Shown: positions 1 to 64,000 of the stretch, piece by piece
How positions within the stretch are numbered: position 1 is the stretch's first letter
Layout: each line of letters starts with the position of its first letter
Assembly (NCBI GenBank): GCA_020402945.1
Contig: JADBYQ010000032.1
Location: forward strand, 62,001-126,000
Length of the DNA stretch: 64,000 bases
Reading direction: 5' to 3'
Source: Cytophagales bacterium
GTDB taxonomy: Bacteria; Bacteroidota; Bacteroidia; Cytophagales; Cyclobacteriaceae
Program-made: the position numbers and the translations under genes
The notes under the pieces: model-generated
Database searches by the model: none
What the model was told of the DNA's origin: nothing
What the model saw: only the letters and a program-made list of their open reading frames with translations

Positions 1-63
1 ATGAAACCCATCTATGGCGGCCTAAATAAATATCGCCAAGCCTATAAAATAAGTTTGAAATAA
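1..63 (+). CDS. Possible 3' end of an upstream gene (cut by window edge)
   Basis: Frame 1 is open from the first base to a TAA at 61-63, encoding about 20 residues rich in Lys and Tyr. It could be the tail of a gene that starts outside the window. The stretch is too short to assign, and frame 3 is also open for a while. It overlaps the -33 element proposed for the act promoter, which is compatible with a promoter sitting in the end of the preceding gene. Confidence 0.2.
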   Translation: MKPIYGGLNKYRQAYKISLK

Positions 64-84
64 TGGCTTGGGAGTGTAGATTTG
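54..84 (+). promoter_or_regulatory. Bacteroidota-type promoter for the act-cox operon
   Basis: TTTG at 54-57 and TAGATTTG at 77-84 are separated by exactly 19 bases. This matches the Bacteroidota housekeeping consensus (TTTG or TTG at -33, TAnnTTTG at -7) without a mismatch. Transcription would start near base 91, giving a leader of about 30 bases before the ATG at 121. The placement argues against the TTG codon at 82 as the start of actA, because that codon lies inside the -7 element. Confidence 0.7.
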
Positions 85-120
85 TGCCATTCCGTAAAAA
101 AGCGGTTACCAAAACGCGTC

Positions 121-1374
121 ATGATGAATGATAGATTATCTGATCTCGTTAAGCTTCTCACCCTCGTACTGTTCGTTACAACAAGTTTTACTTCTTTCGC
201 TCAAGAAATTCCGACAGATGCCGTTGCAATCAGCGCAGGGGAGGCCTTATTTAATGGCAATTGTAAATCGTGCCACCGAGTTAAACAAAAACTAGTAGGA
301 CCAGCACTCGCTGGAGTCGAAAATCGGGCTCCATCCATTGCATGGATCATTGAATGGGTAAAGAATCCGGCAAAAAAGATTGCCAGTGGCGATGAGTACG
401 CCAACAAAATCTATAATGAATACAACAAAAGCCAGATGACGGCTTTTACCAGTTATACAGACGCCCAAATCTTAAGCATCCTTGCTTATGTAAAGTCTGA
501 TGCTGAAAAAGTCGAGGTAGCTCCTGCAGCAGCACAACAAACAGCTGGCGGAGGGAGTGCCGGTGTACCTTCTTCTTATTTGAATGCGATTGTGGGGGGT
601 ATGCTTCTTATCCTTCTATTAATGCTTGTCATCCTTGGCCTGATCGTATCGGCCTTGAAGAAATACCTCAACCAAAAAGAATTGAGTGAAGACGATCAGC
701 AAGTTGTCAATTCGCCTTATACGTTCGCAACGATAACCCGCAGTTCTGGTTTCATTTTCCTCGTTGTCTTTATAGTCGCTGCGGTTGGGTTTAAGACCAC
801 AATTGACGGACTCTATTCCATTGGCGTACAGCAAGATTATCAACCCAAGCAACCCATCGCCTTTTCGCACAAGCTGCATGCAGGGTCATATGAAATTGAC
901 TGTAAGTATTGCCACACAGGTGTACTAAAGGGCAAACAAGCAAACATACCTTCTCCTAATATATGTATGAACTGCCACACGCAGATCAAGCAAGAGTCAC
1001 CTGAGATCCAAAAAATTTATGCTGCCATCGGTTACGATTCTAAAACAGCTTCTTACACCGGCAAGCAGAAACCAATCGAGTGGGTTCGCATCCACAATCT
1101 TCCTGACTTGGCCTATTTTAACCACGCACAGCATGTGAATGTGGGCGGAATAGAGTGTCAGACTTGCCACGGTCCTGTTCAAGAAATGGAAGTGGTAAAG
1201 CAATACTCCTTATTAACAATGGGATGGTGTATTGACTGCCACCGTAAAACCGATGTCAACACAAAAGACAACGAGTATTACAACAAGCTGAACGAGTTAC
1301 ATCTGTCAGCAAAGAAATCAAAAATGAAAGTAGAGGACATTGGCGGATTGGAATGCGCAAAATGTCACTATTAA
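121..1374 (+). CDS. actA: Alternative Complex III subunit A, multiheme cytochrome c
   Basis: This is the cytochrome subunit that passes electrons from the quinol-oxidising core of Alternative Complex III to a downstream carrier or oxidase. Starting at the ATG at 121 the protein has 417 residues: a signal peptide ending near SFA-QE, a class I cytochrome domain (CKSCH at about 48-52), two hydrophobic segments near 152-180 and 207-230, and a C-terminal periplasmic part with five more CxxCH motifs (CKYCH, CMNCH, CQTCH, CIDCH, CAKCH). Six heme sites in total is one more than the pentaheme ActA described for Rhodothermus, so the N-terminal monoheme domain appears to be a fusion. An in-frame TTG at 82 was rejected because it lies in the promoter; ATG 124 is equally possible. 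First gene of the act operon. Confidence 0.93.
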   Translation: MMNDRLSDLVKLLTLVLFVTTSFTSFAQEIPTDAVAISAGEALFNGNCKSCHRVKQKLVGPALAGVENRAPSIAWIIEWVKNPAKKIASGDEYANKIYNEYNKSQMTAFTSYTDAQILSILAYVKSDAEKVEVAPAAAQQTAGGGSAGVPSSYLNAIVGGMLLILLLMLVILGLIVSALKKYLNQKELSEDDQQVVNSPYTFATITRSSGFIFLVVFIVAAVGFKTTIDGLYSIGVQQDYQPKQPIAFSHKLHAGSYEIDCKYCHTGVLKGKQANIPSPNICMNCHTQIKQESPEIQKIYAAIGYDSKTASYTGKQKPIEWVRIHNLPDLAYFNHAQHVNVGGIECQTCHGPVQEMEVVKQYSLLTMGWCIDCHRKTDVNTKDNEYYNKLNELHLSAKKSKMKVEDIGGLECAKCHY

Positions 1375-1414
1375 TATTGTAAGCTTTAAATGTTTCGGTC
1401 ACGATAAAGAGCGT

Positions 1415-4400
1415 ATGAGCACTACTACTAAAAAGACATATTGGAAAGGATTAGCCCAACTCAAGAATGATCCTTCTTACGTAAAACATGCCGATAAAGA
1501 ATTTGTCGACATGGGCGTGTCAGAAGACCCTGGTCACTCTCGCAGAGACTTTTTAAAAATGATGGGTTTTAGTGTAGCAGCAGCTTCATTGGCTGCTTGC
1601 GAGGCACCAATCCGAAAAGCAATTCCTTACGTAGTGAAGCCGGTGGATGCCGATGCAGGTATTCCTAATTACTATGCATCAACCTACGTCAATGGTGGTG
1701 ATTATTGCTCAGTGGTGGTGAAAGTACGTGATGGCCGCCCGATCAAATTAGATGGTAACTCGCTTTCAAGTGTTACAAGAGGAGGCACCAGTGCGCAAGT
1801 AGAAGCATCTGTTCTTTCCTTGTATGATAACTTTAGGCTGCGTGGTCCTCGGATCAGCGATAAACCCGCAGATTGGGAAACGCTGGATAAAGAGGTGATT
1901 TCGAAATTGGAAGCAGTCTCAACGGAGGGTGGTCAAATAAGAATTGTAAGCAATACAATACTTAGCCCAAGCACAAAAGCAACCATCGAAAAATTCAAGG
2001 CAAAGTATCCGACTACTGTTCATGTTCAGTATGACCCTATTTCTTACTACGGGTTACTGAAGGCAAATGAAGAGTCTTTTGGTTCGGCAATTATCCCAAG
2101 TTATGATTTTAGTAAGGCAAAAGTGATTGTCAGTTTGGGTGCTGACTTTTTGGGTACTTGGCTTTCTCCGATTGAGTTTGCAAAGGCTTACGGAACAACA
2201 CGTGCGGTGAGCGAAGAAAAGCGCGATATGTCGAGACACTATCAATTTGAAAGTAATCTTTCATTGACGGGTGCCAATGCGGATTATCGCTCATTGATGA
2301 AACCGTCACAAGAAGGTGCTGTGCTCGCACAGATTTATAATATCGTGGCAGGAAGAAGTGCAGCAGATTCTGGCGTGGCACATGTTGAAAAAGCTGCTAA
2401 AGAACTTTTGGCTAATAAAGGAGCATCGCTCGTTGTCTGCAGTTCAAATGATAAAGAAGTGCAGGTTTTAGTCAATGAGATTAACAACTTGTTAGGTAGC
2501 TACGGAACTACTATTCTTACCTCTTTGCCAGTTAATTTCCGTCAGGGAAATGACGAAGCCATGACGGCATTTATAGAAGATGCGAAGGCTTCGAAAATTG
2601 GAGCTGTTATTTTCTTCAATTGCAATCCAGTGTATGACCATCCAAAAGGTGCTGAGTTGTCAGGTGCATTGAAAAATACAAAACTTGCTGTTTCTACATC
2701 TTATACACCAGACGAAACAGCTTCTGCTTCGGGGTATATGGCGCCAGATCACCATTATTTGGAATCATGGAATGACTTCGAACCCAAACCTAACTATTAT
2801 AGTCTCTCGCAACCTGCCATTACACCTATTTTCAAAACTCGCCAGGCGCAAGAGAGTTTTCTGGTTTGGGCAGGTGAAAAAGAAGTTGAGTATTATTCAG
2901 TTGTAAGCGAGAACTGGAAAAACTGGTTTTTCTCGAAACAAACGAGCGCGCTTGATTTCCAAAGCTTCTGGGATAAATGCTTATATGAGGGCGTTTATGA
3001 ACTGCCAACCGAGGTAACGGAACTTCCATTTACAAGTCATGTGGATGACGCGCTGGCCAAAGTAAGTAATGGCTCAAAGTCAGCATCGGGTTTCGAACTA
3101 GTCATTTACGAGAGTTATGGAATTGGAAATGGTAGTCAAGCCAATAACCCATTATTGCAAGAATTGCCAGATCCTATCACCAAAGCAACGTGGGATCATT
3201 ATGTGACCATATCTCAAAAAGATGCGCGTGAAATATTGAAACTGGATAATGACGCTGAGGGCAATACGAAGTTGATTAGCTTGACCCTTGGAGGAAGCAC
3301 AATTAAGCTTCCTGCATTGATTCAGCCCGGACAAACACCGGGGACAATTGGCGTGGCGTTGGGTTATGGGCGCGCTAAAGTTGGAGCAGTGGCCGAAGGC
3401 ATTGGTGTGAATGTTTATCCGTGGGTTGCTAGTGTCAATGGATCGTTAAATTATAATATTTCATCAGGCCTAAAGGTTGCAAGCACCGAGGACGATTTCC
3501 AGTTGGCGCAGACTCAGATTCATCAGACCTACATGGGGCGCGAAAGCGTTATCCAGGAATCTGTTTTGTCAGAGTTCAAAGAAAATCCAGCAGCAGGACG
3601 AGAGTATCCTAAAATTACTAATTGGGACGAGAAGGTTGACCCTGCATCATTAAGTTTATGGAAAGGGCATGAGTACAAGAGTCATTATTGGGGTATGGCT
3701 ATTGACCTCAATACGTGCAATGGCTGTGCTGCCTGCGTTGTCGCCTGTAATGTCGAGAACAACGTAGCCTTGGTGGGCAAAAAAGAAGTCATCAACCGCA
3801 GGGAAATGCATTGGTTACGTATCGATCGATACTACAGCAGTGATGCCAATCCTGAAGATTATAAAGCAGCAGAGATTGCATCTGAAAATCCGGAAGTAGT
3901 ATTCCAACCGATGATGTGTCAGCATTGCAATAATGCGCCATGTGAAACGGTTTGTCCGGTGGCAGCAACCACCCATAGCACGGAAGGGCTAAATCAAATG
4001 ACTTATAACCGTTGTATTGGAACTCGTTATTGTGCCAACAACTGTCCTTATAAAGTGAGGAGATTTAACTGGTTTAAGTACCACGATAACCAACAGTTCT
4101 ATCATTCTAACCCAGCTATGAACACAGATTTGGGAAGAATGGTATTGAATCCTGAAGTAACCGTTCGCTCTCGTGGCGTTATGGAAAAATGTTCATTCTG
4201 CGTTCAGCGTATCCAAACAGGTAAACTGACTGCTAAGAAAGAAAGACGCCCGATGAAAGACGGTGAGGTGATCACAGCATGTCAGGCGGCTTGCTCTACA
4301 GGAGCAATCGTATTTGGCGATATGAACAATCCTGAAAGCCATATCAGTAAATTATTGAAGATTGAAAGTGATCCGAAAAGACCCTATGGCATTGACAAGA

Positions 4401-4510
4401 AGATTGGCAATCCCCGAGCATATCGTGTGTTGGAAGATATCGGGGTGAAGCCAAATATTTTCTATTTGACCAAGATTAAGAACAGAGACGAACATAAAGA
4501 GCATGCTTAA
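1415..4510 (+). CDS. actB: Alternative Complex III subunit B, fused molybdopterin-like and Fe-S protein
   Basis: The 1031-residue protein joins an N-terminal domain of the molybdopterin oxidoreductase fold (about 65-740; in known ActB it carries no molybdenum cofactor) to a C-terminal ferredoxin-like domain (about 760-1031). The Fe-S part shows the Cys groups CNGCAACVVAC, CQHCNNAPCETVCP, CIGTRYCANNCP and CSFC...CQAAC, the set that binds three [4Fe-4S] clusters and one [3Fe-4S] cluster in characterised complexes. The N-terminus has a twin-arginine motif (SRRDFLKMMGF, Arg43-Arg44) followed by a lipobox ending LAAC at Cys62, so it is probably a Tat-exported lipoprotein on the outer face of the inner membrane. 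The start at 1415 avoids overlap with actA. An in-frame ATG at 1340 would overlap actA by 35 bases. Confidence 0.93.
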   Translation: MSTTTKKTYWKGLAQLKNDPSYVKHADKEFVDMGVSEDPGHSRRDFLKMMGFSVAAASLAACEAPIRKAIPYVVKPVDADAGIPNYYASTYVNGGDYCSVVVKVRDGRPIKLDGNSLSSVTRGGTSAQVEASVLSLYDNFRLRGPRISDKPADWETLDKEVISKLEAVSTEGGQIRIVSNTILSPSTKATIEKFKAKYPTTVHVQYDPISYYGLLKANEESFGSAIIPSYDFSKAKVIVSLGADFLGTWLSPIEFAKAYGTTRAVSEEKRDMSRHYQFESNLSLTGANADYRSLMKPSQEGAVLAQIYNIVAGRSAADSGVAHVEKAAKELLANKGASLVVCSSNDKEVQVLVNEINNLLGSYGTTILTSLPVNFRQGNDEAMTAFIEDAKASKIGAVIFFNCNPVYDHPKGAELSGALKNTKLAVSTSYTPDETASASGYMAPDHHYLESWNDFEPKPNYYSLSQPAITPIFKTRQAQESFLVWAGEKEVEYYSVVSENWKNWFFSKQTSALDFQSFWDKCLYEGVYELPTEVTELPFTSHVDDALAKVSNGSKSASGFELVIYESYGIGNGSQANNPLLQELPDPITKATWDHYVTISQKDAREILKLDNDAEGNTKLISLTLGGSTIKLPALIQPGQTPGTIGVALGYGRAKVGAVAEGIGVNVYPWVASVNGSLNYNISSGLKVASTEDDFQLAQTQIHQTYMGRESVIQESVLSEFKENPAAGREYPKITNWDEKVDPASLSLWKGHEYKSHYWGMAIDLNTCNGCAACVVACNVENNVALVGKKEVINRREMHWLRIDRYYSSDANPEDYKAAEIASENPEVVFQPMMCQHCNNAPCETVCPVAATTHSTEGLNQMTYNRCIGTRYCANNCPYKVRRFNWFKYHDNQQFYHSNPAMNTDLGRMVLNPEVTVRSRGVMEKCSFCVQRIQTGKLTAKKERRPMKDGEVITACQAACSTGAIVFGDMNNPESHISKLLKIESDPKRPYGIDKKIGNPRAYRVLEDIGVKPNIFYLTKIKNRDEHKEHA

Positions 4511-4614
4511 ACTAGATGTGAGATATAAGATTTGAGATGTGAGATTTTAGTGCAGCCCTCTAAATTCCACCTTCTAAAGTCTAAATTCTAATTATTGACT
4601 ACTGAACAAAAAAT
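4511..4614. repeat. Intergenic degenerate word repeat between actB and actC
   Basis: The gap holds no gene. It is built from short recurring words: variants of GATTTGAGATGTGAGAT in the first half and of TCTAAATTCTAA in the second. Similar word-built spacers occur at 11542-11609 and 63593-63689. No clear hairpin terminator is visible, so read-through from actB to actC is likely. Confidence 0.5.
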
Positions 4615-5988
4615 ATGCAAGTAACTTCTTCGATACGTGAACCTCTTATAACCGGTGGTAAGACTATCCGCGATGTTTCCGAGGACATCAGCCGTCAGGT
4701 AGAAGGCAAGCCCACGCAACTTTGGTGGGTTGCTATGATGATTTCGCTAACGCTTTTGGCCTTCGGTTTCTACTGCCTTTGCACTCTTCTTTGGGAAGGA
4801 GTAGGAGTTTGGGGATTAAATAAAACCGTTGGTTGGGCCTGGGATATCACTAACTTCGTTTGGTGGGTCGGCATCGGTCACGCAGGAACATTAATTTCTG
4901 CCATCTTATTGCTCTTCCGCCAAAAGTGGAGAATGTCAATTAACCGTGCGGCAGAGGCGATGACCATCTTCGCGGTTATTTGTGCGGCTACATTTCCGTT
5001 TGCTCACATGGGTAGATTGTGGTTGGGCTTCTATTGGGTGTTCCCATTGCCAAATACATGGGGCTCTCTATGGGCCAATTTCAATTCACCGCTGTTGTGG
5101 GATGTGTTTGCCATTTCAACGTACTTCTCTGTTTCGTTGGTATTCTGGTACATGGGTTTAATACCGGATTTTGCAGTCATCCGCGACAGAGCTGTTCGCC
5201 AAGGACATAAGTTACGCGCCAATATTTATAATGCCTTGAGTTTCGGATGGGATGGAGCCGCCAGAACTTGGAGTCGCTACGAATCAGTAGCATTGATTTT
5301 GGCCGGACTCTCAACACCGCTGGTGCTTTCCGTTCATACAATTGTATCCATGGACTTTGCTACTTCTGTAGTTCCTGGATGGCACGCTACTATTTTCCCG
5401 CCCTACTTTGTGGCGGGTGCGATCTTCTCCGGCTTTGCGATGGTGCTAACACTTTTAATCATTACACGTAAAGTCTTTAAGCTGGAAGATTACATTACCA
5501 TCTACCACATAGAGCTGATGAATATTGTAATCATCATCACGGGCTCAATCGTGGGTATTGCTTATATCACGGAGTTCTTCATCGCCTGGTATGGCCAAGT
5601 GCCTGCCGAACAATATGCGTTCTTTAATCGTATGCAAGGGCCTTATTGGTGGGCGTATTGGTCGATGATGACATGCAATGTAATTTCTCCTCAACTATTC
5701 TGGTTCAAAAAGATCAGAACCAATATTGTGGCCACATTCATTCTTTCAATCATCGTAAATATTGGAATGTGGTTCGAACGCTTCGTAATCATTGTAACTT
5801 CTATTCACCGTGACTACGTTCCGTCTAGTTGGTCTATGTTTCACCCAACGATGTACGACATGGGTGAGTATGTTTTCACGTTTGGTTTGTTTTTCTCTGC
5901 CTTCTTGTTATTCGCCAAGTTTTTCCCTGTAATCAATATGGCAGAGGTAAAGAGTATTATTAAGTCATCATCCGAAAAGAAGCACTAG
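4615..5988 (+). CDS. actC: Alternative Complex III subunit C, NrfD/PsrC-like quinol-binding membrane protein
   Basis: The protein has 457 residues with about ten membrane-spanning segments, of the NrfD/PsrC family. In Alternative Complex III this subunit, together with ActB, carries the menaquinol oxidation site and may conduct protons. The N-terminus (about 1-35) is cytoplasmic and polar; hydrophobic segments begin at about residue 38. The loop motif HAGTLISA and the DFAVIRDR segment are typical of the family. It is homologous to ActF later in the operon. The ATG follows an A-rich stretch. Confidence 0.92.
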   Translation: MQVTSSIREPLITGGKTIRDVSEDISRQVEGKPTQLWWVAMMISLTLLAFGFYCLCTLLWEGVGVWGLNKTVGWAWDITNFVWWVGIGHAGTLISAILLLFRQKWRMSINRAAEAMTIFAVICAATFPFAHMGRLWLGFYWVFPLPNTWGSLWANFNSPLLWDVFAISTYFSVSLVFWYMGLIPDFAVIRDRAVRQGHKLRANIYNALSFGWDGAARTWSRYESVALILAGLSTPLVLSVHTIVSMDFATSVVPGWHATIFPPYFVAGAIFSGFAMVLTLLIITRKVFKLEDYITIYHIELMNIVIIITGSIVGIAYITEFFIAWYGQVPAEQYAFFNRMQGPYWWAYWSMMTCNVISPQLFWFKKIRTNIVATFILSIIVNIGMWFERFVIIVTSIHRDYVPSSWSMFHPTMYDMGEYVFTFGLFFSAFLLFAKFFPVINMAEVKSIIKSSSEKKH

Positions 5989-5991
5989 CAT

Positions 5992-6516
5992 ATGGATAGC
6001 AATAGGAATTTTGTAGTAGGAATTTTTGAGGATGAAGATGTGCTTTTACATGCCGTAGAGCACACGCGCGAAAAAGGCTTGAAGATTCATGAAGTGTACT
6101 CACCATTTCCGGTTCACGGATTGGATGAAGCACTTGGTTATAAGCGTTCTAGGCTACCCATCGCTGCGTTCTTATTTGGGATGACCGGCACTTCATTGGC
6201 GTTGTTGATGCAAATTTGGATGCTGGGCTATGATTGGCCAATGATTATTGGTGGAAAGAATTATGCCTCCCTACCTCCTTTCATCCCCGTAACTTTTGAG
6301 ATGACAGTATTATTAGCCGCCTTTGGGATGGTTGGCACCTTCTTTATTGCCAGTGACATGAAGCCCTATAAATGGCCACGTCAGTTTGATATTAGAAGCA
6401 CAGATGACAAACATGTAATGGCGATAGATTTGGCCACTAACAAAATGAGCAAGGAAGAAATTAGCGCGTTGTTAAAATCACAAGGTGCCTCAGAAGTAAA
6501 CGAAAAGAACTTTTAA
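5992..6516 (+). CDS. actD: Alternative Complex III subunit D (DUF3341)
   Basis: This 174-residue DUF3341 protein has a ferredoxin-like-fold cytoplasmic N-terminus (residues 1-60), two membrane segments (about 62-86 and 101-122) and a charged C-terminal tail ending in a predicted helix. In solved complexes ActD is a peripheral stabilising subunit without cofactors. It begins three bases after the actC stop codon, so the two genes are almost certainly translated together. Confidence 0.9.
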   Translation: MDSNRNFVVGIFEDEDVLLHAVEHTREKGLKIHEVYSPFPVHGLDEALGYKRSRLPIAAFLFGMTGTSLALLMQIWMLGYDWPMIIGGKNYASLPPFIPVTFEMTVLLAAFGMVGTFFIASDMKPYKWPRQFDIRSTDDKHVMAIDLATNKMSKEEISALLKSQGASEVNEKNF

Positions 6517-6528
6517 TTGAACGTGACT

Positions 6529-7179
6529 ATGCGATTACGAAAATTATCAGTGGTGTTGGCAGTGGTAGTCTTGGTTGCCGGATGTAAGGCTGGTGGCGAT
6601 TATCAAGGCCTTGAGTATGCGCCTAATATGTATCATTCGGTAGCGTATGAGCCACTTTCTCAAATTACAGATCCGATGCAAGGAAAAATTACCAATGCAT
6701 TGGACAATGGTAGAGGTGAATTCTACAACTCGAACCAGTACAATCCTTACAAGATGAACCTAAGGTTGCCTCCGGCACACACGGTGAGGCGATCCGCTTC
6801 GGGTTGGCTCCCCTACAGAGGAGTAAATGATACCACGGGTCTACGATTAGCAAACAAGTTGAAAAACCCTTACGATTCCACAACAGCAATTTTGAGTCAG
6901 GGTAAGGCTGCCTACGAAATGTATTGCCAACATTGCCACGGAGCAAAAGGAGCTGGCGATGGAAAAGTTGCGGTAGGCGTTAAAATTGATGGTGTGGAGC
7001 ATAGCGTTTACCCGGGCGTTGCGAATTTGAAAGGGGATGCTTACAAGAACATCACCGAAGGGCACATTTTCCATGTGATTACCTATGGAAAAGGTCTTAT
7101 GGGTTCTCACGGGTCGCAGGTGAGTGAGGAAGATCGTTGGAAGATTGCCAAGTATGTAAAGGGACTTCAAAAGAATTAG
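6529..7179 (+). CDS. actE: Alternative Complex III subunit E, monoheme cytochrome c lipoprotein
   Basis: From the ATG at 6529 the protein has 216 residues. It starts with a lipoprotein signal whose lipobox ends in VAGC (Cys19). The class I cytochrome c domain has a single heme motif CQHCH at about 133-137, with a candidate axial Met in the KGLMGSHG region. ActE accepts electrons from the ActA/ActB chain in known complexes. An in-frame TTG directly after the actD stop (6517) would add four residues; the ATG gives a more usual signal peptide. Confidence 0.9.
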   Translation: MRLRKLSVVLAVVVLVAGCKAGGDYQGLEYAPNMYHSVAYEPLSQITDPMQGKITNALDNGRGEFYNSNQYNPYKMNLRLPPAHTVRRSASGWLPYRGVNDTTGLRLANKLKNPYDSTTAILSQGKAAYEMYCQHCHGAKGAGDGKVAVGVKIDGVEHSVYPGVANLKGDAYKNITEGHIFHVITYGKGLMGSHGSQVSEEDRWKIAKYVKGLQKN

Positions 7180-7201
7180 TATCTATTATAATTTTTTCTA
7201 A

Positions 7202-8542
7202 ATGATAGCGGACGAAAAATACATTTTTAAACCAGCCACCAAGCAAAAACTTTTTATCCTTATTGGGGTAGGACTGCTGTTGTTTGCAGTGGGTGTTTTC
7301 ATGGCAAAAAATGGTGGCCATCACGAGGGCGCTGAAAAGCACGCTTCTCAGGAAATAGCGAAGAGCTTGGTGGCCAGCACGGAGCCAGCGGAGCATGTTG
7401 CGTCCACAGAACATCATGGAAGTCCAGTTTGGTTGAAGCGGATTTACACCTCCTTATGGCAAAACAACATATTTTTTGGTGGCATAGGCATCATTGGTTT
7501 GTTCTTTATAGCCATTCAATTTGCCGCTCAAGCCGGCTGGTCAGCGCCTATTAAACGTATCCCATTGGCCATCGGGCATTGGATTCCTTTTGCCGGCATT
7601 TTAATGGTAGGTCTCTGGTTTTTGGTAAAAGGTGATTTATTCCATTGGACAGACCATAGCCTTTATGATGTAAAGAGCGATCATTACGATAAGATACTGA
7701 TGGGCAAGAGCGCCTATTTCTTCTGGCCACTGCATGCGGGTAGTTTCCCCTTCTTTTTTGTGCTTCGTATGGTTCTTTTCTTCGGGCTTTGGTATCTTTT
7801 CTTCGTCTGGATCAAGAAGGAGATGCTTGCTGAAGATATTAATGGCGGAAATAGTCATTGGCTAGCATCAAGAAAATTGTCTGCTTATTTCCTGGTGATT
7901 TTTGCAGTTAGTTCGTCTGTTTCAGCCTGGGACTGGGTGATGAGCATCGATCCTCATTGGTTTAGTACTATGTTCGGTTGGTATGTATTTGCGAGTTGGT
8001 GGGTGACCGGCTTAGCAACCATTACGCTAATCGTGGCCAATTTGAAGGGAGCTGGCTACATGAAGGTGGTAACACAAAATCATATTCACGATTTGGGAAA
8101 ATTTGTGTTTGCGTTTAGCATCTTCTGGACATACATCTGGTTTTGCCAGTTCATGTTGATTTACTACGCAAATCTACCAGAGGAAACGGTTTACTTTATT
8201 CAGCGGATGCGCACAGCTCCTTATAGTTGGATATTTTATGCTAATATATTTTTAAACTTCGCGCTTCCTTTTTTGTTATTGATGACAAGAGACGCAAAGA
8301 GGCAGATATCCATGTTGAAGGTGGTTTGCCCAATAGTTATTGTCGGACATTGGTTTGATTTTTATAATATGATTACCCCGGGAGCGATGAAATTAGAGGG
8401 TGGTGTTGGGTTTTTGGAAATTGGTCTTGCCATGGTTTTTGCAGGGGCTTTCTTGTACGTTGTTTTGAATGCACTGTCGAAGCTGCAATTGGTGGCGAAA
8501 AATCACCCATTTATGCAAGAGAGTTTGAACCATCACATTTGA
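7202..8542 (+). CDS. actF: Alternative Complex III subunit F, second NrfD-like membrane protein
   Basis: The protein has 446 residues with about ten membrane helices. It is a paralogue of ActC, with a His-rich loop (residues 38-65) after the first helix. In solved complexes ActF packs against ActC and is proposed to have a proton path without the full quinol site. It closes the actABCDEF set, and coxB starts 27 bases later, so the complex and the terminal oxidase are encoded as one supercluster. Confidence 0.9.
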   Translation: MIADEKYIFKPATKQKLFILIGVGLLLFAVGVFMAKNGGHHEGAEKHASQEIAKSLVASTEPAEHVASTEHHGSPVWLKRIYTSLWQNNIFFGGIGIIGLFFIAIQFAAQAGWSAPIKRIPLAIGHWIPFAGILMVGLWFLVKGDLFHWTDHSLYDVKSDHYDKILMGKSAYFFWPLHAGSFPFFFVLRMVLFFGLWYLFFVWIKKEMLAEDINGGNSHWLASRKLSAYFLVIFAVSSSVSAWDWVMSIDPHWFSTMFGWYVFASWWVTGLATITLIVANLKGAGYMKVVTQNHIHDLGKFVFAFSIFWTYIWFCQFMLIYYANLPEETVYFIQRMRTAPYSWIFYANIFLNFALPFLLLMTRDAKRQISMLKVVCPIVIVGHWFDFYNMITPGAMKLEGGVGFLEIGLAMVFAGAFLYVVLNALSKLQLVAKNHPFMQESLNHHI

Positions 8543-8569
8543 TTATTTACACTGATATAAAATAGCAAT

Positions 8570-9643
8570 ATGACTTGGATAATATCGTTGGGTGCAATTT
8601 TAGTGTTGGTCATTCTTTACATGATCTTCAAGATTGGCAACTTGGTAGGTCTTGTGAAAGGGAAGAAAGAAGAGGAATTTTCTATTTCCTGGAATAATGC
8701 CAATGCCATAATGTTCATGATTTTCATGGTTGTTGGGTTGGGTGGTTTCTTTTGGTACTCGTATGCTCATTTTGATGAATACACCCTACCTGTTGCATCC
8801 ATTCATGGAGAAGTGACTGACAGCCTGTTTTGGATAACGATGTGGGTTACAGTGGTCGCTTTTGCAATCATTTTCGTAGTGATGTTTTGGTTTACGTTTG
8901 CCTACAAGTATGAAAAGGGAAGAAAGGCAGCCTATTTTGCCGATAACCACAAACTTGAAATTTTGTGGACAGTAGTACCAGCAATTGTACTTGCTCTTCT
9001 TGTTTTTAGAGGCCTTCGTGTATGGCATGAAATCACTGGTCCGGCATCTAAGGAAGCAGTAGTAGTGGAAATGGTGGGGCAGCAATGGCTTTGGATGGCT
9101 CGCTATCCCGGTGTGAAAGATAAAACGCTGGGTCATCACAACTATAAACTGATCGATGCTTCTAATGAGTTTGGTCTTGATTTGACAGACAAAAATTCCT
9201 ATGACGACTTCAAGTCGTTGGAACTACATATTCCTGTAGGTCAGGAGATCTTAATGAAGATACGTGCGAAGGATGTGTTGCATAGCGTCTTTTTACCCCA
9301 CTTCCGTGTGAAGATGGACGCAGTTCCAGGAGTTCAAACCCATTTTAAATTTACGGCTACGAAAACAACAGCTCAAATGCGTGAGGAGCTGAATAACCCC
9401 GCGTTCAACTATGAAATGGCTTGCACCGAAGTATGTGGAAAAGGTCATTTTTCAATGAAATTCCCCGTTGTGGTCGATACACAGGAAGACTATCAGGAAT
9501 GGCTGGAGTCTCAAGAGTCATGGCTGAAACAAAATCCGGATTATCTAAAGTATGTGCCGGCAGAGTTGAAAGAAGCCGCCATGATCAAAGCGGGAATACC
9601 TCTTGATAACACAGTATCCGTGCAGACAGCAGCTATCAAATAA
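8570..9643 (+). CDS. coxB: Cytochrome c oxidase subunit II (CuA)
   Basis: Subunit II of the caa3-type oxidase receives electrons at the binuclear CuA centre on the periplasmic side. The 357 residues show four hydrophobic segments in the first 155 residues, two more than in minimal subunit II, then a cupredoxin domain. The CuA ligands are visible as CTEVCGKGHFSM with Cys285, Cys289, His293 and Met296, plus an upstream His near HSVFLPHF. The aromatic patch GQQWLWMARY is the electron entry region. There is no C-terminal cytochrome c fusion, so the donor heme must come from ActE/ActA or a separate cytochrome. Confidence 0.95.
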   Translation: MTWIISLGAILVLVILYMIFKIGNLVGLVKGKKEEEFSISWNNANAIMFMIFMVVGLGGFFWYSYAHFDEYTLPVASIHGEVTDSLFWITMWVTVVAFAIIFVVMFWFTFAYKYEKGRKAAYFADNHKLEILWTVVPAIVLALLVFRGLRVWHEITGPASKEAVVVEMVGQQWLWMARYPGVKDKTLGHHNYKLIDASNEFGLDLTDKNSYDDFKSLELHIPVGQEILMKIRAKDVLHSVFLPHFRVKMDAVPGVQTHFKFTATKTTAQMREELNNPAFNYEMACTEVCGKGHFSMKFPVVVDTQEDYQEWLESQESWLKQNPDYLKYVPAELKEAAMIKAGIPLDNTVSVQTAAIK

Positions 9644-9657
9644 GCATAAAAGAAACT

Positions 9658-11541
9658 ATGGCAACAATTGATGTACACCCTCAAACAGCAACCCATCACC
9701 ACGATGAACATGGAGATGATCATGCGCATCATGGAAATTTTTGGACGACCTACATCTTCAGCGAAGACCACAAGGTAATTGCTAAGCAATTTTTACTTAC
9801 CGGTATGGCCTGGGCTCTAATCGGGGGCATGTTGTCTGTTCTCTTTCGACTGCAGCTTGGCTTTCCAGAAGCAAATCTCGGGTGGTTGAAGCCTATTCTG
9901 GGAGGTTGGTTAACTCCGGAAGGAAAAATTGATCCTGAGTTCTACCTGGCACTGGTAACCATGCATGGAACGATCATGGTGTTCTTTGTCCTCACAGCTG
10001 GTTTGAGTGGAACTTTTAGTAACTTTTTGATCCCGCTACAAATCGGTGCACGAGATATGGCATCCGGTTTCATGAACATGCTTTCGTATTGGTTTTTCTT
10101 TTTGTCAAGTGCGATTATGTTCATCTCCCTGTTTATCTCGACAGGGCCCGCAGCGGGTGGGTGGGTGATATATCCACCGCTAAGTGCACTCCCGCAGGCC
10201 ATTTCAGGTTCTGGGCTGGGAATGACTTTGTGGCTGGTTTCGATGGCGTTGTTCATTGTTAGTTCACTTTTGGGTAGTATCAACTACATTACCACAGTAA
10301 TTAATATGCGCACACTTGGCATGTCATTCACTAAACTGCCGCTAACCATTTGGGCTTTTTTCTTAACTGCAATTATTGGAATACTCTCGTTTCCCGTTTT
10401 ATTCGCGGCCGCTCTACTTTTGATTTTTGATCGCAGCTTTGGAACGAGCTTCTATCTGTCTGATATTTATATTGGAGGTGAGGCGTTGCCCAATCAAGGA
10501 GGCAGCCCCATCCTTTTCCAACATTTGTTTTGGTTCTTAGGTCACCCGGAGGTGTACATCGTGTTGTTACCTGCCTTAGGTATCACATCAGAGATTATCG
10601 CTACCAACTCTCGCAAGCCAATTTTCGGATACAAGGCCATGGTTGGTTCGATGTTGTTTATTGCGATCCTTTCCTTTGTGGTGTGGGCACATCATATGTT
10701 TGTGACGGGTATGAACCCTTTCTTAGGCTCAATTTTTACTCTCTTAACGTTGATTATTGCGGTGCCATCTGCCGTTAAAATTTTCAATTACGTTACTACT
10801 CTTTGGAAAGGAAATATTCGGTTTACTCCGGCTATGCTTTTCTCCATCGGGTTGGTTTCTTTCTTTTTAACAGGAGGTATCACAGGTATATTCTTAGGAA
10901 ATTCCGCAGTGGATATCCAGTTGCATGATACCTACTTTGTCGTAGCTCATTTTCACTTGGTGATGGGAAGTGCTTCTTTCTTTGGAATGATGGCTGGAGT
11001 TTACCATTGGTTCCCAAAAATGTTTGGTCGAATGATGGATGAGAAACTGGGTTATTTGCATTTCTGGTTGACGTTTATTGGTGTGTATCTCGTGTTTTTC
11101 CCTATGCATTATATTGGTATTGCCGGATTCCCTCGCAGGTACTACACTTGGACTGCGTTTGAGACTTTTAGCGGATTTGCTGACTTGAACATGTTGGTGA
11201 GTGTTGCAGCGATCATCACCATGGTGGCACAGTTTATCTTCTTGTTCAACTTTATCTACAACATTTTCCGTGGAAAATTAGCTCCTGCCAATCCTTGGAA
11301 TGCAACAACTTTAGAATGGACTACTCCACGTTTACCTGGACACGGCAACTGGGTAGGGGAGATCCCTACGGTGTATCGTTGGCCGTATGACTACAGCAAG
11401 CCGGGTTCGAAAGAGGACTTCATTCCACAACATATTCCTTATTCAGAAACACCCGAATCGAATCTTCCTCACGAGAATGATGAGATTAAATTAGAGATGG
11501 GCGGAGCCAGAGCGATTGTAGTTGAAGAAAGAAAACATTAG
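9658..11541 (+). CDS. coxA: Cytochrome c oxidase subunit I
   Basis: The catalytic subunit of the heme-copper oxidase, with heme a and the heme a3-CuB centre where oxygen is reduced. It has 627 residues and about twelve membrane helices. The CuB motif GHPEVY gives the His296-Tyr300 pair that is cross-linked in A-type oxidases, and HDTYFVVAHFH carries heme ligands and the second half of the site. An N-terminal His-rich stretch (HHHDEHGDDHAHH) precedes helix 1. It starts 14 bases after coxB. Confidence 0.96.
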   Translation: MATIDVHPQTATHHHDEHGDDHAHHGNFWTTYIFSEDHKVIAKQFLLTGMAWALIGGMLSVLFRLQLGFPEANLGWLKPILGGWLTPEGKIDPEFYLALVTMHGTIMVFFVLTAGLSGTFSNFLIPLQIGARDMASGFMNMLSYWFFFLSSAIMFISLFISTGPAAGGWVIYPPLSALPQAISGSGLGMTLWLVSMALFIVSSLLGSINYITTVINMRTLGMSFTKLPLTIWAFFLTAIIGILSFPVLFAAALLLIFDRSFGTSFYLSDIYIGGEALPNQGGSPILFQHLFWFLGHPEVYIVLLPALGITSEIIATNSRKPIFGYKAMVGSMLFIAILSFVVWAHHMFVTGMNPFLGSIFTLLTLIIAVPSAVKIFNYVTTLWKGNIRFTPAMLFSIGLVSFFLTGGITGIFLGNSAVDIQLHDTYFVVAHFHLVMGSASFFGMMAGVYHWFPKMFGRMMDEKLGYLHFWLTFIGVYLVFFPMHYIGIAGFPRRYYTWTAFETFSGFADLNMLVSVAAIITMVAQFIFLFNFIYNIFRGKLAPANPWNATTLEWTTPRLPGHGNWVGEIPTVYRWPYDYSKPGSKEDFIPQHIPYSETPESNLPHENDEIKLEMGGARAIVVEERKH

Positions 11542-11609
11542 CCGATTCAAGATTCAAAATTCAAAATTTGCCTTGGGCAAAAATCGAATTTTTGAATTTT
11601 GATTATTGA
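11542..11609. repeat. AT-rich imperfect inverted repeat between coxA and ctaA
   Basis: The spacer consists of recurring ATTCAAAATT words. Its left part (TCAAAATTCAAAATTTGCC) can pair with the right part, which begins GGCAAA and ends TTTGAATTTTGA, if a bulge of roughly eight bases is allowed. The transcript could form a long weak hairpin that separates structural oxidase genes from heme-synthesis genes. There is no uninterrupted T tract, so terminator function is uncertain. Confidence 0.45.
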
Positions 11610-12638
11610 ATGAAAGAAGTAGCAGCGACCAGAGGATTTAATAAGCTTTGCTTATCTACTTTGGTTGCTGTTTTTCTTTTAATAGCGGCAGGTGGCATCG
11701 TTCGCACGACAGGGTCAGGGATGGGGTGCCCGGACTGGCCCAGATGTTTTGGTCGATGGGTTCCACCCACCTCCATAGATCAACTTCCTGCTGATTACAA
11801 AGAATCTTACTCAGCGCTTCGCGAAAAGAAGAATCAGAAGTTTGTCAGCTATCTGAAAGTATTGGGAATGGCGGAGACGGCCAATCGGCTTTCTTCAGAC
11901 AAGACTGTTCTGGTAGAGTCTGATTTTAATCGCGTTAAAACATGGATTGAATATGTGAATAGATTGCTAGGGGTGGTAGTTGGATTTTTAATTCTGGTGT
12001 TGGTTTGGCAATCGATACCACTCAGAACGAGCCAGCCTAATATTTTTTGGGTATCTGTAGCAACACTTATTGCTGTTTTGTTTCAAGGCTGGTTTGGATC
12101 AATCGTGGTTTCCACCAATCTCACCACCTGGACGGTGACAGTTCATATGCTAATTGCATTGCTGATTGTGGGTCTGTTAGCGTATCTCGTCTTTGCTACC
12201 AGTTCAAATTCGTTGGTTGTTGCTCCAAAAGGTACACGCTCCCTGGTGGTGGTTTGTTCTTTACTTCTATTGACTCAGATTCTCTTTGGAACCCAAGTGC
12301 GGGAGGTCATCGATAAGCTTGTTTCATCGCCCAGAACAACCTGGATTTCTTCACTCGGATTTGAATTCATTCTACACCGATCTTTTTCGTGGTTAGTGAT
12401 AGGCTTCCATTTTCTATTGATTTGGCGTTTAGGAAAAACCACGGGGCTTAAAGCTTTATCAAGTGCGTTAATGGGGTTAATTTTGTGTTCGTTTTTGACA
12501 GGTGCAGCCATGGCTTATTTTAATGTGCCAGCTGCGCTTCAGCCGGTTCATTTGCTTTTGGCAACGATCTGTTTTGGCATTCAGTTGCTTTTGTACTTTC
12601 GGTTGAACAGTAGTAAAAAAGAAGTGTTATTTGGATAA
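11610..12638 (+). CDS. ctaA: Heme A synthase (COX15/CtaA)
   Basis: Converts heme O to heme A for the oxidase. The 342-residue protein has about eight membrane helices. The first helix ends in the family motif GGIVRTTGSGMGCPDWP, with the CPDWPRC cysteine pair in the first outer loop. His residues in helices (for example VTVHM and ILHRSF) are candidate heme ligands. ctaB follows directly, giving the usual ctaA-ctaB order of the heme A pathway beside the oxidase it serves. Confidence 0.93.
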   Translation: MKEVAATRGFNKLCLSTLVAVFLLIAAGGIVRTTGSGMGCPDWPRCFGRWVPPTSIDQLPADYKESYSALREKKNQKFVSYLKVLGMAETANRLSSDKTVLVESDFNRVKTWIEYVNRLLGVVVGFLILVLVWQSIPLRTSQPNIFWVSVATLIAVLFQGWFGSIVVSTNLTTWTVTVHMLIALLIVGLLAYLVFATSSNSLVVAPKGTRSLVVVCSLLLLTQILFGTQVREVIDKLVSSPRTTWISSLGFEFILHRSFSWLVIGFHFLLIWRLGKTTGLKALSSALMGLILCSFLTGAAMAYFNVPAALQPVHLLLATICFGIQLLLYFRLNSSKKEVLFG

Positions 12639-12639
12639 T

Positions 12640-13533
12640 ATGATTGCCACACAAAATGTAACAGGGCTAGCACACGTTGCCACCAAAACGAGAGCCTATT
12701 TTGAATTGATGAAGCCTCGTTTGTCTATGCTAGTTGCGTTTTCGTGTGCCTTCGGTTACGGGCTCGCTACAAGAGGAGCTGTCGATTGGATGACCTTGGT
12801 GATGTTGTATTTGGGTGGTTTTCTATTGTCCGGAGCTTCAAGCTGCATCAATCAAATAATTGAACGTGATCTGGACAAGATAATGAATCGCACTATGAGC
12901 CGCCCACTCCCAACTGGAAGGGTAAGCTTGGCGGAGGCAACATTTTTTGCGGTTGCCTGCTTTATGTTAAGCATTGTTATTCTCTGGATTTTCACTAACC
13001 CACTGACTGTTCTATTATCAATTATATCGATGGTGCTGTATAGTTTTGTTTATACGCCATTAAAGAGAGTTGGACCGATAGCAGTTTTCGTTGGAGCCTT
13101 ACCTGGGGCATTGCCTCCTTTGTTGGGCTGGATTGCTGCAACAGGCGCAATATCCTATGAAGCTCTAATTATTTTCGGAATTCAATTCATTTGGCAGTTT
13201 CCCCATTTTTGGGCGATCGCATGGGTAGCAGACGAGGATTATAAGAAAGCTGGTTTTAAGCTTTTGCCTTCGGGTGGAGGAAAGGACTTGAATACCGCTA
13301 TTCAAATAATGGTTTACACTATGTTTCTGATCCCTTTGGGATTATTACCTGCTAAATTCGGTATCACAGGACTAGATTCCGCAATTGTGGCATCGATTTG
13401 TGGTGTAGCCTTTTTTGGACAAACATTTTCATTGATGAAAACAGGAAGCCAGCAATCGGCCAAGCGGATTATGTTCGGTTCATTCTTGTATTTACCAATT
13501 GTTCAGATTGCTTATTTGTTGGATAAAATTTAA
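12640..13533 (+). CDS. ctaB: Heme O synthase (protoheme IX farnesyltransferase)
   Basis: Adds the farnesyl tail to heme B, the step before CtaA. From the ATG at 12640 it has 297 residues with about eight or nine membrane helices. The UbiA-family Asp-rich motif is visible as NQIIERDLDKIMNRTMSRPL, and a second motif lies around DEDYKKAGFKLLP. An in-frame TTG at 12631 would overlap the end of ctaA; the ATG one base after the ctaA stop seems more natural. Confidence 0.93.
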   Translation: MIATQNVTGLAHVATKTRAYFELMKPRLSMLVAFSCAFGYGLATRGAVDWMTLVMLYLGGFLLSGASSCINQIIERDLDKIMNRTMSRPLPTGRVSLAEATFFAVACFMLSIVILWIFTNPLTVLLSIISMVLYSFVYTPLKRVGPIAVFVGALPGALPPLLGWIAATGAISYEALIIFGIQFIWQFPHFWAIAWVADEDYKKAGFKLLPSGGGKDLNTAIQIMVYTMFLIPLGLLPAKFGITGLDSAIVASICGVAFFGQTFSLMKTGSQQSAKRIMFGSFLYLPIVQIAYLLDKI

Positions 13534-13544
13534 TCAAAAATTAT

Positions 13545-14132
13545 ATGAGTGAGGCTGTTGATTTCAAAATTGTTGAAGAGCCAAAAAGGCCCATGGCCAT
13601 GAATCCCAAGAAATTTGGGATGTGGCTGTTTATGGCTAGTGTGTTAATGTTGTTTATTTCGCTCACATCTGCCTACATCGTGCGGCAAGCCGAGGGCAAT
13701 TGGCTTTTCTTTGATTTGCCGACCATTTTTGTTGTCTCTACCGCAATCATCGTAGTTAGCAGTGTAACTATGCAGCTGGCTTTTTGGTCAGCCAGAAAAG
13801 ATGACGTTGAGCGAGTTAAGGTAATGGTGCTGCTTACGGCTATTTTGGGCTTGGCATTTGTCATATCTCAATATCTGGGTTGGAAAGATCTGGTCGCTCG
13901 AAGTGTTTATTTGGTTGGAAACCCGTCTGGCTCATTCCTTTATATCATCACCGGATTGCATGCAATACATCTTGTAAGTGCGGTTGTTTTTTTACTGTTT
14001 GTTCTTTACTCCAGTTTCCGAAATAAAGTGAATTCAAAAAACACCGTGCAGATAGAAATCTGCACAACTTATTGGCATTTTTTGGGTGTTCTTTGGGTAT
14101 ATTTGTATGTTTTCTTAACATTGCTACGATAA
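13545..14132 (+). CDS. Heme-copper oxidase subunit III-like protein (first copy)
   Basis: A 195-residue membrane protein of the oxidase subunit III family with five predicted helices, lacking the N-terminal two helices of the longest forms. The conserved ending with Tyr-Trp-His-Phe-Leu (TYWHFLGVLWVYLYVFL) matches the final helix of subunit III. A second subunit III gene follows 10 bases later; such a pair is usual in this phylum and both probably belong to the same complex. Confidence 0.87.
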   Translation: MSEAVDFKIVEEPKRPMAMNPKKFGMWLFMASVLMLFISLTSAYIVRQAEGNWLFFDLPTIFVVSTAIIVVSSVTMQLAFWSARKDDVERVKVMVLLTAILGLAFVISQYLGWKDLVARSVYLVGNPSGSFLYIITGLHAIHLVSAVVFLLFVLYSSFRNKVNSKNTVQIEICTTYWHFLGVLWVYLYVFLTLLR

Positions 14133-14142
14133 AATTGTAACC

Positions 14143-14901
14143 ATGGCACACGCAACAACCACAACTGCACCGGGACAAGATGTTTGGAATGGGGGAGTAT
14201 CTCCGTTAGACGCTAGTTATGGCAAACTAATGATGTGGTTCTTTTTGCTTTCGGATGCATTTACGTTTTCTGGGCTACTAATTACGTATGGACTAGTTCG
14301 TGCTGCGCATCCTGCTTCAACTGGGTTGGAAGGATTTGATGTCACCAAATGGCCGGTGCCTGAAAAGGTTTTTGAAGCCGTTCCGTTTTTGCACGGAGTG
14401 AGTCTTCCATTGGTTTTCGTTGGTATCATGACGTTTATTCTGATCATGAGTAGCGTTACGATGGTACTAGCTGTTGAAGCGGGCCATCGCATGGATAGAA
14501 AGGCTGTAGAAAAATGGATGCTGTGGACGATCCTCGGTGGAATTACTTTCTTGAGCTGCCAGGCTTGGGAGTGGACTCATTTTATTGTAGGTACAGGTGA
14601 AGCAACAAAATTTACTGACTTCGTCAATGGTCAATGGATTACGAAAGAGGTAATTGGGGCGAATCTACATGTCAATCAGTATGGTCCGCAAGATTTTGCT
14701 GATTTCTTTTTCTTTATCACTGGGTTCCACGGTTTCCATGTGTTCAGCGGTGTATTGCTCAACTTTTTGATTTATTACAATACCGTTACAGGAGTTTATC
14801 AACGCAGGGGTCACTATGAAATGGTGGAAAAGGTCGGCTTGTATTGGCACTTTGTTGACTTGGTTTGGGTATTCGTATTTACGTTCTTTTATCTTGTATA
14901 A
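14143..14901 (+). CDS. coxC: Cytochrome c oxidase subunit III (second copy)
   Basis: Subunit III stabilises the catalytic subunit and lines the oxygen and lipid path. This copy has 252 residues and about five helices with an inserted soluble loop (about 50-80). Helix motifs GFHGFHVFSGV and LYWHFVDLVWVFVF are the family hallmarks. It probably acts in the same oxidase as the preceding shorter paralogue. Confidence 0.92.
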   Translation: MAHATTTTAPGQDVWNGGVSPLDASYGKLMMWFFLLSDAFTFSGLLITYGLVRAAHPASTGLEGFDVTKWPVPEKVFEAVPFLHGVSLPLVFVGIMTFILIMSSVTMVLAVEAGHRMDRKAVEKWMLWTILGGITFLSCQAWEWTHFIVGTGEATKFTDFVNGQWITKEVIGANLHVNQYGPQDFADFFFFITGFHGFHVFSGVLLNFLIYYNTVTGVYQRRGHYEMVEKVGLYWHFVDLVWVFVFTFFYLV

Positions 14902-14914
14902 CTGATTAAACACT

Positions 14915-15250
14915 ATGGCACATCATTCAGAAGAAACAGAAATTACCGTACTTCCGCCTGATAAGGAGAAGATCAAAAAATTATGGACGGTTGCTGGTAT
15001 CCTGGGATTATTAACAGGGTTTGAATTCTTGATTGCTTTCATGATGCATCATGGGCCATTGAAGACATCTGTTTTCGTGGTGATGACAATAGTAAAAGCG
15101 GGTTATATCGTGGGTGAGTTTATGCATTTGCGCTACGAAGTAAAGGTGCTTTTTTGGTCGATTATGATACCGATTGTCTTTATTGTTTGGATGCTGGTCG
15201 CTTTCTTGTACGAAGGGATGAAACTTTCTGATATTAACTTTCTTAACTAG
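14915..15250 (+). CDS. ctaF: Cytochrome c oxidase subunit IV-type small membrane protein
   Basis: The 111-residue protein has three hydrophobic segments (about 25-45, 52-75 and 80-102) and the spacing GYIVGEFMHLRYE seen in prokaryotic subunit IV proteins. It is the last structural gene of the oxidase operon: a strong terminator begins 20 bases after its stop codon. Confidence 0.85.
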   Translation: MAHHSEETEITVLPPDKEKIKKLWTVAGILGLLTGFEFLIAFMMHHGPLKTSVFVVMTIVKAGYIVGEFMHLRYEVKVLFWSIMIPIVFIVWMLVAFLYEGMKLSDINFLN

Positions 15251-15270
15251 GGCATTCAAATATTTATCGA

Positions 15271-15303
15271 GAGGCTAAAGTGAGAACTTTAGCCTCTTTT
15301 TTT
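15271..15303 (+). terminator. Strong intrinsic terminator after the oxidase operon
   Basis: A perfect 11-base stem GAGGCTAAAGT / ACTTTAGCCTC closes on a GAGA loop and is followed by seven T residues. This is the clearest terminator in the window. It separates the oxidase operon from the accessory genes starting at 15316, which therefore need read-through or their own promoter. Confidence 0.92.
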
Positions 15304-15315
15304 AGGTAGTAGGAT

Positions 15316-15786
15316 ATGAAGCGTAAGATTCTCTTTCTTTCATTGGCGCTTTTGCTTCCGGTGATTGTCTTTCTTTTTCTGAAAAAATTCGGTCGTAACA
15401 GATTTGATATACCAGTGTACCATAAAGATTCAGTTGAGTATGTTGTTGGATGCGAGAGAATCTTTAAAGCCCCCTACATTATTTCTGATTCGGTAGCATC
15501 AGAAATTGGGTGGCAAGGGAAAGAGGCTACGTTAATTAGTTTTGCGGAGATACCATCTGAGGGACTAATGCGATTGAAAGAAGATTTTGAACCAAGTCAG
15601 CTTCAAATTGTTTATTCAAATGATTTAGCGGTTGCGCGCCTAAAGTGCATGTTTTTGGTTTCGGAAAAGTACTCCGCAGTGTTGGTGGATGGCAAAAAGC
15701 AAATTAGAGGCTATTATCTACTCGCAACTCGCGAAGAAGCGGATCGATTATTAATGGAGATATCAATCTTATTGAAAGATTATTAG
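15316..15786 (+). CDS. Degenerate SCO-like protein lacking copper ligands
   Basis: The 156-residue protein occupies the position where Bacteroidota oxidase clusters normally carry a SCO1/SenC copper chaperone. It has an N-terminal membrane anchor (residues 4-22) followed by KKFGRNRFDIPVY, and a C-terminal stretch (KKQIRGYYLLATREEADRLL) that resembles the end of SCO proteins. The hallmark CxxxC copper site is absent: the only two Cys residues lie far apart (VGCERI, LKCMF). The His that normally precedes SEKF is replaced by Val (VSEKY). At 156 residues against about 210-220 the thioredoxin core is also shortened. A role in CuA loading is therefore doubtful; a retained structural or regulatory role is inference. 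Confidence 0.6.
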   Translation: MKRKILFLSLALLLPVIVFLFLKKFGRNRFDIPVYHKDSVEYVVGCERIFKAPYIISDSVASEIGWQGKEATLISFAEIPSEGLMRLKEDFEPSQLQIVYSNDLAVARLKCMFLVSEKYSAVLVDGKKQIRGYYLLATREEADRLLMEISILLKDY

Positions 15787-15787
15787 G

Positions 15788-16318
15788 ATGGAAAAGACAA
15801 AAATAAGTGCAGAGCCGTATAAAAAACTTATCCTGACTCTGTCCATAGTCATTCCACTAGCCGTGGCGGCATTGTTTAAGATTAAGATACCTGGTTATGA
15901 TTTTTCATTTTTACCTCCCATTTATGCAACAATAAATGGGATCACTGCAGTGCTGTTGGTGGTAGCAGTCATTGCTATCAGAAATAAAAATCGATCTCTG
16001 CATGAATGGTTGATGAAAATATCGATCGGTTTGTCGACCATCTTTCTCGTCTTGTATGTTGTTTACCATATGTTTAGTGATTCTACCTTGTATGGGGGTG
16101 AAGGAGCTATTCGGATATTTTATTACTTTATTTTGATCTCACATATCGTGCTTTCGGTAGTTGTTATACCCTTTGTGTTGTTCACGTTTTCCAGGGCACT
16201 TTCTGGTAACTTTGAAAGGCATAAAGCGTTGGCTAAATTTACATTTCCTCTTTGGTTGTACGTGGCCGTTACGGGCGTAGTCGTGTATTTGATGATTAGT
16301 CCCTATTACGGAGGTTAG
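15788..16318 (+). CDS. DUF420 membrane protein, probable oxidase maturation factor
   Basis: The 176-residue protein has five hydrophobic segments and matches the DUF420 pattern: a conserved Asn in ATINGITAVLL, and His residues in VYHMF, LISHIVLS and ERHKALAK. DUF420 proteins (YozB/CtaM-like) are linked to maturation of heme-copper oxidases in Firmicutes; I recall this link rather than having verified it. It starts one base after the SCO-like gene, so the two are cotranscribed. Confidence 0.82.
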   Translation: MEKTKISAEPYKKLILTLSIVIPLAVAALFKIKIPGYDFSFLPPIYATINGITAVLLVVAVIAIRNKNRSLHEWLMKISIGLSTIFLVLYVVYHMFSDSTLYGGEGAIRIFYYFILISHIVLSVVVIPFVLFTFSRALSGNFERHKALAKFTFPLWLYVAVTGVVVYLMISPYYGG

Positions 16319-16339
16319 AATTTTTTGAATTTGATTGAT

Positions 16340-16591
16340 ATGAATAAAGTTTTCGGTTTTATTTTCTTTCTCTTTCTGAACACACAGGCGAGTGCGCAAT
16401 GCGCAATGTGCCGCGCTACGTTAGAGAACAATATCAGTAATGGAAACATTGGCATTGCCGCAGGAATAAATTTTGGAATTCTATACCTCTTTGTGGCGCC
16501 TTATTTGGCAATTGCAACACTAGCCTATTTCTGGTATCGCACCAGCAAACGAAATGAAAGGAAACTCGATAAAAGCAGCCTGGCAGGGTAA
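16340..16591 (+). CDS. Small membrane protein with CAMC motif
   Basis: An 83-residue protein starting at the ATG at 16340: a signal peptide ending SAQ, then CAMCRATLENN, a short loop and one membrane helix with a basic tail. Proteins of this pattern are commonly found next to DUF420 in Bacteroidota oxidase loci. The CxxC could bind metal or undergo redox change, but the function is not known. Its end overlaps the next gene by 38 bases. An in-frame TTG at 16325 is a less likely start. Confidence 0.72.
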   Translation: MNKVFGFIFFLFLNTQASAQCAMCRATLENNISNGNIGIAAGINFGILYLFVAPYLAIATLAYFWYRTSKRNERKLDKSSLAG

Positions 16592-16916
16592 ATGCCCCCG
16601 TTGTGAAAAAGGAGATATTTTTAAGTATCCTTTTTCCAGCATTTCAAAATTTAGTGTGATGAATGACTGCTGCTCAAACTGCGGAGTGAGTTTTATGCCA
16701 GAACCTGGTTTTTACTTTGGTGCGCTTTACGTTAGTTATGCCTTTACCATCGCTTTTTTTATAGGCCTTTGGTTGATCTTGTATTTATTATTTGATCCGG
16801 CTGATTGGGTATATGGAGTAGCCATCGTTCTTGCTTGCATCCTTTTTGTGCCGTTTAGTTTTCGCTACTCAAGAATTCTTTTCCTTTATTGGTTTGGAGG
16901 CGTCAAACGCATTTAA
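16554..16916 (+). CDS. DUF983 zinc-ribbon membrane protein
   Basis: The 120-residue protein starts with a zinc-ribbon-like domain (CPRC at about 14-17 and CSNCG at about 41-45), then the motif FMPEPGFYFGALYVSYAF and two membrane helices. This is the DUF983 layout. DUF983 genes often accompany heme-copper oxidase genes; the molecular role is unknown. It overlaps the preceding small gene, indicating translational coupling. Confidence 0.8.
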   Translation: MKGNSIKAAWQGKCPRCEKGDIFKYPFSSISKFSVMNDCCSNCGVSFMPEPGFYFGALYVSYAFTIAFFIGLWLILYLLFDPADWVYGVAIVLACILFVPFSFRYSRILFLYWFGGVKRI

Positions 16917-16937
16917 TTCTTCTGTTTTTTTTCGGAT

Positions 16938-16966
16938 AGGCTTTTAGTAATTTTATAAAGCCTTTT
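16938..16966 (+). terminator. Possible weak terminator before the sensor kinase gene
   Basis: AGGCTTT (16938-16944) pairs with AAAGCCT (16957-16963) across a 12-base loop, and a short TTT follows. The hairpin ends immediately before the ATG at 16968, so it could instead cover the ribosome binding site of the kinase gene. The short T tract and long loop make the call tentative. Confidence 0.35.
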
Positions 16967-16967
16967 C

Positions 16968-19900
16968 ATGCCTTTTAAGAAACACCTGGTTTTGCCTGTA
17001 TTATCACTACTTCTTCTTCTCGGGGGAGTTGGATGGCATCAGTATTTCAAAACTCAGTTTCAAGAAGCCCAGTTAAATCGCATCGTTTCCCGGAATCTCG
17101 AAGGAGAAATTCAAGAGATGGATAGACAGGCAAGTCGCATCGCGAAAACGACTTTCAGAGAGCTCAAGAGTAAACCATTGCCAGATGCTTTTTATCTTCT
17201 GGACAGCGGTGAGTTATGTGCATGGGGGTCTAATAAGTTCGTTCCAGAATCTGCTTTATTGGAAGATACATTTGAAATTAAGTATCTAAACAATCATCGA
17301 GGTGACTACCTTTTAAAAAAATGGCTGCTTGATTCAGGAAGGCTATTGGTAGGATTGTTGCCACTTCTTGAAAAATATAAAATTACCAACAAGTACCTCC
17401 AAACAAGTTGGAACCGGATGATTTTCCCGGTTGATGGACTACTTATTACAGATGTCAATTCGCCTACCGGTATCGCGGTATGTGGTCAAGATGGTGTATG
17501 CTATTTTAGAATAAAAATAAGCGAAACAGGAGTTACCTACCCAACAGATCATCATGCGATAGCTTTATTGACTCTGGGTGTTCTTTTTTTTATCGGGTGG
17601 ATAATCATTTTTGCATTTAAGCTGCATCAAAACGGAAAAGTAGAAATGGCTTTTCTGATTGGATTGGTTTTTATTTTTGGGATTCGAATTTTGACCATTC
17701 GACTCGGTTTCCCGATGCAGTGGGGGAGTTTGAGGCTGTTTGACCCGCAGACATTTGCCTCGTCTTCAGTCAATGTTTCTCTTGGTGACTTTGTTATAAA
17801 TTCGTTTCTCGTTCTTTGTACCTGTTTTTATTTATTTAGGTATTACAACAGATTCTCTTTCCTAAAAAAGCTTTTCTCCGCTACGCGTGTTGCTAAGTTG
17901 GTAATAGTAGTGCTTTTATTGACGATGGCAGTGTTTTCGTTTTTGTACCCTTACCTGTTTTTCGAAATTATTTCGCACAACTCATCTATTCAACTGGATA
18001 TTGCCCAGCAAGTGAATTTCGACCGTAATCGGTTTTGGGCTTTTCTGGCGATCCTTTTTGGCTCGCTGAGTAGTTTTCTTTTCTGCCATGTATTGCTTCG
18101 TCTTGCCATTGAGCTCGCAGATAAGAATCATTTTCGATTTCTCATTTCGGTAGCCGTAGCAGTGCTGTTTTTTTATGGTTATTGCTTGCTAGAAGGACAC
18201 GACTACTCAATCACATTGGGTGTCTCCCTTTTTTACTTTCTTTTGGTGTACCTACTAAGATTGTACCGGTCTTTTTCAAAAATAAGTTTTACCACTTTTT
18301 TGTACTTACTAGTTACGATCACAGCGTACAGTACGCAAGGAGGTCTATGTGTCAAGAAGTTTTCAATGGAGTCAAAGGCTATAGCTCACGCGCGGTTTGG
18401 GAATAGCTCGCTGGTCGGTCAAGATATTTTGGGCCAATACTTGTTAAGTGAAGCCGTTCGAAAAATTGAAACTGATCCATTTATTATTTCTCGATTTGCA
18501 AACCCATTGCTACCAAAAAAAGTAGTGCGCCAGCGAGTGCAGCAGGTTCATCTGAGTTCCTATTTTGATCGTTACGCTACCGATATTTTTCTGTTTAACT
18601 CGCTAGGGGAGGGGATAGACAACGTAACCGCGAGTACTCTTTCTAGTTCGCTTAAGGCTATTCAAGCTGGAGCGATAGAAACAGAATACGATGGTGTTTA
18701 TAAACTAGCCGGAACAAGTGGCTCTTCCGAGAGGCGATATATGGGATTGGCTAAAGTAGTTAAACAGAATAACCTGGTTGGTTTTGTGGTATTGGATCTC
18801 TCATTAAAAAATATTCTGCCACAGAATGTCTACCCGGAACTACTTGTTGATAATCGATTTTCGCAGTTCGTGTCCGCTCGAGATTTTAGCTATGCATTTT
18901 TTGATAACGGACAACTCGTTAATAGTTTTGGTTCTTTTAATTATCGCAAGAATTTCCAAAAGAAATGGCTGAATTCGAGCTCTGTCTATAACGAAGGCCT
19001 TGTGATAGATGGATTTATTCATAACGCTATAGAAGGAGACGCTGGTGAAGTAGCTATAGTCAGTTCAGCCTCGTATCCGTTTATAGGGACGCTTGCCAAT
19101 ATTGCGTTTCATTTTTTGATCGGTCTTTTATTGATTTTATTTTGGATGTTGACTTACTCAATTCTTAGCTATTGGGCAGGTGTTAAACTCAATTATTCAA
19201 CCAAGATTCAACTGTATGTCTTTTTGGCCTTCATACTCCCATTGATAGTAGTTTCAGCAGTAACACTTCAACTCGTCAGCAATTCAAACGAACGAAAGGT
19301 TGAAAAGGACCTGCAAGACAGAGCTCAGCAGTTGTCAGTAGGAATTGCCCCTTTTCTGCAACTTCCTTCAGATTCACTGGACGGAAAACGAATGCTGGAA
19401 TTGCGTTTATCCGAGTTATCAAATTCATTTGATATAGATGTGAACGTTTATTCGCCTCGAGGACAACTTGTCGCTTCTAGCCAATCCGAAATCTTTAACA
19501 ATCAGTTGTTGTCGAATTTCATGAATGCCACCGTTTGGTATAGACTAGCCAACGATGGGGAAAATTATCTGGTCAACCAGGAAGAAATTGGCCTTCTTCG
19601 ATTTAGCAATTCTTACTTAGCGATGCGCGAACCGGCTACCGGCCATTTATTGGCCATATTAAATCTTCCCTTTTTTAAGTCGGCTGATCAAAGTGACAAA
19701 AACGAGGCAACTGTGCTATCAAATATTTTAATCGTCTTCGTGGGGGTATTCATTTTGTTTTCGCTGTTATCTTATTATGCTGTAAAATGGCTTACTTTTC
19801 CACTTGCTTTTATTACTAAAACGTTACGCGTTACGACCCTCGGTGTCAATCACCAATTGGAATGGAAAGCAGATGATGAAATTGGCCTAATGGTAAACGA

Positions 19901-20609
19901 ATACAATCAAATGGTGCGTAACCTGGAATTGAGTAGGATACAGCTTGCTCGCACTCAGAAGGAAAGTGCTTGGCGTGAAATGGCTCAGCAAGTTGCTCAT
20001 GAGATAAAAAACCCCCTGACTCCGATGAAACTTGCGTTGCAACAGATGCAGGTAACTGTTCAGGGGGATGGTGACCGAAAGAAGACCATTTTAATGTTGC
20101 TCGAGCAAGTTGAGATACTGAATCAGATTGCCACTTCATTTAGTACGTTTGCCAAGATGCCCATGCCTGTGTTGGAGCGCAGAGATCTAATAGCCATTGT
20201 TGAAAATGTAGTTGGTTTGTATACTAGCTATTCTTCAGGCAAAGTTACTTTAAGAATGGATGTAGGTCCCATTTTTGTAATGACGGATGTTCCATTGATG
20301 AATCGAATCCTATCCAATCTTATTTTGAACGGTCTCCAGTCGGGAAGAGAAGATCAGTTGGTTCAGGTCAATGTAATTGTGTCGCGGGAAAATAGCCAGA
20401 CTATCATTCGAATAGAAGACAATGGAATCGGAATGAGTGACGACACTATTGACCGTGTTTTTTTACCTTTCTTTAGTACCAAAAAGGCGGGCTCGGGACT
20501 AGGTCTGGCAATTGCAAAACAGGGAATTGAACAACTTGGAGGCACCATTTCATTCACCTCTCAATTAGGTGTAGGAACTAAGTTTAAAATTGCCTTGCCA
20601 ATAAGCTAG
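16968..20609 (+). CDS. Large multi-domain membrane histidine kinase, NtrY-like
   Basis: A 1213-residue sensor kinase. The N-terminal part has an anchor at about 8-24 and a cluster of membrane helices between about 190 and 460, then an extracytoplasmic region (about 460-700), more helices (about 700-770), a second sensor loop, a last helix near 915-940 and a HAMP-like linker (LAFITKTLRVTTLG). The dimerisation box VAHEIKNPLTPMK places the phospho-acceptor at His1011. The ATPase shows an N box with NLILNG, G1 DNGIGMS (Asp1151) and G2 GSGLGLAIAKQG. The HEIKNPLTP form is typical of the NtrY branch. No response regulator is adjacent, so the partner is unknown. The signal sensed cannot be told from sequence. 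Confidence 0.88.
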   Translation: MPFKKHLVLPVLSLLLLLGGVGWHQYFKTQFQEAQLNRIVSRNLEGEIQEMDRQASRIAKTTFRELKSKPLPDAFYLLDSGELCAWGSNKFVPESALLEDTFEIKYLNNHRGDYLLKKWLLDSGRLLVGLLPLLEKYKITNKYLQTSWNRMIFPVDGLLITDVNSPTGIAVCGQDGVCYFRIKISETGVTYPTDHHAIALLTLGVLFFIGWIIIFAFKLHQNGKVEMAFLIGLVFIFGIRILTIRLGFPMQWGSLRLFDPQTFASSSVNVSLGDFVINSFLVLCTCFYLFRYYNRFSFLKKLFSATRVAKLVIVVLLLTMAVFSFLYPYLFFEIISHNSSIQLDIAQQVNFDRNRFWAFLAILFGSLSSFLFCHVLLRLAIELADKNHFRFLISVAVAVLFFYGYCLLEGHDYSITLGVSLFYFLLVYLLRLYRSFSKISFTTFLYLLVTITAYSTQGGLCVKKFSMESKAIAHARFGNSSLVGQDILGQYLLSEAVRKIETDPFIISRFANPLLPKKVVRQRVQQVHLSSYFDRYATDIFLFNSLGEGIDNVTASTLSSSLKAIQAGAIETEYDGVYKLAGTSGSSERRYMGLAKVVKQNNLVGFVVLDLSLKNILPQNVYPELLVDNRFSQFVSARDFSYAFFDNGQLVNSFGSFNYRKNFQKKWLNSSSVYNEGLVIDGFIHNAIEGDAGEVAIVSSASYPFIGTLANIAFHFLIGLLLILFWMLTYSILSYWAGVKLNYSTKIQLYVFLAFILPLIVVSAVTLQLVSNSNERKVEKDLQDRAQQLSVGIAPFLQLPSDSLDGKRMLELRLSELSNSFDIDVNVYSPRGQLVASSQSEIFNNQLLSNFMNATVWYRLANDGENYLVNQEEIGLLRFSNSYLAMREPATGHLLAILNLPFFKSADQSDKNEATVLSNILIVFVGVFILFSLLSYYAVKWLTFPLAFITKTLRVTTLGVNHQLEWKADDEIGLMVNEYNQMVRNLELSRIQLARTQKESAWREMAQQVAHEIKNPLTPMKLALQQMQVTVQGDGDRKKTILMLLEQVEILNQIATSFSTFAKMPMPVLERRDLIAIVENVVGLYTSYSSGKVTLRMDVGPIFVMTDVPLMNRILSNLILNGLQSGREDQLVQVNVIVSRENSQTIIRIEDNGIGMSDDTIDRVFLPFFSTKKAGSGLGLAIAKQGIEQLGGTISFTSQLGVGTKFKIALPIS

Positions 20610-20620
20610 CCTATATTGAC

Positions 20621-21370
20621 TTATTTTCCCTTTAAACTTTTCATTACCTTATTAATAAAGACAAAGTCGTCTAGTTCTTTTACACCTGAGTGTGTGATGT
20701 CGTCATTAGATCCCTCCCATAATTTTTCGCCTTTATAGAGGAACATGATTTTCTCTCCAATGCCAAGAACGGAATTCATGTCATGAGTTACGACAATGGT
20801 GGTGATATTAAACTCGTGAGTAATTTCGAGTATGAGTTCGTCAATTAAAATGGAAGTTTGTGGGTCGAGGCCTGAATTGGGTTCGTCACAGAATAGGTAG
20901 TTGGGGTTGTTCACAATGGCTCGGGCGATACCCACTCTTTTTTTCATCCCTCCGCTGATTTCGGAAGCCATTTTCTTGTTTATGTTTTCCAGCCCCACCC
21001 GCTTTAGGCAGAAGTTAACCCGGTCAAGTTTTTCGTCTTGCGGCATTTTCGTTAAAATCTCCAATGGGAACATAACGTTTTGTTCTACATTTTTTGAATC
21101 GAACAATGCGCTTCCTTGAAAAAGCATACCAATCTCTCTTCTGATTTCTGACTTTACTTCTTTGTCGGCTTCGGTAAAATTCCTCAGATCATAAAACACA
21201 TTTCCATCGTCTGGTTGTAACAAACCAACAATGCATTTAAGAAGTACACTTTTTCCGGTACCGCTAGACCCAATGATCAAATTTGTTTTTCCTTTGTCAA
21301 ATTCACCATTGATTTTGTTGAGCACGATCTTGCCATTGAAAGACTTATTGATATTTTTTATTTTGATCAT
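20621..21370 (-). CDS. mlaF: MlaF-type ABC transporter ATP-binding protein
   Basis: The 249-residue ATPase has Walker A GSSGTGKSVLL, Q-loop region GMLFQGSALFDS, signature SGGMKKRVGIAR and Walker B YLFCDEPNSGLD. The sequence type matches the MlaF/Ttg2A group that drives phospholipid movement between inner and outer membranes. It lies three bases downstream of the permease gene in the same operon. Its end faces the end of the sensor kinase gene with only 11 bases between them. Confidence 0.88.
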   Translation of the reverse strand: MIKIKNINKSFNGKIVLNKINGEFDKGKTNLIIGSSGTGKSVLLKCIVGLLQPDDGNVFYDLRNFTEADKEVKSEIRREIGMLFQGSALFDSKNVEQNVMFPLEILTKMPQDEKLDRVNFCLKRVGLENINKKMASEISGGMKKRVGIARAIVNNPNYLFCDEPNSGLDPQTSILIDELILEITHEFNITTIVVTHDMNSVLGIGEKIMFLYKGEKLWEGSNDDITHSGVKELDDFVFINKVMKSLKGK

Positions 21371-21373
21371 GTA

Positions 21374-22102
21374 TTAAAGCAGAAGGTTTGCTAAAAAATA
21401 ATCTGCCAAGAGAACAGCTATTACACTAGAGGTGACGGCTTCGGTGCTGGCTATGCCCACTTCCAAAGCACCCCCATGTGTGAAGTATCCTTTAAAGCAC
21501 GAAATGGAGGAAATTAGAAATGCGAAAACGATAGATTTTGTCAATGCAAAAGTGATGGTGTATTGATTAAAAACAGATCTAAGCCCCATGATGTATTCGG
21601 TAGGTGTCATGATACCTGTTAAGGTGCCAACTAAATAGCCACCCAATAAAGAGCAAACACCGGCAAAAATAACCAGCATAGGATACATAAGCATCGAAGC
21701 GATAATTTTCGGGAGGACGAGGTAAGAGGATGAGTTGATGCCCATTACTTCCAACGCATCAATTTGTTCGGTGATGCGCATTGTACCCAGCCCGCCAGCC
21801 ATGCTAGACCCGATTTTTCCAGCAAAAATAATCGCCATGATCGTGGGCGCAAGTTCTAAAACAGTCATTTCCCGAACTACTTGTGAGATGACAAATCGCG
21901 GTACAAGTGGTGTAACTAAGTTAAAAGCCGTCTGAACGGTCGTTACGGCACCCATAAAGGTAGAGACCAATACGAATAGTGAAATTGACTTCACACCAAT
22001 TTGCACACATTCCTCCATCACCAATCGGTAGTAGGTGATGAACGTTTCTCTTCGCACTACCAGCGATTCAAGAAACAAAACGTAACGGCCAAATTCCTTC
22101 AT
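21374..22102 (-). CDS. mlaE: MlaE-type lipid ABC transporter permease
   Basis: The 242-residue permease has five to six hydrophobic segments and the family motifs ELAPTIMAIIFAGKIGSSMA and EQIDALEVMGIN. MlaE forms the membrane part of the transporter with MlaF. No mlaD-like MCE gene is adjacent, so the substrate-binding partner must be elsewhere. The gene starts 44 bases from the divergent SDR gene. Confidence 0.9.
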   Translation of the reverse strand: MKEFGRYVLFLESLVVRRETFITYYRLVMEECVQIGVKSISLFVLVSTFMGAVTTVQTAFNLVTPLVPRFVISQVVREMTVLELAPTIMAIIFAGKIGSSMAGGLGTMRITEQIDALEVMGINSSSYLVLPKIIASMLMYPMLVIFAGVCSLLGGYLVGTLTGIMTPTEYIMGLRSVFNQYTITFALTKSIVFAFLISSISCFKGYFTHGGALEVGIASTEAVTSSVIAVLLADYFLANLLL

Positions 22103-22129
22103 CTAATTGACTTGATATACTATCTTGCT

Positions 22130-22137
22130 CAAAGATA
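22130..22137 (-). promoter_or_regulatory. Possible -7 element for mlaE-mlaF
   Basis: On the minus strand the sequence reads TATCTTTG, an exact TAnnTTTG match about 28 bases upstream of the mlaE ATG. The nearest TTTG upstream (22155-22152) is only 14 bases away instead of 17-23, so the promoter is incomplete by the usual rule. Confidence 0.35.
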
Positions 22138-22146
22138 AATATTCCT

Positions 22147-22851
22147 ATGAACAAATTATTAGCACTTACCGGTGGTACGAAAGGCATTGGCAGAGCCGTG
22201 ATAGAAAGGTTTGCACAGGTAGGCTTTGACATAGTGACCTGCGCCCGAAAGGAAAATGACCTGGCGGATATGAAGCATGATTTGGAAACTAAATACTCCG
22301 TTAAGGTTCACACCTATGTGGCTGACATGTCGGTTAAAGCCCAAGTTGTTGCTTTTGGCGGTTTTGTAAATAGTATTCAACAGCCGGTGGATGTGTTAGT
22401 CAATAACGCTGGCTTTTTTATCCCAGGATCCTTGCTGGATGAGGAAGACGGTGCACTTGAAAGGATGATTGAAAGTAATGTATATAGCGCTTATCATCTA
22501 TCGCGCTGTGTTGTGCCAACTATGAAAACAATTCGCAAAGGGCACGTATTTAATATTTGTTCGATCGCCAGTATCAAAGCATATCCAAATGGCGGTTCCT
22601 ATGCGATCTCGAAATTTGCATTGCTGGGTTTTTCAAAAGTGCTCAGAGAGGAGCTTAAGGAATTTAACATTCGTGTTACCGCTGTGCTGCCAGGCGCTAC
22701 CCGAACAGCCAGCTGGGATGGAGTAGATTTGCCCGAGGATCGATTTATGCGGGCTGAGGATGTGGCCGAGACGGTTTTTTCCGCCTATTCCATATCGGAA
22801 CGGAGCGTGGTTGAAGAGATCATTATTAGACCACAATTGGGCGATATTTAG
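22147..22851 (+). CDS. Short-chain dehydrogenase/reductase
   Basis: A 234-residue classical SDR. The NAD(P)-binding motif GGTKGIGRA is at about 9-17, NNAG follows the fourth strand, and the catalytic Tyr-x-x-x-Lys is in SYAISKFALLG with the Ser upstream in ICSIAS. An Arg at the end of the second strand (CARKEND) favours NADP. The substrate cannot be told. It is transcribed divergently from mlaE; ispG follows but has its own promoter. Confidence 0.85.
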   Translation: MNKLLALTGGTKGIGRAVIERFAQVGFDIVTCARKENDLADMKHDLETKYSVKVHTYVADMSVKAQVVAFGGFVNSIQQPVDVLVNNAGFFIPGSLLDEEDGALERMIESNVYSAYHLSRCVVPTMKTIRKGHVFNICSIASIKAYPNGGSYAISKFALLGFSKVLREELKEFNIRVTAVLPGATRTASWDGVDLPEDRFMRAEDVAETVFSAYSISERSVVEEIIIRPQLGDI

Positions 22852-22862
22852 TGGTTTTTTCG

Positions 22863-22895
22863 TTGAACAAATTGGTGGGCAAAGGGTTAACTTTG
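22863..22895 (+). promoter_or_regulatory. Bacteroidota-type promoter for ispG
   Basis: TTG at 22863-22865 and TAACTTTG at 22888-22895 are 22 bases apart, inside the 17-23 range reported for the phylum. The -7 element matches TAnnTTTG exactly. Transcription would begin about 10 bases before the GTG start codon at 22912, giving a very short leader. Confidence 0.6.
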
Positions 22896-22911
22896 TAGAA
22901 ATTAGGCTCAC

Positions 22912-24876
22912 GTGAATACACACATTTCTCAGGTAAAGCAGTACTGCAATAGTTTAGTTAGCTACAGTCGCAGAAAGACCCGCGTAGTGAACATCGGAGA
23001 CGTTCCATTGGGTGGAGAATTTCCAATCCGCGTACAATCAATGACCACAGTCGACACCATGGACACTGAGGGATCGGTGGAGCAGGTGATACGGATGGTG
23101 GATGCAGGTTGTGAATATGTTCGAATCACCGCACCCAGTCTGAAAGAAGCACAAAACCTGGAAGTGATAAAGAAAGAACTGCGGAGCCGTGGCTATACGG
23201 TGCCGCTCATCGCTGATATTCATTTTACTCCCAATGCAGCCGAGTTGGCTGCAAGGTTGGTCGAGAAAGTGAGAATCAATCCGGGAAACTACGCTGACAA
23301 AAAAAGATTTGAAGAAATTGAATATACAGACGCAGCCTACCAGGCAGAGCTTGATCGAATTCGACAGAAATTTACACCACTGGTAAAGATCTGTAAGGAG
23401 TATGGAACCGCTATGCGAATAGGAACTAACCATGGTTCTTTATCCGATCGAATTATGAGCCGATATGGTGATACACCGCTCGGTATGGTGGAGTCAGCAT
23501 TGGAATTTTTGAGAGTCTGTGAAGACCAGAATTTCTATAATATTGTTTTGTCGATGAAGTCAAGCAACCCGCAGGTGATGGTGCAAGCTTATCGGCTGTT
23601 GGTGCAGAAACTGGATGAAGAAGGTTTTCAACCCTACCCACTTCATCTGGGTGTTACAGAGGCAGGAGACGGAGAAGACGGCAGAATAAAATCTTCAGTA
23701 GGTATCGGCACCTTGCTAGAAGACGGGCTTGGCGATACGGTGCGAGTATCATTAACGGAAGAACCAGAGGCCGAAGTACCTGTCGCGCAGACGTTAGTAA
23801 GTCGTTACAATGAACGGAGTTCAAACATCGCGATTCCGGAAATGGTTGACTACCCAATAAATCCGTTTGCTTATACCAGACGTGTCACGAACGAGGTTTT
23901 GAATTTTGGTGGACACCAGGTGCCTCGCGTTATTGCCGACTTTTCGCTTAGAGAAAAGATTACTCCCGCATCATTCTTTGCATTAGGCTATCATTACTCG
24001 GTGCCTCTTGATAAGTGGAATATCGCAGACATCGCTTGTGACTATGTATTTGTAAACGATAAATCAGTAGATTTTGAAATCCCCGGGACATTGGGCATTA
24101 TTTACTCGCACAACACTTGGCTTAATTACAAAGAAAGAGATCGATCTTATCCTTTTATTTTGGCTAAAGATTATCTGGCGGGAGTCGAGAAATCAAATCA
24201 GCTTAATTTCATTTATGCTTGCATGGCAGATGTTTCCCTTGAATTTGTAAAAAAGATCAAAACCGACACTACAGTTGTGTTGTTGATCGATACCTATCAC
24301 CCCCATGGCATGGCAGAACAACGGAGATTATTCGTTGAGCTGATTGATCGAGATTGTCGGGTGCCGGTTGTCATCGGTCGTGCCTATCGCGATCTAAAAG
24401 CTGATCAACTACAAATTTATTCGGGCACCGACATCGGTGGGTTATTGATAGACGGACTAGGTGATGGTGCTTTCATTGCTGCCGAGAATTGTGGGGCAGA
24501 CAAGCTAGTCAACGAAACTGCATTTAATATTCTGCAAGCGACCCGCACCCGCATTTCAAAGACTGAATACATTTCCTGCCCATCTTGTGGGAGAACATTA
24601 TTCGACCTCCAGGAAACGACTGCCAAAATAAGAGCTCGAACCAGCCACCTGAAGGGTGTGAAGATTGGCATCATGGGTTGTATCGTCAATGGCCCTGGTG
24701 AAATGGCTGATGCAGACTACGGTTACGTAGGATCGGGACCGGGACGTATTACTTTGTACAAGGGAAAAGAGGTGGTGAAGAAGAATGTCCCCACGCCACA
24801 GGCAGTGGACGAACTTATCAATTTGATTCGAGATGGTGGTGACTGGATAGATATGCCAATGGCAAATGGCAATTAG
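22912..24876 (+). CDS. ispG: 4-hydroxy-3-methylbut-2-enyl diphosphate synthase (long form)
   Basis: IspG makes HMBPP in the non-mevalonate isoprenoid pathway, using a [4Fe-4S] cluster and electrons from flavodoxin or ferredoxin. The protein has 654 residues against about 370 in E. coli. The TIM barrel (about 20-300) starts with the region VNIGDVPLGG, a long middle insertion follows (about 300-540) as in Bacteroidota, Chlamydia and plants, and the cluster domain closes the protein with CPSCGRTLFDLQ and GCIVNGPGEMADAD. The start is a GTG. The flavodoxin at 42480 in this window is a plausible electron donor (inference). Confidence 0.95.
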   Translation: MNTHISQVKQYCNSLVSYSRRKTRVVNIGDVPLGGEFPIRVQSMTTVDTMDTEGSVEQVIRMVDAGCEYVRITAPSLKEAQNLEVIKKELRSRGYTVPLIADIHFTPNAAELAARLVEKVRINPGNYADKKRFEEIEYTDAAYQAELDRIRQKFTPLVKICKEYGTAMRIGTNHGSLSDRIMSRYGDTPLGMVESALEFLRVCEDQNFYNIVLSMKSSNPQVMVQAYRLLVQKLDEEGFQPYPLHLGVTEAGDGEDGRIKSSVGIGTLLEDGLGDTVRVSLTEEPEAEVPVAQTLVSRYNERSSNIAIPEMVDYPINPFAYTRRVTNEVLNFGGHQVPRVIADFSLREKITPASFFALGYHYSVPLDKWNIADIACDYVFVNDKSVDFEIPGTLGIIYSHNTWLNYKERDRSYPFILAKDYLAGVEKSNQLNFIYACMADVSLEFVKKIKTDTTVVLLIDTYHPHGMAEQRRLFVELIDRDCRVPVVIGRAYRDLKADQLQIYSGTDIGGLLIDGLGDGAFIAAENCGADKLVNETAFNILQATRTRISKTEYISCPSCGRTLFDLQETTAKIRARTSHLKGVKIGIMGCIVNGPGEMADADYGYVGSGPGRITLYKGKEVVKKNVPTPQAVDELINLIRDGGDWIDMPMANGN

Positions 24877-24881
24877 GAAGA

Positions 24882-25076
24882 ATGAAGGCAAAAGATTTGA
24901 TTAAGTTGATTGAAGAGGATGGGTGGTTTTTGGTTCGTCAAAAAGGGAGTCATAGACAGTTTAAACACAGATTGAAAAAAGGACTAGTTACCATATCGGC
25001 ACACAAAATTTCTGATGAGTTGAAGTTGGGGACGTTAAATAGTATCTTTAATCAGGCACAATTGAAACAAAAATGA
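24882..25076 (+). CDS. hicA: HicA-type mRNA interferase toxin
   Basis: The 64-residue protein has the double-stranded-RNA-binding-like fold pattern of HicA: a first helix (KDLIKLIEEDGW), then VRQKGSHRQF with the catalytic His at residue 24, and VTISAHK. HicA cleaves mRNA when not held by HicB. It starts five bases after ispG, with the ispG stop codon inside its ribosome binding region (AGGAAG), and overlaps hicB by four bases. Confidence 0.9.
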   Translation: MKAKDLIKLIEEDGWFLVRQKGSHRQFKHRLKKGLVTISAHKISDELKLGTLNSIFNQAQLKQK

Positions 25077-25285
25077 AGAAGTATTTGGTAGTATTTGAAA
25101 AAACTAAAACAGGGTATAGTGCATATTCACCTGATTTGCTTGGGGTGGTTTCTACGGGGGCAACAAAATCAGAGACAGAAAAGAACATTTACGAAGCAAT
25201 CCGGTTTCATTTGGAAGGAATGGCGATTGAGGGATTGCGAGCGCCCAAGAAAACTTCTGAGGCTGGAATTTATGTATTCAACTAA
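25073..25285 (+). CDS. hicB: HicB-type antitoxin
   Basis: The 70-residue protein has the partial RNase-H-like HicB fold: a strand YLVVFEKTKTGYSAYSPDL, then a helix ETEKNIYEAIRFHLEGM. There is no room for a C-terminal HTH or ribbon-helix-helix domain, so autoregulation would need another contact. The ATG overlaps the hicA stop codon. Confidence 0.88.
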   Translation: MKKYLVVFEKTKTGYSAYSPDLLGVVSTGATKSETEKNIYEAIRFHLEGMAIEGLRAPKKTSEAGIYVFN

Positions 25286-25295
25286 ATGTTAAAGA

Positions 25296-25505
25296 ATGGA
25301 CACTTCCAATAACGAGAACAAGCCCAAACGACTATCATTCAAAGATTTCTTCTCACTCGGTGAAGTGGGCGGCTATTTTTTTAGGAAGAAAGACCCCAAC
25401 AGGCCATCTAACATCAATATCAAGATGATGCATGGAGTCAATAAAATTTCAATTGCTATTTTTTTGATTGGTGTACTTTATCTCGTGCTAAAGCGACTAT
25501 TATGA
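25296..25505 (+). CDS. Small conserved membrane protein (DUF6728-like)
   Basis: A 69-residue protein with a charged N-terminus, the motif FFSLGEVGGYFFRKKDPNRP and one C-terminal membrane helix (about 47-67). It resembles small Bacteroidota proteins that I associate with DUF6728; the family label is from memory. The function is unknown. It starts 10 bases after hicB and overlaps the next gene by four bases. Confidence 0.65.
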   Translation: MDTSNNENKPKRLSFKDFFSLGEVGGYFFRKKDPNRPSNINIKMMHGVNKISIAIFLIGVLYLVLKRLL

Positions 25506-25855
25506 ACCTTGCCTCTTTTCAAAGCTACTGCCTGGCGAAGAAAGGAGTGACCGAGGAATTTCCTTTTGATAACAATACGCTTGTCTATAAGGTGATGGGC
25601 AAAATGTTTGCGCTCGCAGATGTGGATTTGTTTGAAAGCATCAATTTGAAATGTGAACCGGAGAAGGCTGCTCAATTGCGGGAGGAATACGCCAGTGTTT
25701 TGCCCGGGTATCATATGAGTAAAAAGCACTGGAATACTGTTCTAATGGATGGCAGTGTCCCGGATAAGAAGTTGAAGGAATGGATCGATGATTCTTACAA
25801 TTTGGTAGCCTCGAGTCTCACCAAAAGCCAGCAGAAAGCCTTAGAGGCGTTATGA
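25502..25855 (+). CDS. MmcQ/YjbR family protein
   Basis: The 117-residue protein matches the MmcQ/YjbR fold (CyaY-like): an opening FQSYCLAKKGVTEEFPF, strands around VYKVMGKMFALAD, and the conserved PGYHMSKKHWNTVLMDG followed by a helix with WIDDSYNLV. The family has been proposed to bind DNA, but the biological role is open. Coupled by a four-base overlap to the preceding small gene. Confidence 0.85.
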   Translation: MNLASFQSYCLAKKGVTEEFPFDNNTLVYKVMGKMFALADVDLFESINLKCEPEKAAQLREEYASVLPGYHMSKKHWNTVLMDGSVPDKKLKEWIDDSYNLVASSLTKSQQKALEAL

Positions 25856-25899
25856 TTTGATTATCAATAATTTACGTTCTGGTTACATTTCTTACATTC

Positions 25900-25931
25900 T
25901 TCGTATTACTTGGGTTAATTAATTAGTTTTG
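25900..25931 (+). promoter_or_regulatory. Possible promoter for the lipoprotein gene at 25955
   Basis: TAGTTTTG at 25924-25931 is an exact TAnnTTTG element. TTCG at 25900-25903 lies 20 bases upstream and differs from TTTG by one base. The predicted start of transcription is about 17 bases before the ATG. Confidence 0.45.
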
Positions 25932-25954
25932 TTAGTTAAGTTAACCCTTTTTTA

Positions 25955-26818
25955 ATGTCTAGGGCGGTAATTGTTTGCATTTTTGCTTGCTGTGGGTTGC
26001 TTTTTGGCTGCACTACCCAAAAGATGATATGCCCTGCATACCAAAGTGCCTTTATTTACGACAAGCCTTCGCAAAAGGAAGCTTTTGTTTACTACAACGA
26101 GAACAAAAATCGGTCGCGCGAATTGGTTGCATCGAACAATAAAAAATTAATCCTGCCAGCCAACGATTCTACCTGGGAAAAAAGTGTGGTGCTACCTGGT
26201 CCAGCACTACCCAAAGAAAGAAAGACCAAGAAAACGCGCTACCTTCTTCTTCCAAAGAAAACGTACAAAAAAGCCTTAAGGGACCTTCAGACAATAGAAA
26301 TGAAACCGGTTTATCCGAAGAAGCCAACAGACTCTGTTGACATAAAGAAAGCATTGGATAGTGCGGCACGGAGTATCACAGACACTTTATCGTCAAGTGC
26401 TATTGAAGGAGCCGATCAAGAAGAGAAAAAGGATAGCACCTATGTGATTTCAATTGAGAAGGAAAAATTCAATGTAGATCAAGATAACTACATGTGGTAC
26501 TTTAGAAAAACGCTGGTGTTGCCAGATGTACGGATTGCGCTGGAGGGTGCGAAAGAAGAAGCGGCAGCAACTAAGAAGTCTGAAAAGAATGGTGGTTTCT
26601 TCAAGAACCTGTTCAAGAAAAAGGAAAAGAAGCCGAATGGACCGGTCAAAGAGAAGCAGGACTTAGTTGATCAACCTGCCGATTCAACGGGGGCAGATGG
26701 CGGCTCGCCTCAGACAGTTAAAAAGAAAAAAGGCGTTTTTGGATTTTTGAAAAAGAAATCAAAAGATGTAGCTCCGCCAAAAGCCGAGCCTAAGAAAGAG
26801 GAGGAAGAAAAATTCTGA
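25955..26818 (+). CDS. Lipoprotein with lysine-rich repeated tail
   Basis: A 287-residue protein beginning with a lipoprotein signal (lipobox LLFGC, Cys19) followed by CPAYQSAFIYD, a motif that I associate with Bacteroidota lipoproteins of unknown role. The middle (about 85-200) is charged, with an ordered stretch DNYMWYFRKTLVLPD. The last third is very rich in Lys, Glu and Pro and has two similar amphipathic modules, GFFKNLFKKKEKK and GVFGFLKKKSKD, which could bind lipid or polyanions. No enzyme motif is visible. Confidence 0.7.
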   Translation: MSRAVIVCIFACCGLLFGCTTQKMICPAYQSAFIYDKPSQKEAFVYYNENKNRSRELVASNNKKLILPANDSTWEKSVVLPGPALPKERKTKKTRYLLLPKKTYKKALRDLQTIEMKPVYPKKPTDSVDIKKALDSAARSITDTLSSSAIEGADQEEKKDSTYVISIEKEKFNVDQDNYMWYFRKTLVLPDVRIALEGAKEEAAATKKSEKNGGFFKNLFKKKEKKPNGPVKEKQDLVDQPADSTGADGGSPQTVKKKKGVFGFLKKKSKDVAPPKAEPKKEEEEKF

Positions 26819-26845
26819 TTTAGATTTCTTTAAAGTATCACCGAT

Positions 26846-27250
26846 ATGCGCCTATTCCTAAAACTATATTTGATTGCCCTGCCCATTTTTTTTATGGTCG
26901 ATATGATTTGGTTGGGCGTGTTGGCAAAAAATTTCTACAAGAATCAAATTGGCTTTTTGATGAAGCCAGATGTGAATTGGGCCGCAGCCATTATTTTCTA
27001 CCTTCTATTTTTGGTGGGCATAGTTTTGTTCGTGATTGAGCCGGCACTTGAGAAGAAGGATTTGATGTTCGCATTTAGCAGAGGCGCACTTTTTGGATTG
27101 ATCACCTACGCTACGTATGACTTAACCAATTTGGCGACTCTTAAAAATTGGCCACTCAAGGTTGTAGTTGTTGACATGATCTGGGGAGCGGTGTTGTCCG
27201 GAACTGTGTGCGGGTCTTCCTATTGGATCGCCAACAAATTAGGTCTTTAG
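26846..27250 (+). CDS. DUF2177 membrane protein
   Basis: The 134-residue protein has four membrane helices. The pattern DMIWLGVLAKNFYKNQIG near the N-terminus, ATYDLTNLATLKNWP in the middle and VDMIWGAVLSG near the end is that of DUF2177. The function is unknown. Confidence 0.85.
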   Translation: MRLFLKLYLIALPIFFMVDMIWLGVLAKNFYKNQIGFLMKPDVNWAAAIIFYLLFLVGIVLFVIEPALEKKDLMFAFSRGALFGLITYATYDLTNLATLKNWPLKVVVVDMIWGAVLSGTVCGSSYWIANKLGL

Positions 27251-27267
27251 TAGTAAACGACAAGACC

Positions 27268-27645
27268 ATGATCAATCGATATGCCGGTGAAATACACATA
27301 AACCCTGTGCGCATATTGCGAAATGATGATTTTAATAATGATGGACAGATCAAGGATATCAATAGAACAATTGAGTTGGCAATGGAGCTCAACCAACAGA
27401 TTGGTATCCGTTTGCAAATGATTTTGGGTTGGTTGAAAAAGGGGAGTGGCTCATCTGCACAGTTTCATTTTGCAGAAGGTGGTTATATCAGCGTGCGAGG
27501 ATTATCTGATACCGAACTCAAGGAACTATCTGCCAAAGGAATGATAGAGCTTTTTGATTTTGCAACAGACAAAAGTTGGGTAAAAAAACACGGCCAGCAT
27601 TTTGGGCTTATCTGGGAAAATGGACGGGCAGTGGATATTTCTTGA
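27268..27645 (+). CDS. Hypothetical protein, not recognised
   Basis: From the ATG at 27268 this is a 125-residue soluble protein with no signal peptide. It has an N-terminal strand-rich part (INPVRILRNDDF), a helix (IKDINRTIELAMELN) and a second half with hydrophobic strands ending HFGLIWENGRAVDIS. I do not recognise the family. An in-frame extension upstream would overlap the DUF2177 gene and is unlikely. It sits between two membrane protein genes on the same strand, 13 bases before the next. Confidence 0.6.
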   Translation: MINRYAGEIHINPVRILRNDDFNNDGQIKDINRTIELAMELNQQIGIRLQMILGWLKKGSGSSAQFHFAEGGYISVRGLSDTELKELSAKGMIELFDFATDKSWVKKHGQHFGLIWENGRAVDIS

Positions 27646-27657
27646 AAGTTGTACTGA

Positions 27658-28305
27658 ATGGCTGACTACATGCACAATCGTACGGTTTCCACTGGCGAAG
27701 AAATCGCAAATGCGATTACTCATGGAATAGGTGCACTGTTGGCCGTTGCGGGATTGGTAGTTTTGATTGTAATGGCCGCCATTCACGGAAGTGTGTGGCA
27801 CATTGTTAGTTTTTCAATTTTCGGAACAACATTGGTGCTTCTTTATTTTGCGTCCACACTTTACCACAGCCTTACTCATGTCAAAGCCAAAAGTGTATTT
27901 CATAAGTTTGATCACATTTCAATTTACTTATTGATTGCTGGAACGTATACCCCTTTTTGTTTGACTGCCCTGCAAGGCTGGATCGGTTGGACAGTCTTGG
28001 GCGTTGTTTGGAGTTGTGCCATTCTGGGGGCTGTGCTAAAGGCGATCTCGGTTGGCAAGCGAATTAAGCTATCAACGGTGCTGTATATTTTGATGGGGTG
28101 GGTAATTCTGGTGGCTATCCAACCGTTGTATAAGGCAATGCCCTTCAATGGTTTTTTGTTTCTGATAGCAGGAGGGATCTCTTATACGATCGGCACTATT
28201 TTCTTTATCAGAAACCAAGTGAAGTATAACCACAGCGTATGGCACGTGTTTGTGCTAGGTGGTAGTGTGTTGCATTTTTTTGCTGTGTTAAGTCTACTGA
28301 ATTAA
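27658..28305 (+). CDS. Hemolysin III/PAQR-type membrane protein
   Basis: The 215-residue protein has seven membrane helices in the HlyIII/YqfA arrangement: the opening TGEEIANAITHGIGALL, the helix-2 motif LYFASTLYHSL, FHKFDHISIYLLIAGTYTPF, and a final helix with a metal-binding His (SVWHVFVLGGSVLHF). Bacterial members are probably zinc-dependent hydrolases rather than lytic toxins. A terminator follows at once. Confidence 0.88.
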   Translation: MADYMHNRTVSTGEEIANAITHGIGALLAVAGLVVLIVMAAIHGSVWHIVSFSIFGTTLVLLYFASTLYHSLTHVKAKSVFHKFDHISIYLLIAGTYTPFCLTALQGWIGWTVLGVVWSCAILGAVLKAISVGKRIKLSTVLYILMGWVILVAIQPLYKAMPFNGFLFLIAGGISYTIGTIFFIRNQVKYNHSVWHVFVLGGSVLHFFAVLSLLN

Positions 28306-28306
28306 A

Positions 28307-28334
28307 AAGGGGTTCATTGCTCCCCTTCTTTTTC
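28307..28334 (+). terminator. Terminator after the hemolysin-III-type gene (T1)
   Basis: AAGGGG pairs with CCCCTT across a loop TTCATTGCT, followed by CTTTTTC. The sequence closely resembles the two hairpins at about 28509 and 30015, suggesting that one bidirectional terminator shared by convergent genes has been copied during rearrangement of this locus. Confidence 0.7.
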
Positions 28335-28339
28335 TTCTC

Positions 28340-28370
28340 CGCAGAGTCTCCCGCCTCGGGGACTCTGTCG
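28340..28370. repeat. REP-like hairpin R1
   Basis: Imperfect palindrome with arms CGCAGAGTC and GACTCTGtCG, an inner CCCG/CGGG stem and a loop of about three bases. It is one member of the hairpin family around the transposase at 29138. Confidence 0.8.
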
Positions 28371-28439
28371 GAAGCAGGCAGGACAAACAAGGGAAGGCGG
28401 ATGCTGGGTAAGTGAAAGTGAAGGAGAGAATGGTGTACT
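28343..28439. repeat. 97-base direct repeat, copy 1
   Basis: This segment recurs at 29811-29907 with a single base difference (G at 28353, A in the second copy). It contains most of hairpin R1 and about 70 bases of non-coding spacer starting GAAGCAGGCAGGACAAAC. Confidence 0.9.
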
Positions 28440-28453
28440 AGAAAAAAGTAAAG

Positions 28454-28481
28454 CGCAGAGTCCCGAGGCGGAGACTCTGCG
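28454..28481. repeat. REP-like hairpin R2 (inverted relative to R1)
   Basis: Palindrome with arms CGCAGAGTC and GACTCTGCG around CCGAGGCGGA. Its reverse complement has the same core as R1, so R1 and R2 form an inverted pair about 83 bases apart, like a BIME. The tail GAGGAATA also follows hairpin R5. Confidence 0.8.
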
Positions 28482-28508
28482 AGGAATAGAAGTTTACTAA
28501 AATAGAAA

Positions 28509-28530
28509 AAGGGGCTCATCGCCCCCCTTC
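28509..28530 (-). terminator. Copy of the ppdK terminator (T2), beside the ppdK fragment
   Basis: GGGGC / GCCCC stem with a five-base loop, followed on the minus strand by T-rich sequence. It is a near-identical copy of the hairpin at 30015-30033 downstream of intact ppdK and belongs to the same duplicated block as the fragment. Confidence 0.6.
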
Positions 28531-28550
28531 TTTTGTTTGCTACCGATTCG

Positions 28551-29032
28551 TTACTTTTTCAATTCTAGTAATCTGGCATGTGCGGCCGCCAATCGAGCCA
28601 CAGGTACTCTCGGACCAGAACAGGACACATAGTTTAATCCAATTTCATGGCAAAATAGAATCGACTCTGGATGACCACCGTGCTCACCACAAATTCCAAC
28701 TTTCAGGTCGTTGTTTGTTTTCCGTCCGTCTTCTACGGCCATCCTCATCAACTTGCCCATTGCTTTGCGATCCAGCACCTCGAATGGATTATCTTTTAAT
28801 AGGCCCTTGCTGATATAAAAGGGTAAGAATTTATTTTCGGCATCCTCGCGTGAGAATGAAAATGTCGCTTGTGTTAAATCATTTGTTCCAAAGGAGAAGA
28901 ACTCAGCCACGTTTGCCAACTGATCTGCTTGCAGGCAGGCACGAACAACTTCGATCATCGAACCAAATTTAAACTGAAGCTTGATCTTGTTGGTGGTCTC
29001 AATTTGAGTTCTTATTTCGTCAACGAATACTT
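28551..29032 (-). pseudogene. Truncated duplicate of the 3' end of ppdK
   Basis: This block repeats the last 160 or so codons of ppdK (intact gene at 30057-32864). By hand alignment I count 36 base differences in about 472 positions but only three amino-acid differences (Thr for Ala, Phe for Leu, Asn for Lys). The homology stops at 29032 (after ACGAATACTT) and is joined to a REP-like hairpin at 29041. The fragment holds only part of the PEP-binding domain, including GTNDLTQ and ICGEHGG, and cannot be active alone. The frame stays open to 29108 through the hairpin, giving an artificial N-terminus. Confidence 0.88.
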
Positions 29033-29040
29033 CATTTCTT

Positions 29041-29070
29041 CGCAGAGTTACTCGTTTCGAGAACTCTGCG
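29041..29070. repeat. REP-like hairpin R3, left flank of the transposase gene
   Basis: Arms CGCAGAGTT and AACTCTGCG pair perfectly, with an inner CTCG/CGAG stem on a TTT loop and one bulged A. Its reverse complement equals hairpin R4 on the other side of the transposase apart from a compensating pair of changes (CTCG/CGAG against CCCG/CGGG). Confidence 0.88.
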
Positions 29071-29137
29071 GTAGCAACAAACCAAATTAGTATTCCCAAA
29101 GATTCCAATTTAAAACCGAAGTGCTAAATTTAGGGTT

Positions 29138-29728
29138 ATGAGTGTCCGCAGGGAGATACCCGAATACGATGGTATTTATTTTATAACCATCACTTGTAGC
29201 CAATGGCTTCATCTCTTTGATCTATCGAACGGATATGAAGAAGTGTACAAATGGTTTGATCATCTGAAAGGCAAGGGGCACTTAATTGCAGGGTATGTAA
29301 TCATGCCTAACCATATTCACGCACTCATTGCATTCAGAAATACACAAGGCGTATCCATCAACTCGATGATCGGTGAGGGTAAGCGATTTATGTCGTACGG
29401 AATTGTTAGAAGGCTAAAGGAAAAAAACGACCAGGAGGTGCTCGCGAGATTGTCAGCATTGGTAAATGCAACGGACAGAAAGCGAGGTAAACGGCATGAA
29501 GTGTTTGAGCCATCATTTGATTGGAAGGAATGCAGGAGCAATAAGTTCATCGATCAAAAACTGGATTACATCCATGAAAATCCATGTCGTGGAGTATGGA
29601 ATCTAGCAAACGAAGACAAGGAGTATATTCACAGTTCGGCAAAGTATTATGAAACTGGTGAGCAAGGGGTTTACTTAATAACGAACTATTCAGAATTGGA
29701 GGATATTGATTTGACTAAGACATTGTAG
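29138..29728 (+). mobile_element. REP-associated Y1/HUH transposase (RAYT-like)
   Basis: The 196-residue protein belongs to the IS200/Y1 transposase superfamily. It has the HUH metal site in MPNHIHALI (His59 and His61) and the nucleophile Tyr144 in KLDYIHENPCRGV, followed by SSAKYY. The DYIHxNP form and the single-copy gene flanked by hairpins of inverted orientation are typical of RAYTs, which move or maintain REP sequences, rather than of simple IS200 elements. It is transcribed from a 67-base region between hairpin R3 and the ATG. All catalytic residues are present, so it may be active. Confidence 0.88.
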
Positions 29729-29739
29729 TTTTGAGAAAG

Positions 29740-29769
29740 CGCAGAGTTCCCGAAACGGGTAACTCTGCG
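29740..29769. repeat. REP-like hairpin R4, right flank of the transposase gene
   Basis: Arms CGCAGAGTT and AACTCTGCG with inner CCCG/CGGG and an AAA loop. It is the inverted counterpart of R3, 11 bases after the transposase stop codon. Confidence 0.88.
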
Positions 29770-29777
29770 AGGAAATA

Positions 29778-29991
29778 AGAGTCCCCAGGCGGAGACTCTG
29801 CGAGGAATAGAGAGTCTCCCACCTCGGGGACTCTGTCGGAAGCAGGCAGGACAAACAAGGGAAGGCGGATGCTGGGTAAGTGAAAGTGAAGGAGAGAATG
29901 GTGTACTTCTTCTCCGCAGAGTCTCCCGCCTCGGCCCGCCCAGAGGCAGAGCAAGTCAATTCTCCGCAGAATCTCGCCTCGGACTCTGCGG
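29778..29991. repeat. Cluster of four more REP-like hairpins (R5-R8)
   Basis: R5 at 29778-29802 (AGAGTCC ... GGAGACTCTGCG), R6 at 29811-29834 (AGAGTC ... GACTCT, inside the second 97-base repeat), R7 at 29915-29934 (left arm CGCAGAGTC, right arm replaced by GC-rich sequence) and R8 at 29964-29991 (CCGCAGA / TCTGCGG). The units alternate in orientation and differ in completeness. Together with R4 they fill the 328-base gap between the transposase and ppdK, which holds no gene. Confidence 0.78.
29811..29907. repeat. 97-base direct repeat, copy 2
   Basis: Second copy of the segment at 28343-28439, identical but for one base. The distance between copies is 1468 bases and the interval includes the ppdK fragment and the transposase. 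Confidence 0.9.
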
Positions 29992-30012
29992 CAAACATGT
30001 TTATTAAAATAG

Positions 30013-30036
30013 AAAAGGGGCTCATTGCCCCCCTTC
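30013..30036 (-). terminator. Terminator of ppdK (T3)
   Basis: On the minus strand GGGGC pairs with GCCCC over a five-base loop, followed by TTTTCTATTTT. It lies about 25 bases after the ppdK stop codon. Confidence 0.7.
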
Positions 30037-30056
30037 TTTTGTTTGCTACCGATTCG

Positions 30057-32864
30057 TTACTTTTTCAATTCCAGTAGTCTGGCATGTGCAGCTGCTAATC
30101 GAGCCACAGGTACTCTCGGACCAGAACAGGACACATAGTTTAATCCAATTTCGTGGCAAAATAGAATCGACTCTGGATGTCCACCATGCTCACCACAAAT
30201 TCCGACTTTCAAGTCTTTATTCGTTTTCCGTCCGTCTTCTACAGCCATCCTCATTAACTTGCCCATTGCTTTTCGATCCAGCACTTCGAATGGATTATCT
30301 TTTAATAGCCCCTTGCTGATATAAAAGGGTAAGAATTTATTTTCAGCATCCTCGCGTGAGAAAGAAAATGTCGCTTGCGTTAAATCGTTGGTTCCAAAAG
30401 AAAGGAATTCGGCTACGTTTGCCAACTGATCTGCTTGTAGACAAGCACGAACAACTTCGATCATCGAACCAAACTTGAACTGAAGCTTAATCTTGTTGGC
30501 GGTCTCAATTTGAGTTCTTATTTCGTCAACGAATACTTTTACTTGTTCCAATTCTTCGGCCGTACACACTTGTGGCACCATAATTTCTGGTCGAACATCA
30601 ATGCCTGCTTTTTGACACTCCGCAGTGGCTTCCAATATGGCTTGAATTTGCATCCTGTAAATTTCCGGGAAGCTTAGTCCCAACCGCACTCCTCGATGAC
30701 CTAACATCGGATTTACTTCGTGCAGCTCGCGCGCTTTTTTCAACATTTGTCCCTTTTTAGCAATCGCTTTTTCAATCAGTTCCACACCGGCCAAAGTGAA
30801 CGGCTCAGATGACCGTTCAATCATTTTCAAATCTCCATTAAGCAGTCGTAGGCTACTGAATAAATCGGTGACACCACTAACTGTTCCTCTCAATTTCTGC
30901 AAGTGTTCGAGCTCGTCTTTTAACACATCCTCTGTAGGGAGAAACTCATGAATAGGAGGGTCCAATAGTCGCACCGTGACAGGACGTGGCGCCATAGCCA
31001 AAAAAATCTCCTTGAAGTCTTGCGCTTGCATTTTTTTCAATCGGTCAAGCGCTGATTCACGTTCTTCGACAGTCACTGCCAGAATCATTTCAACTACTAC
31101 GGGTAGACGTTCCACATCGTTAAACATCCGTTCTGTACGACAGAGACCAATTCCCATGGCACCAAATTCAAGTGCTTTTTTGGCAGCACCAGGGGTGTCA
31201 GCATTTGCCATCACTTTTAACTTAGCATTTTCATCAGCCCACGTTAATAGTGTTTTCAATTCGTCAGAAAAAGTAGGCTCTACGGTCGGAATTATACCTT
31301 GATAGACGTAACCTGATCCTCCATCAATGGTGATATAATCACCTTCGAGCAATGTCTTGTCGCCAATTTTGGCGACTCGCAATTTGGTGTCCACATGAAT
31401 GCCTTCGGCACCAGCAACACATGGTTTGCCCATGCCTCGGGCAACCACTGCAGCATGTGAAGTTTTGCCCCCTCTACTGGTAAGGATACCTTGGGCAGCA
31501 AAGAATCCGTGGATATCTTCTGGCTTCGTTTCTTCTCTTACCAGAATAACTTTTTCGCCTGCTTTGCCCATAAGCTCCGCGCGGTCTGCATCAAAGACAA
31601 CGTGCCCCGAGGCTGCGCCCGGAGAGGCAGGTAGTCCGTGTGCCAACGGTTCAGTTTTGTGAAGAGAATCCAGCCGTGGATGCAACAATTGCTCGAGCAT
31701 GTCTGGTTTGATTCGCAGGAGCGATTCTTCTTTTGTGATAAGTTTTTCCTTTGTCATTTCTACGGAAGTACGTACCATGGCGGTGGTGTTCATTTTACCG
31801 TTGCGTGTTTGCAAGCAAAACAACACTCCCTTTTCGATGGTGTATTCGAAATCCTGAACTTCCCGATAGTGAGTTTCTAATTTATTGCGCAACTCTTCCA
31901 ACTGCCTGTAAAGTTCAGGCATTTCTTTGGCCAACTCACTTACTGGCTTCGGTGTCCGTATCCCTGCCACCACGTCTTCACCCTGGGCGTTGGTCAGGTA
32001 TTCTCCAAACATCACATTTTCTCCGGTGCCGGGGTCTCGTGTAAAACCTACTCCAGTGGCACAGTCATTTCCCATATTGCCAAACACCATTGTCACCACA
32101 TTGACAGCTGTACCATTTGCCATGGCGGGAGTAATCTTGAATTCTCTGCGATAGTCGATCGCACGTTTTCCCATCCAGGAATTGAACACGGCTTTAATAG
32201 CAATTTCCAATTGTTCATAGACATCTTCAGGAAATGGTTTGCCGATATGATCGCTGACAACTTTTAAGAACCGATCACTGATTTCAATTAAGTTATTGGT
32301 GTTCAAACCGACATCCACTTTTACCCCTGCTTTCTTTTTCACTTCTTCGAAATGAGTATCAAATTTTTCATCGGGTACACCTAAGGCTACTTTACCAAAA
32401 AGTTGGATGAACCTGCGATAAGCGTCATATCCAAATCGCTCGTTGCCCGTTTGTGCAATTAGCCCTTTTAGTGTTCTCGAATTCAAACCAAGGTTCAATA
32501 TTGTATCCATCATACCTGGCATTGACATTGCCGAACCTGATCGGACTGAGACCAGCAAGGGGTTAGTGGCATCACCAAATTTCTTTCCAGTTGATTTTTC
32601 AATGGCTTTGATCTGTTCACGAACATCATCCATTAATCCGTTGGGTAATGATTTGTCGCTCGTTGCTAAGTAGGTTAAACAGGCTTCTGTTGAAATTACA
32701 AATCCAGGTGGCACATTCAGTCCGATTTGGGTCATCTCGCATAAATTTGCGCCCTTGCCCCCTAATAAGTGTTTATTTTTTCCGTCACCCTCTTTAAAAG
32801 AATAGACAAATTTTTTTGTGGTCGTTTTAGTCGCAATTGGTTCCAAAACATCAGCGGTTTTCAT
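30057..32864 (-). CDS. ppdK: Pyruvate, phosphate dikinase
   Basis: Interconverts pyruvate, ATP and phosphate with PEP, AMP and diphosphate. The 935-residue protein has the full three-domain layout: an N-terminal ATP-grasp part (LLGGKGANLCEMTQIGLNVPPGF), the swivelling phospho-His domain with LTSRGGKTSHAAVVARG, and the C-terminal PEP-binding barrel with GTNDLTQ and the catalytic Cys in GICGEHGG. Length and motifs are complete. The last 160 codons are repeated as a broken copy at 28551. With the pyruvate:flavodoxin oxidoreductase in this window it suggests active metabolism around the pyruvate/PEP node. Confidence 0.96.
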   Translation of the reverse strand: MKTADVLEPIATKTTTKKFVYSFKEGDGKNKHLLGGKGANLCEMTQIGLNVPPGFVISTEACLTYLATSDKSLPNGLMDDVREQIKAIEKSTGKKFGDATNPLLVSVRSGSAMSMPGMMDTILNLGLNSRTLKGLIAQTGNERFGYDAYRRFIQLFGKVALGVPDEKFDTHFEEVKKKAGVKVDVGLNTNNLIEISDRFLKVVSDHIGKPFPEDVYEQLEIAIKAVFNSWMGKRAIDYRREFKITPAMANGTAVNVVTMVFGNMGNDCATGVGFTRDPGTGENVMFGEYLTNAQGEDVVAGIRTPKPVSELAKEMPELYRQLEELRNKLETHYREVQDFEYTIEKGVLFCLQTRNGKMNTTAMVRTSVEMTKEKLITKEESLLRIKPDMLEQLLHPRLDSLHKTEPLAHGLPASPGAASGHVVFDADRAELMGKAGEKVILVREETKPEDIHGFFAAQGILTSRGGKTSHAAVVARGMGKPCVAGAEGIHVDTKLRVAKIGDKTLLEGDYITIDGGSGYVYQGIIPTVEPTFSDELKTLLTWADENAKLKVMANADTPGAAKKALEFGAMGIGLCRTERMFNDVERLPVVVEMILAVTVEERESALDRLKKMQAQDFKEIFLAMAPRPVTVRLLDPPIHEFLPTEDVLKDELEHLQKLRGTVSGVTDLFSSLRLLNGDLKMIERSSEPFTLAGVELIEKAIAKKGQMLKKARELHEVNPMLGHRGVRLGLSFPEIYRMQIQAILEATAECQKAGIDVRPEIMVPQVCTAEELEQVKVFVDEIRTQIETANKIKLQFKFGSMIEVVRACLQADQLANVAEFLSFGTNDLTQATFSFSREDAENKFLPFYISKGLLKDNPFEVLDRKAMGKLMRMAVEDGRKTNKDLKVGICGEHGGHPESILFCHEIGLNYVSCSGPRVPVARLAAAHARLLELKK

Positions 32865-33029
32865 AGCGTGTGTGGGTTAATTATGTTCGAAAGTAACCGT
32901 CATAAGAGGTGCAGCGAATGATATTAGTCAGTAGGGTAGACGAGAATTATCAATACCTTTTTATCAGTAGGCTGCTTCGCGCAATTCGATGCAAACACAC
33001 TCGCTTTTTTTTCCTACTTTGTACACCCT

Positions 33030-35642
33030 ATGACAGCCGAAAAGCAGCGACTTATTGAGGATCGAGACAAGAAGAAAAACTGGCGTCAATGGGGTCCTTA
33101 TTTAACAGATCGTCAATGGGGCACCGTTCGCGAAGACTACAGCGCCAAGGGAGATGCCTGGCACTATGTTTCTCATGATATGGCGCGAAGCAAGGCCTAT
33201 CGGTGGGGGGAAGAGGGGATTGCCGGAATTTCGGATGATCAGCAAATATTATGTCTGGCTGTTGCTTTTTGGAATAAAAAGGATCCTATTCTTAAGGAAC
33301 GCTTTTTTGGATTGACCAACCCGGAAGGGAATCATGGCGAAGATGTGAAGGAACTCTATTATCACCTGGATTCCATACCAACGCACTCGTTTATGCGGAT
33401 GTTGTACAAGTATCCACATCAGGAATTTCCTTACGCAACCCTAGCTGTCGAAGCGGGCAAGCGCGGTAAAACAGAAAGAGAATACGAACTACTGGATACC
33501 GGCATTTTTAATAATGATCGGTACTTCGATATAGAGGTGAGTTATGCAAAGGCAGAATTCAATGATGTTTTGGTTCAGATTACCATTGCTAATCGTGGAG
33601 CGGAATCGGCTGCTATTGAAGTCTTGCCAACACTTTGGTTTCGGAACACGTGGACCTGGGGTCATGGCAGCTACAAACCGGAAATCTACCTCGATACTAA
33701 GAATGGCATGAAGTCAACGCACGAGCAGTTGGGTACATACTATTTGTATTGTGAAGCAAAAGCCGAAGCCATCTTTTGTGAAAACGAGACGAATACCAGT
33801 CGGTTGTATGGCCATAGTAGCCCCGGGACATTTAAAGATGGCATCAACGATTACATCATCTTTGACAATCCTTCGGCTATCAATAAAATACATAAGGGAA
33901 CCAAGGCTGCTTTCAGAATTGACACGGTGGTTGAAGGCAGAAAATCGAAGACATTTAGGTTACGTCTTTCGGCCGACTACCAAACAAAACCTTTTTTGAA
34001 TTTTGAAGAGGTATTCAATCAAAGGCTGCGTGATACCGATGATTTTTATGAGGGTCTCCAAAAGAATTGCAAAGATGCCGATGAGCGGTTGGTTCAACGA
34101 CAAGCATTGGCCGGAATGCTCTGGAATAAGCAGTTTTATTCCTATGACGTAGATGTTTGGTTGAAAGGCGATCCATCTCAGCCTCCGCCTCCCACAGAAC
34201 GCAAGCGCGGAAGAAATCACGAATGGGAGCACCTGAACAATGCAGATATTATTTCCATGCCCGATAAGTGGGAGTATCCCTGGTATGCGGCTTGGGATCT
34301 GGCTTTTCATGCCATACCCTTTGCAATGATTGATCCGGAGTTTGCAAAGCATCAGTTATTGTTGCTCACCAAGGAATGGTATATGCACCCCAATGGTCAG
34401 TTGCCTGCCTATGAATGGTCATTTAGCGATGTCAATCCACCGGTTCATGCGTGGGCGGCTTGGCGGGTTTACAAAATGGACAGCAAACTGCAAGATGGCG
34501 TGCTCGATCGAAAATTTCTGGAGGAGATATTTCATAAGCTGTTGCTCAATTTTACCTGGTGGGTGAATAAGAAGGACGAGAACGGAAATAACATTTTTCA
34601 GGGAGGGTTTTTAGGAATGGATAATATTGGTGTGTTCGATCGAAGCAGTACACACTTACCAACAGGTGGATATATTGAACAGTCGGATGGAACCAGTTGG
34701 ATGGCTATGTTTACCCTGAACATGCTCCGCATTTCATTGGAGTTGGCAAAGCAAAATTCTGTATACCAAAGCCTGGCAAGTAAATTCTTTGAGCACTTTC
34801 TCTATATCGCAGGGGCGATGGCGAATGTTGGAAACAAGGGAATCAATCTGTGGGATGAAGAGGATGAATTTTTCTATGATGTGCTTCATTTGCCCAATAA
34901 CGATCGCGTGAAGTTGAAAGTAAGATCGATGGTAGGCTTGATTCCTTTTTTCGCAGTGGAGGTATTGGATGAAGAGGTGTTTCAAAAAATGCCGGAGTTT
35001 ACCCAGCGATTGGATTGGTTTCTGCAAAACAGACCTGACCTTGCTAACCTGATTTCCCGATGGGGCGAGAGAGGTAAAAACCAACGACACCTATTGTCGC
35101 TGCTCCGCGGGCATCGTATGAAGCAGCTTCTTAAGCGAATGTTAGACGAGCGCGAATTTTTGTCGCCTTACGGCATACGTGCACTGTCGCGAATCCATCT
35201 TGACAATCCTTATCGTTTGTATGCCAATGGAACGGAGTTTACGGTAAAATATAATCCGGGAGAAAGTGACTCCTACATGTTTGGAGGCAACTCCAATTGG
35301 CGTGGACCCATTTGGTTTCCTGTCAATTTTTTGATCATCGAATCTCTGGAACGGTTTCATCACTATTATGGTGACGACTTCAAGGTAGAGTATCCTACTG
35401 GTTCTGGTGAGCTTCTTACCTTGCGGGAGATTGCAATTCAGCTGTCGCGAAGGATGGTCTCGTTATTTGTAAAAGACGCGGATGGAAACCGACCTATCCA
35501 TGGAGGTGATTTGCAACAGCGAAATGTGCATTTTGAAAACAACCTTTTGTTTCACGAATATTTTGACGGAGATACAGGCAGAGGCCTCGGTGCCAACCAC
35601 CAAACAGGCTGGACTGGGCTGGTAGCAAAATTGATTCAGTAG
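33030..35642 (+). CDS. GH63-type glycoside hydrolase (glucosidase-like)
   Basis: The 870-residue cytoplasmic protein (no signal peptide) has an N-terminal beta-rich domain (about 1-330) and an (alpha/alpha)6 barrel. Motifs of the GH63/mannosyl-oligosaccharide glucosidase-like group are visible: WYAAWDLAFHAIPFAM with a candidate acid Asp, LPAYEWSFSDVNPPVHAWA, and the C-terminal GANHQTGWTGLVA. Its substrate is unknown; bacterial members act on alpha-glucosides or mannosylglycerate-type compounds. Transcribed divergently from ppdK across a 165-base gap with no clear -33/-7 pair. Confidence 0.8.
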   Translation: MTAEKQRLIEDRDKKKNWRQWGPYLTDRQWGTVREDYSAKGDAWHYVSHDMARSKAYRWGEEGIAGISDDQQILCLAVAFWNKKDPILKERFFGLTNPEGNHGEDVKELYYHLDSIPTHSFMRMLYKYPHQEFPYATLAVEAGKRGKTEREYELLDTGIFNNDRYFDIEVSYAKAEFNDVLVQITIANRGAESAAIEVLPTLWFRNTWTWGHGSYKPEIYLDTKNGMKSTHEQLGTYYLYCEAKAEAIFCENETNTSRLYGHSSPGTFKDGINDYIIFDNPSAINKIHKGTKAAFRIDTVVEGRKSKTFRLRLSADYQTKPFLNFEEVFNQRLRDTDDFYEGLQKNCKDADERLVQRQALAGMLWNKQFYSYDVDVWLKGDPSQPPPPTERKRGRNHEWEHLNNADIISMPDKWEYPWYAAWDLAFHAIPFAMIDPEFAKHQLLLLTKEWYMHPNGQLPAYEWSFSDVNPPVHAWAAWRVYKMDSKLQDGVLDRKFLEEIFHKLLLNFTWWVNKKDENGNNIFQGGFLGMDNIGVFDRSSTHLPTGGYIEQSDGTSWMAMFTLNMLRISLELAKQNSVYQSLASKFFEHFLYIAGAMANVGNKGINLWDEEDEFFYDVLHLPNNDRVKLKVRSMVGLIPFFAVEVLDEEVFQKMPEFTQRLDWFLQNRPDLANLISRWGERGKNQRHLLSLLRGHRMKQLLKRMLDEREFLSPYGIRALSRIHLDNPYRLYANGTEFTVKYNPGESDSYMFGGNSNWRGPIWFPVNFLIIESLERFHHYYGDDFKVEYPTGSGELLTLREIAIQLSRRMVSLFVKDADGNRPIHGGDLQQRNVHFENNLLFHEYFDGDTGRGLGANHQTGWTGLVAKLIQ

Positions 35643-35756
35643 ATCCATACCCCACGGAAAAAGTGAGGTGCCTTTAAAATTAACTGGGTGTTCGCGGTAA
35701 AGGCTATTCGGTCGACAAAAAAAACCTCAGAAAGTAGCTTTTTGTGTGAAAATTGA

Positions 35757-35787
35757 AAAAGGCGACTATCATTGTCGCCTTGCTTTT
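35757..35787. terminator. Bidirectional terminator between the GH63 and dsrE-like genes
   Basis: AAGGCGAC pairs perfectly with GTCGCCTT over a TATCATT loop. On the plus strand it is followed by GCTTTT, and on the minus strand by TTTTTC, so it can end both converging transcripts. Confidence 0.85.
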
Positions 35788-35800
35788 AAGTTGATTTCGG

Positions 35801-36337
35801 CTAAATAAAAATAATTTGAGTTCCTTCGCCATCGGCAAGCGCATACATATCGCCCACCGTGATGATTCCTTTTACTTCAGGTAAGAAGTCTTCTTTTTTG
35901 AGATGGAACATATCCGCTGCGAGTTTGCACGCATAGATTTCGCCACCGCCAGCATCGATCATTTGTATAAACTCGGTAACATGTGGCATGTCCAATTTAT
36001 CCATCTCTTTCTTCATCATATAAGAAGCGAATGCCTCAAAGCCGGGTAGGCCGCCAAGCATCGTTGGTAAGCCCGGCATAAAAGCAGGATTACCCACTGT
36101 TGCGGTATGTAAGTGATCGGCATTTTTCTTGGTAATCGCTTCCAATCCAAAGAATGTAAAAAACATCTTGGCTTCAATTCCCTCCATTAAAGCACCATTG
36201 GCCATCACCAAAGCAGCATAGACATCTTCAATTTTTCCTTTTGAGCAAATGATCAATACTTTTTTCACTTTTGCTTTTTCTTTCTTGGCAGGCGCTTCGG
36301 TAGGTTTCGTTTGAATTTTTTCCATTACATCGTTCAT
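35801..36337 (-). CDS. DsrE/DsrF-like sulfur-relay family protein
   Basis: The 178-residue protein has a Lys-rich leader (1-30) and a DsrE-fold domain: KKVLIICSKGKIEDVYAALVMA, a segment with FFTFFGLEAI, and IYACKLAADMF with a conserved Cys that could carry persulfide. DsrE-like proteins hand sulfur between carriers. It is the last gene of a three-gene operon with a TusE-like carrier and an SQR-like flavoprotein, which supports a role in handling sulfane sulfur; the direction of transfer is inference. Confidence 0.82.
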   Translation of the reverse strand: MNDVMEKIQTKPTEAPAKKEKAKVKKVLIICSKGKIEDVYAALVMANGALMEGIEAKMFFTFFGLEAITKKNADHLHTATVGNPAFMPGLPTMLGGLPGFEAFASYMMKKEMDKLDMPHVTEFIQMIDAGGGEIYACKLAADMFHLKKEDFLPEVKGIITVGDMYALADGEGTQIIFI

Positions 36338-36370
36338 AGTGTTAGTGTCCTTTGGACTTTTCGTTGATAG

Positions 36371-36682
36371 TTAGATACAACTTACGGGCTTTGGAATACC
36401 AGCAATTTTGCTGGAGATTTTAAGTGGCCCTCCGGGAAATAGTTGATAGAACTCTTTGATATCCACCAATCCTGAATTACCGACTTTGCGGATGCTTAGC
36501 GCTACTCCTTCGGCTTGTTTTGCTCGAAGCCAATTCAGTACTTCAAAATGCCTGTCAGTCAATTCAATATTAACTTCTTTGGCTATTCCATGTGCAAGCT
36601 CGGGAGTCCATTGGGCAGGGTTTTTCAAATACCCATCCTCGTTTACGTCAACCATTCCATTATTCATCACAAGTGTTTCCAT
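36371..36682 (-). CDS. tusE: TusE/DsrC-family sulfur carrier
   Basis: The 103-residue protein has the DsrC/TusE fold pattern (DGYLKNPAQWTPELAHGIA, LTDRHFEVLNWLR) and the swinging C-terminal arm GIPKPVSCI, with the conserved penultimate Cys102. The second arm cysteine of true DsrC, about ten residues earlier, is absent (KISSKIAG), so the protein can carry one persulfide but cannot form the DsrC trisulfide bridge. Classical TusE serves tRNA thiolation with TusBCD and MnmA; here the neighbours are an SQR-like gene and a dsrE-like gene instead. Confidence 0.85.
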   Translation of the reverse strand: METLVMNNGMVDVNEDGYLKNPAQWTPELAHGIAKEVNIELTDRHFEVLNWLRAKQAEGVALSIRKVGNSGLVDIKEFYQLFPGGPLKISSKIAGIPKPVSCI

Positions 36683-36693
36683 ATAGTTTGTTT

Positions 36694-37947
36694 TTAAACG
36701 CTTTTTTCCTTCTCAATTTCTTTTCCTGCCATTGACATGTGGCTGCTTACCGGTAATGATCTTCCGGTGAGCAGAATGTGCCAGTAAATCCATTTGAAGG
36801 CAAGTTTTCCAAAGTGATTTGCTCTATTGACTTTGAGTAGTCCCATTGGTCCCACAACAGGCCATGGAAATTTCCCAGCCAGTGGCTCTGTTTCATAATT
36901 AAAATCAATAAGTGCGGCTTTGCCATATCCAGTTTCAATAAAGCAGTTGGCGTGTCCATCGAATTTCGCTTCCAACGGAAGTTTATTGATGTAGCTTAAA
37001 ATATTTTCCAATAGAATTTCACCTTCGAAATGCGCTACAGATCCAGCCTTCGAAGCCGGCACATTGGTGGCATCACCTATCACAAATACATTCTCAAATT
37101 TTTTAGATTGCAATGTTTGCTTGTCAGTAGGCACAAAGTTTAGTCCGTCTTCATCGCCAAGATTGCTGGCTGCAATCATATCCGCACCTTTGTTCACCGG
37201 TATGGAGACAAGCAAATCAAAAGGCACTTCCTTTTGATCGTAGGATACCAATACTTTTCGATCGTTATCCACTTCTTGTAAGTAAAAATCAGGTACAACA
37301 TGTATCTGCTTTTCTTCCAGTAACGCACTGAGCATCTTGGTTGCTTTTGGCTTTGTGAATGCCCCTGATAAGGGCGTAACATAGGATATTTCCACCTTGC
37401 TCCGCATTCCTTTTTCGGTGAAATAGGCATCGGCCAAAAAAGCAAATTCTAGTGGTGCAACGGGGCACTTGATTAATGTCTCGGCTAGATTGATCACTAG
37501 TTTTCCGCCTTCCCAATTTTCTAATTTCTTGGCTAGGTGAGTAGCTCCCTCGTACGTATAGAAATCAAAAATGTCCTTATGCCATAAAGATCCGGTCAGT
37601 CCCGGAGTCTCTTCGGGAACAACATTTGCGCCTGTCGCAATGACCAGTATATCGTACGGGAGTGTCCGTCCGCCTTTTAATAGAACTTGGTTTTTCTCCC
37701 CCTCGATGCGTGCAATATTGCCAATGATGAAGTTAACTCCCTTAGGTAGAAACTCCGCCTTTGTGCGCACCACGTCTTCGGGCTGATAAATGCCAAAGGG
37801 GATAAACAAAAAACCTGGTTGGTAGTAATGTATTTCGTCCTTATCGATGATAGTAATGTTCCAAATTTTGCGATTCAAATCGCGATACAGCTTGTTGGCC
37901 ATCATGGTACCAGCTGTGCCTGCTCCTAATATGACTAAGTTTTTCAT
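36694..37947 (-). CDS. sqr: Sulfide:quinone oxidoreductase-like flavoprotein
   Basis: The 417-residue FAD protein opens with LVILGAGTAGTMMANKL. It shows ATGANVVPE and a second FAD motif FVIGDATNVPASKAG. The Cys pair Cys161 (LIKCPVAPLEF) and Cys335 (HANCFIETGYGK) corresponds to the two redox Cys of SQRs; no third Cys exists, so it differs from three-Cys enzymes. The amphipathic C-terminus (LAFKWIYWHILLTGR) fits monotopic membrane binding. It would pass electrons from sulfide to menaquinone and so to the act-cox chain. tusE and dsrE follow with gaps of 11 and 33 bases. Confidence 0.83.
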   Translation of the reverse strand: MKNLVILGAGTAGTMMANKLYRDLNRKIWNITIIDKDEIHYYQPGFLFIPFGIYQPEDVVRTKAEFLPKGVNFIIGNIARIEGEKNQVLLKGGRTLPYDILVIATGANVVPEETPGLTGSLWHKDIFDFYTYEGATHLAKKLENWEGGKLVINLAETLIKCPVAPLEFAFLADAYFTEKGMRSKVEISYVTPLSGAFTKPKATKMLSALLEEKQIHVVPDFYLQEVDNDRKVLVSYDQKEVPFDLLVSIPVNKGADMIAASNLGDEDGLNFVPTDKQTLQSKKFENVFVIGDATNVPASKAGSVAHFEGEILLENILSYINKLPLEAKFDGHANCFIETGYGKAALIDFNYETEPLAGKFPWPVVGPMGLLKVNRANHFGKLAFKWIYWHILLTGRSLPVSSHMSMAGKEIEKEKSV

Positions 37948-38054
37948 AACCTTTTACTTTAGAGTGGATTGACAGGTAAGCATATTATGTGCTTTTGTTG
38001 ATCAAAAATACCCCCTATACTTTTTCAAATGAATGACTCAATTCAGATATTCCA

Positions 38055-38068
38055 TTGATTTTAATCAT
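38055..38068. promoter_or_regulatory. FNR/CRP-like palindrome between sqr and the PFOR gene
   Basis: TTGATTTTAATCAT matches the FNR consensus TTGAT-N4-ATCAA at nine of ten positions. It lies in the 186-base divergent region, 66 bases before the PFOR ATG and about 107 bases before the sqr ATG. A possible minus-strand -7 element (TATTTTTG, 38010-38003) is present for sqr. Oxygen- or redox-dependent control of both operons by a CRP/FNR-family regulator is inference. Confidence 0.5.
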
Positions 38069-38133
38069 AAGATTCCCTGACAACTCGCAGGTGGCGAGGC
38101 TTATCATTCGGCTAATTTTCCAGCATTAAACAA

Positions 38134-41100
38134 ATGCTAAAAGCTGATCTCATGAAAAGTAAACCTAACTATATTAATACCGATGGAAACTCTGCTGTAG
38201 CCAATATTGCCTATGGTTTTAGCGAAGTAGCAGCCATTTATCCGATTACGCCTTCTTCCGACATGGGCGAGAAAGCAGATGCGTGGTCGGCAGAAGGAAG
38301 AAAAAACATATTTGGAGAAAGCGTAGATGTTGTCCAAATGCAATCGGAAGGCGGAGCTGCAGGGGCCATACATGGCGCGCTTACCGGAGGGGCAATGGCA
38401 ACCACCTTCACGGCTTCGCAAGGTTTGATGCTCATGGTGCCAAACATGTTTAAGATAGCCGGTGAAATGATTCCTACCGTTTTCCACGTTTCCGCTCGCT
38501 CACTGGCATGCCAGGCGCTGTCGATTTTTGGAGACCATTCAGATGTGATGGCCACCCGAGGCACTGGATTCGCGATGCTCTCTTCGGGCAACGTGCAGGA
38601 AGCGCAAGACCTGGCTGTAGTTGCGCACCTTTCCACATTAGAAGCACGCATTCCCTTTCTACATTTCTTCGATGGCTTTCGGACTTCACATTCAATTCAA
38701 AAAATTGTTCCGATTGAGTATGATACGTTGCGCGAGATGCTCGACATGAAATATGTGGAAGAGTTTCGCAAGCTCGCGCTGAAGCCCGAGGATCCGATGT
38801 GCAAGGTAGGTGCCCAAAACCCTGACGTGTATTTTCAGGGAAGGGAAACCGTAAACAAATATTATGACGCTTGTCCTGGGATTGTAAAAAAATACATGGA
38901 CCTGTTTGCCAAGAAAACGGGCCGCCAATACAAACTGTATGAATATGTAGGAGACCCCAAAGCAACAAAAATTATTATCTCCATGGGCTCTTCCATTGAA
39001 ACCATTGAGGAGACCATTAACTATCTCTTAAAAAAAGGAGAAAAAGTAGGCGCCATCAAAGTAAGATTGTATCGACCCTTTGCGCTCGAAGATTTTCTGA
39101 GCGTAATCCCCACTAGCGTAAAGAAGATAGTCGTACTTGATCGTACCAAAGAACCTGGCTCATTGGGCGAGCCACTTTTCTTAGATGTGGTGGCTGCACT
39201 ACGCACCCGAAAAGACATTCATATTATTGGTGGCCGCTATGGATTGTCTTCCAAAGAATTTACTCCGTCCATGGTGAAGGCTGTGTTTGATCATCTGGAA
39301 GTAGGAGGGTGGCATGGCTTTACTGTTGGTATCAATGATGATGTGACCAAGAAGTCCATTGCAGTGAAAGAAGAGATCGACACCGAACAGGAAGGCATTG
39401 TTCGTTGCAAATTCTGGGGTTATGGATCAGATGGAACCGTAAGCGCGAATAAAAACGCCATTAAAATTATTGGCGAAAGTACTGACTTGTTTGTGCAGGG
39501 ATATTTTCAATACGACTCTAACAAGTCAGGAGGGTATACTGTGTCGCATTTGCGCTTTGGCAAAAAGCCGATTCAATCAGAATACCTGTTGAATAAAGTT
39601 GACTTTGTGGCGCTGCATCGTCCGCAATACATCGGTCAATATGATATCCTAGAAGGAATTTCAACCGGTGGAACATTTCTCATCAATAGTAGTCAGAAGC
39701 CGGAAAATATTTTCAGGCTTTTTACCCGCGACATGCAGGAGACCATCTGGAAAAAGAAAATAAAAGCGTACGCGATCGATGCTTCTAAAATTGCCAAGAG
39801 TGTTGGATTGGGTGGAAGAATCAATTCGGTGATGCAAACGGCTTTCTTTAAAGTGTCGGGTGTGGTGCCGGAGGCGGAAGCAATAGCTCTGATTAAAAAA
39901 TATGTAGAAAAGCAATTTGCAAGGAAAGGACCGGAGATTGTTGAAATGAACTGGAAAGCCATCGATGTTACCTGCGAGGCCATCGTGCAAGTGCCGATCC
40001 CTACGGAATCAGAAAAATTTGCTGAGATCACTCAACTGATTCTGGCCGGCTCTGGCGATTTTGCCGACCATGTTATTGACCCAATTCTAAGATTAAAAGG
40101 CGACACGATTCCCGTTTCTAGGATGCCGCTCAATGGTGCCGTGCCCACAGGCACAAAGAAACTAGAATATCGTGGAGTAGCGGGTAATGCGGCCACTTGG
40201 ATTGAGAAACTCCCATTTGTGCAAGAGCCTTATATCGCTGAGCCTTACATCGAGTATGCTCCCAGCTGTTCCGGTTGCGGAGAGGTTCCTTACATTCATT
40301 TAGCTACGCAATTATTTGGCGATCGAATGATGATCGCAAACGCTACAGGCTGTACATCAATTTATGGAGGTACATTCCCCACTACACCTTATATGAAAGA
40401 CAGTAAAGGCAAAGGACCTGCCTGGGCTAATTCACTATTTGAAGATAATGCAGAGTTTGGTTTTGGTATGAGGATGGCGGTGGATGCCAATAGAAAGCAG
40501 TTGAAGACGAACGTACATGCATTGATACCTTTGTTGAACAATGCCCCGTTGCGCGCTGCCCTTGAAAAAGGCCTGATGCTTTTTGATGTGATCACGCGCG
40601 AGGCGCGCGATCATGCGGATGCCATCAAACAGTTATTGGCTGAAGAACACAAAAGAAGTTCAGGCAATAAAGAGTTAAGAATTCTACTTGATAAAGTAAT
40701 TGAGCTGCAAGACTATTTTGTTGATAAGAGTGTTTGGATATTTGGTGGTGACGGCTGGGCCTATGATATTGGTTTTGGCGGACTGGACCATGTGATGGCC
40801 TCTAACAAAAACGTCAATGTGCTGGTTATGGATACCGAAGTGTACTCGAACACCGGTGGGCAGGCATCGAAAGCAACGCCACGTGGAGCGGTAGCAAAAT
40901 TCGCTTCAGACGGAAAAAAATTGAGTAAGAAGAACTTGGGCTTAATGATGACGACCTACGGCAATGCCTATGTGGCCGTGGTGAACATGGGTATGGATCG
41001 CGAGAAGACAGCGCTGGCGTTTGTAGAAGCCGAGAAGCACAACGGCCCATCTATCATTATCGCTTACTCGCCTTGCATTGCGCATGGATATGATATGAGA

Positions 41101-41373
41101 TTGACCAAAAAACAATCTGAGAAAGCCAGCAAGAGTGGCTACTGGCCCATGTATCGCTTCAATCCGGATTTGCGTGCCGAGGGAAAAAATCCTTTTATCT
41201 GGGACGTGCCCGTGACGGAGGATGCCGTGTCATTCAAGAATTATTTGGAAGAAGAACTTCGCTACAAAACGCTAAACCTTTCTAACCCTGAAGAGGCGGT
41301 GCGGCTAGAGGAGTTGGCACAGAAAGATAATGAACAACGATTCAAAGACATCAAGCACTTATCTGAAGTTTAA
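38134..41373 (+). CDS. Pyruvate:ferredoxin/flavodoxin oxidoreductase lacking the internal ferredoxin domain
   Basis: Oxidises pyruvate with CoA to acetyl-CoA and CO2, reducing a low-potential carrier. The 1079-residue protein has the pyrimidine-binding domain (AAIYPITPSSDMGEKAD), the CoA and gamma domains, and the TPP domain. The proximal [4Fe-4S] Cys set is intact: Cys712 and Cys715 (SCSGCGE), Cys740 (NATGCTS) and Cys981 (SPCIAHG), with spacing close to that of the Desulfovibrio africanus enzyme. The domain that normally carries two further [4Fe-4S] clusters is missing: the chain runs from KKLEYRGVAGNAATWIE almost directly to EYAPSCSGCGE, without the expected CxxCxxCxxxCP pairs. Electrons probably leave from the proximal cluster straight to flavodoxin (42480). 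The ATG at 38152 is an alternative start. Confidence 0.92.
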   Translation: MLKADLMKSKPNYINTDGNSAVANIAYGFSEVAAIYPITPSSDMGEKADAWSAEGRKNIFGESVDVVQMQSEGGAAGAIHGALTGGAMATTFTASQGLMLMVPNMFKIAGEMIPTVFHVSARSLACQALSIFGDHSDVMATRGTGFAMLSSGNVQEAQDLAVVAHLSTLEARIPFLHFFDGFRTSHSIQKIVPIEYDTLREMLDMKYVEEFRKLALKPEDPMCKVGAQNPDVYFQGRETVNKYYDACPGIVKKYMDLFAKKTGRQYKLYEYVGDPKATKIIISMGSSIETIEETINYLLKKGEKVGAIKVRLYRPFALEDFLSVIPTSVKKIVVLDRTKEPGSLGEPLFLDVVAALRTRKDIHIIGGRYGLSSKEFTPSMVKAVFDHLEVGGWHGFTVGINDDVTKKSIAVKEEIDTEQEGIVRCKFWGYGSDGTVSANKNAIKIIGESTDLFVQGYFQYDSNKSGGYTVSHLRFGKKPIQSEYLLNKVDFVALHRPQYIGQYDILEGISTGGTFLINSSQKPENIFRLFTRDMQETIWKKKIKAYAIDASKIAKSVGLGGRINSVMQTAFFKVSGVVPEAEAIALIKKYVEKQFARKGPEIVEMNWKAIDVTCEAIVQVPIPTESEKFAEITQLILAGSGDFADHVIDPILRLKGDTIPVSRMPLNGAVPTGTKKLEYRGVAGNAATWIEKLPFVQEPYIAEPYIEYAPSCSGCGEVPYIHLATQLFGDRMMIANATGCTSIYGGTFPTTPYMKDSKGKGPAWANSLFEDNAEFGFGMRMAVDANRKQLKTNVHALIPLLNNAPLRAALEKGLMLFDVITREARDHADAIKQLLAEEHKRSSGNKELRILLDKVIELQDYFVDKSVWIFGGDGWAYDIGFGGLDHVMASNKNVNVLVMDTEVYSNTGGQASKATPRGAVAKFASDGKKLSKKNLGLMMTTYGNAYVAVVNMGMDREKTALAFVEAEKHNGPSIIIAYSPCIAHGYDMRLTKKQSEKASKSGYWPMYRFNPDLRAEGKNPFIWDVPVTEDAVSFKNYLEEELRYKTLNLSNPEEAVRLEELAQKDNEQRFKDIKHLSEV

Positions 41374-41391
41374 CCCTTAAACTCTCTTACT

Positions 41392-42435
41392 ATGGTCGAT
41401 CTAACAACAAAATACTGTGGACTCACCCTGAAGAACCCCATTGTGGTAGGAGCCAGCAACCTGGTTACCGATCTGGACAATTTAGTAAAGCTTGAAAAGG
41501 CGGGTGCAGCTGCAATAGTTTACAAATCCCTTTTTGAAGAGCAAATTCAACTGGAGTCGTTGGACATGGAGAACGCCCAGGAGACGTTTAGCAACTGGGA
41601 TGCTGAACATGATTCGTTCTTTCCCACATTAAAACATGGCGGACCTGCCGAACATTTACTGCGCCTGCGGCAAGCAAAAAGAGCCGTATCGATTCCACTA
41701 ATAGGGAGTCTCAACTGTGTATACCGCGACACGTGGGTAGAATATGCCCAGAAAATGGCAGAGACAGGAATTGATGCATTGGAGCTGAATTTCTATACCA
41801 GCGAAATTGGTTTTGAGACAGACGGTGCGCATGTAGTCAATGAGCAAATTGAAGTATTAAGAAATGTGCACAAGGCAATCCGTATCCCGGTCATTGTTAA
41901 ACTTAGCCCTTTCTATACTAATTCACTTTCAGTAATTTCCAAGATGGATAAAGCAGGTGCATCAGGCGTTGTATTGTTTAACCGACTCTTTCAACCAGAC
42001 ATTGACGTGGATAAAGAGATGCATCACTATCCTTATAATTTCAGTAGTGAAAACGACAGCCGTTTGGCGTTGCGTTATGCCGGTTTGCTTTATAGTAAGA
42101 TCGATGCCAGTATCATCGCGAACACGGGTATTTTTTCAGGCATTGATGTGATCAAGATGTTATTGGCCGGAGCCGATGCGGTGCAAGTGGTGAGTGCAAT
42201 TTATAAAAAAGGAATTCCTGTTATCGAGTCAATGCTAGCTGAAATGACAAAATGGATGGAGAAGAAGAAATACCCTTCTATACAGGAGTTTAAAGGTAAA
42301 TTGTCGAAAGAGAATATGTTTGATCCGTTTGCGTATAAACGTGCTCAATATGTTGATATTTTGATGCGATCTGAAATATTTATGCAGTATCACCCCAAGC
42401 ACGGTGAGTTAAAAAATGATCATGAGGATATTTAG
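41392..42435 (+). CDS. Dihydroorotate dehydrogenase-like flavoprotein
   Basis: The 347-residue TIM-barrel protein resembles class 1 dihydroorotate dehydrogenase: an opening TTKYCGLTLKNPIVVGASN, FMN-binding regions IPVIVKLSPFYTN and IIANTGIFSGIDVIKMLLAGADAVQVV. The catalytic loop that reads NxSCPN in class 1 enzymes is NFYTSEIG here, without the Cys base. It is therefore unlikely to be the housekeeping PyrD. Such DHOD-like genes often stand next to PFOR genes, but their reaction is not established. Starts 18 bases after the PFOR gene. Confidence 0.8.
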   Translation: MVDLTTKYCGLTLKNPIVVGASNLVTDLDNLVKLEKAGAAAIVYKSLFEEQIQLESLDMENAQETFSNWDAEHDSFFPTLKHGGPAEHLLRLRQAKRAVSIPLIGSLNCVYRDTWVEYAQKMAETGIDALELNFYTSEIGFETDGAHVVNEQIEVLRNVHKAIRIPVIVKLSPFYTNSLSVISKMDKAGASGVVLFNRLFQPDIDVDKEMHHYPYNFSSENDSRLALRYAGLLYSKIDASIIANTGIFSGIDVIKMLLAGADAVQVVSAIYKKGIPVIESMLAEMTKWMEKKKYPSIQEFKGKLSKENMFDPFAYKRAQYVDILMRSEIFMQYHPKHGELKNDHEDI

Positions 42436-42479
42436 AAACAAATAGTAAAAATAATTTTATAACTCTAAAAGAAGTAACG

Positions 42480-42986
42480 ATGGCAAAAATTGGAATCTTC
42501 TTCGGTTCAACCGAAGGCAACACAGAAAGAGTAGTAGCACAAATTCAGAAGGCACTCGGTGGTGAGCCAGAAGTGGTGCTGCACAATGTCAATTCAGCAA
42601 CTGCGGATGATCTTCAACCGTATTCAAACTTAATATTAGCATGTCCCACCTGGGAGATCGGGCAACTGCAAGAAGATTGGGATGCTTTTATTGACGAGTT
42701 GGATGATGTTGACTTCAAAGGAAAGAAAGTTGCTTTTCAGGGTTGTGGTGATGCAGACGGGTATCCCGACACATTCTTAGATGCACCGGGCATTATTTAC
42801 GACCGGATCAAGGACAAAGGTGCCACTTTCGTGGGCGCTTGGCCTACCGATGGCTACAATTTTGAAGCATCCAAGGCGGTGGTCAATGGAAAATTTTTGG
42901 GTCTGGCAATCGATGAGGACAACCAGAAAGACTTAACTGCTGGGCGCATTGAAAAATGGGCTGCACAGTTGAAAAGCGAGTTTTAA
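42480..42986 (+). CDS. fldA: Flavodoxin
   Basis: The 168-residue long-chain flavodoxin has the FMN phosphate loop FFGSTEGNTERV at about 8-19, TWEIGQLQEDWDAF and GCGDADGYPDTFLDAPG. It carries low-potential electrons. Its place between PFOR and rnf genes points to it as the carrier joining the two, and flavodoxin can also feed IspG. It is separated from the DHOD-like gene by a 44-base AT-rich gap. Confidence 0.94.
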   Translation: MAKIGIFFGSTEGNTERVVAQIQKALGGEPEVVLHNVNSATADDLQPYSNLILACPTWEIGQLQEDWDAFIDELDDVDFKGKKVAFQGCGDADGYPDTFLDAPGIIYDRIKDKGATFVGAWPTDGYNFEASKAVVNGKFLGLAIDEDNQKDLTAGRIEKWAAQLKSEF

Positions 42987-42998
42987 CAAATTAAGTAA

Positions 42999-44066
42999 AT
43001 GGCAGATATCCGATTTAAGAAGCCGATCTTTCCCGTAAGTGTTTCCTTGCGAAATTACTTGCAAAAAACACAACGTGAAATTGATGTGCCAATCGGATAT
43101 ACTGACTTATTACACTATAATAGTTCGATCACCTTCTTCGACAAAAAGGGCGAGGATACCCTTTGGGAGACACTCATTTACTCTGAGTCTGACCGGCAGT
43201 TTATTCATGAATCGCTGAGAAAGGTTTATGCTTTGCTGAAAGTGGGTGGTGATATGTCGGTGATCGAACATTTATACATCGATCGGGTAGATTACTGCCT
43301 GTATGCCAATACACACCCTGTCCGGGTGCGGATAGTGAACCGGCTCAACGATTTGTTCGACTATTTTTATATTAAACAAGCAGATGCGTCCCGCGTCTAC
43401 GGGATGGAGCTAGAGCACTTGTTATCTCCCAATAAAATAAACTACCTCATTAAAGGTGACACGTTCATCGAGGAGCACATACAAGGTATTCCAGGAGATA
43501 CTTTTATTAAGCATTACCTCACGGAACATCACGACTACAACCCGCTACGCATTGCAAAAGAGTTTGTAAAATTCAATGAGCGCAGTTTAGTACAATTACT
43601 AGGAGACATGCGAAGAGATAATTTTGTGGTAGAAATTATACCCGATTTCGATGAGTTGCATTTTCGATTACGCGCCATTGATTTTGACCAGGAATGCTTT
43701 GAGGGGAGTTGTAAAATTTACATGCCACAGTACTTCAAGGAAAATAATCCGATTATCAACCTAGGGTTTAAGAGCATGTCGCCCGTTTTGGAATTACAAT
43801 ACCAGCGCGAAGAACGGATGCGCTTGAGTAATCGTGTTAAAGCCTCGCAGCCTCAGTTGGAGACACTTCTGTCGGCCATGACGAAGGATACACTATCAAC
43901 TCCCGAACATTTACACCAACTTAAGACTGAATTAGCAGAACTTTATCAAGATACTGGTTTTGTTTCCTGCCAAAGCATGGGAGAAATAGTGCAAAAAAGT
44001 ATGTTGCTTTTGGATAAATATCCTGTGCGGAAACGTTACAAAATGAAGTCAGCGGTTGCTGGATAA
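42999..44066 (+). CDS. Unrecognised protein with kinase-fold (APH-like) signatures
   Basis: A 355-residue soluble protein of no family that I can name. It carries an ordered set of residues like that of aminoglycoside/choline-kinase-type phosphotransferases: a strand with Lys126 (FYIKQADASR), a helix with Glu137/Glu139 (YGMELEHLL), a catalytic-loop-like GDMRRDN (Asp203 to Asn208, the D-x4-N spacing of the HGDxxxxN loop, without the leading His), and AIDFDQ (Asp228) in the place of the metal-binding Asp. The N-terminal 100 residues and the C-terminal 90 helical residues are extra. It starts 12 bases after flavodoxin. It may act on a neighbouring protein or small molecule; catalysis is inference. 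Confidence 0.55.
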   Translation: MADIRFKKPIFPVSVSLRNYLQKTQREIDVPIGYTDLLHYNSSITFFDKKGEDTLWETLIYSESDRQFIHESLRKVYALLKVGGDMSVIEHLYIDRVDYCLYANTHPVRVRIVNRLNDLFDYFYIKQADASRVYGMELEHLLSPNKINYLIKGDTFIEEHIQGIPGDTFIKHYLTEHHDYNPLRIAKEFVKFNERSLVQLLGDMRRDNFVVEIIPDFDELHFRLRAIDFDQECFEGSCKIYMPQYFKENNPIINLGFKSMSPVLELQYQREERMRLSNRVKASQPQLETLLSAMTKDTLSTPEHLHQLKTELAELYQDTGFVSCQSMGEIVQKSMLLLDKYPVRKRYKMKSAVAG

Positions 44067-44078
44067 AAGGAACTCATT

Positions 44079-46223
44079 ATGAAGATATTTTACTTTCAGT
44101 TCTGGTTGCTGTTTAGTGTTTTTGGTACACAGGCACAGACTTACACTCTATACTCTCCCAAGAAAATAATTAAGGTCAATGTTTCATTAACCCCTCGTGG
44201 CGAGTTGGTGTATGGTGTGAATTTTAAGGACAAGGAAGTGGTTATGGCTTCTTCTCTTGGGTTCGAATTGGCAAACAGCTCGTTGAAAGATAATTTCATC
44301 CTCGGCAAGGTTGACTCCTCTCGCGTGAATGAAAATTGGCGCCCTGTTTGGGGAGAGGTGAAAGAGATAACCAATAATTACAAGGAGTATATTTTTCATT
44401 TAGCGGAAAAGACCGAAAAAGTCAGGTTGATGAATATAGTCTTTCGTCTATTTGACGATGGCATCGGGTTCCGATACGAGTTTCCTACACAGCCTAACCT
44501 GCAGCACTTTGTCATTAAGGAGGAACTCACGAGCTTTCGACTGACAGGTGATCACAAAGCATTTTGGATACCTGGCGACTATGACACAAACGAATACAAC
44601 TACACGACATCAAATCTAAGCGATGTAGATGGGAATAGAGTGAAGTATAAGGCCCCTGAAATCGGAACCAGGTTTGTGAAAGATGCCTCGTCTGTGCAAA
44701 CACCGTTGACCCTGAAGACAAAAGGAGGGTTGTATATTAATATTCATGAAGCTTCGCTGCTCAACTATCCGGCTATGCAATTACATGTAGATAAAGAAAC
44801 ACATCAATTGATCAGTAGTCTGGTGCCAGATGCTGTTGGAAACAAGGCTTACTTGCAGACTCCATTCAAAACGCCTTGGCGCACAATTATTGTCAGTGAT
44901 AAGGCAGCTGATCTTCTTTCTTCCAAATTAATACTCAATTTGAATGAGCCGTCAAAAATTGAAAATACGGCATGGATAAAGCCTACTAAGTACATTGGCA
45001 TTTGGTGGGAGATGCATGTGGGCAAAGGCACCTGGGATTTTGCAGGAAGTCAGGACGCGTTTAGCATGGAAAATACAAAAGGGCTAAAACCCACTGGTAA
45101 ACATGTGGCAACTACAGAGCGAACCAAACAGTATATTGATTTTGCAGCCCAACATGGTTTTGATGGCGTCTTGGTGGAGGGTTGGAACACCGGATGGGAG
45201 GATTGGTTTGGAAATTGGAAAGAAGATGTGTTTGACTTTATTACGCCCTATCCGGATTTTAATGTAAAAGAATTACAACAGTATGCCTCCGCGAAAGGAG
45301 TGAAGTTAATAATGCATCACGAAACTTCTGGTTCCGTTACTAACTACGAGCGGTCGATGGATACCGCCTATGATTTTATGAAAACCAACGGGTATGATGC
45401 AGTAAAAACAGGCTACGTGGGAAAAATTATTCCAAGAGGTGAATACCACGATGGTCAATGGATGGTACGTCACTATCAACGTGTGGCGGAGAAGACAGCA
45501 GCCAAACAAATTATGTTGGACGCACACGAGCCGGTCCGTTCTACCGGTTTACACCGTACCTATCCCAACTGGCTAGCTAGCGAAGCGGCCAGAGGAAATG
45601 AATTCAATGCATGGAGCACTGGCAACCCACCGGAACATGAAACTATCTTACCTTTTACCCGATTGATGGGCGGACCGATGGATTATACTCCGGGGATATT
45701 TGGAATCAAATTAGATCGTTATGGAAAGGCAGGCTATCAGGTGCACACCACGTTGACAAAACAACTTGCTCTGTACGTTACCATGTATAGCCCTTTACAA
45801 ATGGCGGCTGATTTGCCGGAAGTATACAACGAACACCTTGCTGCCTTTCGGTTTATTAAAGACGTAGCCGTTGATTGGGATGACACCAAAATAATAGAAG
45901 CTGAGCCCGGTGATTTTATTTCGATAGCCAGAAAACAAAAAGGCAAAGACAATTGGTTCATCGGTGCAATAACAGACGAAAACAAAAGAATAGCGGTCCT
46001 GCCGCTGGCGTTTTTAGACAAGGGAAAGAAATATGTGGCTACTGTTTATAAAGATGCAGCCACTGCGCATTGGCAAAAAAAACCTGAAGCATATGTGATT
46101 GAAAAAGGGTTAGTGGATGAGAAGACAGTGTTATCAGTTCGGCTTGCGGAAGGTGGAGGATGTGCCATAAGTATCATGCCAGCCACGGCTTCGGAAGTTA
46201 AACAAATGAAAAGATTGAAATAG
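44079..46223 (+). CDS. GH97 alpha-glucosidase, SusB-like
   Basis: A 714-residue secreted or periplasmic glycosidase with a signal peptide (residues 1-19, ending TQAQ). It has an N-terminal super-beta-sandwich domain, a TIM barrel (about 290-560) with WWEMHVGKGTWDF, VEGWNTGWEDW and HHETSGSVTNYERSMD, then DAHEPVRSTGLHRTYPN and SEAARGNEF. The Glu residues in HHET, AHEPV and SEAARG match the positions used by the inverting SusB type rather than the retaining GH97 type. It lies in the middle of the electron-transfer genes, 12 bases after the kinase-like gene and before rseC/rnf, with no obvious functional link. Confidence 0.9.
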   Translation: MKIFYFQFWLLFSVFGTQAQTYTLYSPKKIIKVNVSLTPRGELVYGVNFKDKEVVMASSLGFELANSSLKDNFILGKVDSSRVNENWRPVWGEVKEITNNYKEYIFHLAEKTEKVRLMNIVFRLFDDGIGFRYEFPTQPNLQHFVIKEELTSFRLTGDHKAFWIPGDYDTNEYNYTTSNLSDVDGNRVKYKAPEIGTRFVKDASSVQTPLTLKTKGGLYINIHEASLLNYPAMQLHVDKETHQLISSLVPDAVGNKAYLQTPFKTPWRTIIVSDKAADLLSSKLILNLNEPSKIENTAWIKPTKYIGIWWEMHVGKGTWDFAGSQDAFSMENTKGLKPTGKHVATTERTKQYIDFAAQHGFDGVLVEGWNTGWEDWFGNWKEDVFDFITPYPDFNVKELQQYASAKGVKLIMHHETSGSVTNYERSMDTAYDFMKTNGYDAVKTGYVGKIIPRGEYHDGQWMVRHYQRVAEKTAAKQIMLDAHEPVRSTGLHRTYPNWLASEAARGNEFNAWSTGNPPEHETILPFTRLMGGPMDYTPGIFGIKLDRYGKAGYQVHTTLTKQLALYVTMYSPLQMAADLPEVYNEHLAAFRFIKDVAVDWDDTKIIEAEPGDFISIARKQKGKDNWFIGAITDENKRIAVLPLAFLDKGKKYVATVYKDAATAHWQKKPEAYVIEKGLVDEKTVLSVRLAEGGGCAISIMPATASEVKQMKRLK

Positions 46224-46248
46224 AAGTGCTCGGTTAGCCGAATGAATC

Positions 46249-46668
46249 ATGAAAAAGGAATCAGATTATTTTGAATCACTTGGGTTCGTAACCAGTAGTC
46301 TCAATGGGACGCTCAAAATAGCGCTGACTGGATCTGGCTGTTCTGCGTGTCACCATAGCTTGTGTATGTTGGGCGAGAGCAAGGCCAAAGAATTGGAAGT
46401 GACCATCACCGATAGCGCCTTCCTCGTGGGAGAAGAAGTGTTGATTCGAGTCAACCCGGCTTCTGCGTATTTGGGTTTAGTGGTTTTGTACCTCCTACCT
46501 TTTCTGTTACTCGTTGGGTTGTTGATTGGTTTTTTGCAAATGGGATATACGGAGTCGATTGCGGGGTCTATCTCGTTAGCGAGCTTGGTGCCATACTTTC
46601 TGCTTTTGTTTTTATTTCGCAGACAACTGGCCACTCAGTGTAGAGTGAATATTATCAAAAAAGTATGA
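46249..46668 (+). CDS. rseC: RseC/SoxR-reducing-system-type protein
   Basis: The 139-residue protein has an N-terminal domain with GSGCSACHHSLCMLG (three clustered Cys, as in RseC), a beta domain, two membrane helices (about 75-120) and a basic tail. RseC/RsxC-type proteins accompany Rnf-like complexes and are tied to SoxR reduction in Enterobacteria. It overlaps rnfB by four bases, so it is the first gene of the rnf operon. Confidence 0.84.
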   Translation: MKKESDYFESLGFVTSSLNGTLKIALTGSGCSACHHSLCMLGESKAKELEVTITDSAFLVGEEVLIRVNPASAYLGLVVLYLLPFLLLVGLLIGFLQMGYTESIAGSISLASLVPYFLLLFLFRRQLATQCRVNIIKKV

Positions 46669-47600
46669 GCACCGAAATTATTTATACCGTAATAAGTCTT
46701 ACAGCGATTGGGATAATTGCAGCTGTTGTAATCTATTTCGTTTCCAAAAAGTTTGCTGTCCAAGAAGATCCACGCATAAGTAATGTTGAAAGTGTACTGC
46801 CCAACACAAATTGTGGCGGTTGTGGCCACCCCGGATGCCATGCGTTTGCCGTGGCCGTGGTCAACGCGGGAGACCTTTCTAGTCTACATTGCCCTGTTGG
46901 GGGTAACTCGGTGATGAAACGAGTAGCTGATATCCTTGGGGTGCAAGCGGTTGAAAAAGATCCCTACATCGCGGTGGTACGTTGTTCGGGTTCTTTTGAG
47001 CACCGAAAAAAAACAAGTGTGTACAATGGCACAAGCTCTTGTAAAATAGAAGCGAATCTGTACAGTGGCGATACCGGCTGCGCCTATGGCTGCCTAGGCC
47101 ATGGCGACTGTGTAGATGTCTGTGACTTTGATGCCATGTACATAGATGAGAAGACCGGTTTGCCTGTAATTGTTGAAGACAAATGCACTGCCTGCAACGC
47201 CTGTGTCAACGAATGCCCGAAAGATATTTTAGAGCTGTGGCCAAAAGGAAAGAAAAATCAACGCGTATATGTTGCTTGCCTCAATGAGGAAAAAGGTAGC
47301 ACTGCCCGTAAAGAATGTGCAGTGGCATGCTCTGGCTGTTCTAAGTGTTTTGAATCCTGTCGTTACGATGCCATCAGCATGGTTAATAATCTGGCTCATA
47401 TTGATCCAGACAAATGCAAGTTGTGCATGGAATGTGTAGGAACATGCGATGTACATAACATCATTACCGCCAATGTAACGCCTGAGAAGTTACAGCAAGG
47501 TGATGAACAACGGCTGAAGCATGAAGAACGTGCTCGTAAAAAAAGAGAAGCAGAAAAATTAGCAGCCCAACAAAGTAACAATGAGCCTCCACAAGCATAA
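46665..47600 (+). CDS. rnfB: Rnf complex subunit B, polyferredoxin
   Basis: Takes electrons from reduced ferredoxin or flavodoxin into the Rnf complex. The 311 residues comprise a membrane anchor (about 4-27), the cluster domain TNCGGCGHPGCHAF with a later LHCPVGG, and four further Cys groups: CAYGCLGHGDCVDVC, CTACNACVNECP, CAVACSGCSKCFESC and CKLCMECVGTC. That is more clusters than the two extra ones in E. coli RsxB, as is usual in Bacteroidota. The C-terminal tail is a charged helix rich in Lys and Arg. It overlaps rnfC by 20 bases. Confidence 0.95.
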   Translation: MSTEIIYTVISLTAIGIIAAVVIYFVSKKFAVQEDPRISNVESVLPNTNCGGCGHPGCHAFAVAVVNAGDLSSLHCPVGGNSVMKRVADILGVQAVEKDPYIAVVRCSGSFEHRKKTSVYNGTSSCKIEANLYSGDTGCAYGCLGHGDCVDVCDFDAMYIDEKTGLPVIVEDKCTACNACVNECPKDILELWPKGKKNQRVYVACLNEEKGSTARKECAVACSGCSKCFESCRYDAISMVNNLAHIDPDKCKLCMECVGTCDVHNIITANVTPEKLQQGDEQRLKHEERARKKREAEKLAAQQSNNEPPQA

Positions 47601-48915
47601 AACATTTAGCATCGGAGGGGTGCACCCGGATGAAAATAAGTTATCGGCACATACGCCCATTACCCCCCTGGAGTTGCCCAAGATGGTGATCATCCCCATT
47701 ACTCAACATATTGGAGCACCTGCGAAGATCATCGTTCAACGAGGTGATGCGGTGAAGGCTGGACAAATTATTGCCACACACGAAGGATTCGTTTCTTCCA
47801 ACATTCATTCTTCCGTTTCCGGAAAAGTAGGCATCATTGAAGAGGTGATGGATAGTACCGGTTTTAAACATACAGCCATTTCTATTCGTGTGAAGGGCGA
47901 TGAATGGGTGGAAAACATTGATCGCACCGATACACTCATCGAAGAAGTAGCATTGTCTCCCAAAGAGATTGTAGCGCGGATTATGGAATCCGGTGTAGTA
48001 GGCATGGGTGGAGCAGCCTTCCCATCTCATGTAAAACTCAGTGTCCCGGAAGGCAAACACGTGGATCATTTGATTATTAATGGTGTTGAGTGCGAGCCGT
48101 TCCTCACAGCGGATCATCGACTGATGGTTGAAAAGCCAAAGGAAATTATCGTTGGTGTCAAAATATTGATGAAGGCGTTGGGCGTTGACAAGGCCATCAT
48201 CGGCATTGAAGATAATAAAGCCGATGCCATTGAAATTTTTGAGAATCTATTGGTGACTGAACCCGGGATTTCAGTGGAGGCCCTCGAAGTGCAATATCCA
48301 CAAGGAGGAGAGAAACAATTGATTCAGGCGCTATTGAATCGCGAAGTTCCTTCGGGTGGCTTGCCTTCAGATGTAGGCGTCATCGTTCACAATGTAGGCA
48401 CTACGTATGCCATCTATCAGGCTGTTCAAAAAAATATACCATTGGTTGAACGAGTTGTAACAGTCACTGGCAAGTCGGTCAAACAACCCTCCAATTTTTT
48501 AGTGCGAATTGGAACTCCTGTAATCGATGTATTGATTGCTGCGGGTGGGGTGCCTGAAGATACGGGTAAGATTGTAAGTGGCGGGCCCATGATGGGCAAA
48601 GCCATTGCTGATTTAGATGTACCGGTGGCGAAAGGTACCTCCGGTATTTTGCTCATACCTAAGGAAGATTCGATGCGCGAAGAAGTGTACAACTGCGTGC
48701 ATTGTGGGAAATGCATTGAGGCATGTCCTATGGGTCTTGAGCCTTATCGTTTGTTGTTGTTGGCGAAAAAAGGAAATCACTCACGAGCAAAAGAAGAACA
48801 CATTATTGATTGCATTGAATGTGGATCATGTTCCTTCGTTTGTCCTTCCAATCGCCCCATCTTGGATTATATACGACTGGGTAAGACGCAATTAAAAAAA
48901 CAAAAGAAACCATGA
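47581..48915 (+). CDS. rnfC: Rnf complex subunit C, NADH-binding
   Basis: The 444-residue peripheral subunit carries the NAD/FMN site (VVGMGGAAFPSHVKLSV, HLIINGVECEPFLTAD, PQGGEKQLIQAL) and two [4Fe-4S] motifs, CVHCGKCIEACP and CIECGSCSFVCP. It is the exchange point with NAD/NADH. The length corresponds to the core form, without the long Ala/Lys-rich C-terminal tail of enterobacterial RsxC. It overlaps rnfD by four bases. Confidence 0.95.
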   Translation: MSLHKHKTFSIGGVHPDENKLSAHTPITPLELPKMVIIPITQHIGAPAKIIVQRGDAVKAGQIIATHEGFVSSNIHSSVSGKVGIIEEVMDSTGFKHTAISIRVKGDEWVENIDRTDTLIEEVALSPKEIVARIMESGVVGMGGAAFPSHVKLSVPEGKHVDHLIINGVECEPFLTADHRLMVEKPKEIIVGVKILMKALGVDKAIIGIEDNKADAIEIFENLLVTEPGISVEALEVQYPQGGEKQLIQALLNREVPSGGLPSDVGVIVHNVGTTYAIYQAVQKNIPLVERVVTVTGKSVKQPSNFLVRIGTPVIDVLIAAGGVPEDTGKIVSGGPMMGKAIADLDVPVAKGTSGILLIPKEDSMREEVYNCVHCGKCIEACPMGLEPYRLLLLAKKGNHSRAKEEHIIDCIECGSCSFVCPSNRPILDYIRLGKTQLKKQKKP

Positions 48916-49934
48916 GTGCTGGATTGCTCACTGTATCTCCTTCTCCTCATATTCATAGTGAGTTGACCGTGCCGCAAATTATGCGGGCCGTAATTATTGC
49001 CATGGTGCCGGCATTTTTACTCGCTATCTACAATTTTGGACTAGGTGCGGTGTATTTAACGGCTCTCTCCGTATTTTTTTGCGTAGCCATTGAATATCTG
49101 ATTGCCCGCTATCTATTGAATAAGTCTGCATCTATCTACGATGGCTCGGCCGTGATCACAGGCGTATTGCTGGCATTTAACGTGCCTTCCAATTTGCCTT
49201 GGTACATTATCTTGATCGGAAGTATGGTATCCATTGGCATAGGAAAGATGAGTTTCGGTGGACTTGGAAATAATCCATTCAATCCGGCATTGGTTGGTCG
49301 TGTGTTTTTATTGTTGTCGTTTCCAGTTCAGATGACGTCCTGGCCAATCGCCAAGGCAACTCTTTCACTGGACGCCATCACAAGTGCAACGCCTTTGGGA
49401 ATATTCAAAGAAGGCCTTCGTGCAGGAGAATCCGTACAAGCATTGATGACAAAAATGCCTTCGTATGCAGATTTCTTTTTCGGTACGCAAAGTGGTTCGC
49501 TGGGTGAGATGTCAACCTTTGCTTTGTTAATTGGTCTGGCCTACATGCTTTATAAAAAGATCATTACTTGGCATATTCCTGTGTCTATGCTGGTTACCGT
49601 TTTTGTGATCACGGGGATTTTCTGGTTGATCGACCCTTCGAAGTATGCAACACCTCTTTTTCACATTCTAACCGGAGGCGTCATGTTGGGCGCGGTGTTT
49701 ATGGCTACTGATTATGTGACTTCTCCCTTTACCCATCGGGGCATGCTGATTTTTGGTTTTGGTATTGGATTGCTCACGGTGTTGATTCGTTTGTTTGGCA
49801 GCTATCCGGAAGGGGTATCGTTCGCGATCTTAATTATGAATGCCGTTGTGCCGTTTATTAACCGGTTTGCGAAAGAACCCCGTTACGGAGCAAAACGTGC
49901 GAAGGATAAGGAGCTCGAAACCGTAATGCACTAG
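48912..49934 (+). CDS. rnfD: Rnf complex subunit D, membrane flavoprotein
   Basis: The 340-residue membrane subunit has about nine or ten helices. The segment AITSATPLGIF resembles the site where FMN is bound covalently to Thr in RnfD/NqrB, and GKMSFGGLGNNPFNPALVGR is the family core. It forms the ion-translocating part with RnfA, E and G. The stop codon overlaps the upstream end of rnfG. Confidence 0.94.
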   Translation: MSAGLLTVSPSPHIHSELTVPQIMRAVIIAMVPAFLLAIYNFGLGAVYLTALSVFFCVAIEYLIARYLLNKSASIYDGSAVITGVLLAFNVPSNLPWYIILIGSMVSIGIGKMSFGGLGNNPFNPALVGRVFLLLSFPVQMTSWPIAKATLSLDAITSATPLGIFKEGLRAGESVQALMTKMPSYADFFFGTQSGSLGEMSTFALLIGLAYMLYKKIITWHIPVSMLVTVFVITGIFWLIDPSKYATPLFHILTGGVMLGAVFMATDYVTSPFTHRGMLIFGFGIGLLTVLIRLFGSYPEGVSFAILIMNAVVPFINRFAKEPRYGAKRAKDKELETVMH

Positions 49935-49936
49935 TG

Positions 49937-50527
49937 ATGGCAGCTGCAAGATCATCTTTCCTGAATTTATTGGTCACATTAACCATTGTCACGCTGGTCG
50001 CTTCTCTCTCACTCGGTTATGTATATGAATGGACGAAAGAGCCGATCGCACGGGCGCAGATGGCCAAGCAATTGAAAGCCATTGAGTCTGTCGTGAGCGG
50101 CTACGACAATAATCCTGTGTTAGAAAGTTACCGTTTGCCCACACCGAATGGGAAGGATAGTCTTGATTTTTTTCCCGCCAAAAAGAAAGGTGAGTTGATT
50201 GGTGTGGCAGTCAAAACCAAATCCTCAAAAGCATATAACGGTGATATTTGGTTAATGGTTGGATTTAATGTGAAGGGTGAGATTCAAAATATTTTTGTGA
50301 TCGAGCATAAAGAGACTCCGGGGCTCGGTTCAAAAATGACGACCCCAAAATTTCTTCAGCAATTCATGGGACGTAATCTAACTACCATGAAGCTAACCGT
50401 AAAAAAAGAGGGTGGCGATGTGGACGCAATAACGGGGGCTACTATTAGCACCAGGGCTTTTTCAGGAGCTGTCCAAACAGCCTACGAAACATTTATTAAT
50501 TCAGCGAGTCATGGAGCAGTCAATTAG
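49937..50527 (+). CDS. rnfG: Rnf complex subunit G, covalent flavoprotein
   Basis: The 196-residue protein has one N-terminal membrane helix and a periplasmic FMN domain with TGATISTRA, the [ST]GATx[ST] signal for FMN attachment by ApbE. ETPGLGSKM is also typical. The ATG at 49937 was chosen; a GTG three bases earlier overlaps the rnfD stop codon and cannot be ruled out. No apbE gene is in the window. Confidence 0.93.
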   Translation: MAAARSSFLNLLVTLTIVTLVASLSLGYVYEWTKEPIARAQMAKQLKAIESVVSGYDNNPVLESYRLPTPNGKDSLDFFPAKKKGELIGVAVKTKSSKAYNGDIWLMVGFNVKGEIQNIFVIEHKETPGLGSKMTTPKFLQQFMGRNLTTMKLTVKKEGGDVDAITGATISTRAFSGAVQTAYETFINSASHGAVN

Positions 50528-51122
50528 TTTGAAGGATAATTTTTTAAAGGGCGTCATAAAAGAGAATCCAGTCTTTGTGTTGCTACTCGGCTGCTGTCCT
50601 ACGTTGGGCGTTACGTCCTCTGCGGTGAATGGGCTAGGTATGGGGGCTGCTACTGCATTTGTATTAGTGATGTCTAATCTGGCGATTGCGTTGGTAAAAA
50701 ATGTGATTCCAGATAAAGTGCGGATCCCAGCATTTATTGTCATAATCGCAGCGTTTGTAACGGTCGTTCAACTCTTGATGGCTGCCTACACGCCAGCGTT
50801 AAATGAACAGCTGGGATTGTTTATCCCCTTGATCGTAGTGAACTGCATCGTACTTGGTAGGGCAGAAGCCTTTGCTTCGCGCAATACGGCAGTAGCCAGC
50901 ATGATTGATGGGCTAGGCATGGGAGTTGGATTTACGTTTGCATTGTTGCTACTCGGCACGATCCGCGAACTCTTGGGCAGTCTTTCTGTCTTTGGTTACA
51001 AATTAGTAGATGCCGATGGTATTTTAATTTTTGTTTTGGCGCCTGGCGCTTTTATCACCTTAGGTTTTATCATCGCCACCATGAAGTGGTTAAAGAATAG
51101 AGAAAATATAAAGAGCCATTAA
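50511..51122 (+). CDS. rnfE: Rnf complex subunit E
   Basis: The 203-residue subunit has six membrane helices. It shows the pseudo-symmetric Cys motifs LGCCPTLGVT and VVNCIVLGRAEAFAS, which in the Rnf/Nqr family contribute to a membrane [2Fe-2S] centre together with RnfA. It overlaps rnfG by 17 bases. Confidence 0.94.
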   Translation: MEQSISLKDNFLKGVIKENPVFVLLLGCCPTLGVTSSAVNGLGMGAATAFVLVMSNLAIALVKNVIPDKVRIPAFIVIIAAFVTVVQLLMAAYTPALNEQLGLFIPLIVVNCIVLGRAEAFASRNTAVASMIDGLGMGVGFTFALLLLGTIRELLGSLSVFGYKLVDADGILIFVLAPGAFITLGFIIATMKWLKNRENIKSH

Positions 51123-51131
51123 TTCATTTAT

Positions 51132-51704
51132 ATGCAATACCTCATCATCATTATCTCCACTATTTTCATTAATAACATTGTGCTGGCCAAGTTTTTAGGA
51201 ATCTGCCCTTTCCTGGGTGTTTCTAAAAACACTTCCACGGCCGTGGGCATGGGTGCGGCTGTTGTATTTGTGATGACGCTTTCCACTATTATGACGTATC
51301 TGGTGCAACACTACATCCTGTTACCGCTGGGGATCGCTTATATGCAAACAGTCACCTATATTTTAGTTATTGCATTTTTGGTGCAGGTAGTGGAGATTAT
51401 TCTTAAGAAAGTAAGCCCCGATCTATACCAGGCACTCGGGGTATACCTTCCATTGATCACGACTAATTGCACGATATTAGGAGTTGCGATTTTAGTCATT
51501 CAGAATAATTTCAATCTTTTGCAAAGCGTAGTGTTTGCCATTGGTAATTCAGTAGGGTTTACACTGGCGATCGCACTTTTTTCGAGTATTCGTGAACAGC
51601 TAGATGATGCAGACTTGCCTGAATACATGGAAGGCATTCCGGCCGCCCTTATTACCGCTAGTATTTTGTCAATGGCCTTTATGGGTTTTGCGGGGCTGGT
51701 ATAG
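51132..51704 (+). CDS. rnfA: Rnf complex subunit A
   Basis: The 190-residue subunit has six membrane helices and is homologous to RnfE with inverted topology. LGICPFLGVSKNT and ITTNCTILGVA supply the two conserved Cys. It is the last gene of the rseC-rnfBCDGEA operon. The following 236 bases hold no gene and no convincing terminator. Confidence 0.95.
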   Translation: MQYLIIIISTIFINNIVLAKFLGICPFLGVSKNTSTAVGMGAAVVFVMTLSTIMTYLVQHYILLPLGIAYMQTVTYILVIAFLVQVVEIILKKVSPDLYQALGVYLPLITTNCTILGVAILVIQNNFNLLQSVVFAIGNSVGFTLAIALFSSIREQLDDADLPEYMEGIPAALITASILSMAFMGFAGLV

Positions 51705-51940
51705 CTCGGCAATAGAATCCTAAATCCGCTTGATTAAATTCGCTTAATCCCCGTGATCTTGCCTTTGAAAATATGCTCAGGGGAATTGGTTTGGATGACT
51801 GTCATGATTTTGCTATGTCTAGCGGCAGCTTTTATCTTCACCTAAATCAGATCGACAACTGTTTTTTTCTACCTGCACTTGGATGAATTTGCTTTGTAGT
51901 TAAAGCATCCAAATTCACTATATAGGCAGAGTCAACTCTC

Positions 51941-53557
51941 TTAAACTTTGTTGTCGAGTAGGATGGCATCCAGGTCTTCTCCGGGAAGTGCAATGATCTT
52001 TTGGACTTCATTATCCCATTCAATTTTACGCCCAAGCTTATACGACAAACCGCCCATATGTGCGGTAATGGCCTCCTCGAAACCTTCTTGAATTCCGCAA
52101 CTTGGTTTCCCACCGTTTCGGATACAGCTTATCCATTCGCGCAGATGTAGAAATGTTGAGTCTACTCGTTTGCCATCACGATATGTCCACAGAAGACCTT
52201 TGTTGGCAAAATACTTTGCAGTGGCTGAGGTAACGGCATCGACACCATTTACACTTGGGTCATATTGAAAGATGGGTACATAAGGATCGATCCGTTTCTC
52301 TTCGATCATTTTTTTGTACCGTGTAGAACCACTGTCAGCAAAGATGGTTACCGCATTGCCCAACTCCATAGATCCATCATGGCCCATTAGAACCGTACCG
52401 CGATCTAGTTGATTACCCAGTGTGGCACTGTACACAAAGGTCATCCCCTGCTCTTTCCCAATCTCCTGAGAAGTTCCAGTCTTAAAATCAGGAAACTCCA
52501 TATTGATTTGCATAACGTCCGGTACGTTTCTGCCGTCACGGTGTGTATATATCCCCCCTGAAGCCGTCACAAATTTTGGGATGCCCATTTTCAATATGCA
52601 GTTGATACGATCATAGTCATGAGTCATCAAATCACCCGATAAACCAGATCCATAAGCCCACCATTTTCTCCATCTGAAAAAGTGTTCGGCATTAAAAGGT
52701 ATTTTTGGCGCGGAGCCTAAAAAAAGCTCCCAATCAATTGTCTTCGTGTTTGCATCAGGGTGAATATCATATTGCCACGCACCATTGTCATCATTGCGGT
52801 TGGTGGCGGTCATGACTAATGAGATATGCCCTAATACATTTTTTGCAATGGCATCCTGGGCGGTCAAAAAGCTTTGCGTTTGCCGGTGTTGATGTCCTAA
52901 TGCAAACACTACCTTTGGATTTTCTATAACTGCATTTCGTAGCGTGTAGGTTTCCTCAATACTGTGCGTCATCGGTTTTTCGACATACACGTGAATACCC
53001 GCGTTGATGGCTTCGATGGAAAGTGGCGCATGCCAATGATCGGGAGTAGCAATGACAACCGCATCAACTTCTCCGCTGTTGATCATCTCGGTAGCGGTTC
53101 GATACCGCTTACATGTATTTCCATTACCGTTAAACGACTGTAATGCCTTGTTGGCATGAACATCAAACACATCGCATACTCCAGTTAATCTGATATTCAA
53201 ATTCTCTTGATCTTTAAACTCTTTGAGACGAGTGTCTGCCGGATTCTCTTTTTCTGCGCGGCTCATTTCCTCTAGCCATTCGGTAGTGGCGTATCCAAGC
53301 GATCTCACCAAATGTTCACCTCTTCCTCCAAATCCAATTATCCCAATTCGCAATGGCGAACCCTCCATGGTTGCAGTAGGTGGGGGAGCAGCGGCCTTGA
53401 TATTTAATGTTTGTAGGAGAATATTTCGCTCTCTCTTTGCTTTGGTACTAAAAGAAGCACCTGCACTCCATACTGCGCCAAATAAAGAAAGGCCCCCTAA
53501 TGACTTCAGCCAGTCTCTGCGCGTCAATGTTTGAAAGATATTTTGTTTTGTTGACAT
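51941..53557 (-). CDS. Tat-exported Gfo/Idh/MocA-family oxidoreductase
   Basis: The 538-residue protein has a twin-arginine-type start (TRRDWLKSLGGLSLFGAVWS), a Rossmann domain (RIGIIGFGGRGEHLVRSLG), the EKPMTHSIEE motif of the GFO/IDH/MOCA family and a C-terminal alpha/beta domain. Exported Gfo/Idh/MocA proteins are plentiful in Bacteroidota and usually modify sugars in the periplasm, carrying NAD(P) with them. The substrate is unknown. A doxX-like gene lies upstream on the same strand, 33 bases away. Confidence 0.88.
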   Translation of the reverse strand: MSTKQNIFQTLTRRDWLKSLGGLSLFGAVWSAGASFSTKAKRERNILLQTLNIKAAAPPPTATMEGSPLRIGIIGFGGRGEHLVRSLGYATTEWLEEMSRAEKENPADTRLKEFKDQENLNIRLTGVCDVFDVHANKALQSFNGNGNTCKRYRTATEMINSGEVDAVVIATPDHWHAPLSIEAINAGIHVYVEKPMTHSIEETYTLRNAVIENPKVVFALGHQHRQTQSFLTAQDAIAKNVLGHISLVMTATNRNDDNGAWQYDIHPDANTKTIDWELFLGSAPKIPFNAEHFFRWRKWWAYGSGLSGDLMTHDYDRINCILKMGIPKFVTASGGIYTHRDGRNVPDVMQINMEFPDFKTGTSQEIGKEQGMTFVYSATLGNQLDRGTVLMGHDGSMELGNAVTIFADSGSTRYKKMIEEKRIDPYVPIFQYDPSVNGVDAVTSATAKYFANKGLLWTYRDGKRVDSTFLHLREWISCIRNGGKPSCGIQEGFEEAITAHMGGLSYKLGRKIEWDNEVQKIIALPGEDLDAILLDNKV

Positions 53558-53590
53558 ATTTAGTTTTTTTTAAAATGACAGTCGGGTATA

Positions 53591-54061
53591 CTATTTCTTT
53601 GTCTTGAACATTCGTTCGATACCAAATCGTTTTTCTGTGGGAAATAGGGCGAGTACCAACAGGGCAGCTGCTTCAATTAAATTTTTGTTGACCAACCAAT
53701 AACTGCCCTCACTTGGACCCTGCGGAAGCCAAGGGAATGCAGGGTGAGCCAAATAATACAATAGTAGTAAACCAATGCCGGCAAGACAGGCCCATTTTGT
53801 ACGGAATCCAATTAATAGGCTTGCACCAACAACCAGTAAAATGAAAATATTGAGTACATCAACGGCCGGCAAGATAGATTCACTGGCAAGCCACTGAAAA
53901 AAGGGTTGAAAAAAACTGGCGCTTAGCAGGTATCCTTTGGCTGTCCAGGTAGTGCTGTACACTTTTATAACTCCTTCGTACAGGAAGTGCCAACCGATTA
54001 ATAATCTTAATAGAACCATACTATTGACTTGGCCGATACTCAATTTTGAAATAGCATTCAT
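53591..54061 (-). CDS. DoxX-family membrane protein
   Basis: The 156-residue protein has four hydrophobic segments and the DoxX pattern LLRLLIGWHFLYEGVIKVY near the N-terminus, with GFRTKWACLAGIGLLLLYY in the middle. DoxX-like proteins are thought to be quinone-linked. Adjacency to a Gfo/Idh/MocA gene suggests, without proof, that electrons from the sugar oxidation reach the quinone pool. Confidence 0.82.
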   Translation of the reverse strand: MNAISKLSIGQVNSMVLLRLLIGWHFLYEGVIKVYSTTWTAKGYLLSASFFQPFFQWLASESILPAVDVLNIFILLVVGASLLIGFRTKWACLAGIGLLLLYYLAHPAFPWLPQGPSEGSYWLVNKNLIEAAALLVLALFPTEKRFGIERMFKTKK

Positions 54062-54278
54062 TTTGGCTGGAGTTTAATGACTGGTAAAATTGCCGATTGT
54101 TGTGTATTTCGGGGATGATGTTTGTCACGGTTCGATATGATTGTATGTTTCTAATTGAAATCGAGTCATCATGTACTGATAAAAATCATTTTGTGACGAG
54201 CTAGATGTCATAAATCAATCAGCCATTAAATCAGACATTCGTCAAAGAAAAACAAGTTAAAGAAAAACAAACTACTAT

Positions 54279-54962
54279 ATGGAAGCCAAGAAGAGTTTGC
54301 GGGCAGATATCAATCGGTGGCATGGCACCTTGTTCAGTTTTAGCCTGCTTATTACCATGTTGTTAATGGTTCTGGCATTCGAATGGAAAACTTCGGATCG
54401 TGACGAGAAGATTGAAGTGGTACGCACAACAAATGTGTTTGAGCCGCTGGCAGAAGTACCACCAACAGAGATCAAATCACCACCAGCTCCTGTTGTTCAG
54501 CAACCAACATTTGTAGTTGTTCCTGATGAGGAGGAGATCAAACAAGAAATAAAATTTGACCTGGATGTGGAAGTCACTACGGAGACAAAGGTTCAAGAAT
54601 ATATACCAGTGGAACTCCCCAAAGTAATTGAAGAGGAGACAGATAAGATTTTCTTGGTTGTGGAGCAAACGGCAGTACCAAAAAATGGAATGGCCAGATT
54701 TTATAAATATGTTTCCGAAAATCTCCGGTATCCTGCGCCTGCTCGCAGGATGGGTGTAGAGGGAAAAATTTACGTTCAGTTTGTGGTGGACAAGGATGGA
54801 AACATTACCGATGTTACTACAGTGAATAGTTTGGGTGCTGGTTTGGAAGAAGAGGCGATTCGGATTTTAAAAAGTGCACCACCATGGATGCCTGGTCGTC
54901 AACGTGGTAAACCAGTTAAACAGAGAATGGTGATTCCAATTTTTTTCAAGCTGGCGCAATGA
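54279..54962 (+). CDS. TonB-family energy transducer
   Basis: The 227-residue protein has one N-terminal membrane helix (about 15-34), a long periplasmic linker rich in Pro, Val and Glu (about 45-130) and a C-terminal TonB domain (NLRYPAPARRMGVEGKIYVQF, then VVDKDGNI and PPWMPGRQRGKPV). It would transmit the proton-motive force to outer-membrane receptors such as SusC types. No exbB/exbD genes are adjacent. The 217-base upstream gap contains a doubled AAAGAAAAACAA word just before the ATG but no complete promoter that I can call. Confidence 0.9.
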   Translation: MEAKKSLRADINRWHGTLFSFSLLITMLLMVLAFEWKTSDRDEKIEVVRTTNVFEPLAEVPPTEIKSPPAPVVQQPTFVVVPDEEEIKQEIKFDLDVEVTTETKVQEYIPVELPKVIEEETDKIFLVVEQTAVPKNGMARFYKYVSENLRYPAPARRMGVEGKIYVQFVVDKDGNITDVTTVNSLGAGLEEEAIRILKSAPPWMPGRQRGKPVKQRMVIPIFFKLAQ

Positions 54963-54994
54963 GAAAATAGGATGTGCAAAAACCCCGAATGAAC

Positions 54995-55687
54995 TTAATC
55001 GAACAAAGTCAAATTACCGAACTGATCGGCAGCGGGAACGGGCAATAACAATGAAGGCCGATCAAACTGAATCGAATTCAGTTGTGGTGATACTGTAAAG
55101 CCATCAAAGTCTATTCCATTTGCACGCTTCAAAAGGGCAAGAAGTTCTGACTCCCCTGTGTCATTTTTCAGCCAAATTGCTTCGTCTTCCTTGGAAAGAA
55201 CTAGAGGCTGTCTGTCAGAAACGGTAGCTGATAGCCCTTTAGCCAAAGTAGTGATAATCGTAAAGGTGTGGAATGCATCACCATCTTCTTCGTATTCTTC
55301 CCATATTCCGGCCATCGAAAATAGTTCTTTTGAAGGAAGGACAAATCGCCATGGGATCATTATCTTCTTTCCTACTTTTTTCCAGGCATAAAAGCCATCC
55401 GCGGGAATAACGCATCGGTATTTTTTCAGACTCTTTGCCAACACTGGTTTTTCAATGATTTGTTCGGCACGCACATTGATCAGTCGCTCGGCTATTGACT
55501 TGTTCTTTGCCCATTGGGGAGCAACGCCCCAATAGAAATAGGAGAAACCCTGTGGGCTTTCGTTAGTTAGCACAGGAAAAAGTTGCGAAGGCGCACCATT
55601 GTATCTTGGAAGGAAAGTTGGCTCTTCAGTCTTATAGCGCGAAGCTAATCGGCTGGCAGAAACCCCTACAGAAAATCGTTCGATCAT
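54995..55687 (-). CDS. SRAP/YedK-family protein without catalytic residues
   Basis: The 230-residue protein matches the SOS-response-associated peptidase fold (HMCES/YedK), which shields abasic DNA through a crosslink to Cys2. RYNGAPSQ, WGVAPQWAK, INVRAE and RCVIPADGF are clear family marks. However, the N-terminus reads MIERF instead of MCGRF, so Cys2 is Ile. The position of YedK Glu105 is Ala (GFYAWKK for GWFEWKK), and that of His160 is Ser (VSDRQPLVL for IHDRRPLVL). Only the Asn of INxR remains. Crosslinking is therefore not expected; DNA binding without covalent capture is possible. Its ATG overlaps the stop codon of the yheT-like gene by four bases. Confidence 0.85.
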   Translation of the reverse strand: MIERFSVGVSASRLASRYKTEEPTFLPRYNGAPSQLFPVLTNESPQGFSYFYWGVAPQWAKNKSIAERLINVRAEQIIEKPVLAKSLKKYRCVIPADGFYAWKKVGKKIMIPWRFVLPSKELFSMAGIWEEYEEDGDAFHTFTIITTLAKGLSATVSDRQPLVLSKEDEAIWLKNDTGESELLALLKRANGIDFDGFTVSPQLNSIQFDRPSLLLPVPAADQFGNLTLFD

Positions 55688-56616
55688 GTTGTGATAATAA
55701 AATCCAAGGCCCGCAATTCTGACCAGTATCGTCCGTTTTCGCCAAAATGGGCAAAACCAACGTGACCACCATGTAGCGGGTTCTCTGTTCTTACAAAGGT
55801 ATGGTCTTTCAGATCAGGAAAACACTCACGACTGAGAAATGGGTCATTTTTTGCGTTGACGATCAATGTTTTTGTTTGAATAGCTTCCACGAAATGAATG
55901 GAGCTACTGCGTGTATAGTAGTCAATCGCATTGGCAAATCCGTGAATGGGGGCTGTGAAGTGATCATCAAATTCCATCAATGTTTTCACTTGGGCAAGAT
56001 GATCGACTCGGATTGTCGGTTGTTGGGTTGACTTGTGAAGTACCTTCGTTTTTAGACTTTTAAGGAATCGCTGATGATAAATCCAGTTGGAGGGCTTCAT
56101 AATTTCTAAGCAACTCGTGTGCAAATCCAGTGGCACAGAAAAGACAACAGCTGTAGTTATCTTTTTGCAGGTCGCCCCGCTTTCGCCTAAAAATTTCAAT
56201 GTCAGATTGCCACCAAGGCTAAAGCCGATCAGCGAGATGGATTGGTAGATAGGGTAGACATATTCGATAACCGTCTTTAGATCTTCGGTAGCTCCACTGT
56301 GATAAAAGCGAGGCTGCCGATTCATCTCACCGCTACAACCTCTGTAGTTCCAAGCCAATACATCAAAGCTTTTCTCAAAAAATGCTTTCGCCATCCCCTT
56401 GATATAGGATCTTTCTGTGTTGCCCTCTAAGCCATGTGATATTATCGCTAGATGTGATGCGCCTTGCCGTAGAAAGTCTAAATCCAAGAAGTCTTTATCC
56501 GGTGTTTCGATTCTTTCCCGTTCATAGGAGCGCAATTCGATTTTACGAAAAAGCGAAGGGTAAATTGTTTCAAGATGACGATTTGAGAGGAATAGGGGAC
56601 GTACATAATTTTCCAT
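55684..56616 (-). CDS. YheT-family alpha/beta hydrolase
   Basis: The 310-residue protein has the alpha/beta-hydrolase nucleophile elbow GFSLGGN (Ser in the middle), an opening RHLETIYPSLFR, ISHGLEGNTERSYIKG, and a C-terminal HGGHVGFAH with the catalytic His. This pattern is the YheT/ABHD1-3 group, probable lipid or ester hydrolases. It forms an operon with the SRAP-like gene and lies 32 bases downstream of the YfiT-like gene. Confidence 0.88.
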   Translation of the reverse strand: MENYVRPLFLSNRHLETIYPSLFRKIELRSYERERIETPDKDFLDLDFLRQGASHLAIISHGLEGNTERSYIKGMAKAFFEKSFDVLAWNYRGCSGEMNRQPRFYHSGATEDLKTVIEYVYPIYQSISLIGFSLGGNLTLKFLGESGATCKKITTAVVFSVPLDLHTSCLEIMKPSNWIYHQRFLKSLKTKVLHKSTQQPTIRVDHLAQVKTLMEFDDHFTAPIHGFANAIDYYTRSSSIHFVEAIQTKTLIVNAKNDPFLSRECFPDLKDHTFVRTENPLHGGHVGFAHFGENGRYWSELRALDFIITT

Positions 56617-56648
56617 GGATGTTAAGCTGCCTCTCCGTTGTTGATCAT

Positions 56649-57191
56649 TTATGACCAGCCTTGTTTTGCTTTCAGTGTGGTCACATGTGCCAAATGGTGA
56701 TCTCCATGCCAGGCATACATGCCAAGGAGCTGCCCTAGGCTTATTTCTTTTCTTGTGTCTGGGTGAATAAAGAATCTACTCAGGTCTTTCTCGGGGATTT
56801 GTTTTGCCAATGCTACAAATTTTACATGCAATGCGTGAATTAGGTTTATGGAAATAGCAATGGGTAGATTTGTTTCAGGTGTTTCTGCCCACCTTTTTTC
56901 ATCGTATGCTTTAATCACCGGATTTTCTTCCGTGAGCGTCCACTTGATTCTAATAAAGGCATTCATATGACTATCTGCTACATGATGAATCACTTGTCGA
57001 ATTGTCCATCCGCCTTCCCGATAAGGCGTATCTAATTGGTTGTCATTTAGTCCAGCAACCGCATCTGCGAGTTTTTCTGGCAATGCTTCTATCCTCGAAA
57101 TAAAGTCAGTGATTTCCTGAGAGGTATACGCTACGGCTGGTTTGAATTTTCCAATGGGGTACCGGTCAGGATCAGGATGTAATTCGGTCAT
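56649..57191 (-). CDS. YfiT/DinB-family metal-dependent protein
   Basis: The 180-residue protein opens with DPDRYPIGKFKP and has the four-helix DinB/YfiT pattern with three metal-binding His: one in WTIRQVIHHVADSH and two in YAWHGDHHLAH. YfiT-like proteins are putative thiol transferases or hydrolases (bacillithiol transferase group). The substrate is unknown. Confidence 0.87.
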   Translation of the reverse strand: MTELHPDPDRYPIGKFKPAVAYTSQEITDFISRIEALPEKLADAVAGLNDNQLDTPYREGGWTIRQVIHHVADSHMNAFIRIKWTLTEENPVIKAYDEKRWAETPETNLPIAISINLIHALHVKFVALAKQIPEKDLSRFFIHPDTRKEISLGQLLGMYAWHGDHHLAHVTTLKAKQGWS

Positions 57192-57215
57192 ATAAAAAGT
57201 GCCAGATAGTGTTTG

Positions 57216-58055
57216 TCAGTCCATCTTTTTTACAGCGTCATTGATTTCGCTTTCGGAAAAAGGCTTATGGAGTACAACCGGCTTTTTCTTCTTCGCATTC
57301 CGTTTCTTTTTAACGCGGATGTTGGTAAGCTCAATAAGGAGAGAAAAGGCTACCGCGAAGTAGATGTATCCCTTTGGAACCACATATTCCAACGCCTCTA
57401 AGAATAACATGAAGCCGATCAAAATAAGGAAGCCCAACGCCAATACCTCCATAGAGGGATGCTGCTGGATGAATTTACTAATTGCCCCAGAGAAGAACAT
57501 CATTACGCCAATGGAGATCATCACCGCAAAAATCATGATGATCACCTGATCTACGATTCCAATTGCAGTTAGAATAGAATCAAATGAGAATATAATATCA
57601 AGCAAAATAATCTGAAAGATAGTGGCCGAAAGAGTAGGTACTTTTGGTTTACGACTCACCCCATCTTCGTCTTCGTCCCCTTCCATCTCGTGGTTTATCT
57701 CGTTTGTACTTTTTGCAATAAGAAATAAACCACCAAAGCCGAGGATTAAATCGCGACCGCTAAACGTATGATCTCCATGGAATCCCAGGAATTTGATGAG
57801 CCAATCCGGCAGGAAATCATTCACTGCAAACAAAGGCTCTTTGAAACTGATTATCCACGTAATGCAAAGAAGGAATACAATACGTACAAACATCGCCAAA
57901 AACAGACCTATATTCCGGGCTCTACTTCGCTGAGCTTCAGGCAGCTTGTTGGATACAATCGAGATGAAAATGATATTGTCAATACCGAGGACAATTTCTA
58001 AAAAACAAAGCGTAATAAGAGCTAACCAGGCATCTGCTTTTAAGAATATTTCCAT
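57216..58055 (-). CDS. TerC-family membrane protein
   Basis: The 279-residue protein has about seven membrane helices and the TerC signature EIVLGIDNIIFISIVSNKLP in helix 1, with a paired acidic motif in IILLDIIFSFDSILTAIG. TerC/Alx proteins are linked to metal (manganese) export and tellurite resistance. The last 25 residues are a very basic cytoplasmic tail. Confidence 0.9.
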   Translation of the reverse strand: MEIFLKADAWLALITLCFLEIVLGIDNIIFISIVSNKLPEAQRSRARNIGLFLAMFVRIVFLLCITWIISFKEPLFAVNDFLPDWLIKFLGFHGDHTFSGRDLILGFGGLFLIAKSTNEINHEMEGDEDEDGVSRKPKVPTLSATIFQIILLDIIFSFDSILTAIGIVDQVIIMIFAVMISIGVMMFFSGAISKFIQQHPSMEVLALGFLILIGFMLFLEALEYVVPKGYIYFAVAFSLLIELTNIRVKKKRNAKKKKPVVLHKPFSESEINDAVKKMD

Positions 58056-58184
58056 ATACAGTACAAATTCAAATTTGTGTCTAAATTAAACAAAGCATTG
58101 AACTTAAAAAATGTATCTCCAAACAAAAGAAAATCAGTCTTTTAATCCCATTTTTGACCAACCTATTTTTGATTTACTGTTTTA

Positions 58185-59837
58185 ATGCCACATACGTTTT
58201 CATCAAAAACACGTGAATTGTCAATCCGGCAGATGGCTACTGAATCGATGGATTTGGTGGTAGTTGGAGGAGGCATTACCGGGGCGGGTATTGCACTTGA
58301 TGCAGCGTCTCGCGGTCTTACCGTGGCCTTGATTGAAAAGAATGACTTTGCGTTTGGGACCAGTAGTCGCTCCACAAAATTGATACATGGAGGTTTGCGT
58401 TACCTCAAGCAGTTGGAATTTGGATTGGTGAAAGAGGTGGGCAGCGAGCGCGCAATTGTTCATCGACTTGCACCACATCTGGTGATACCTGAGAAGATGT
58501 TGCTGCCACTTTATGAAAAACGAGGGATGGGCTACTGGCTCGCTTCGTTGGGGCTTAAGATTTATGATTGGTTGGCCGGTGTCAAGCAGCAAGATCAGAG
58601 GGTGATGCTCACCCGCGGGCAAACACTTCGTGCAGAACCATTACTGAAGCCGGAGGACGTAAAGGGCGGAGCGATTTATGCGGAATACCGAACCGATGAT
58701 GCGAGGCTGACCATTGAAATAATCAAGACTGCAAATAGCAAAGGCGCCTTTATTGCCAACTATTGCCGGGTTACGGATTTTGTTTATGCGGAGAATTGCG
58801 TGGCCGGAGTTCAGGTTACTGATTTGATCACCGGAAATACTTTTACCGTTAAGGCTACTACTGTTGTGAATGCAGCCGGTCCATGGGTCGATGAATTGCG
58901 CGAGCTGAATCATTCCAAGAAAAACAAACGGCTACACCTTACCAAAGGCGTCCATGTGGTCGTTCCTCACAACAAGTTTCCTATCAAGCAGGCAATCTAT
59001 TTTGACGTAGATGACGGAAGAATGATTTTTGCCATTCCACGCGGAAGAACGACCTACATTGGCACAACAGACACGAATTATACCGGAAGTAAGGAAGATG
59101 TGCTAACAACGTTAGACGATGTGACTTATATTGTTAACGCAACCAATCGCACTTTCCCCAAGGTCGGGTTGACGATCGATGATATTGAATCTAGTTGGGC
59201 CGGACTGCGACCATTAATTCATGAAGACGGTAAGTCGGCCTCAGAGCTTTCCCGAAAGGACGAAATTTTCGAATCAGAAACCGGCTTGATCTCCATTGCG
59301 GGTGGCAAGCTAACAGGCTATCGAAAGATGGCGGAGCGAATTGTCGATCGGGTGGTGTCCACCAGTTTCCCTCAAATCAAAATCAAATGCTTTACGGAGT
59401 CAATTCCTTTTTCGGGTGCTCAGTTTAGAAACTATGACGAGGTAAAGAATTATAAGGGAAACTTACTGATTCAGCTTAGAGTTTTAAATCTTGCCGGTCA
59501 TGTTAATTATCTGGTTGCTAACTATGGTAAGCAATGCGACACGATCTTGGACCGTCTTAGGGCCAATTTGGAGAAGGACACCGATATTGCTTTGGTGAAA
59601 GCTGAATTATGGTATTGCTTCGAATATGAGATGGTTTTGACCCCCGAAGACTTTCTGGTAAGGCGGACTGGGATGTTGTACTTCGATCTGCCCCGACTGC
59701 AAAAAATTAAAGAAGTAGTACTGCTTGAGTTCAGCACTTTTTTCAGCTGGTCATTGAGCGATCTCGATATAGCGAGGAAAAGACTAGATAAAGTAATTTT
59801 ACAGGCAACTCAATTTTTACCAAGTAACAATCCATGA
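58185..59837 (+). CDS. glpD: Glycerol-3-phosphate dehydrogenase (quinone/FAD type)
   Basis: Oxidises glycerol-3-phosphate to dihydroxyacetone phosphate and reduces menaquinone at the membrane. The 550-residue protein has the FAD motif VVVGGGITGAGIALDAASRG at about 26-45, FGTSSRSTKLIHGGLRYLKQ, and YIGTTDTNYTG. An exact TAnnTTTG element (TATTTTTG, 58164-58171) lies 13 bases before the ATG, but I see no -33 partner. First gene of an overlapping operon with DUF3179, GH13 and ROK genes. Confidence 0.94.
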   Translation: MPHTFSSKTRELSIRQMATESMDLVVVGGGITGAGIALDAASRGLTVALIEKNDFAFGTSSRSTKLIHGGLRYLKQLEFGLVKEVGSERAIVHRLAPHLVIPEKMLLPLYEKRGMGYWLASLGLKIYDWLAGVKQQDQRVMLTRGQTLRAEPLLKPEDVKGGAIYAEYRTDDARLTIEIIKTANSKGAFIANYCRVTDFVYAENCVAGVQVTDLITGNTFTVKATTVVNAAGPWVDELRELNHSKKNKRLHLTKGVHVVVPHNKFPIKQAIYFDVDDGRMIFAIPRGRTTYIGTTDTNYTGSKEDVLTTLDDVTYIVNATNRTFPKVGLTIDDIESSWAGLRPLIHEDGKSASELSRKDEIFESETGLISIAGGKLTGYRKMAERIVDRVVSTSFPQIKIKCFTESIPFSGAQFRNYDEVKNYKGNLLIQLRVLNLAGHVNYLVANYGKQCDTILDRLRANLEKDTDIALVKAELWYCFEYEMVLTPEDFLVRRTGMLYFDLPRLQKIKEVVLLEFSTFFSWSLSDLDIARKRLDKVILQATQFLPSNNP

Positions 59838-61042
59838 AGATTTTATTGTTTTTAGTCGGCATCGTTCTATTAATAGGGGTAGAGGTAGCACGTGTGTATT
59901 ATATCATGCCCTTTCCGGGAAGTCAAGTAGATGAGGCAGTTGAGCTCGCGTACTTCATTCAAAATTACATCTGGTTATTTCGTATAGTTGGTGTTTTGAT
60001 TATTGGTTACCCTGCATTTTTCTATTTAGTTGGAGATAATGCTTACATCAAATGGACTGTTGCGTCCATGCTGGCATTTTGGATTATTGTCTGCTATGCA
60101 TTCAATTTCCAGTTCCTGGCAGACAAAATGTTCCTTCAAACTGAGTCTGTTTCGTTACTGAAGGCAAATAGTAGTAAAATTTATGATAATCAGCTTGTTA
60201 TAGGCCTTAGTATTAATGGTCAGTCGAGGGCATATCCCATCGAGATTATTGGTTATCATCACCAGGTAAGAGATACCGTGGGTGGCCAAGATGTAATGGT
60301 TACGTACTGTACGGTGTGCAGATCTGGGCGTGTATTTAGTCCGTTTGTAAACGGCAAGTCAGAGATATTCAGGCTTGTGGGGATGGATCATTTTAATGCC
60401 ATGTTTGAGGATGCTAATACGAAAAGTTGGTGGCGGCAGGTAAACGGAACGGCCATCATAGGCCCGTTGAAGGGCGCACAACTGACCGAAATTACTTCAC
60501 AGCAAATGACACTTCGAGCGTGGCTTTCGATGCATCCTGAATCATTGATTCTTCAACCCGATCCAAAATTTAAAGATCAATATGAGACATTGGCAAAGTA
60601 TGACGAAGGAAAGATGGAGGGGAGTCTTGAGGGTCGCGATTCGTTATCGTGGAAAGACAAATCATGGGTCGTAGGCGTGCCAATGGGTTTGTTTGCAAAA
60701 GCCTATGACTGGAATGAGTTGGTCGAACGAAGAGTTATCAATGACCAAATCAGCGGTCGCCCGGTAGTACTAGTATTGGAAGCCGATTCTGCTTCTTTTC
60801 ACACCTGGGTGCCCATAGCAGGAATGGATACACTTCAGTTTTCGCTAAATGATAGTTTGAATGTATTGATCGATCAGCAATCGGACTCGCGATGGAATTG
60901 GAAGGGCCAATGCGAAAGTGGAAAATATGCTGGCAGTCAGCTTGAAGTGCTTCCCTCATATCAGGAGTTTTGGCATTCGTGGAAAACGTTCCATCCCAAT
61001 ACGGAGCAATTTACCTCATCGAAAGTGAAAGAAAATGAGTGA
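59834..61042 (+). CDS. DUF3179 protein with N-terminal membrane helices
   Basis: The 402-residue protein has three membrane segments in the first 100 residues (about 1-24, 46-68 and 74-94), then a DUF3179 domain with YPIEIIGYHHQV, VTYCTVCRSGRVFSP and WWRQVNGTAIIG. The two Cys of CTVC could bind metal or be redox active. The function of DUF3179 is not known. It overlaps glpD by four bases and the GH13 gene by eight, so it is expressed with them. Confidence 0.82.
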   Translation: MKILLFLVGIVLLIGVEVARVYYIMPFPGSQVDEAVELAYFIQNYIWLFRIVGVLIIGYPAFFYLVGDNAYIKWTVASMLAFWIIVCYAFNFQFLADKMFLQTESVSLLKANSSKIYDNQLVIGLSINGQSRAYPIEIIGYHHQVRDTVGGQDVMVTYCTVCRSGRVFSPFVNGKSEIFRLVGMDHFNAMFEDANTKSWWRQVNGTAIIGPLKGAQLTEITSQQMTLRAWLSMHPESLILQPDPKFKDQYETLAKYDEGKMEGSLEGRDSLSWKDKSWVVGVPMGLFAKAYDWNELVERRVINDQISGRPVVLVLEADSASFHTWVPIAGMDTLQFSLNDSLNVLIDQQSDSRWNWKGQCESGKYAGSQLEVLPSYQEFWHSWKTFHPNTEQFTSSKVKENE

Positions 61043-62675
61043 CCGGGTCTGGTGGAAGGAAGCGATTGTCTATCAAATCTATCCCAGAAGCTTTAAAGAC
61101 AGCAATGGAGATGGAGTAGGTGATCTTCAGGGAATTATCTCAAAGTTAGATTATATCAAATCATTGGGCGTGGATGCCGTTTGGCTGAATCCAATCTATA
61201 AGTCTCCGAATGATGACGGTGGTTACGATATCAGCGACTACTATTCCATTCAACCCGAATTCGGATCGATGCAAGACTTCGATGAACTGTTGGCCGGGCT
61301 TCACCAACGCGGGCTGAAGTTGATTATGGATTTGGTCCTTAACCATTCATCCGATGAGCATCCCTGGTTTGTGGAGTCAAAAAAATCGAAGTCTAATCCT
61401 TTCCGTGATTACTATTTTTGGAAACCAGGCAAAAACGGACATGCACCAAATAACTGGCCGTCTTTCTTTGGTGGCAATGCGTGGCAATTGGATGAACAAA
61501 CAGGCGAGTATTACCTACACCTTTTCTCCGTCAAGCAACCCGATTTGAATTGGGAGAACACTGCCTTGCGAAAAGAGGTCCATGAGCTAATGCGCTACTG
61601 GTTGAAAAGAGGAGTGGATGGCCTTCGACTCGATGTAATCTCTGCGATTTCCAAGCGCACAGATTTTCCGCCTACAGATACAGTTGATTTTAATGAAACC
61701 ATTCGCAGGTATTATTCAAATGGTCCGCGACTGCAAGAGTTTATTGAAGAAGTCAGAACTAAAGTCATCAATGAATACAAAGATGTAATGACCGTGGGTG
61801 AAGGGCCGGGAATTACACCACAAAACGCGCTTGATTACTTAGATCCGGAGAAGGGTTTAAATATGATTTTCCATTTTGGTCATATGTTTATGGATCAAGG
61901 TCCAGGCGGCAGATTTGACCCTATTCCCTGGTCGATGACCGATTTTACGAAAGTATTCAAGACATGGGACGACACGTTCGCCAAAACCGGGTGGGGAAGT
62001 ATATTTCTTGGTAATCATGATTTTGCCCGAATGGTCTCCAGATGGGGAGATGATAGCAGCTATTGGAGAGAATCATCCACGTTACTGATAACACTGTTAT
62101 TGTCAATGAGGGGCACGCCTTTTATTTTTCAGGGTGATGAAATAGGGATGACCAATACCAAGCTAAAAGCGGTCGCAGATTCCAAAGACATAGAAACTCA
62201 AAATGGATGGCGTGAAGCCCAAAAGCGAGGAATGTCAGAAGATCAATTTCTTTCGCTAGCCAACTATTCCGGACGAGATAATGCGCGCACTCCGATGCAG
62301 TGGGACGACAGTGTTTTTGGTGGTTTCACCGATGGCCACCCATGGATGGATCTAAATCCGAACAAATCTCGGATCAATGTCGCGACTCAAACAACTGACC
62401 CCCATTCCATCCTAAACTATTTTAGGTCAATGACCTCGTTGCGAAAGGCACATCCTGTTTTAACCTATGGCACTTACGAACCGATTGAGACAAAAGACGA
62501 TCGGGTATTTGCCTACTACCGCCAAGAGGGCAAAGAAAAATATCAGATAGTTCTTCATTTTTCTAATGAGAATAGTACCTTTCCAATCCCGCTAAATGCA
62601 CAAAGACTCATTGGCAATTATGCCAATGAAAGTTTAAGTCTGCGTCCGTGGGAAGCAACGATCCATAAATTATGA
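61035..62675 (+). CDS. GH13 alpha-glucosidase, oligo-1,6-glucosidase-like
   Basis: The 546-residue cytoplasmic enzyme (no signal peptide) has the GH13 regions: DLVLNHSSDEHPW, GLRLDVIS with nucleophile Asp200, VGEGPG with acid Glu256 and LGNHDFAR with Asp329. The residue after the nucleophile is Val, as in oligo-1,6-glucosidases, which favours isomaltose-type alpha-1,6 substrates over maltose. Released glucose could be phosphorylated by the ROK kinase encoded next, which overlaps by four bases. Confidence 0.93.
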   Translation: MSDRVWWKEAIVYQIYPRSFKDSNGDGVGDLQGIISKLDYIKSLGVDAVWLNPIYKSPNDDGGYDISDYYSIQPEFGSMQDFDELLAGLHQRGLKLIMDLVLNHSSDEHPWFVESKKSKSNPFRDYYFWKPGKNGHAPNNWPSFFGGNAWQLDEQTGEYYLHLFSVKQPDLNWENTALRKEVHELMRYWLKRGVDGLRLDVISAISKRTDFPPTDTVDFNETIRRYYSNGPRLQEFIEEVRTKVINEYKDVMTVGEGPGITPQNALDYLDPEKGLNMIFHFGHMFMDQGPGGRFDPIPWSMTDFTKVFKTWDDTFAKTGWGSIFLGNHDFARMVSRWGDDSSYWRESSTLLITLLLSMRGTPFIFQGDEIGMTNTKLKAVADSKDIETQNGWREAQKRGMSEDQFLSLANYSGRDNARTPMQWDDSVFGGFTDGHPWMDLNPNKSRINVATQTTDPHSILNYFRSMTSLRKAHPVLTYGTYEPIETKDDRVFAYYRQEGKEKYQIVLHFSNENSTFPIPLNAQRLIGNYANESLSLRPWEATIHKL

Positions 62676-63592
62676 GCGACCAAAAGAATATTCTATGGGG
62701 CATCGACCTTGGAGGCACAAAGGCAGAGGGAGTAGTACTTGGGCCTGGCGGATTAGGTGAAATACTTTTTCGTGACCGAGTCCCCACGGGTGCCGAACAT
62801 GGATACCAACACATTCTCAACCAAATAGAAAAGTTGGTAGGGATGATGGAAAGCAAGATGGGCTATCGGCCCGCAAAGCTTGGCATCGGTACACCCGGCA
62901 CACTAGATCCTAAGTTGGGTACGATGAAGGGTTGTAATTCTGAATGTATGAATTTCCAACCAATGAAAAGTGATCTGGAAAAGTTATTAGGTCTGGAGAT
63001 TTTTATAGCCAACGATGCAAATTGTTTTGCCTTAGCTGAAGCAAAAATGGGCGTGGTGAAAGAGAAATACCTGGAAGCAAAAGTGGTGTTTGGAGTAATC
63101 ATGGGCACTGGTGTGGGTGGAGGCTTGGTGGTAGATGGAAGAGTGATCAATGGATTACATGGAATTGGAGGCGAGTGGGGTCACAATTATTTAGATGAGT
63201 CGGGTGGCCCGTGTTACTGCGGCAAGAGCGGCTGCGTGGAAAAAGTATTGGCCGGTCCTTCGCTGGAAAGATATTATTATTCGATCACAGGGCAACAGAT
63301 CAGGCTTAAAGAGATCTACGAATTGTACAAAACAGGTGATGAAAATGCTACCAAGACGATTCAGCGGATGTCACATTTTTTTGGAAAGGCGATTAGCGTC
63401 ATTATCAATATCATCGATCCGGATGTAATAGTTATTGGAGGAGGAGTGGGGAACATTGATGAGATCTATACAGATGGCATTGAGTCAACCCGAAAGTATA
63501 TTTTTAATAATGGCGTGGTAAATACACCCATTGTAAAGCCACTGCTGGGCGATAGTGCAGGCGTATTCGGAGCAGCTTATTTAACCGCCTAA
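62672..63592 (+). CDS. ROK-family sugar kinase (glucokinase-like)
   Basis: The 306-residue protein has the ATP phosphate loop GIDLGGTKAEGVV, the sugar-binding/catalytic region IANDANCFALAEA, GTGVGGGLVVDG and the zinc site CYCGKSGCVEKVL, all typical of ROK kinases. The motif ExGH (GEWGHNYL) is also present. Position after an alpha-glucosidase supports glucose as substrate, though other hexoses are possible. Confidence 0.9.
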   Translation: MSDQKNILWGIDLGGTKAEGVVLGPGGLGEILFRDRVPTGAEHGYQHILNQIEKLVGMMESKMGYRPAKLGIGTPGTLDPKLGTMKGCNSECMNFQPMKSDLEKLLGLEIFIANDANCFALAEAKMGVVKEKYLEAKVVFGVIMGTGVGGGLVVDGRVINGLHGIGGEWGHNYLDESGGPCYCGKSGCVEKVLAGPSLERYYYSITGQQIRLKEIYELYKTGDENATKTIQRMSHFFGKAISVIINIIDPDVIVIGGGVGNIDEIYTDGIESTRKYIFNNGVVNTPIVKPLLGDSAGVFGAAYLTA

Positions 63593-63689
63593 AACACTTT
63601 CAACTTTGAACCTTCAACTTTAGACTACAAACCTTGAATCTTAAACCTTGAACTTCAACTTTGAATTTTGAATTCTAACGCAGCTTGAA
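63593..63689. repeat. Intergenic degenerate word repeat before the PfkB gene
   Basis: The 97-base gap is made of variants of CTTCAACTTTGAA and CTTGAATCTTAAA, with very few G residues on the plus strand except in TTGAA words. It holds no gene and no clear promoter. It belongs to the same class of word-built spacers as 4511-4614 and 11542-11609. Confidence 0.55.
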
Positions 63690-64000
63690 ATGAAAAAAAT
63701 TGCCATCGTAGGCCCTATCCCTCGCGACCATATTGTTACTCACCAGGGCGACTTAATTCAAAAGTGGGGATGCGTTACACACCCGGTGATCGCGCTGTCA
63801 ATCATGGCCGGAGATAAATTGGAGGTGGTGCCGGTCTCGCATTTGCGCAAAGTAGATAGGGATAATGTGCTGGAGGTTTTTAAAGGGTATAAAGGGATCA
63901 CTACAAAATTCATTTCATCCAAGAATGATCAGGGAGATATAATTAGTCTTCGTTTTGTAGATGTCAACAATCGATTGGAGCGACAAACGGGGTTCATGGA
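63690..64000 (+). CDS. PfkB/ribokinase-type carbohydrate kinase (5' part only)
   Basis: An open frame runs from the ATG at 63690 to the window edge (103 full codons). It starts MKKIAIVGPIPRDHIV and continues with a Gly-Cys-Val-Thr-His-Pro segment and RFVDVNNRLERQTGF. The opening strand, the Gly-Pro-Ile-x-Arg-Asp pattern and the later Asn-Arg-Leu-Glu-Arg region resemble PfkB-family sugar kinases of Bacteroidota. The catalytic Asp and the anion hole lie beyond the window, so the family call is moderate. A spacer separates it from the ROK gene. Confidence 0.65.
   Translation, partial: MKKIAIVGPIPRDHIVTHQGDLIQKWGCVTHPVIALSIMAGDKLEVVPVSHLRKVDRDNVLEVFKGYKGITTKFISSKNDQGDIISLRFVDVNNRLERQTGFM

Follow-up and report, generated by a model that had tools for sequence, protein, structure and literature searches.

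The single-chain, homodimeric PFOR/NifJ enzymes, with solved structures for the proteins of D. africanus (1b0p) and M. thermoacetica (6cin), contain an intramolecular 2x[4Fe-4S] ferredoxin domain, termed domain V, which carries the median and distal clusters. Two-subunit (αβ)2 OFORs such as Sulfolobus StOFOR lack domain V and possess a single [4Fe-4S] cluster, and Halobacterium and Hydrogenobacter were also named among the owners of two-subunit OFORs without an intramolecular ferredoxin (PMC5020499). In the account given there, (αβ)2-type OFORs lacking this domain were at that time known only from aerobes living under extreme conditions, and the single cluster of the Sulfolobus OFORs lies near the surface of the pocket formed by domains III and VI (PMC5020499). 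Flavodoxin as electron acceptor has been considered for Treponema pallidum, where electron transfer from PFOR via flavodoxin to Rnf with NAD+ was put forward, which is the same three-part scheme as discussed below; this pathway was presented as a proposal whose PFOR was still to be tested, and the passages describing it do not mention domain V (PMC7512555). For the POR of Eubacterium limosum, flavodoxin was reported to be reduced at rates comparable to those for ferredoxins (PMC13390469).

We analyzed a PFOR gene in a window of 64 kb, by which we mean the entire stretch of DNA studied. The features of this gene are as follows:

38134–41373, + strand: single-chain PFOR of 1079 aa without domain V, the intramolecular ferredoxin domain with 2x[4Fe-4S]
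40189–40251, + strand: junction region, residues 686–706, at the place of domain V in ordinary PFORs (84-row alignment)
40267–40353, + strand: codons C712 to C740 with the proximal [4Fe-4S] cluster ligands C712, C715, and C740 (Cys in 84/84 rows)
41074–41076, + strand: fourth proximal-cluster ligand C981

The reading frame is uninterrupted from ATG to stop, and Pfam identified the domains POR_N, PFOR_II, POR, EKR, and TPP_enzyme_C in that order. In a phmmer alignment with D. africanus PFOR (1b0p), residues 14–691 matched residues 5–685 and residues 700–1077 matched residues 799–1166. At the site of domain V, the window PFOR has 8 residues vs. 113 in the D. africanus protein and is net 105 residues shorter. 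The missing part corresponds to domain V including its eight cluster cysteines, while the remaining domains are present, and no Fer4 domain was found by Pfam anywhere in the chain. An earlier note, made from the sequence of the window, had described a clean loss of the two-cluster ferredoxin domain (about 100 residues) in an intact frame with retention of the proximal cysteines 712, 715, 740, and 981. It had proposed the alignment with D. africanus PFOR and had named a ferredoxin domain elsewhere in the chain as an observation that would contradict its reading. The loss, the intact frame, and the retained cysteines were confirmed.

According to the phmmer offsets, C712, C715, C740, and C981 pair with C812, C815, C840, and C1071, which we take to be the proximal-cluster cysteines in D. 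africanus numbering. They are conserved in all 35 short and all 49 ordinary rows of the alignment. All 49 ordinary rows contain the eight cysteines of domain V, and the 35 short rows have gaps at these positions. Likewise, T39, E72, R122, and N906 correspond to T31, E64, R114, and N996, presumably the catalytic residues of the D. africanus enzyme, and all four were invariant in a 45-row alignment. The protein scored 1494 bits with TIGR02176, the equivalog model for PFOR/NifJ (cut-off 911.35), and a structural match (VIA-align 2) revealed the overall PFOR/NifJ fold, with 53–54% identity to 6cin and kin entries. By sequence and fold, the window protein is a PFOR, but its domain architecture is incomplete, as the intramolecular 2x[4Fe-4S] domain V of the solved single-chain PFORs is missing. 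It shares with the enzymes of D. africanus and M. thermoacetica the order of domains I–IV and VI, the catalytic residues, and the proximal cluster. The C-terminal extension of D. africanus PFOR is missing, and the chain ends at the same place as that of M. thermoacetica (1171 aa). The single cluster and the absence of domain V are common to the window PFOR and StOFOR (PMC5020499). However, two-subunit OFORs have separate alpha (III-I-II) and beta (VI) subunits and no domain IV, whereas the window PFOR is one chain (I-II-III-IV-VI) that kept the EKR domain IV, which rules out its identity as a two-subunit OFOR. In addition, the two-subunit OFORs 5b46 and 6n2n showed an identity of 17–20% (structural match, VIA-align 2), and in trees the window PFOR nests among the ferredoxin-containing single-chain PFORs. 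The opposite trend was observed for a 1637-aa PFOR relative on contig C7 of genome G111 (L116:936-5849, + strand; ~30% identity to the window PFOR), which kept the in-chain iron-sulfur motifs and has an extra C-terminal single-cluster ferredoxin domain (Fer4_13). Similar frames of ~1640 aa are present in other genomes of the order.

The domain-V-less PFOR is a class rather than a single case. Domain V was absent in 35 of the 84 aligned rows and present in the other 49, the short rows comprising 27 from Bacteroidota and 8 from Spirochaetota; the copy from the window is counted among the 35, as are a few genomes that entered via both search routes. It was derived from 100 loci, 70 from a scan of genome contigs and 30 from a phylum search, after exclusion of 16 truncated or broken ones. 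The search of Bacteroidota PFORs for the same deletion, which had been suggested in the earlier note, was thus positive and extended to a second phylum. Among 291 genomes of the window's order, nine contain the short form, which in two cases is divided between contigs, four the ordinary form, and one an unassignable fragment. In searches of 395 Bacteroidota and 296 Spirochaetota genomes, at least four and at least three short forms, respectively, were found among the matches listed, where full-length short forms rank top and contig-split copies may be missed. Among the papers listed in searches of openly licensed PMC articles, we saw none describing a single-chain PFOR that lacks domain V. Two articles on Giardia were matched by phrase, which in the passages concerned refers to nitroreductases and not to PFOR.

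In three trees with 56, 34, and 30 rows, for which the junction and domain-V columns were omitted, the short forms were placed as one clade on one side of one branch, supported by an SH-aLRT value of 100 in one tree and bootstrap/SH-aLRT values of 100/100 in the two others. This clade is nested among ferredoxin-containing PFORs and adjoins L089, a Spirochaete PFOR that contains domain V. Given the root as drawn, domain V was apparently lost once, in the ancestor of the copies from Cytophagales-type Bacteroidota and the Spirochaetota group. Two independent deletions, one per phylum, are not supported, as one change was obtained on each of the three trees. Since the short clade holds both Bacteroidota and Spirochaetota, the trees suggest a transfer between the phyla, in either direction. 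The dN/dS values of the short forms were 0.026–0.057 for four of seven pairs, the remaining three giving no finite dS, and by this measure the short PFOR is under selective constraint. An assembly error or frameshift is unlikely, because the same junction occurs in open frames of MAGs that stem from numerous projects and belong to two phyla, and because dN/dS is low.

The genes following the PFOR gene in the window are listed below:

41392–42435, + strand: dihydroorotate-dehydrogenase-like (DHOD-like) flavoprotein (NF005741, 371 bits)
42480–42986, + strand: long-chain flavodoxin, FldA type, the proposed electron acceptor (TIGR01752, 221 bits)
42999–44066, + strand: protein of 355 aa, no Pfam family above cut-off; many Cyclobacteriaceae-type loci have it between flavodoxin and rnf
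44079–46223, + strand: presumably a GH97-like gene
46249–46668, + strand: presumably an RseC-like protein, head of rnf (position and homologous frames)
46665–47600, + strand: taken to be RnfB (sequence, gene order, and Fer4_7 matches)
47581–48915, + strand: RnfC (TIGR01945, 551 bits)
48912–51704, + strand: taken to be RnfD, RnfG, RnfE, and RnfA (gene order and sequence, same order in the Spirochaete locus L114)

Hence, PFOR, DHOD-like, flavodoxin, 355-aa protein, GH97-like, RseC-like, and rnfBCDGEA follow each other on one strand up to position 51704, and the flavodoxin gene lies two genes after PFOR, as had been noted before. From the PFOR stop codon through the start of the RseC-like gene, the intergenic gaps comprise 12–44 bases each, and no terminator-like site on the + strand was found in them. 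Among 30 Bacteroidota loci, two stop within PFOR, and all 28 with downstream DNA show the order PFOR, DHOD-like, flavodoxin. Rnf follows downstream in 15 of these 28 within the DNA covered. The string of PFOR, DHOD-like, and flavodoxin genes is retained in the more distant same-order genomes G560 and G435. For the 12 Spirochaete loci that came from the contig scan, the flanking DNA covered contained no DHOD-like, flavodoxin, or Rnf neighbors. In the Spirochaete genome G830, the RseC-like gene and rnfBCDGEA are followed by flavodoxin, short PFOR, and DHOD-like genes, all within 13 kb. As G830 holds the module together and its PFOR groups with the Spirochaete rows (support 91/88), the module probably already existed as a unit in the ancestor shared by the short forms and later dispersed in other Spirochaetes.

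Several further observations concern this gene string and its surroundings. In Spirochaete G830 and consistently in the Bacteroidota loci examined, the gene for the DHOD-like flavoprotein (NF005741) is found beside that for the short PFOR. The 355-aa protein had no match in L044, L045, L046, L067, and L091. The GH97-like gene is present inside the PFOR-flavodoxin-rnf string in the window and in L031; it is absent in L032 despite a 98% identical PFOR, and we therefore regard it as a recent insertion or loss. Upstream of PFOR on the opposite strand (35801–37947), genes are located for a sulfide:quinone reductase of type III, whose best model is NF049943 (selenoprotein subtype), and for DsrC-like and DsrE2-like proteins, which among the 70 contig-scan loci were found in the covered flanks of L031 and L032 only. 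At 28551–29728, a 185-aa second copy of the C-terminal part of PPDK adjoins a frame with a sub-cut-off match to an IS200-like transposase, beside what we take to be the full PPDK gene (30057–32864).

All 24 tested short-PFOR genomes (22/22 and 2/2) encode a long-chain flavodoxin that scores above the TIGR01752 cut-off, compared with 3 of 56 ordinary-PFOR genomes (1/20 and 2/36) and none of 10 genomes that lack a PFOR match but belong to the same genus or family; the genomes are related and not independent, and the association represents one clade in each of two phyla. For Spirochaetota alone, the numbers were 8/8 short-form vs. 2/38 ordinary-PFOR genomes. Flavodoxin co-occurrence in Bacteroidota repeats the gene linkage, and Spirochaetota are the more independent part. 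The flavodoxin tree was weakly resolved, and joint movement of PFOR and flavodoxin was not discernible from it. RnfC over cut-off was present in 21 of the 24 short-form genomes, in one of four same-order genomes with ordinary PFOR, and in none of the 10 genomes without PFOR. Since it was missing in three short-form genomes, Rnf is not obligatory for the short PFOR. Flavodoxin had already been named as the likely direct acceptor in the earlier note, a proposal that gains support from the linkage in all 28 Bacteroidota loci and the co-occurrence in all 24 genomes; the directness of the transfer is what we infer.

We consider it fairly probable that the gene product is a functional pyruvate:flavodoxin oxidoreductase that lost domain V in a single event, is dedicated to flavodoxin, and feeds Rnf. 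The data show the anatomy of the protein, the single loss in the trees, its selective constraint, and the linkage and co-occurrence of the genes, while the following electron route is inferred. Pyruvate would be oxidized on TPP as in other PFORs, and the electrons would arrive at the single remaining [4Fe-4S] cluster. The long-chain flavodoxin would dock in the emptied pocket of domain V, between domains III and VI, and accept electrons one by one directly from the proximal cluster. Reduced flavodoxin would then be oxidized by Rnf with NAD+, with RnfB as proposed entry point, and the energy would be stored as an ion gradient; further users of flavodoxin besides Rnf are possible. With -420 mV for the lower couple of flavodoxin and -320 mV for NAD+, the reported potentials are consistent with onward flow through Rnf (PMC5861303). 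PDH E1 alpha over cut-off was found in all 38 genomes tested, including all 24 short-form genomes, which rules out that the short PFOR serves as sole pyruvate dehydrogenase. It would therefore represent a second pyruvate route beside PDH, perhaps for situations in which low-potential electrons are wanted.

Ten positions separate short from ordinary PFORs (430, 437, 463, 494, 595, 610, 705, 708, 934, and 158), and all but 158 lie within domains III and VI or at their borders. As a sign of flavodoxin docking near the III/VI pocket this is weak, because these two domains make up about half of the chain. Some facts speak against a dedicated pyruvate:flavodoxin oxidoreductase feeding Rnf: besides the three short-form genomes without RnfC over cut-off, the flavodoxin gene is ~36 kb away from PFOR in G992, the covered flanks of 12 Spirochaete loci contain none, and three of the 56 ordinary-PFOR genomes also carry one. 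The partner of Rnf is named as ferredoxin in a review on RNF and NQR (PMC12174285). Furthermore, loss of domain V may be unnecessary for the use of flavodoxin, by analogy with the E. limosum POR, which reduces flavodoxin and ferredoxins at comparable rates.

Another point against flavodoxin dedication is that the own genome encodes, on another contig (L117:1170-1526), a 118-aa 4Fe-4S dicluster ferredoxin that could replace flavodoxin. Domain V might thus have become detachable, with a soluble dicluster ferredoxin docking in the emptied pocket as an external domain V and flavodoxin acting as a later carrier or low-iron substitute. This would resemble the docking model of StOFOR2 with ferredoxin for the two-subunit Sulfolobus OFOR (PMC5020499), and in three host-associated Bacteroidetes fldA was reported to be upregulated and ferredoxin and pfor downregulated under low iron (PMC10434189). 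In a set of six of the 24 short-form genomes searched for Fer4_7-type ferredoxins only, three had Fer4_7 matches in small frames (102–188 aa) and three (G146, G830, and G992) had none in frames under 250 aa, whereas flavodoxin was present in 24/24. Moreover, the ferredoxin gene is not linked to PFOR, and no small dicluster ferredoxin gene was found with Fer4_7 in the 64-kb window, where an adjacent ferredoxin subunit would have spoken against the earlier reading. We therefore judge a detachable domain V to be unlikely.

The earlier note had tentatively linked the domain loss to the presence of a caa3 oxidase, its label for the cytochrome oxidase genes in the window, which include COX1. As an adaptation to oxygen, the shedding of exposed clusters would let the enzyme survive in respiring cells. 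A heme-copper oxidase subunit I was indeed found in all 16 tested short-form Bacteroidota, and the two-subunit OFORs without domain V were described as relatively oxygen-tolerant and as originating from aerobes (PMC5020499). However, the heme-copper oxidase was also present in all four same-order genomes with ordinary PFOR, and the eight short-form Spirochaetota, mostly MAGs of unstated completeness, showed neither a heme-copper nor a bd oxidase (4/38 and 5/38, respectively, in ordinary-form Spirochaetota). For these reasons, oxygen use is not supported as the trait common to the short forms. In addition, the chain stops where D. africanus PFOR enters the C-terminal extension that has been credited with oxygen stability. 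The oxygen rationale thus did not hold, and we regard it as quite improbable as the cause of the loss, although oxygen tolerance may still benefit the Bacteroidota short forms. Finally, it is hardly credible that the protein was repurposed as a 2-oxoacid enzyme that is not pyruvate-specific or not electron-donating, e.g., a non-oxidative decarboxylase: loss of two of three clusters could in principle end electron export, but dN/dS is low, catalytic and cluster residues are retained, the TIGR02176 score is far above the cut-off, and the linkage to redox genes is conserved.

In the short PFOR, with the clusters per chain cut from three to one, nature has carried out a deletion experiment on the way electrons leave a textbook enzyme, which raises the question whether the two outer clusters are needed with flavodoxin as partner. 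The flavodoxin specificity of PFOR becomes testable with one protein pair. In oxidase-bearing Bacteroidota, a compact PFOR-flavodoxin-Rnf module is indicated, which is concealed by the usual NifJ annotation. The chances appear evenly balanced that these proteins constitute a natural class of single-chain PFORs turned obligate flavodoxin reductases, which together with flavodoxin, the DHOD-like protein, and Rnf would form a module for energy conservation that has been passed between Spirochaetota and Bacteroidota, among them respiring bacteria already equipped with pyruvate dehydrogenase.
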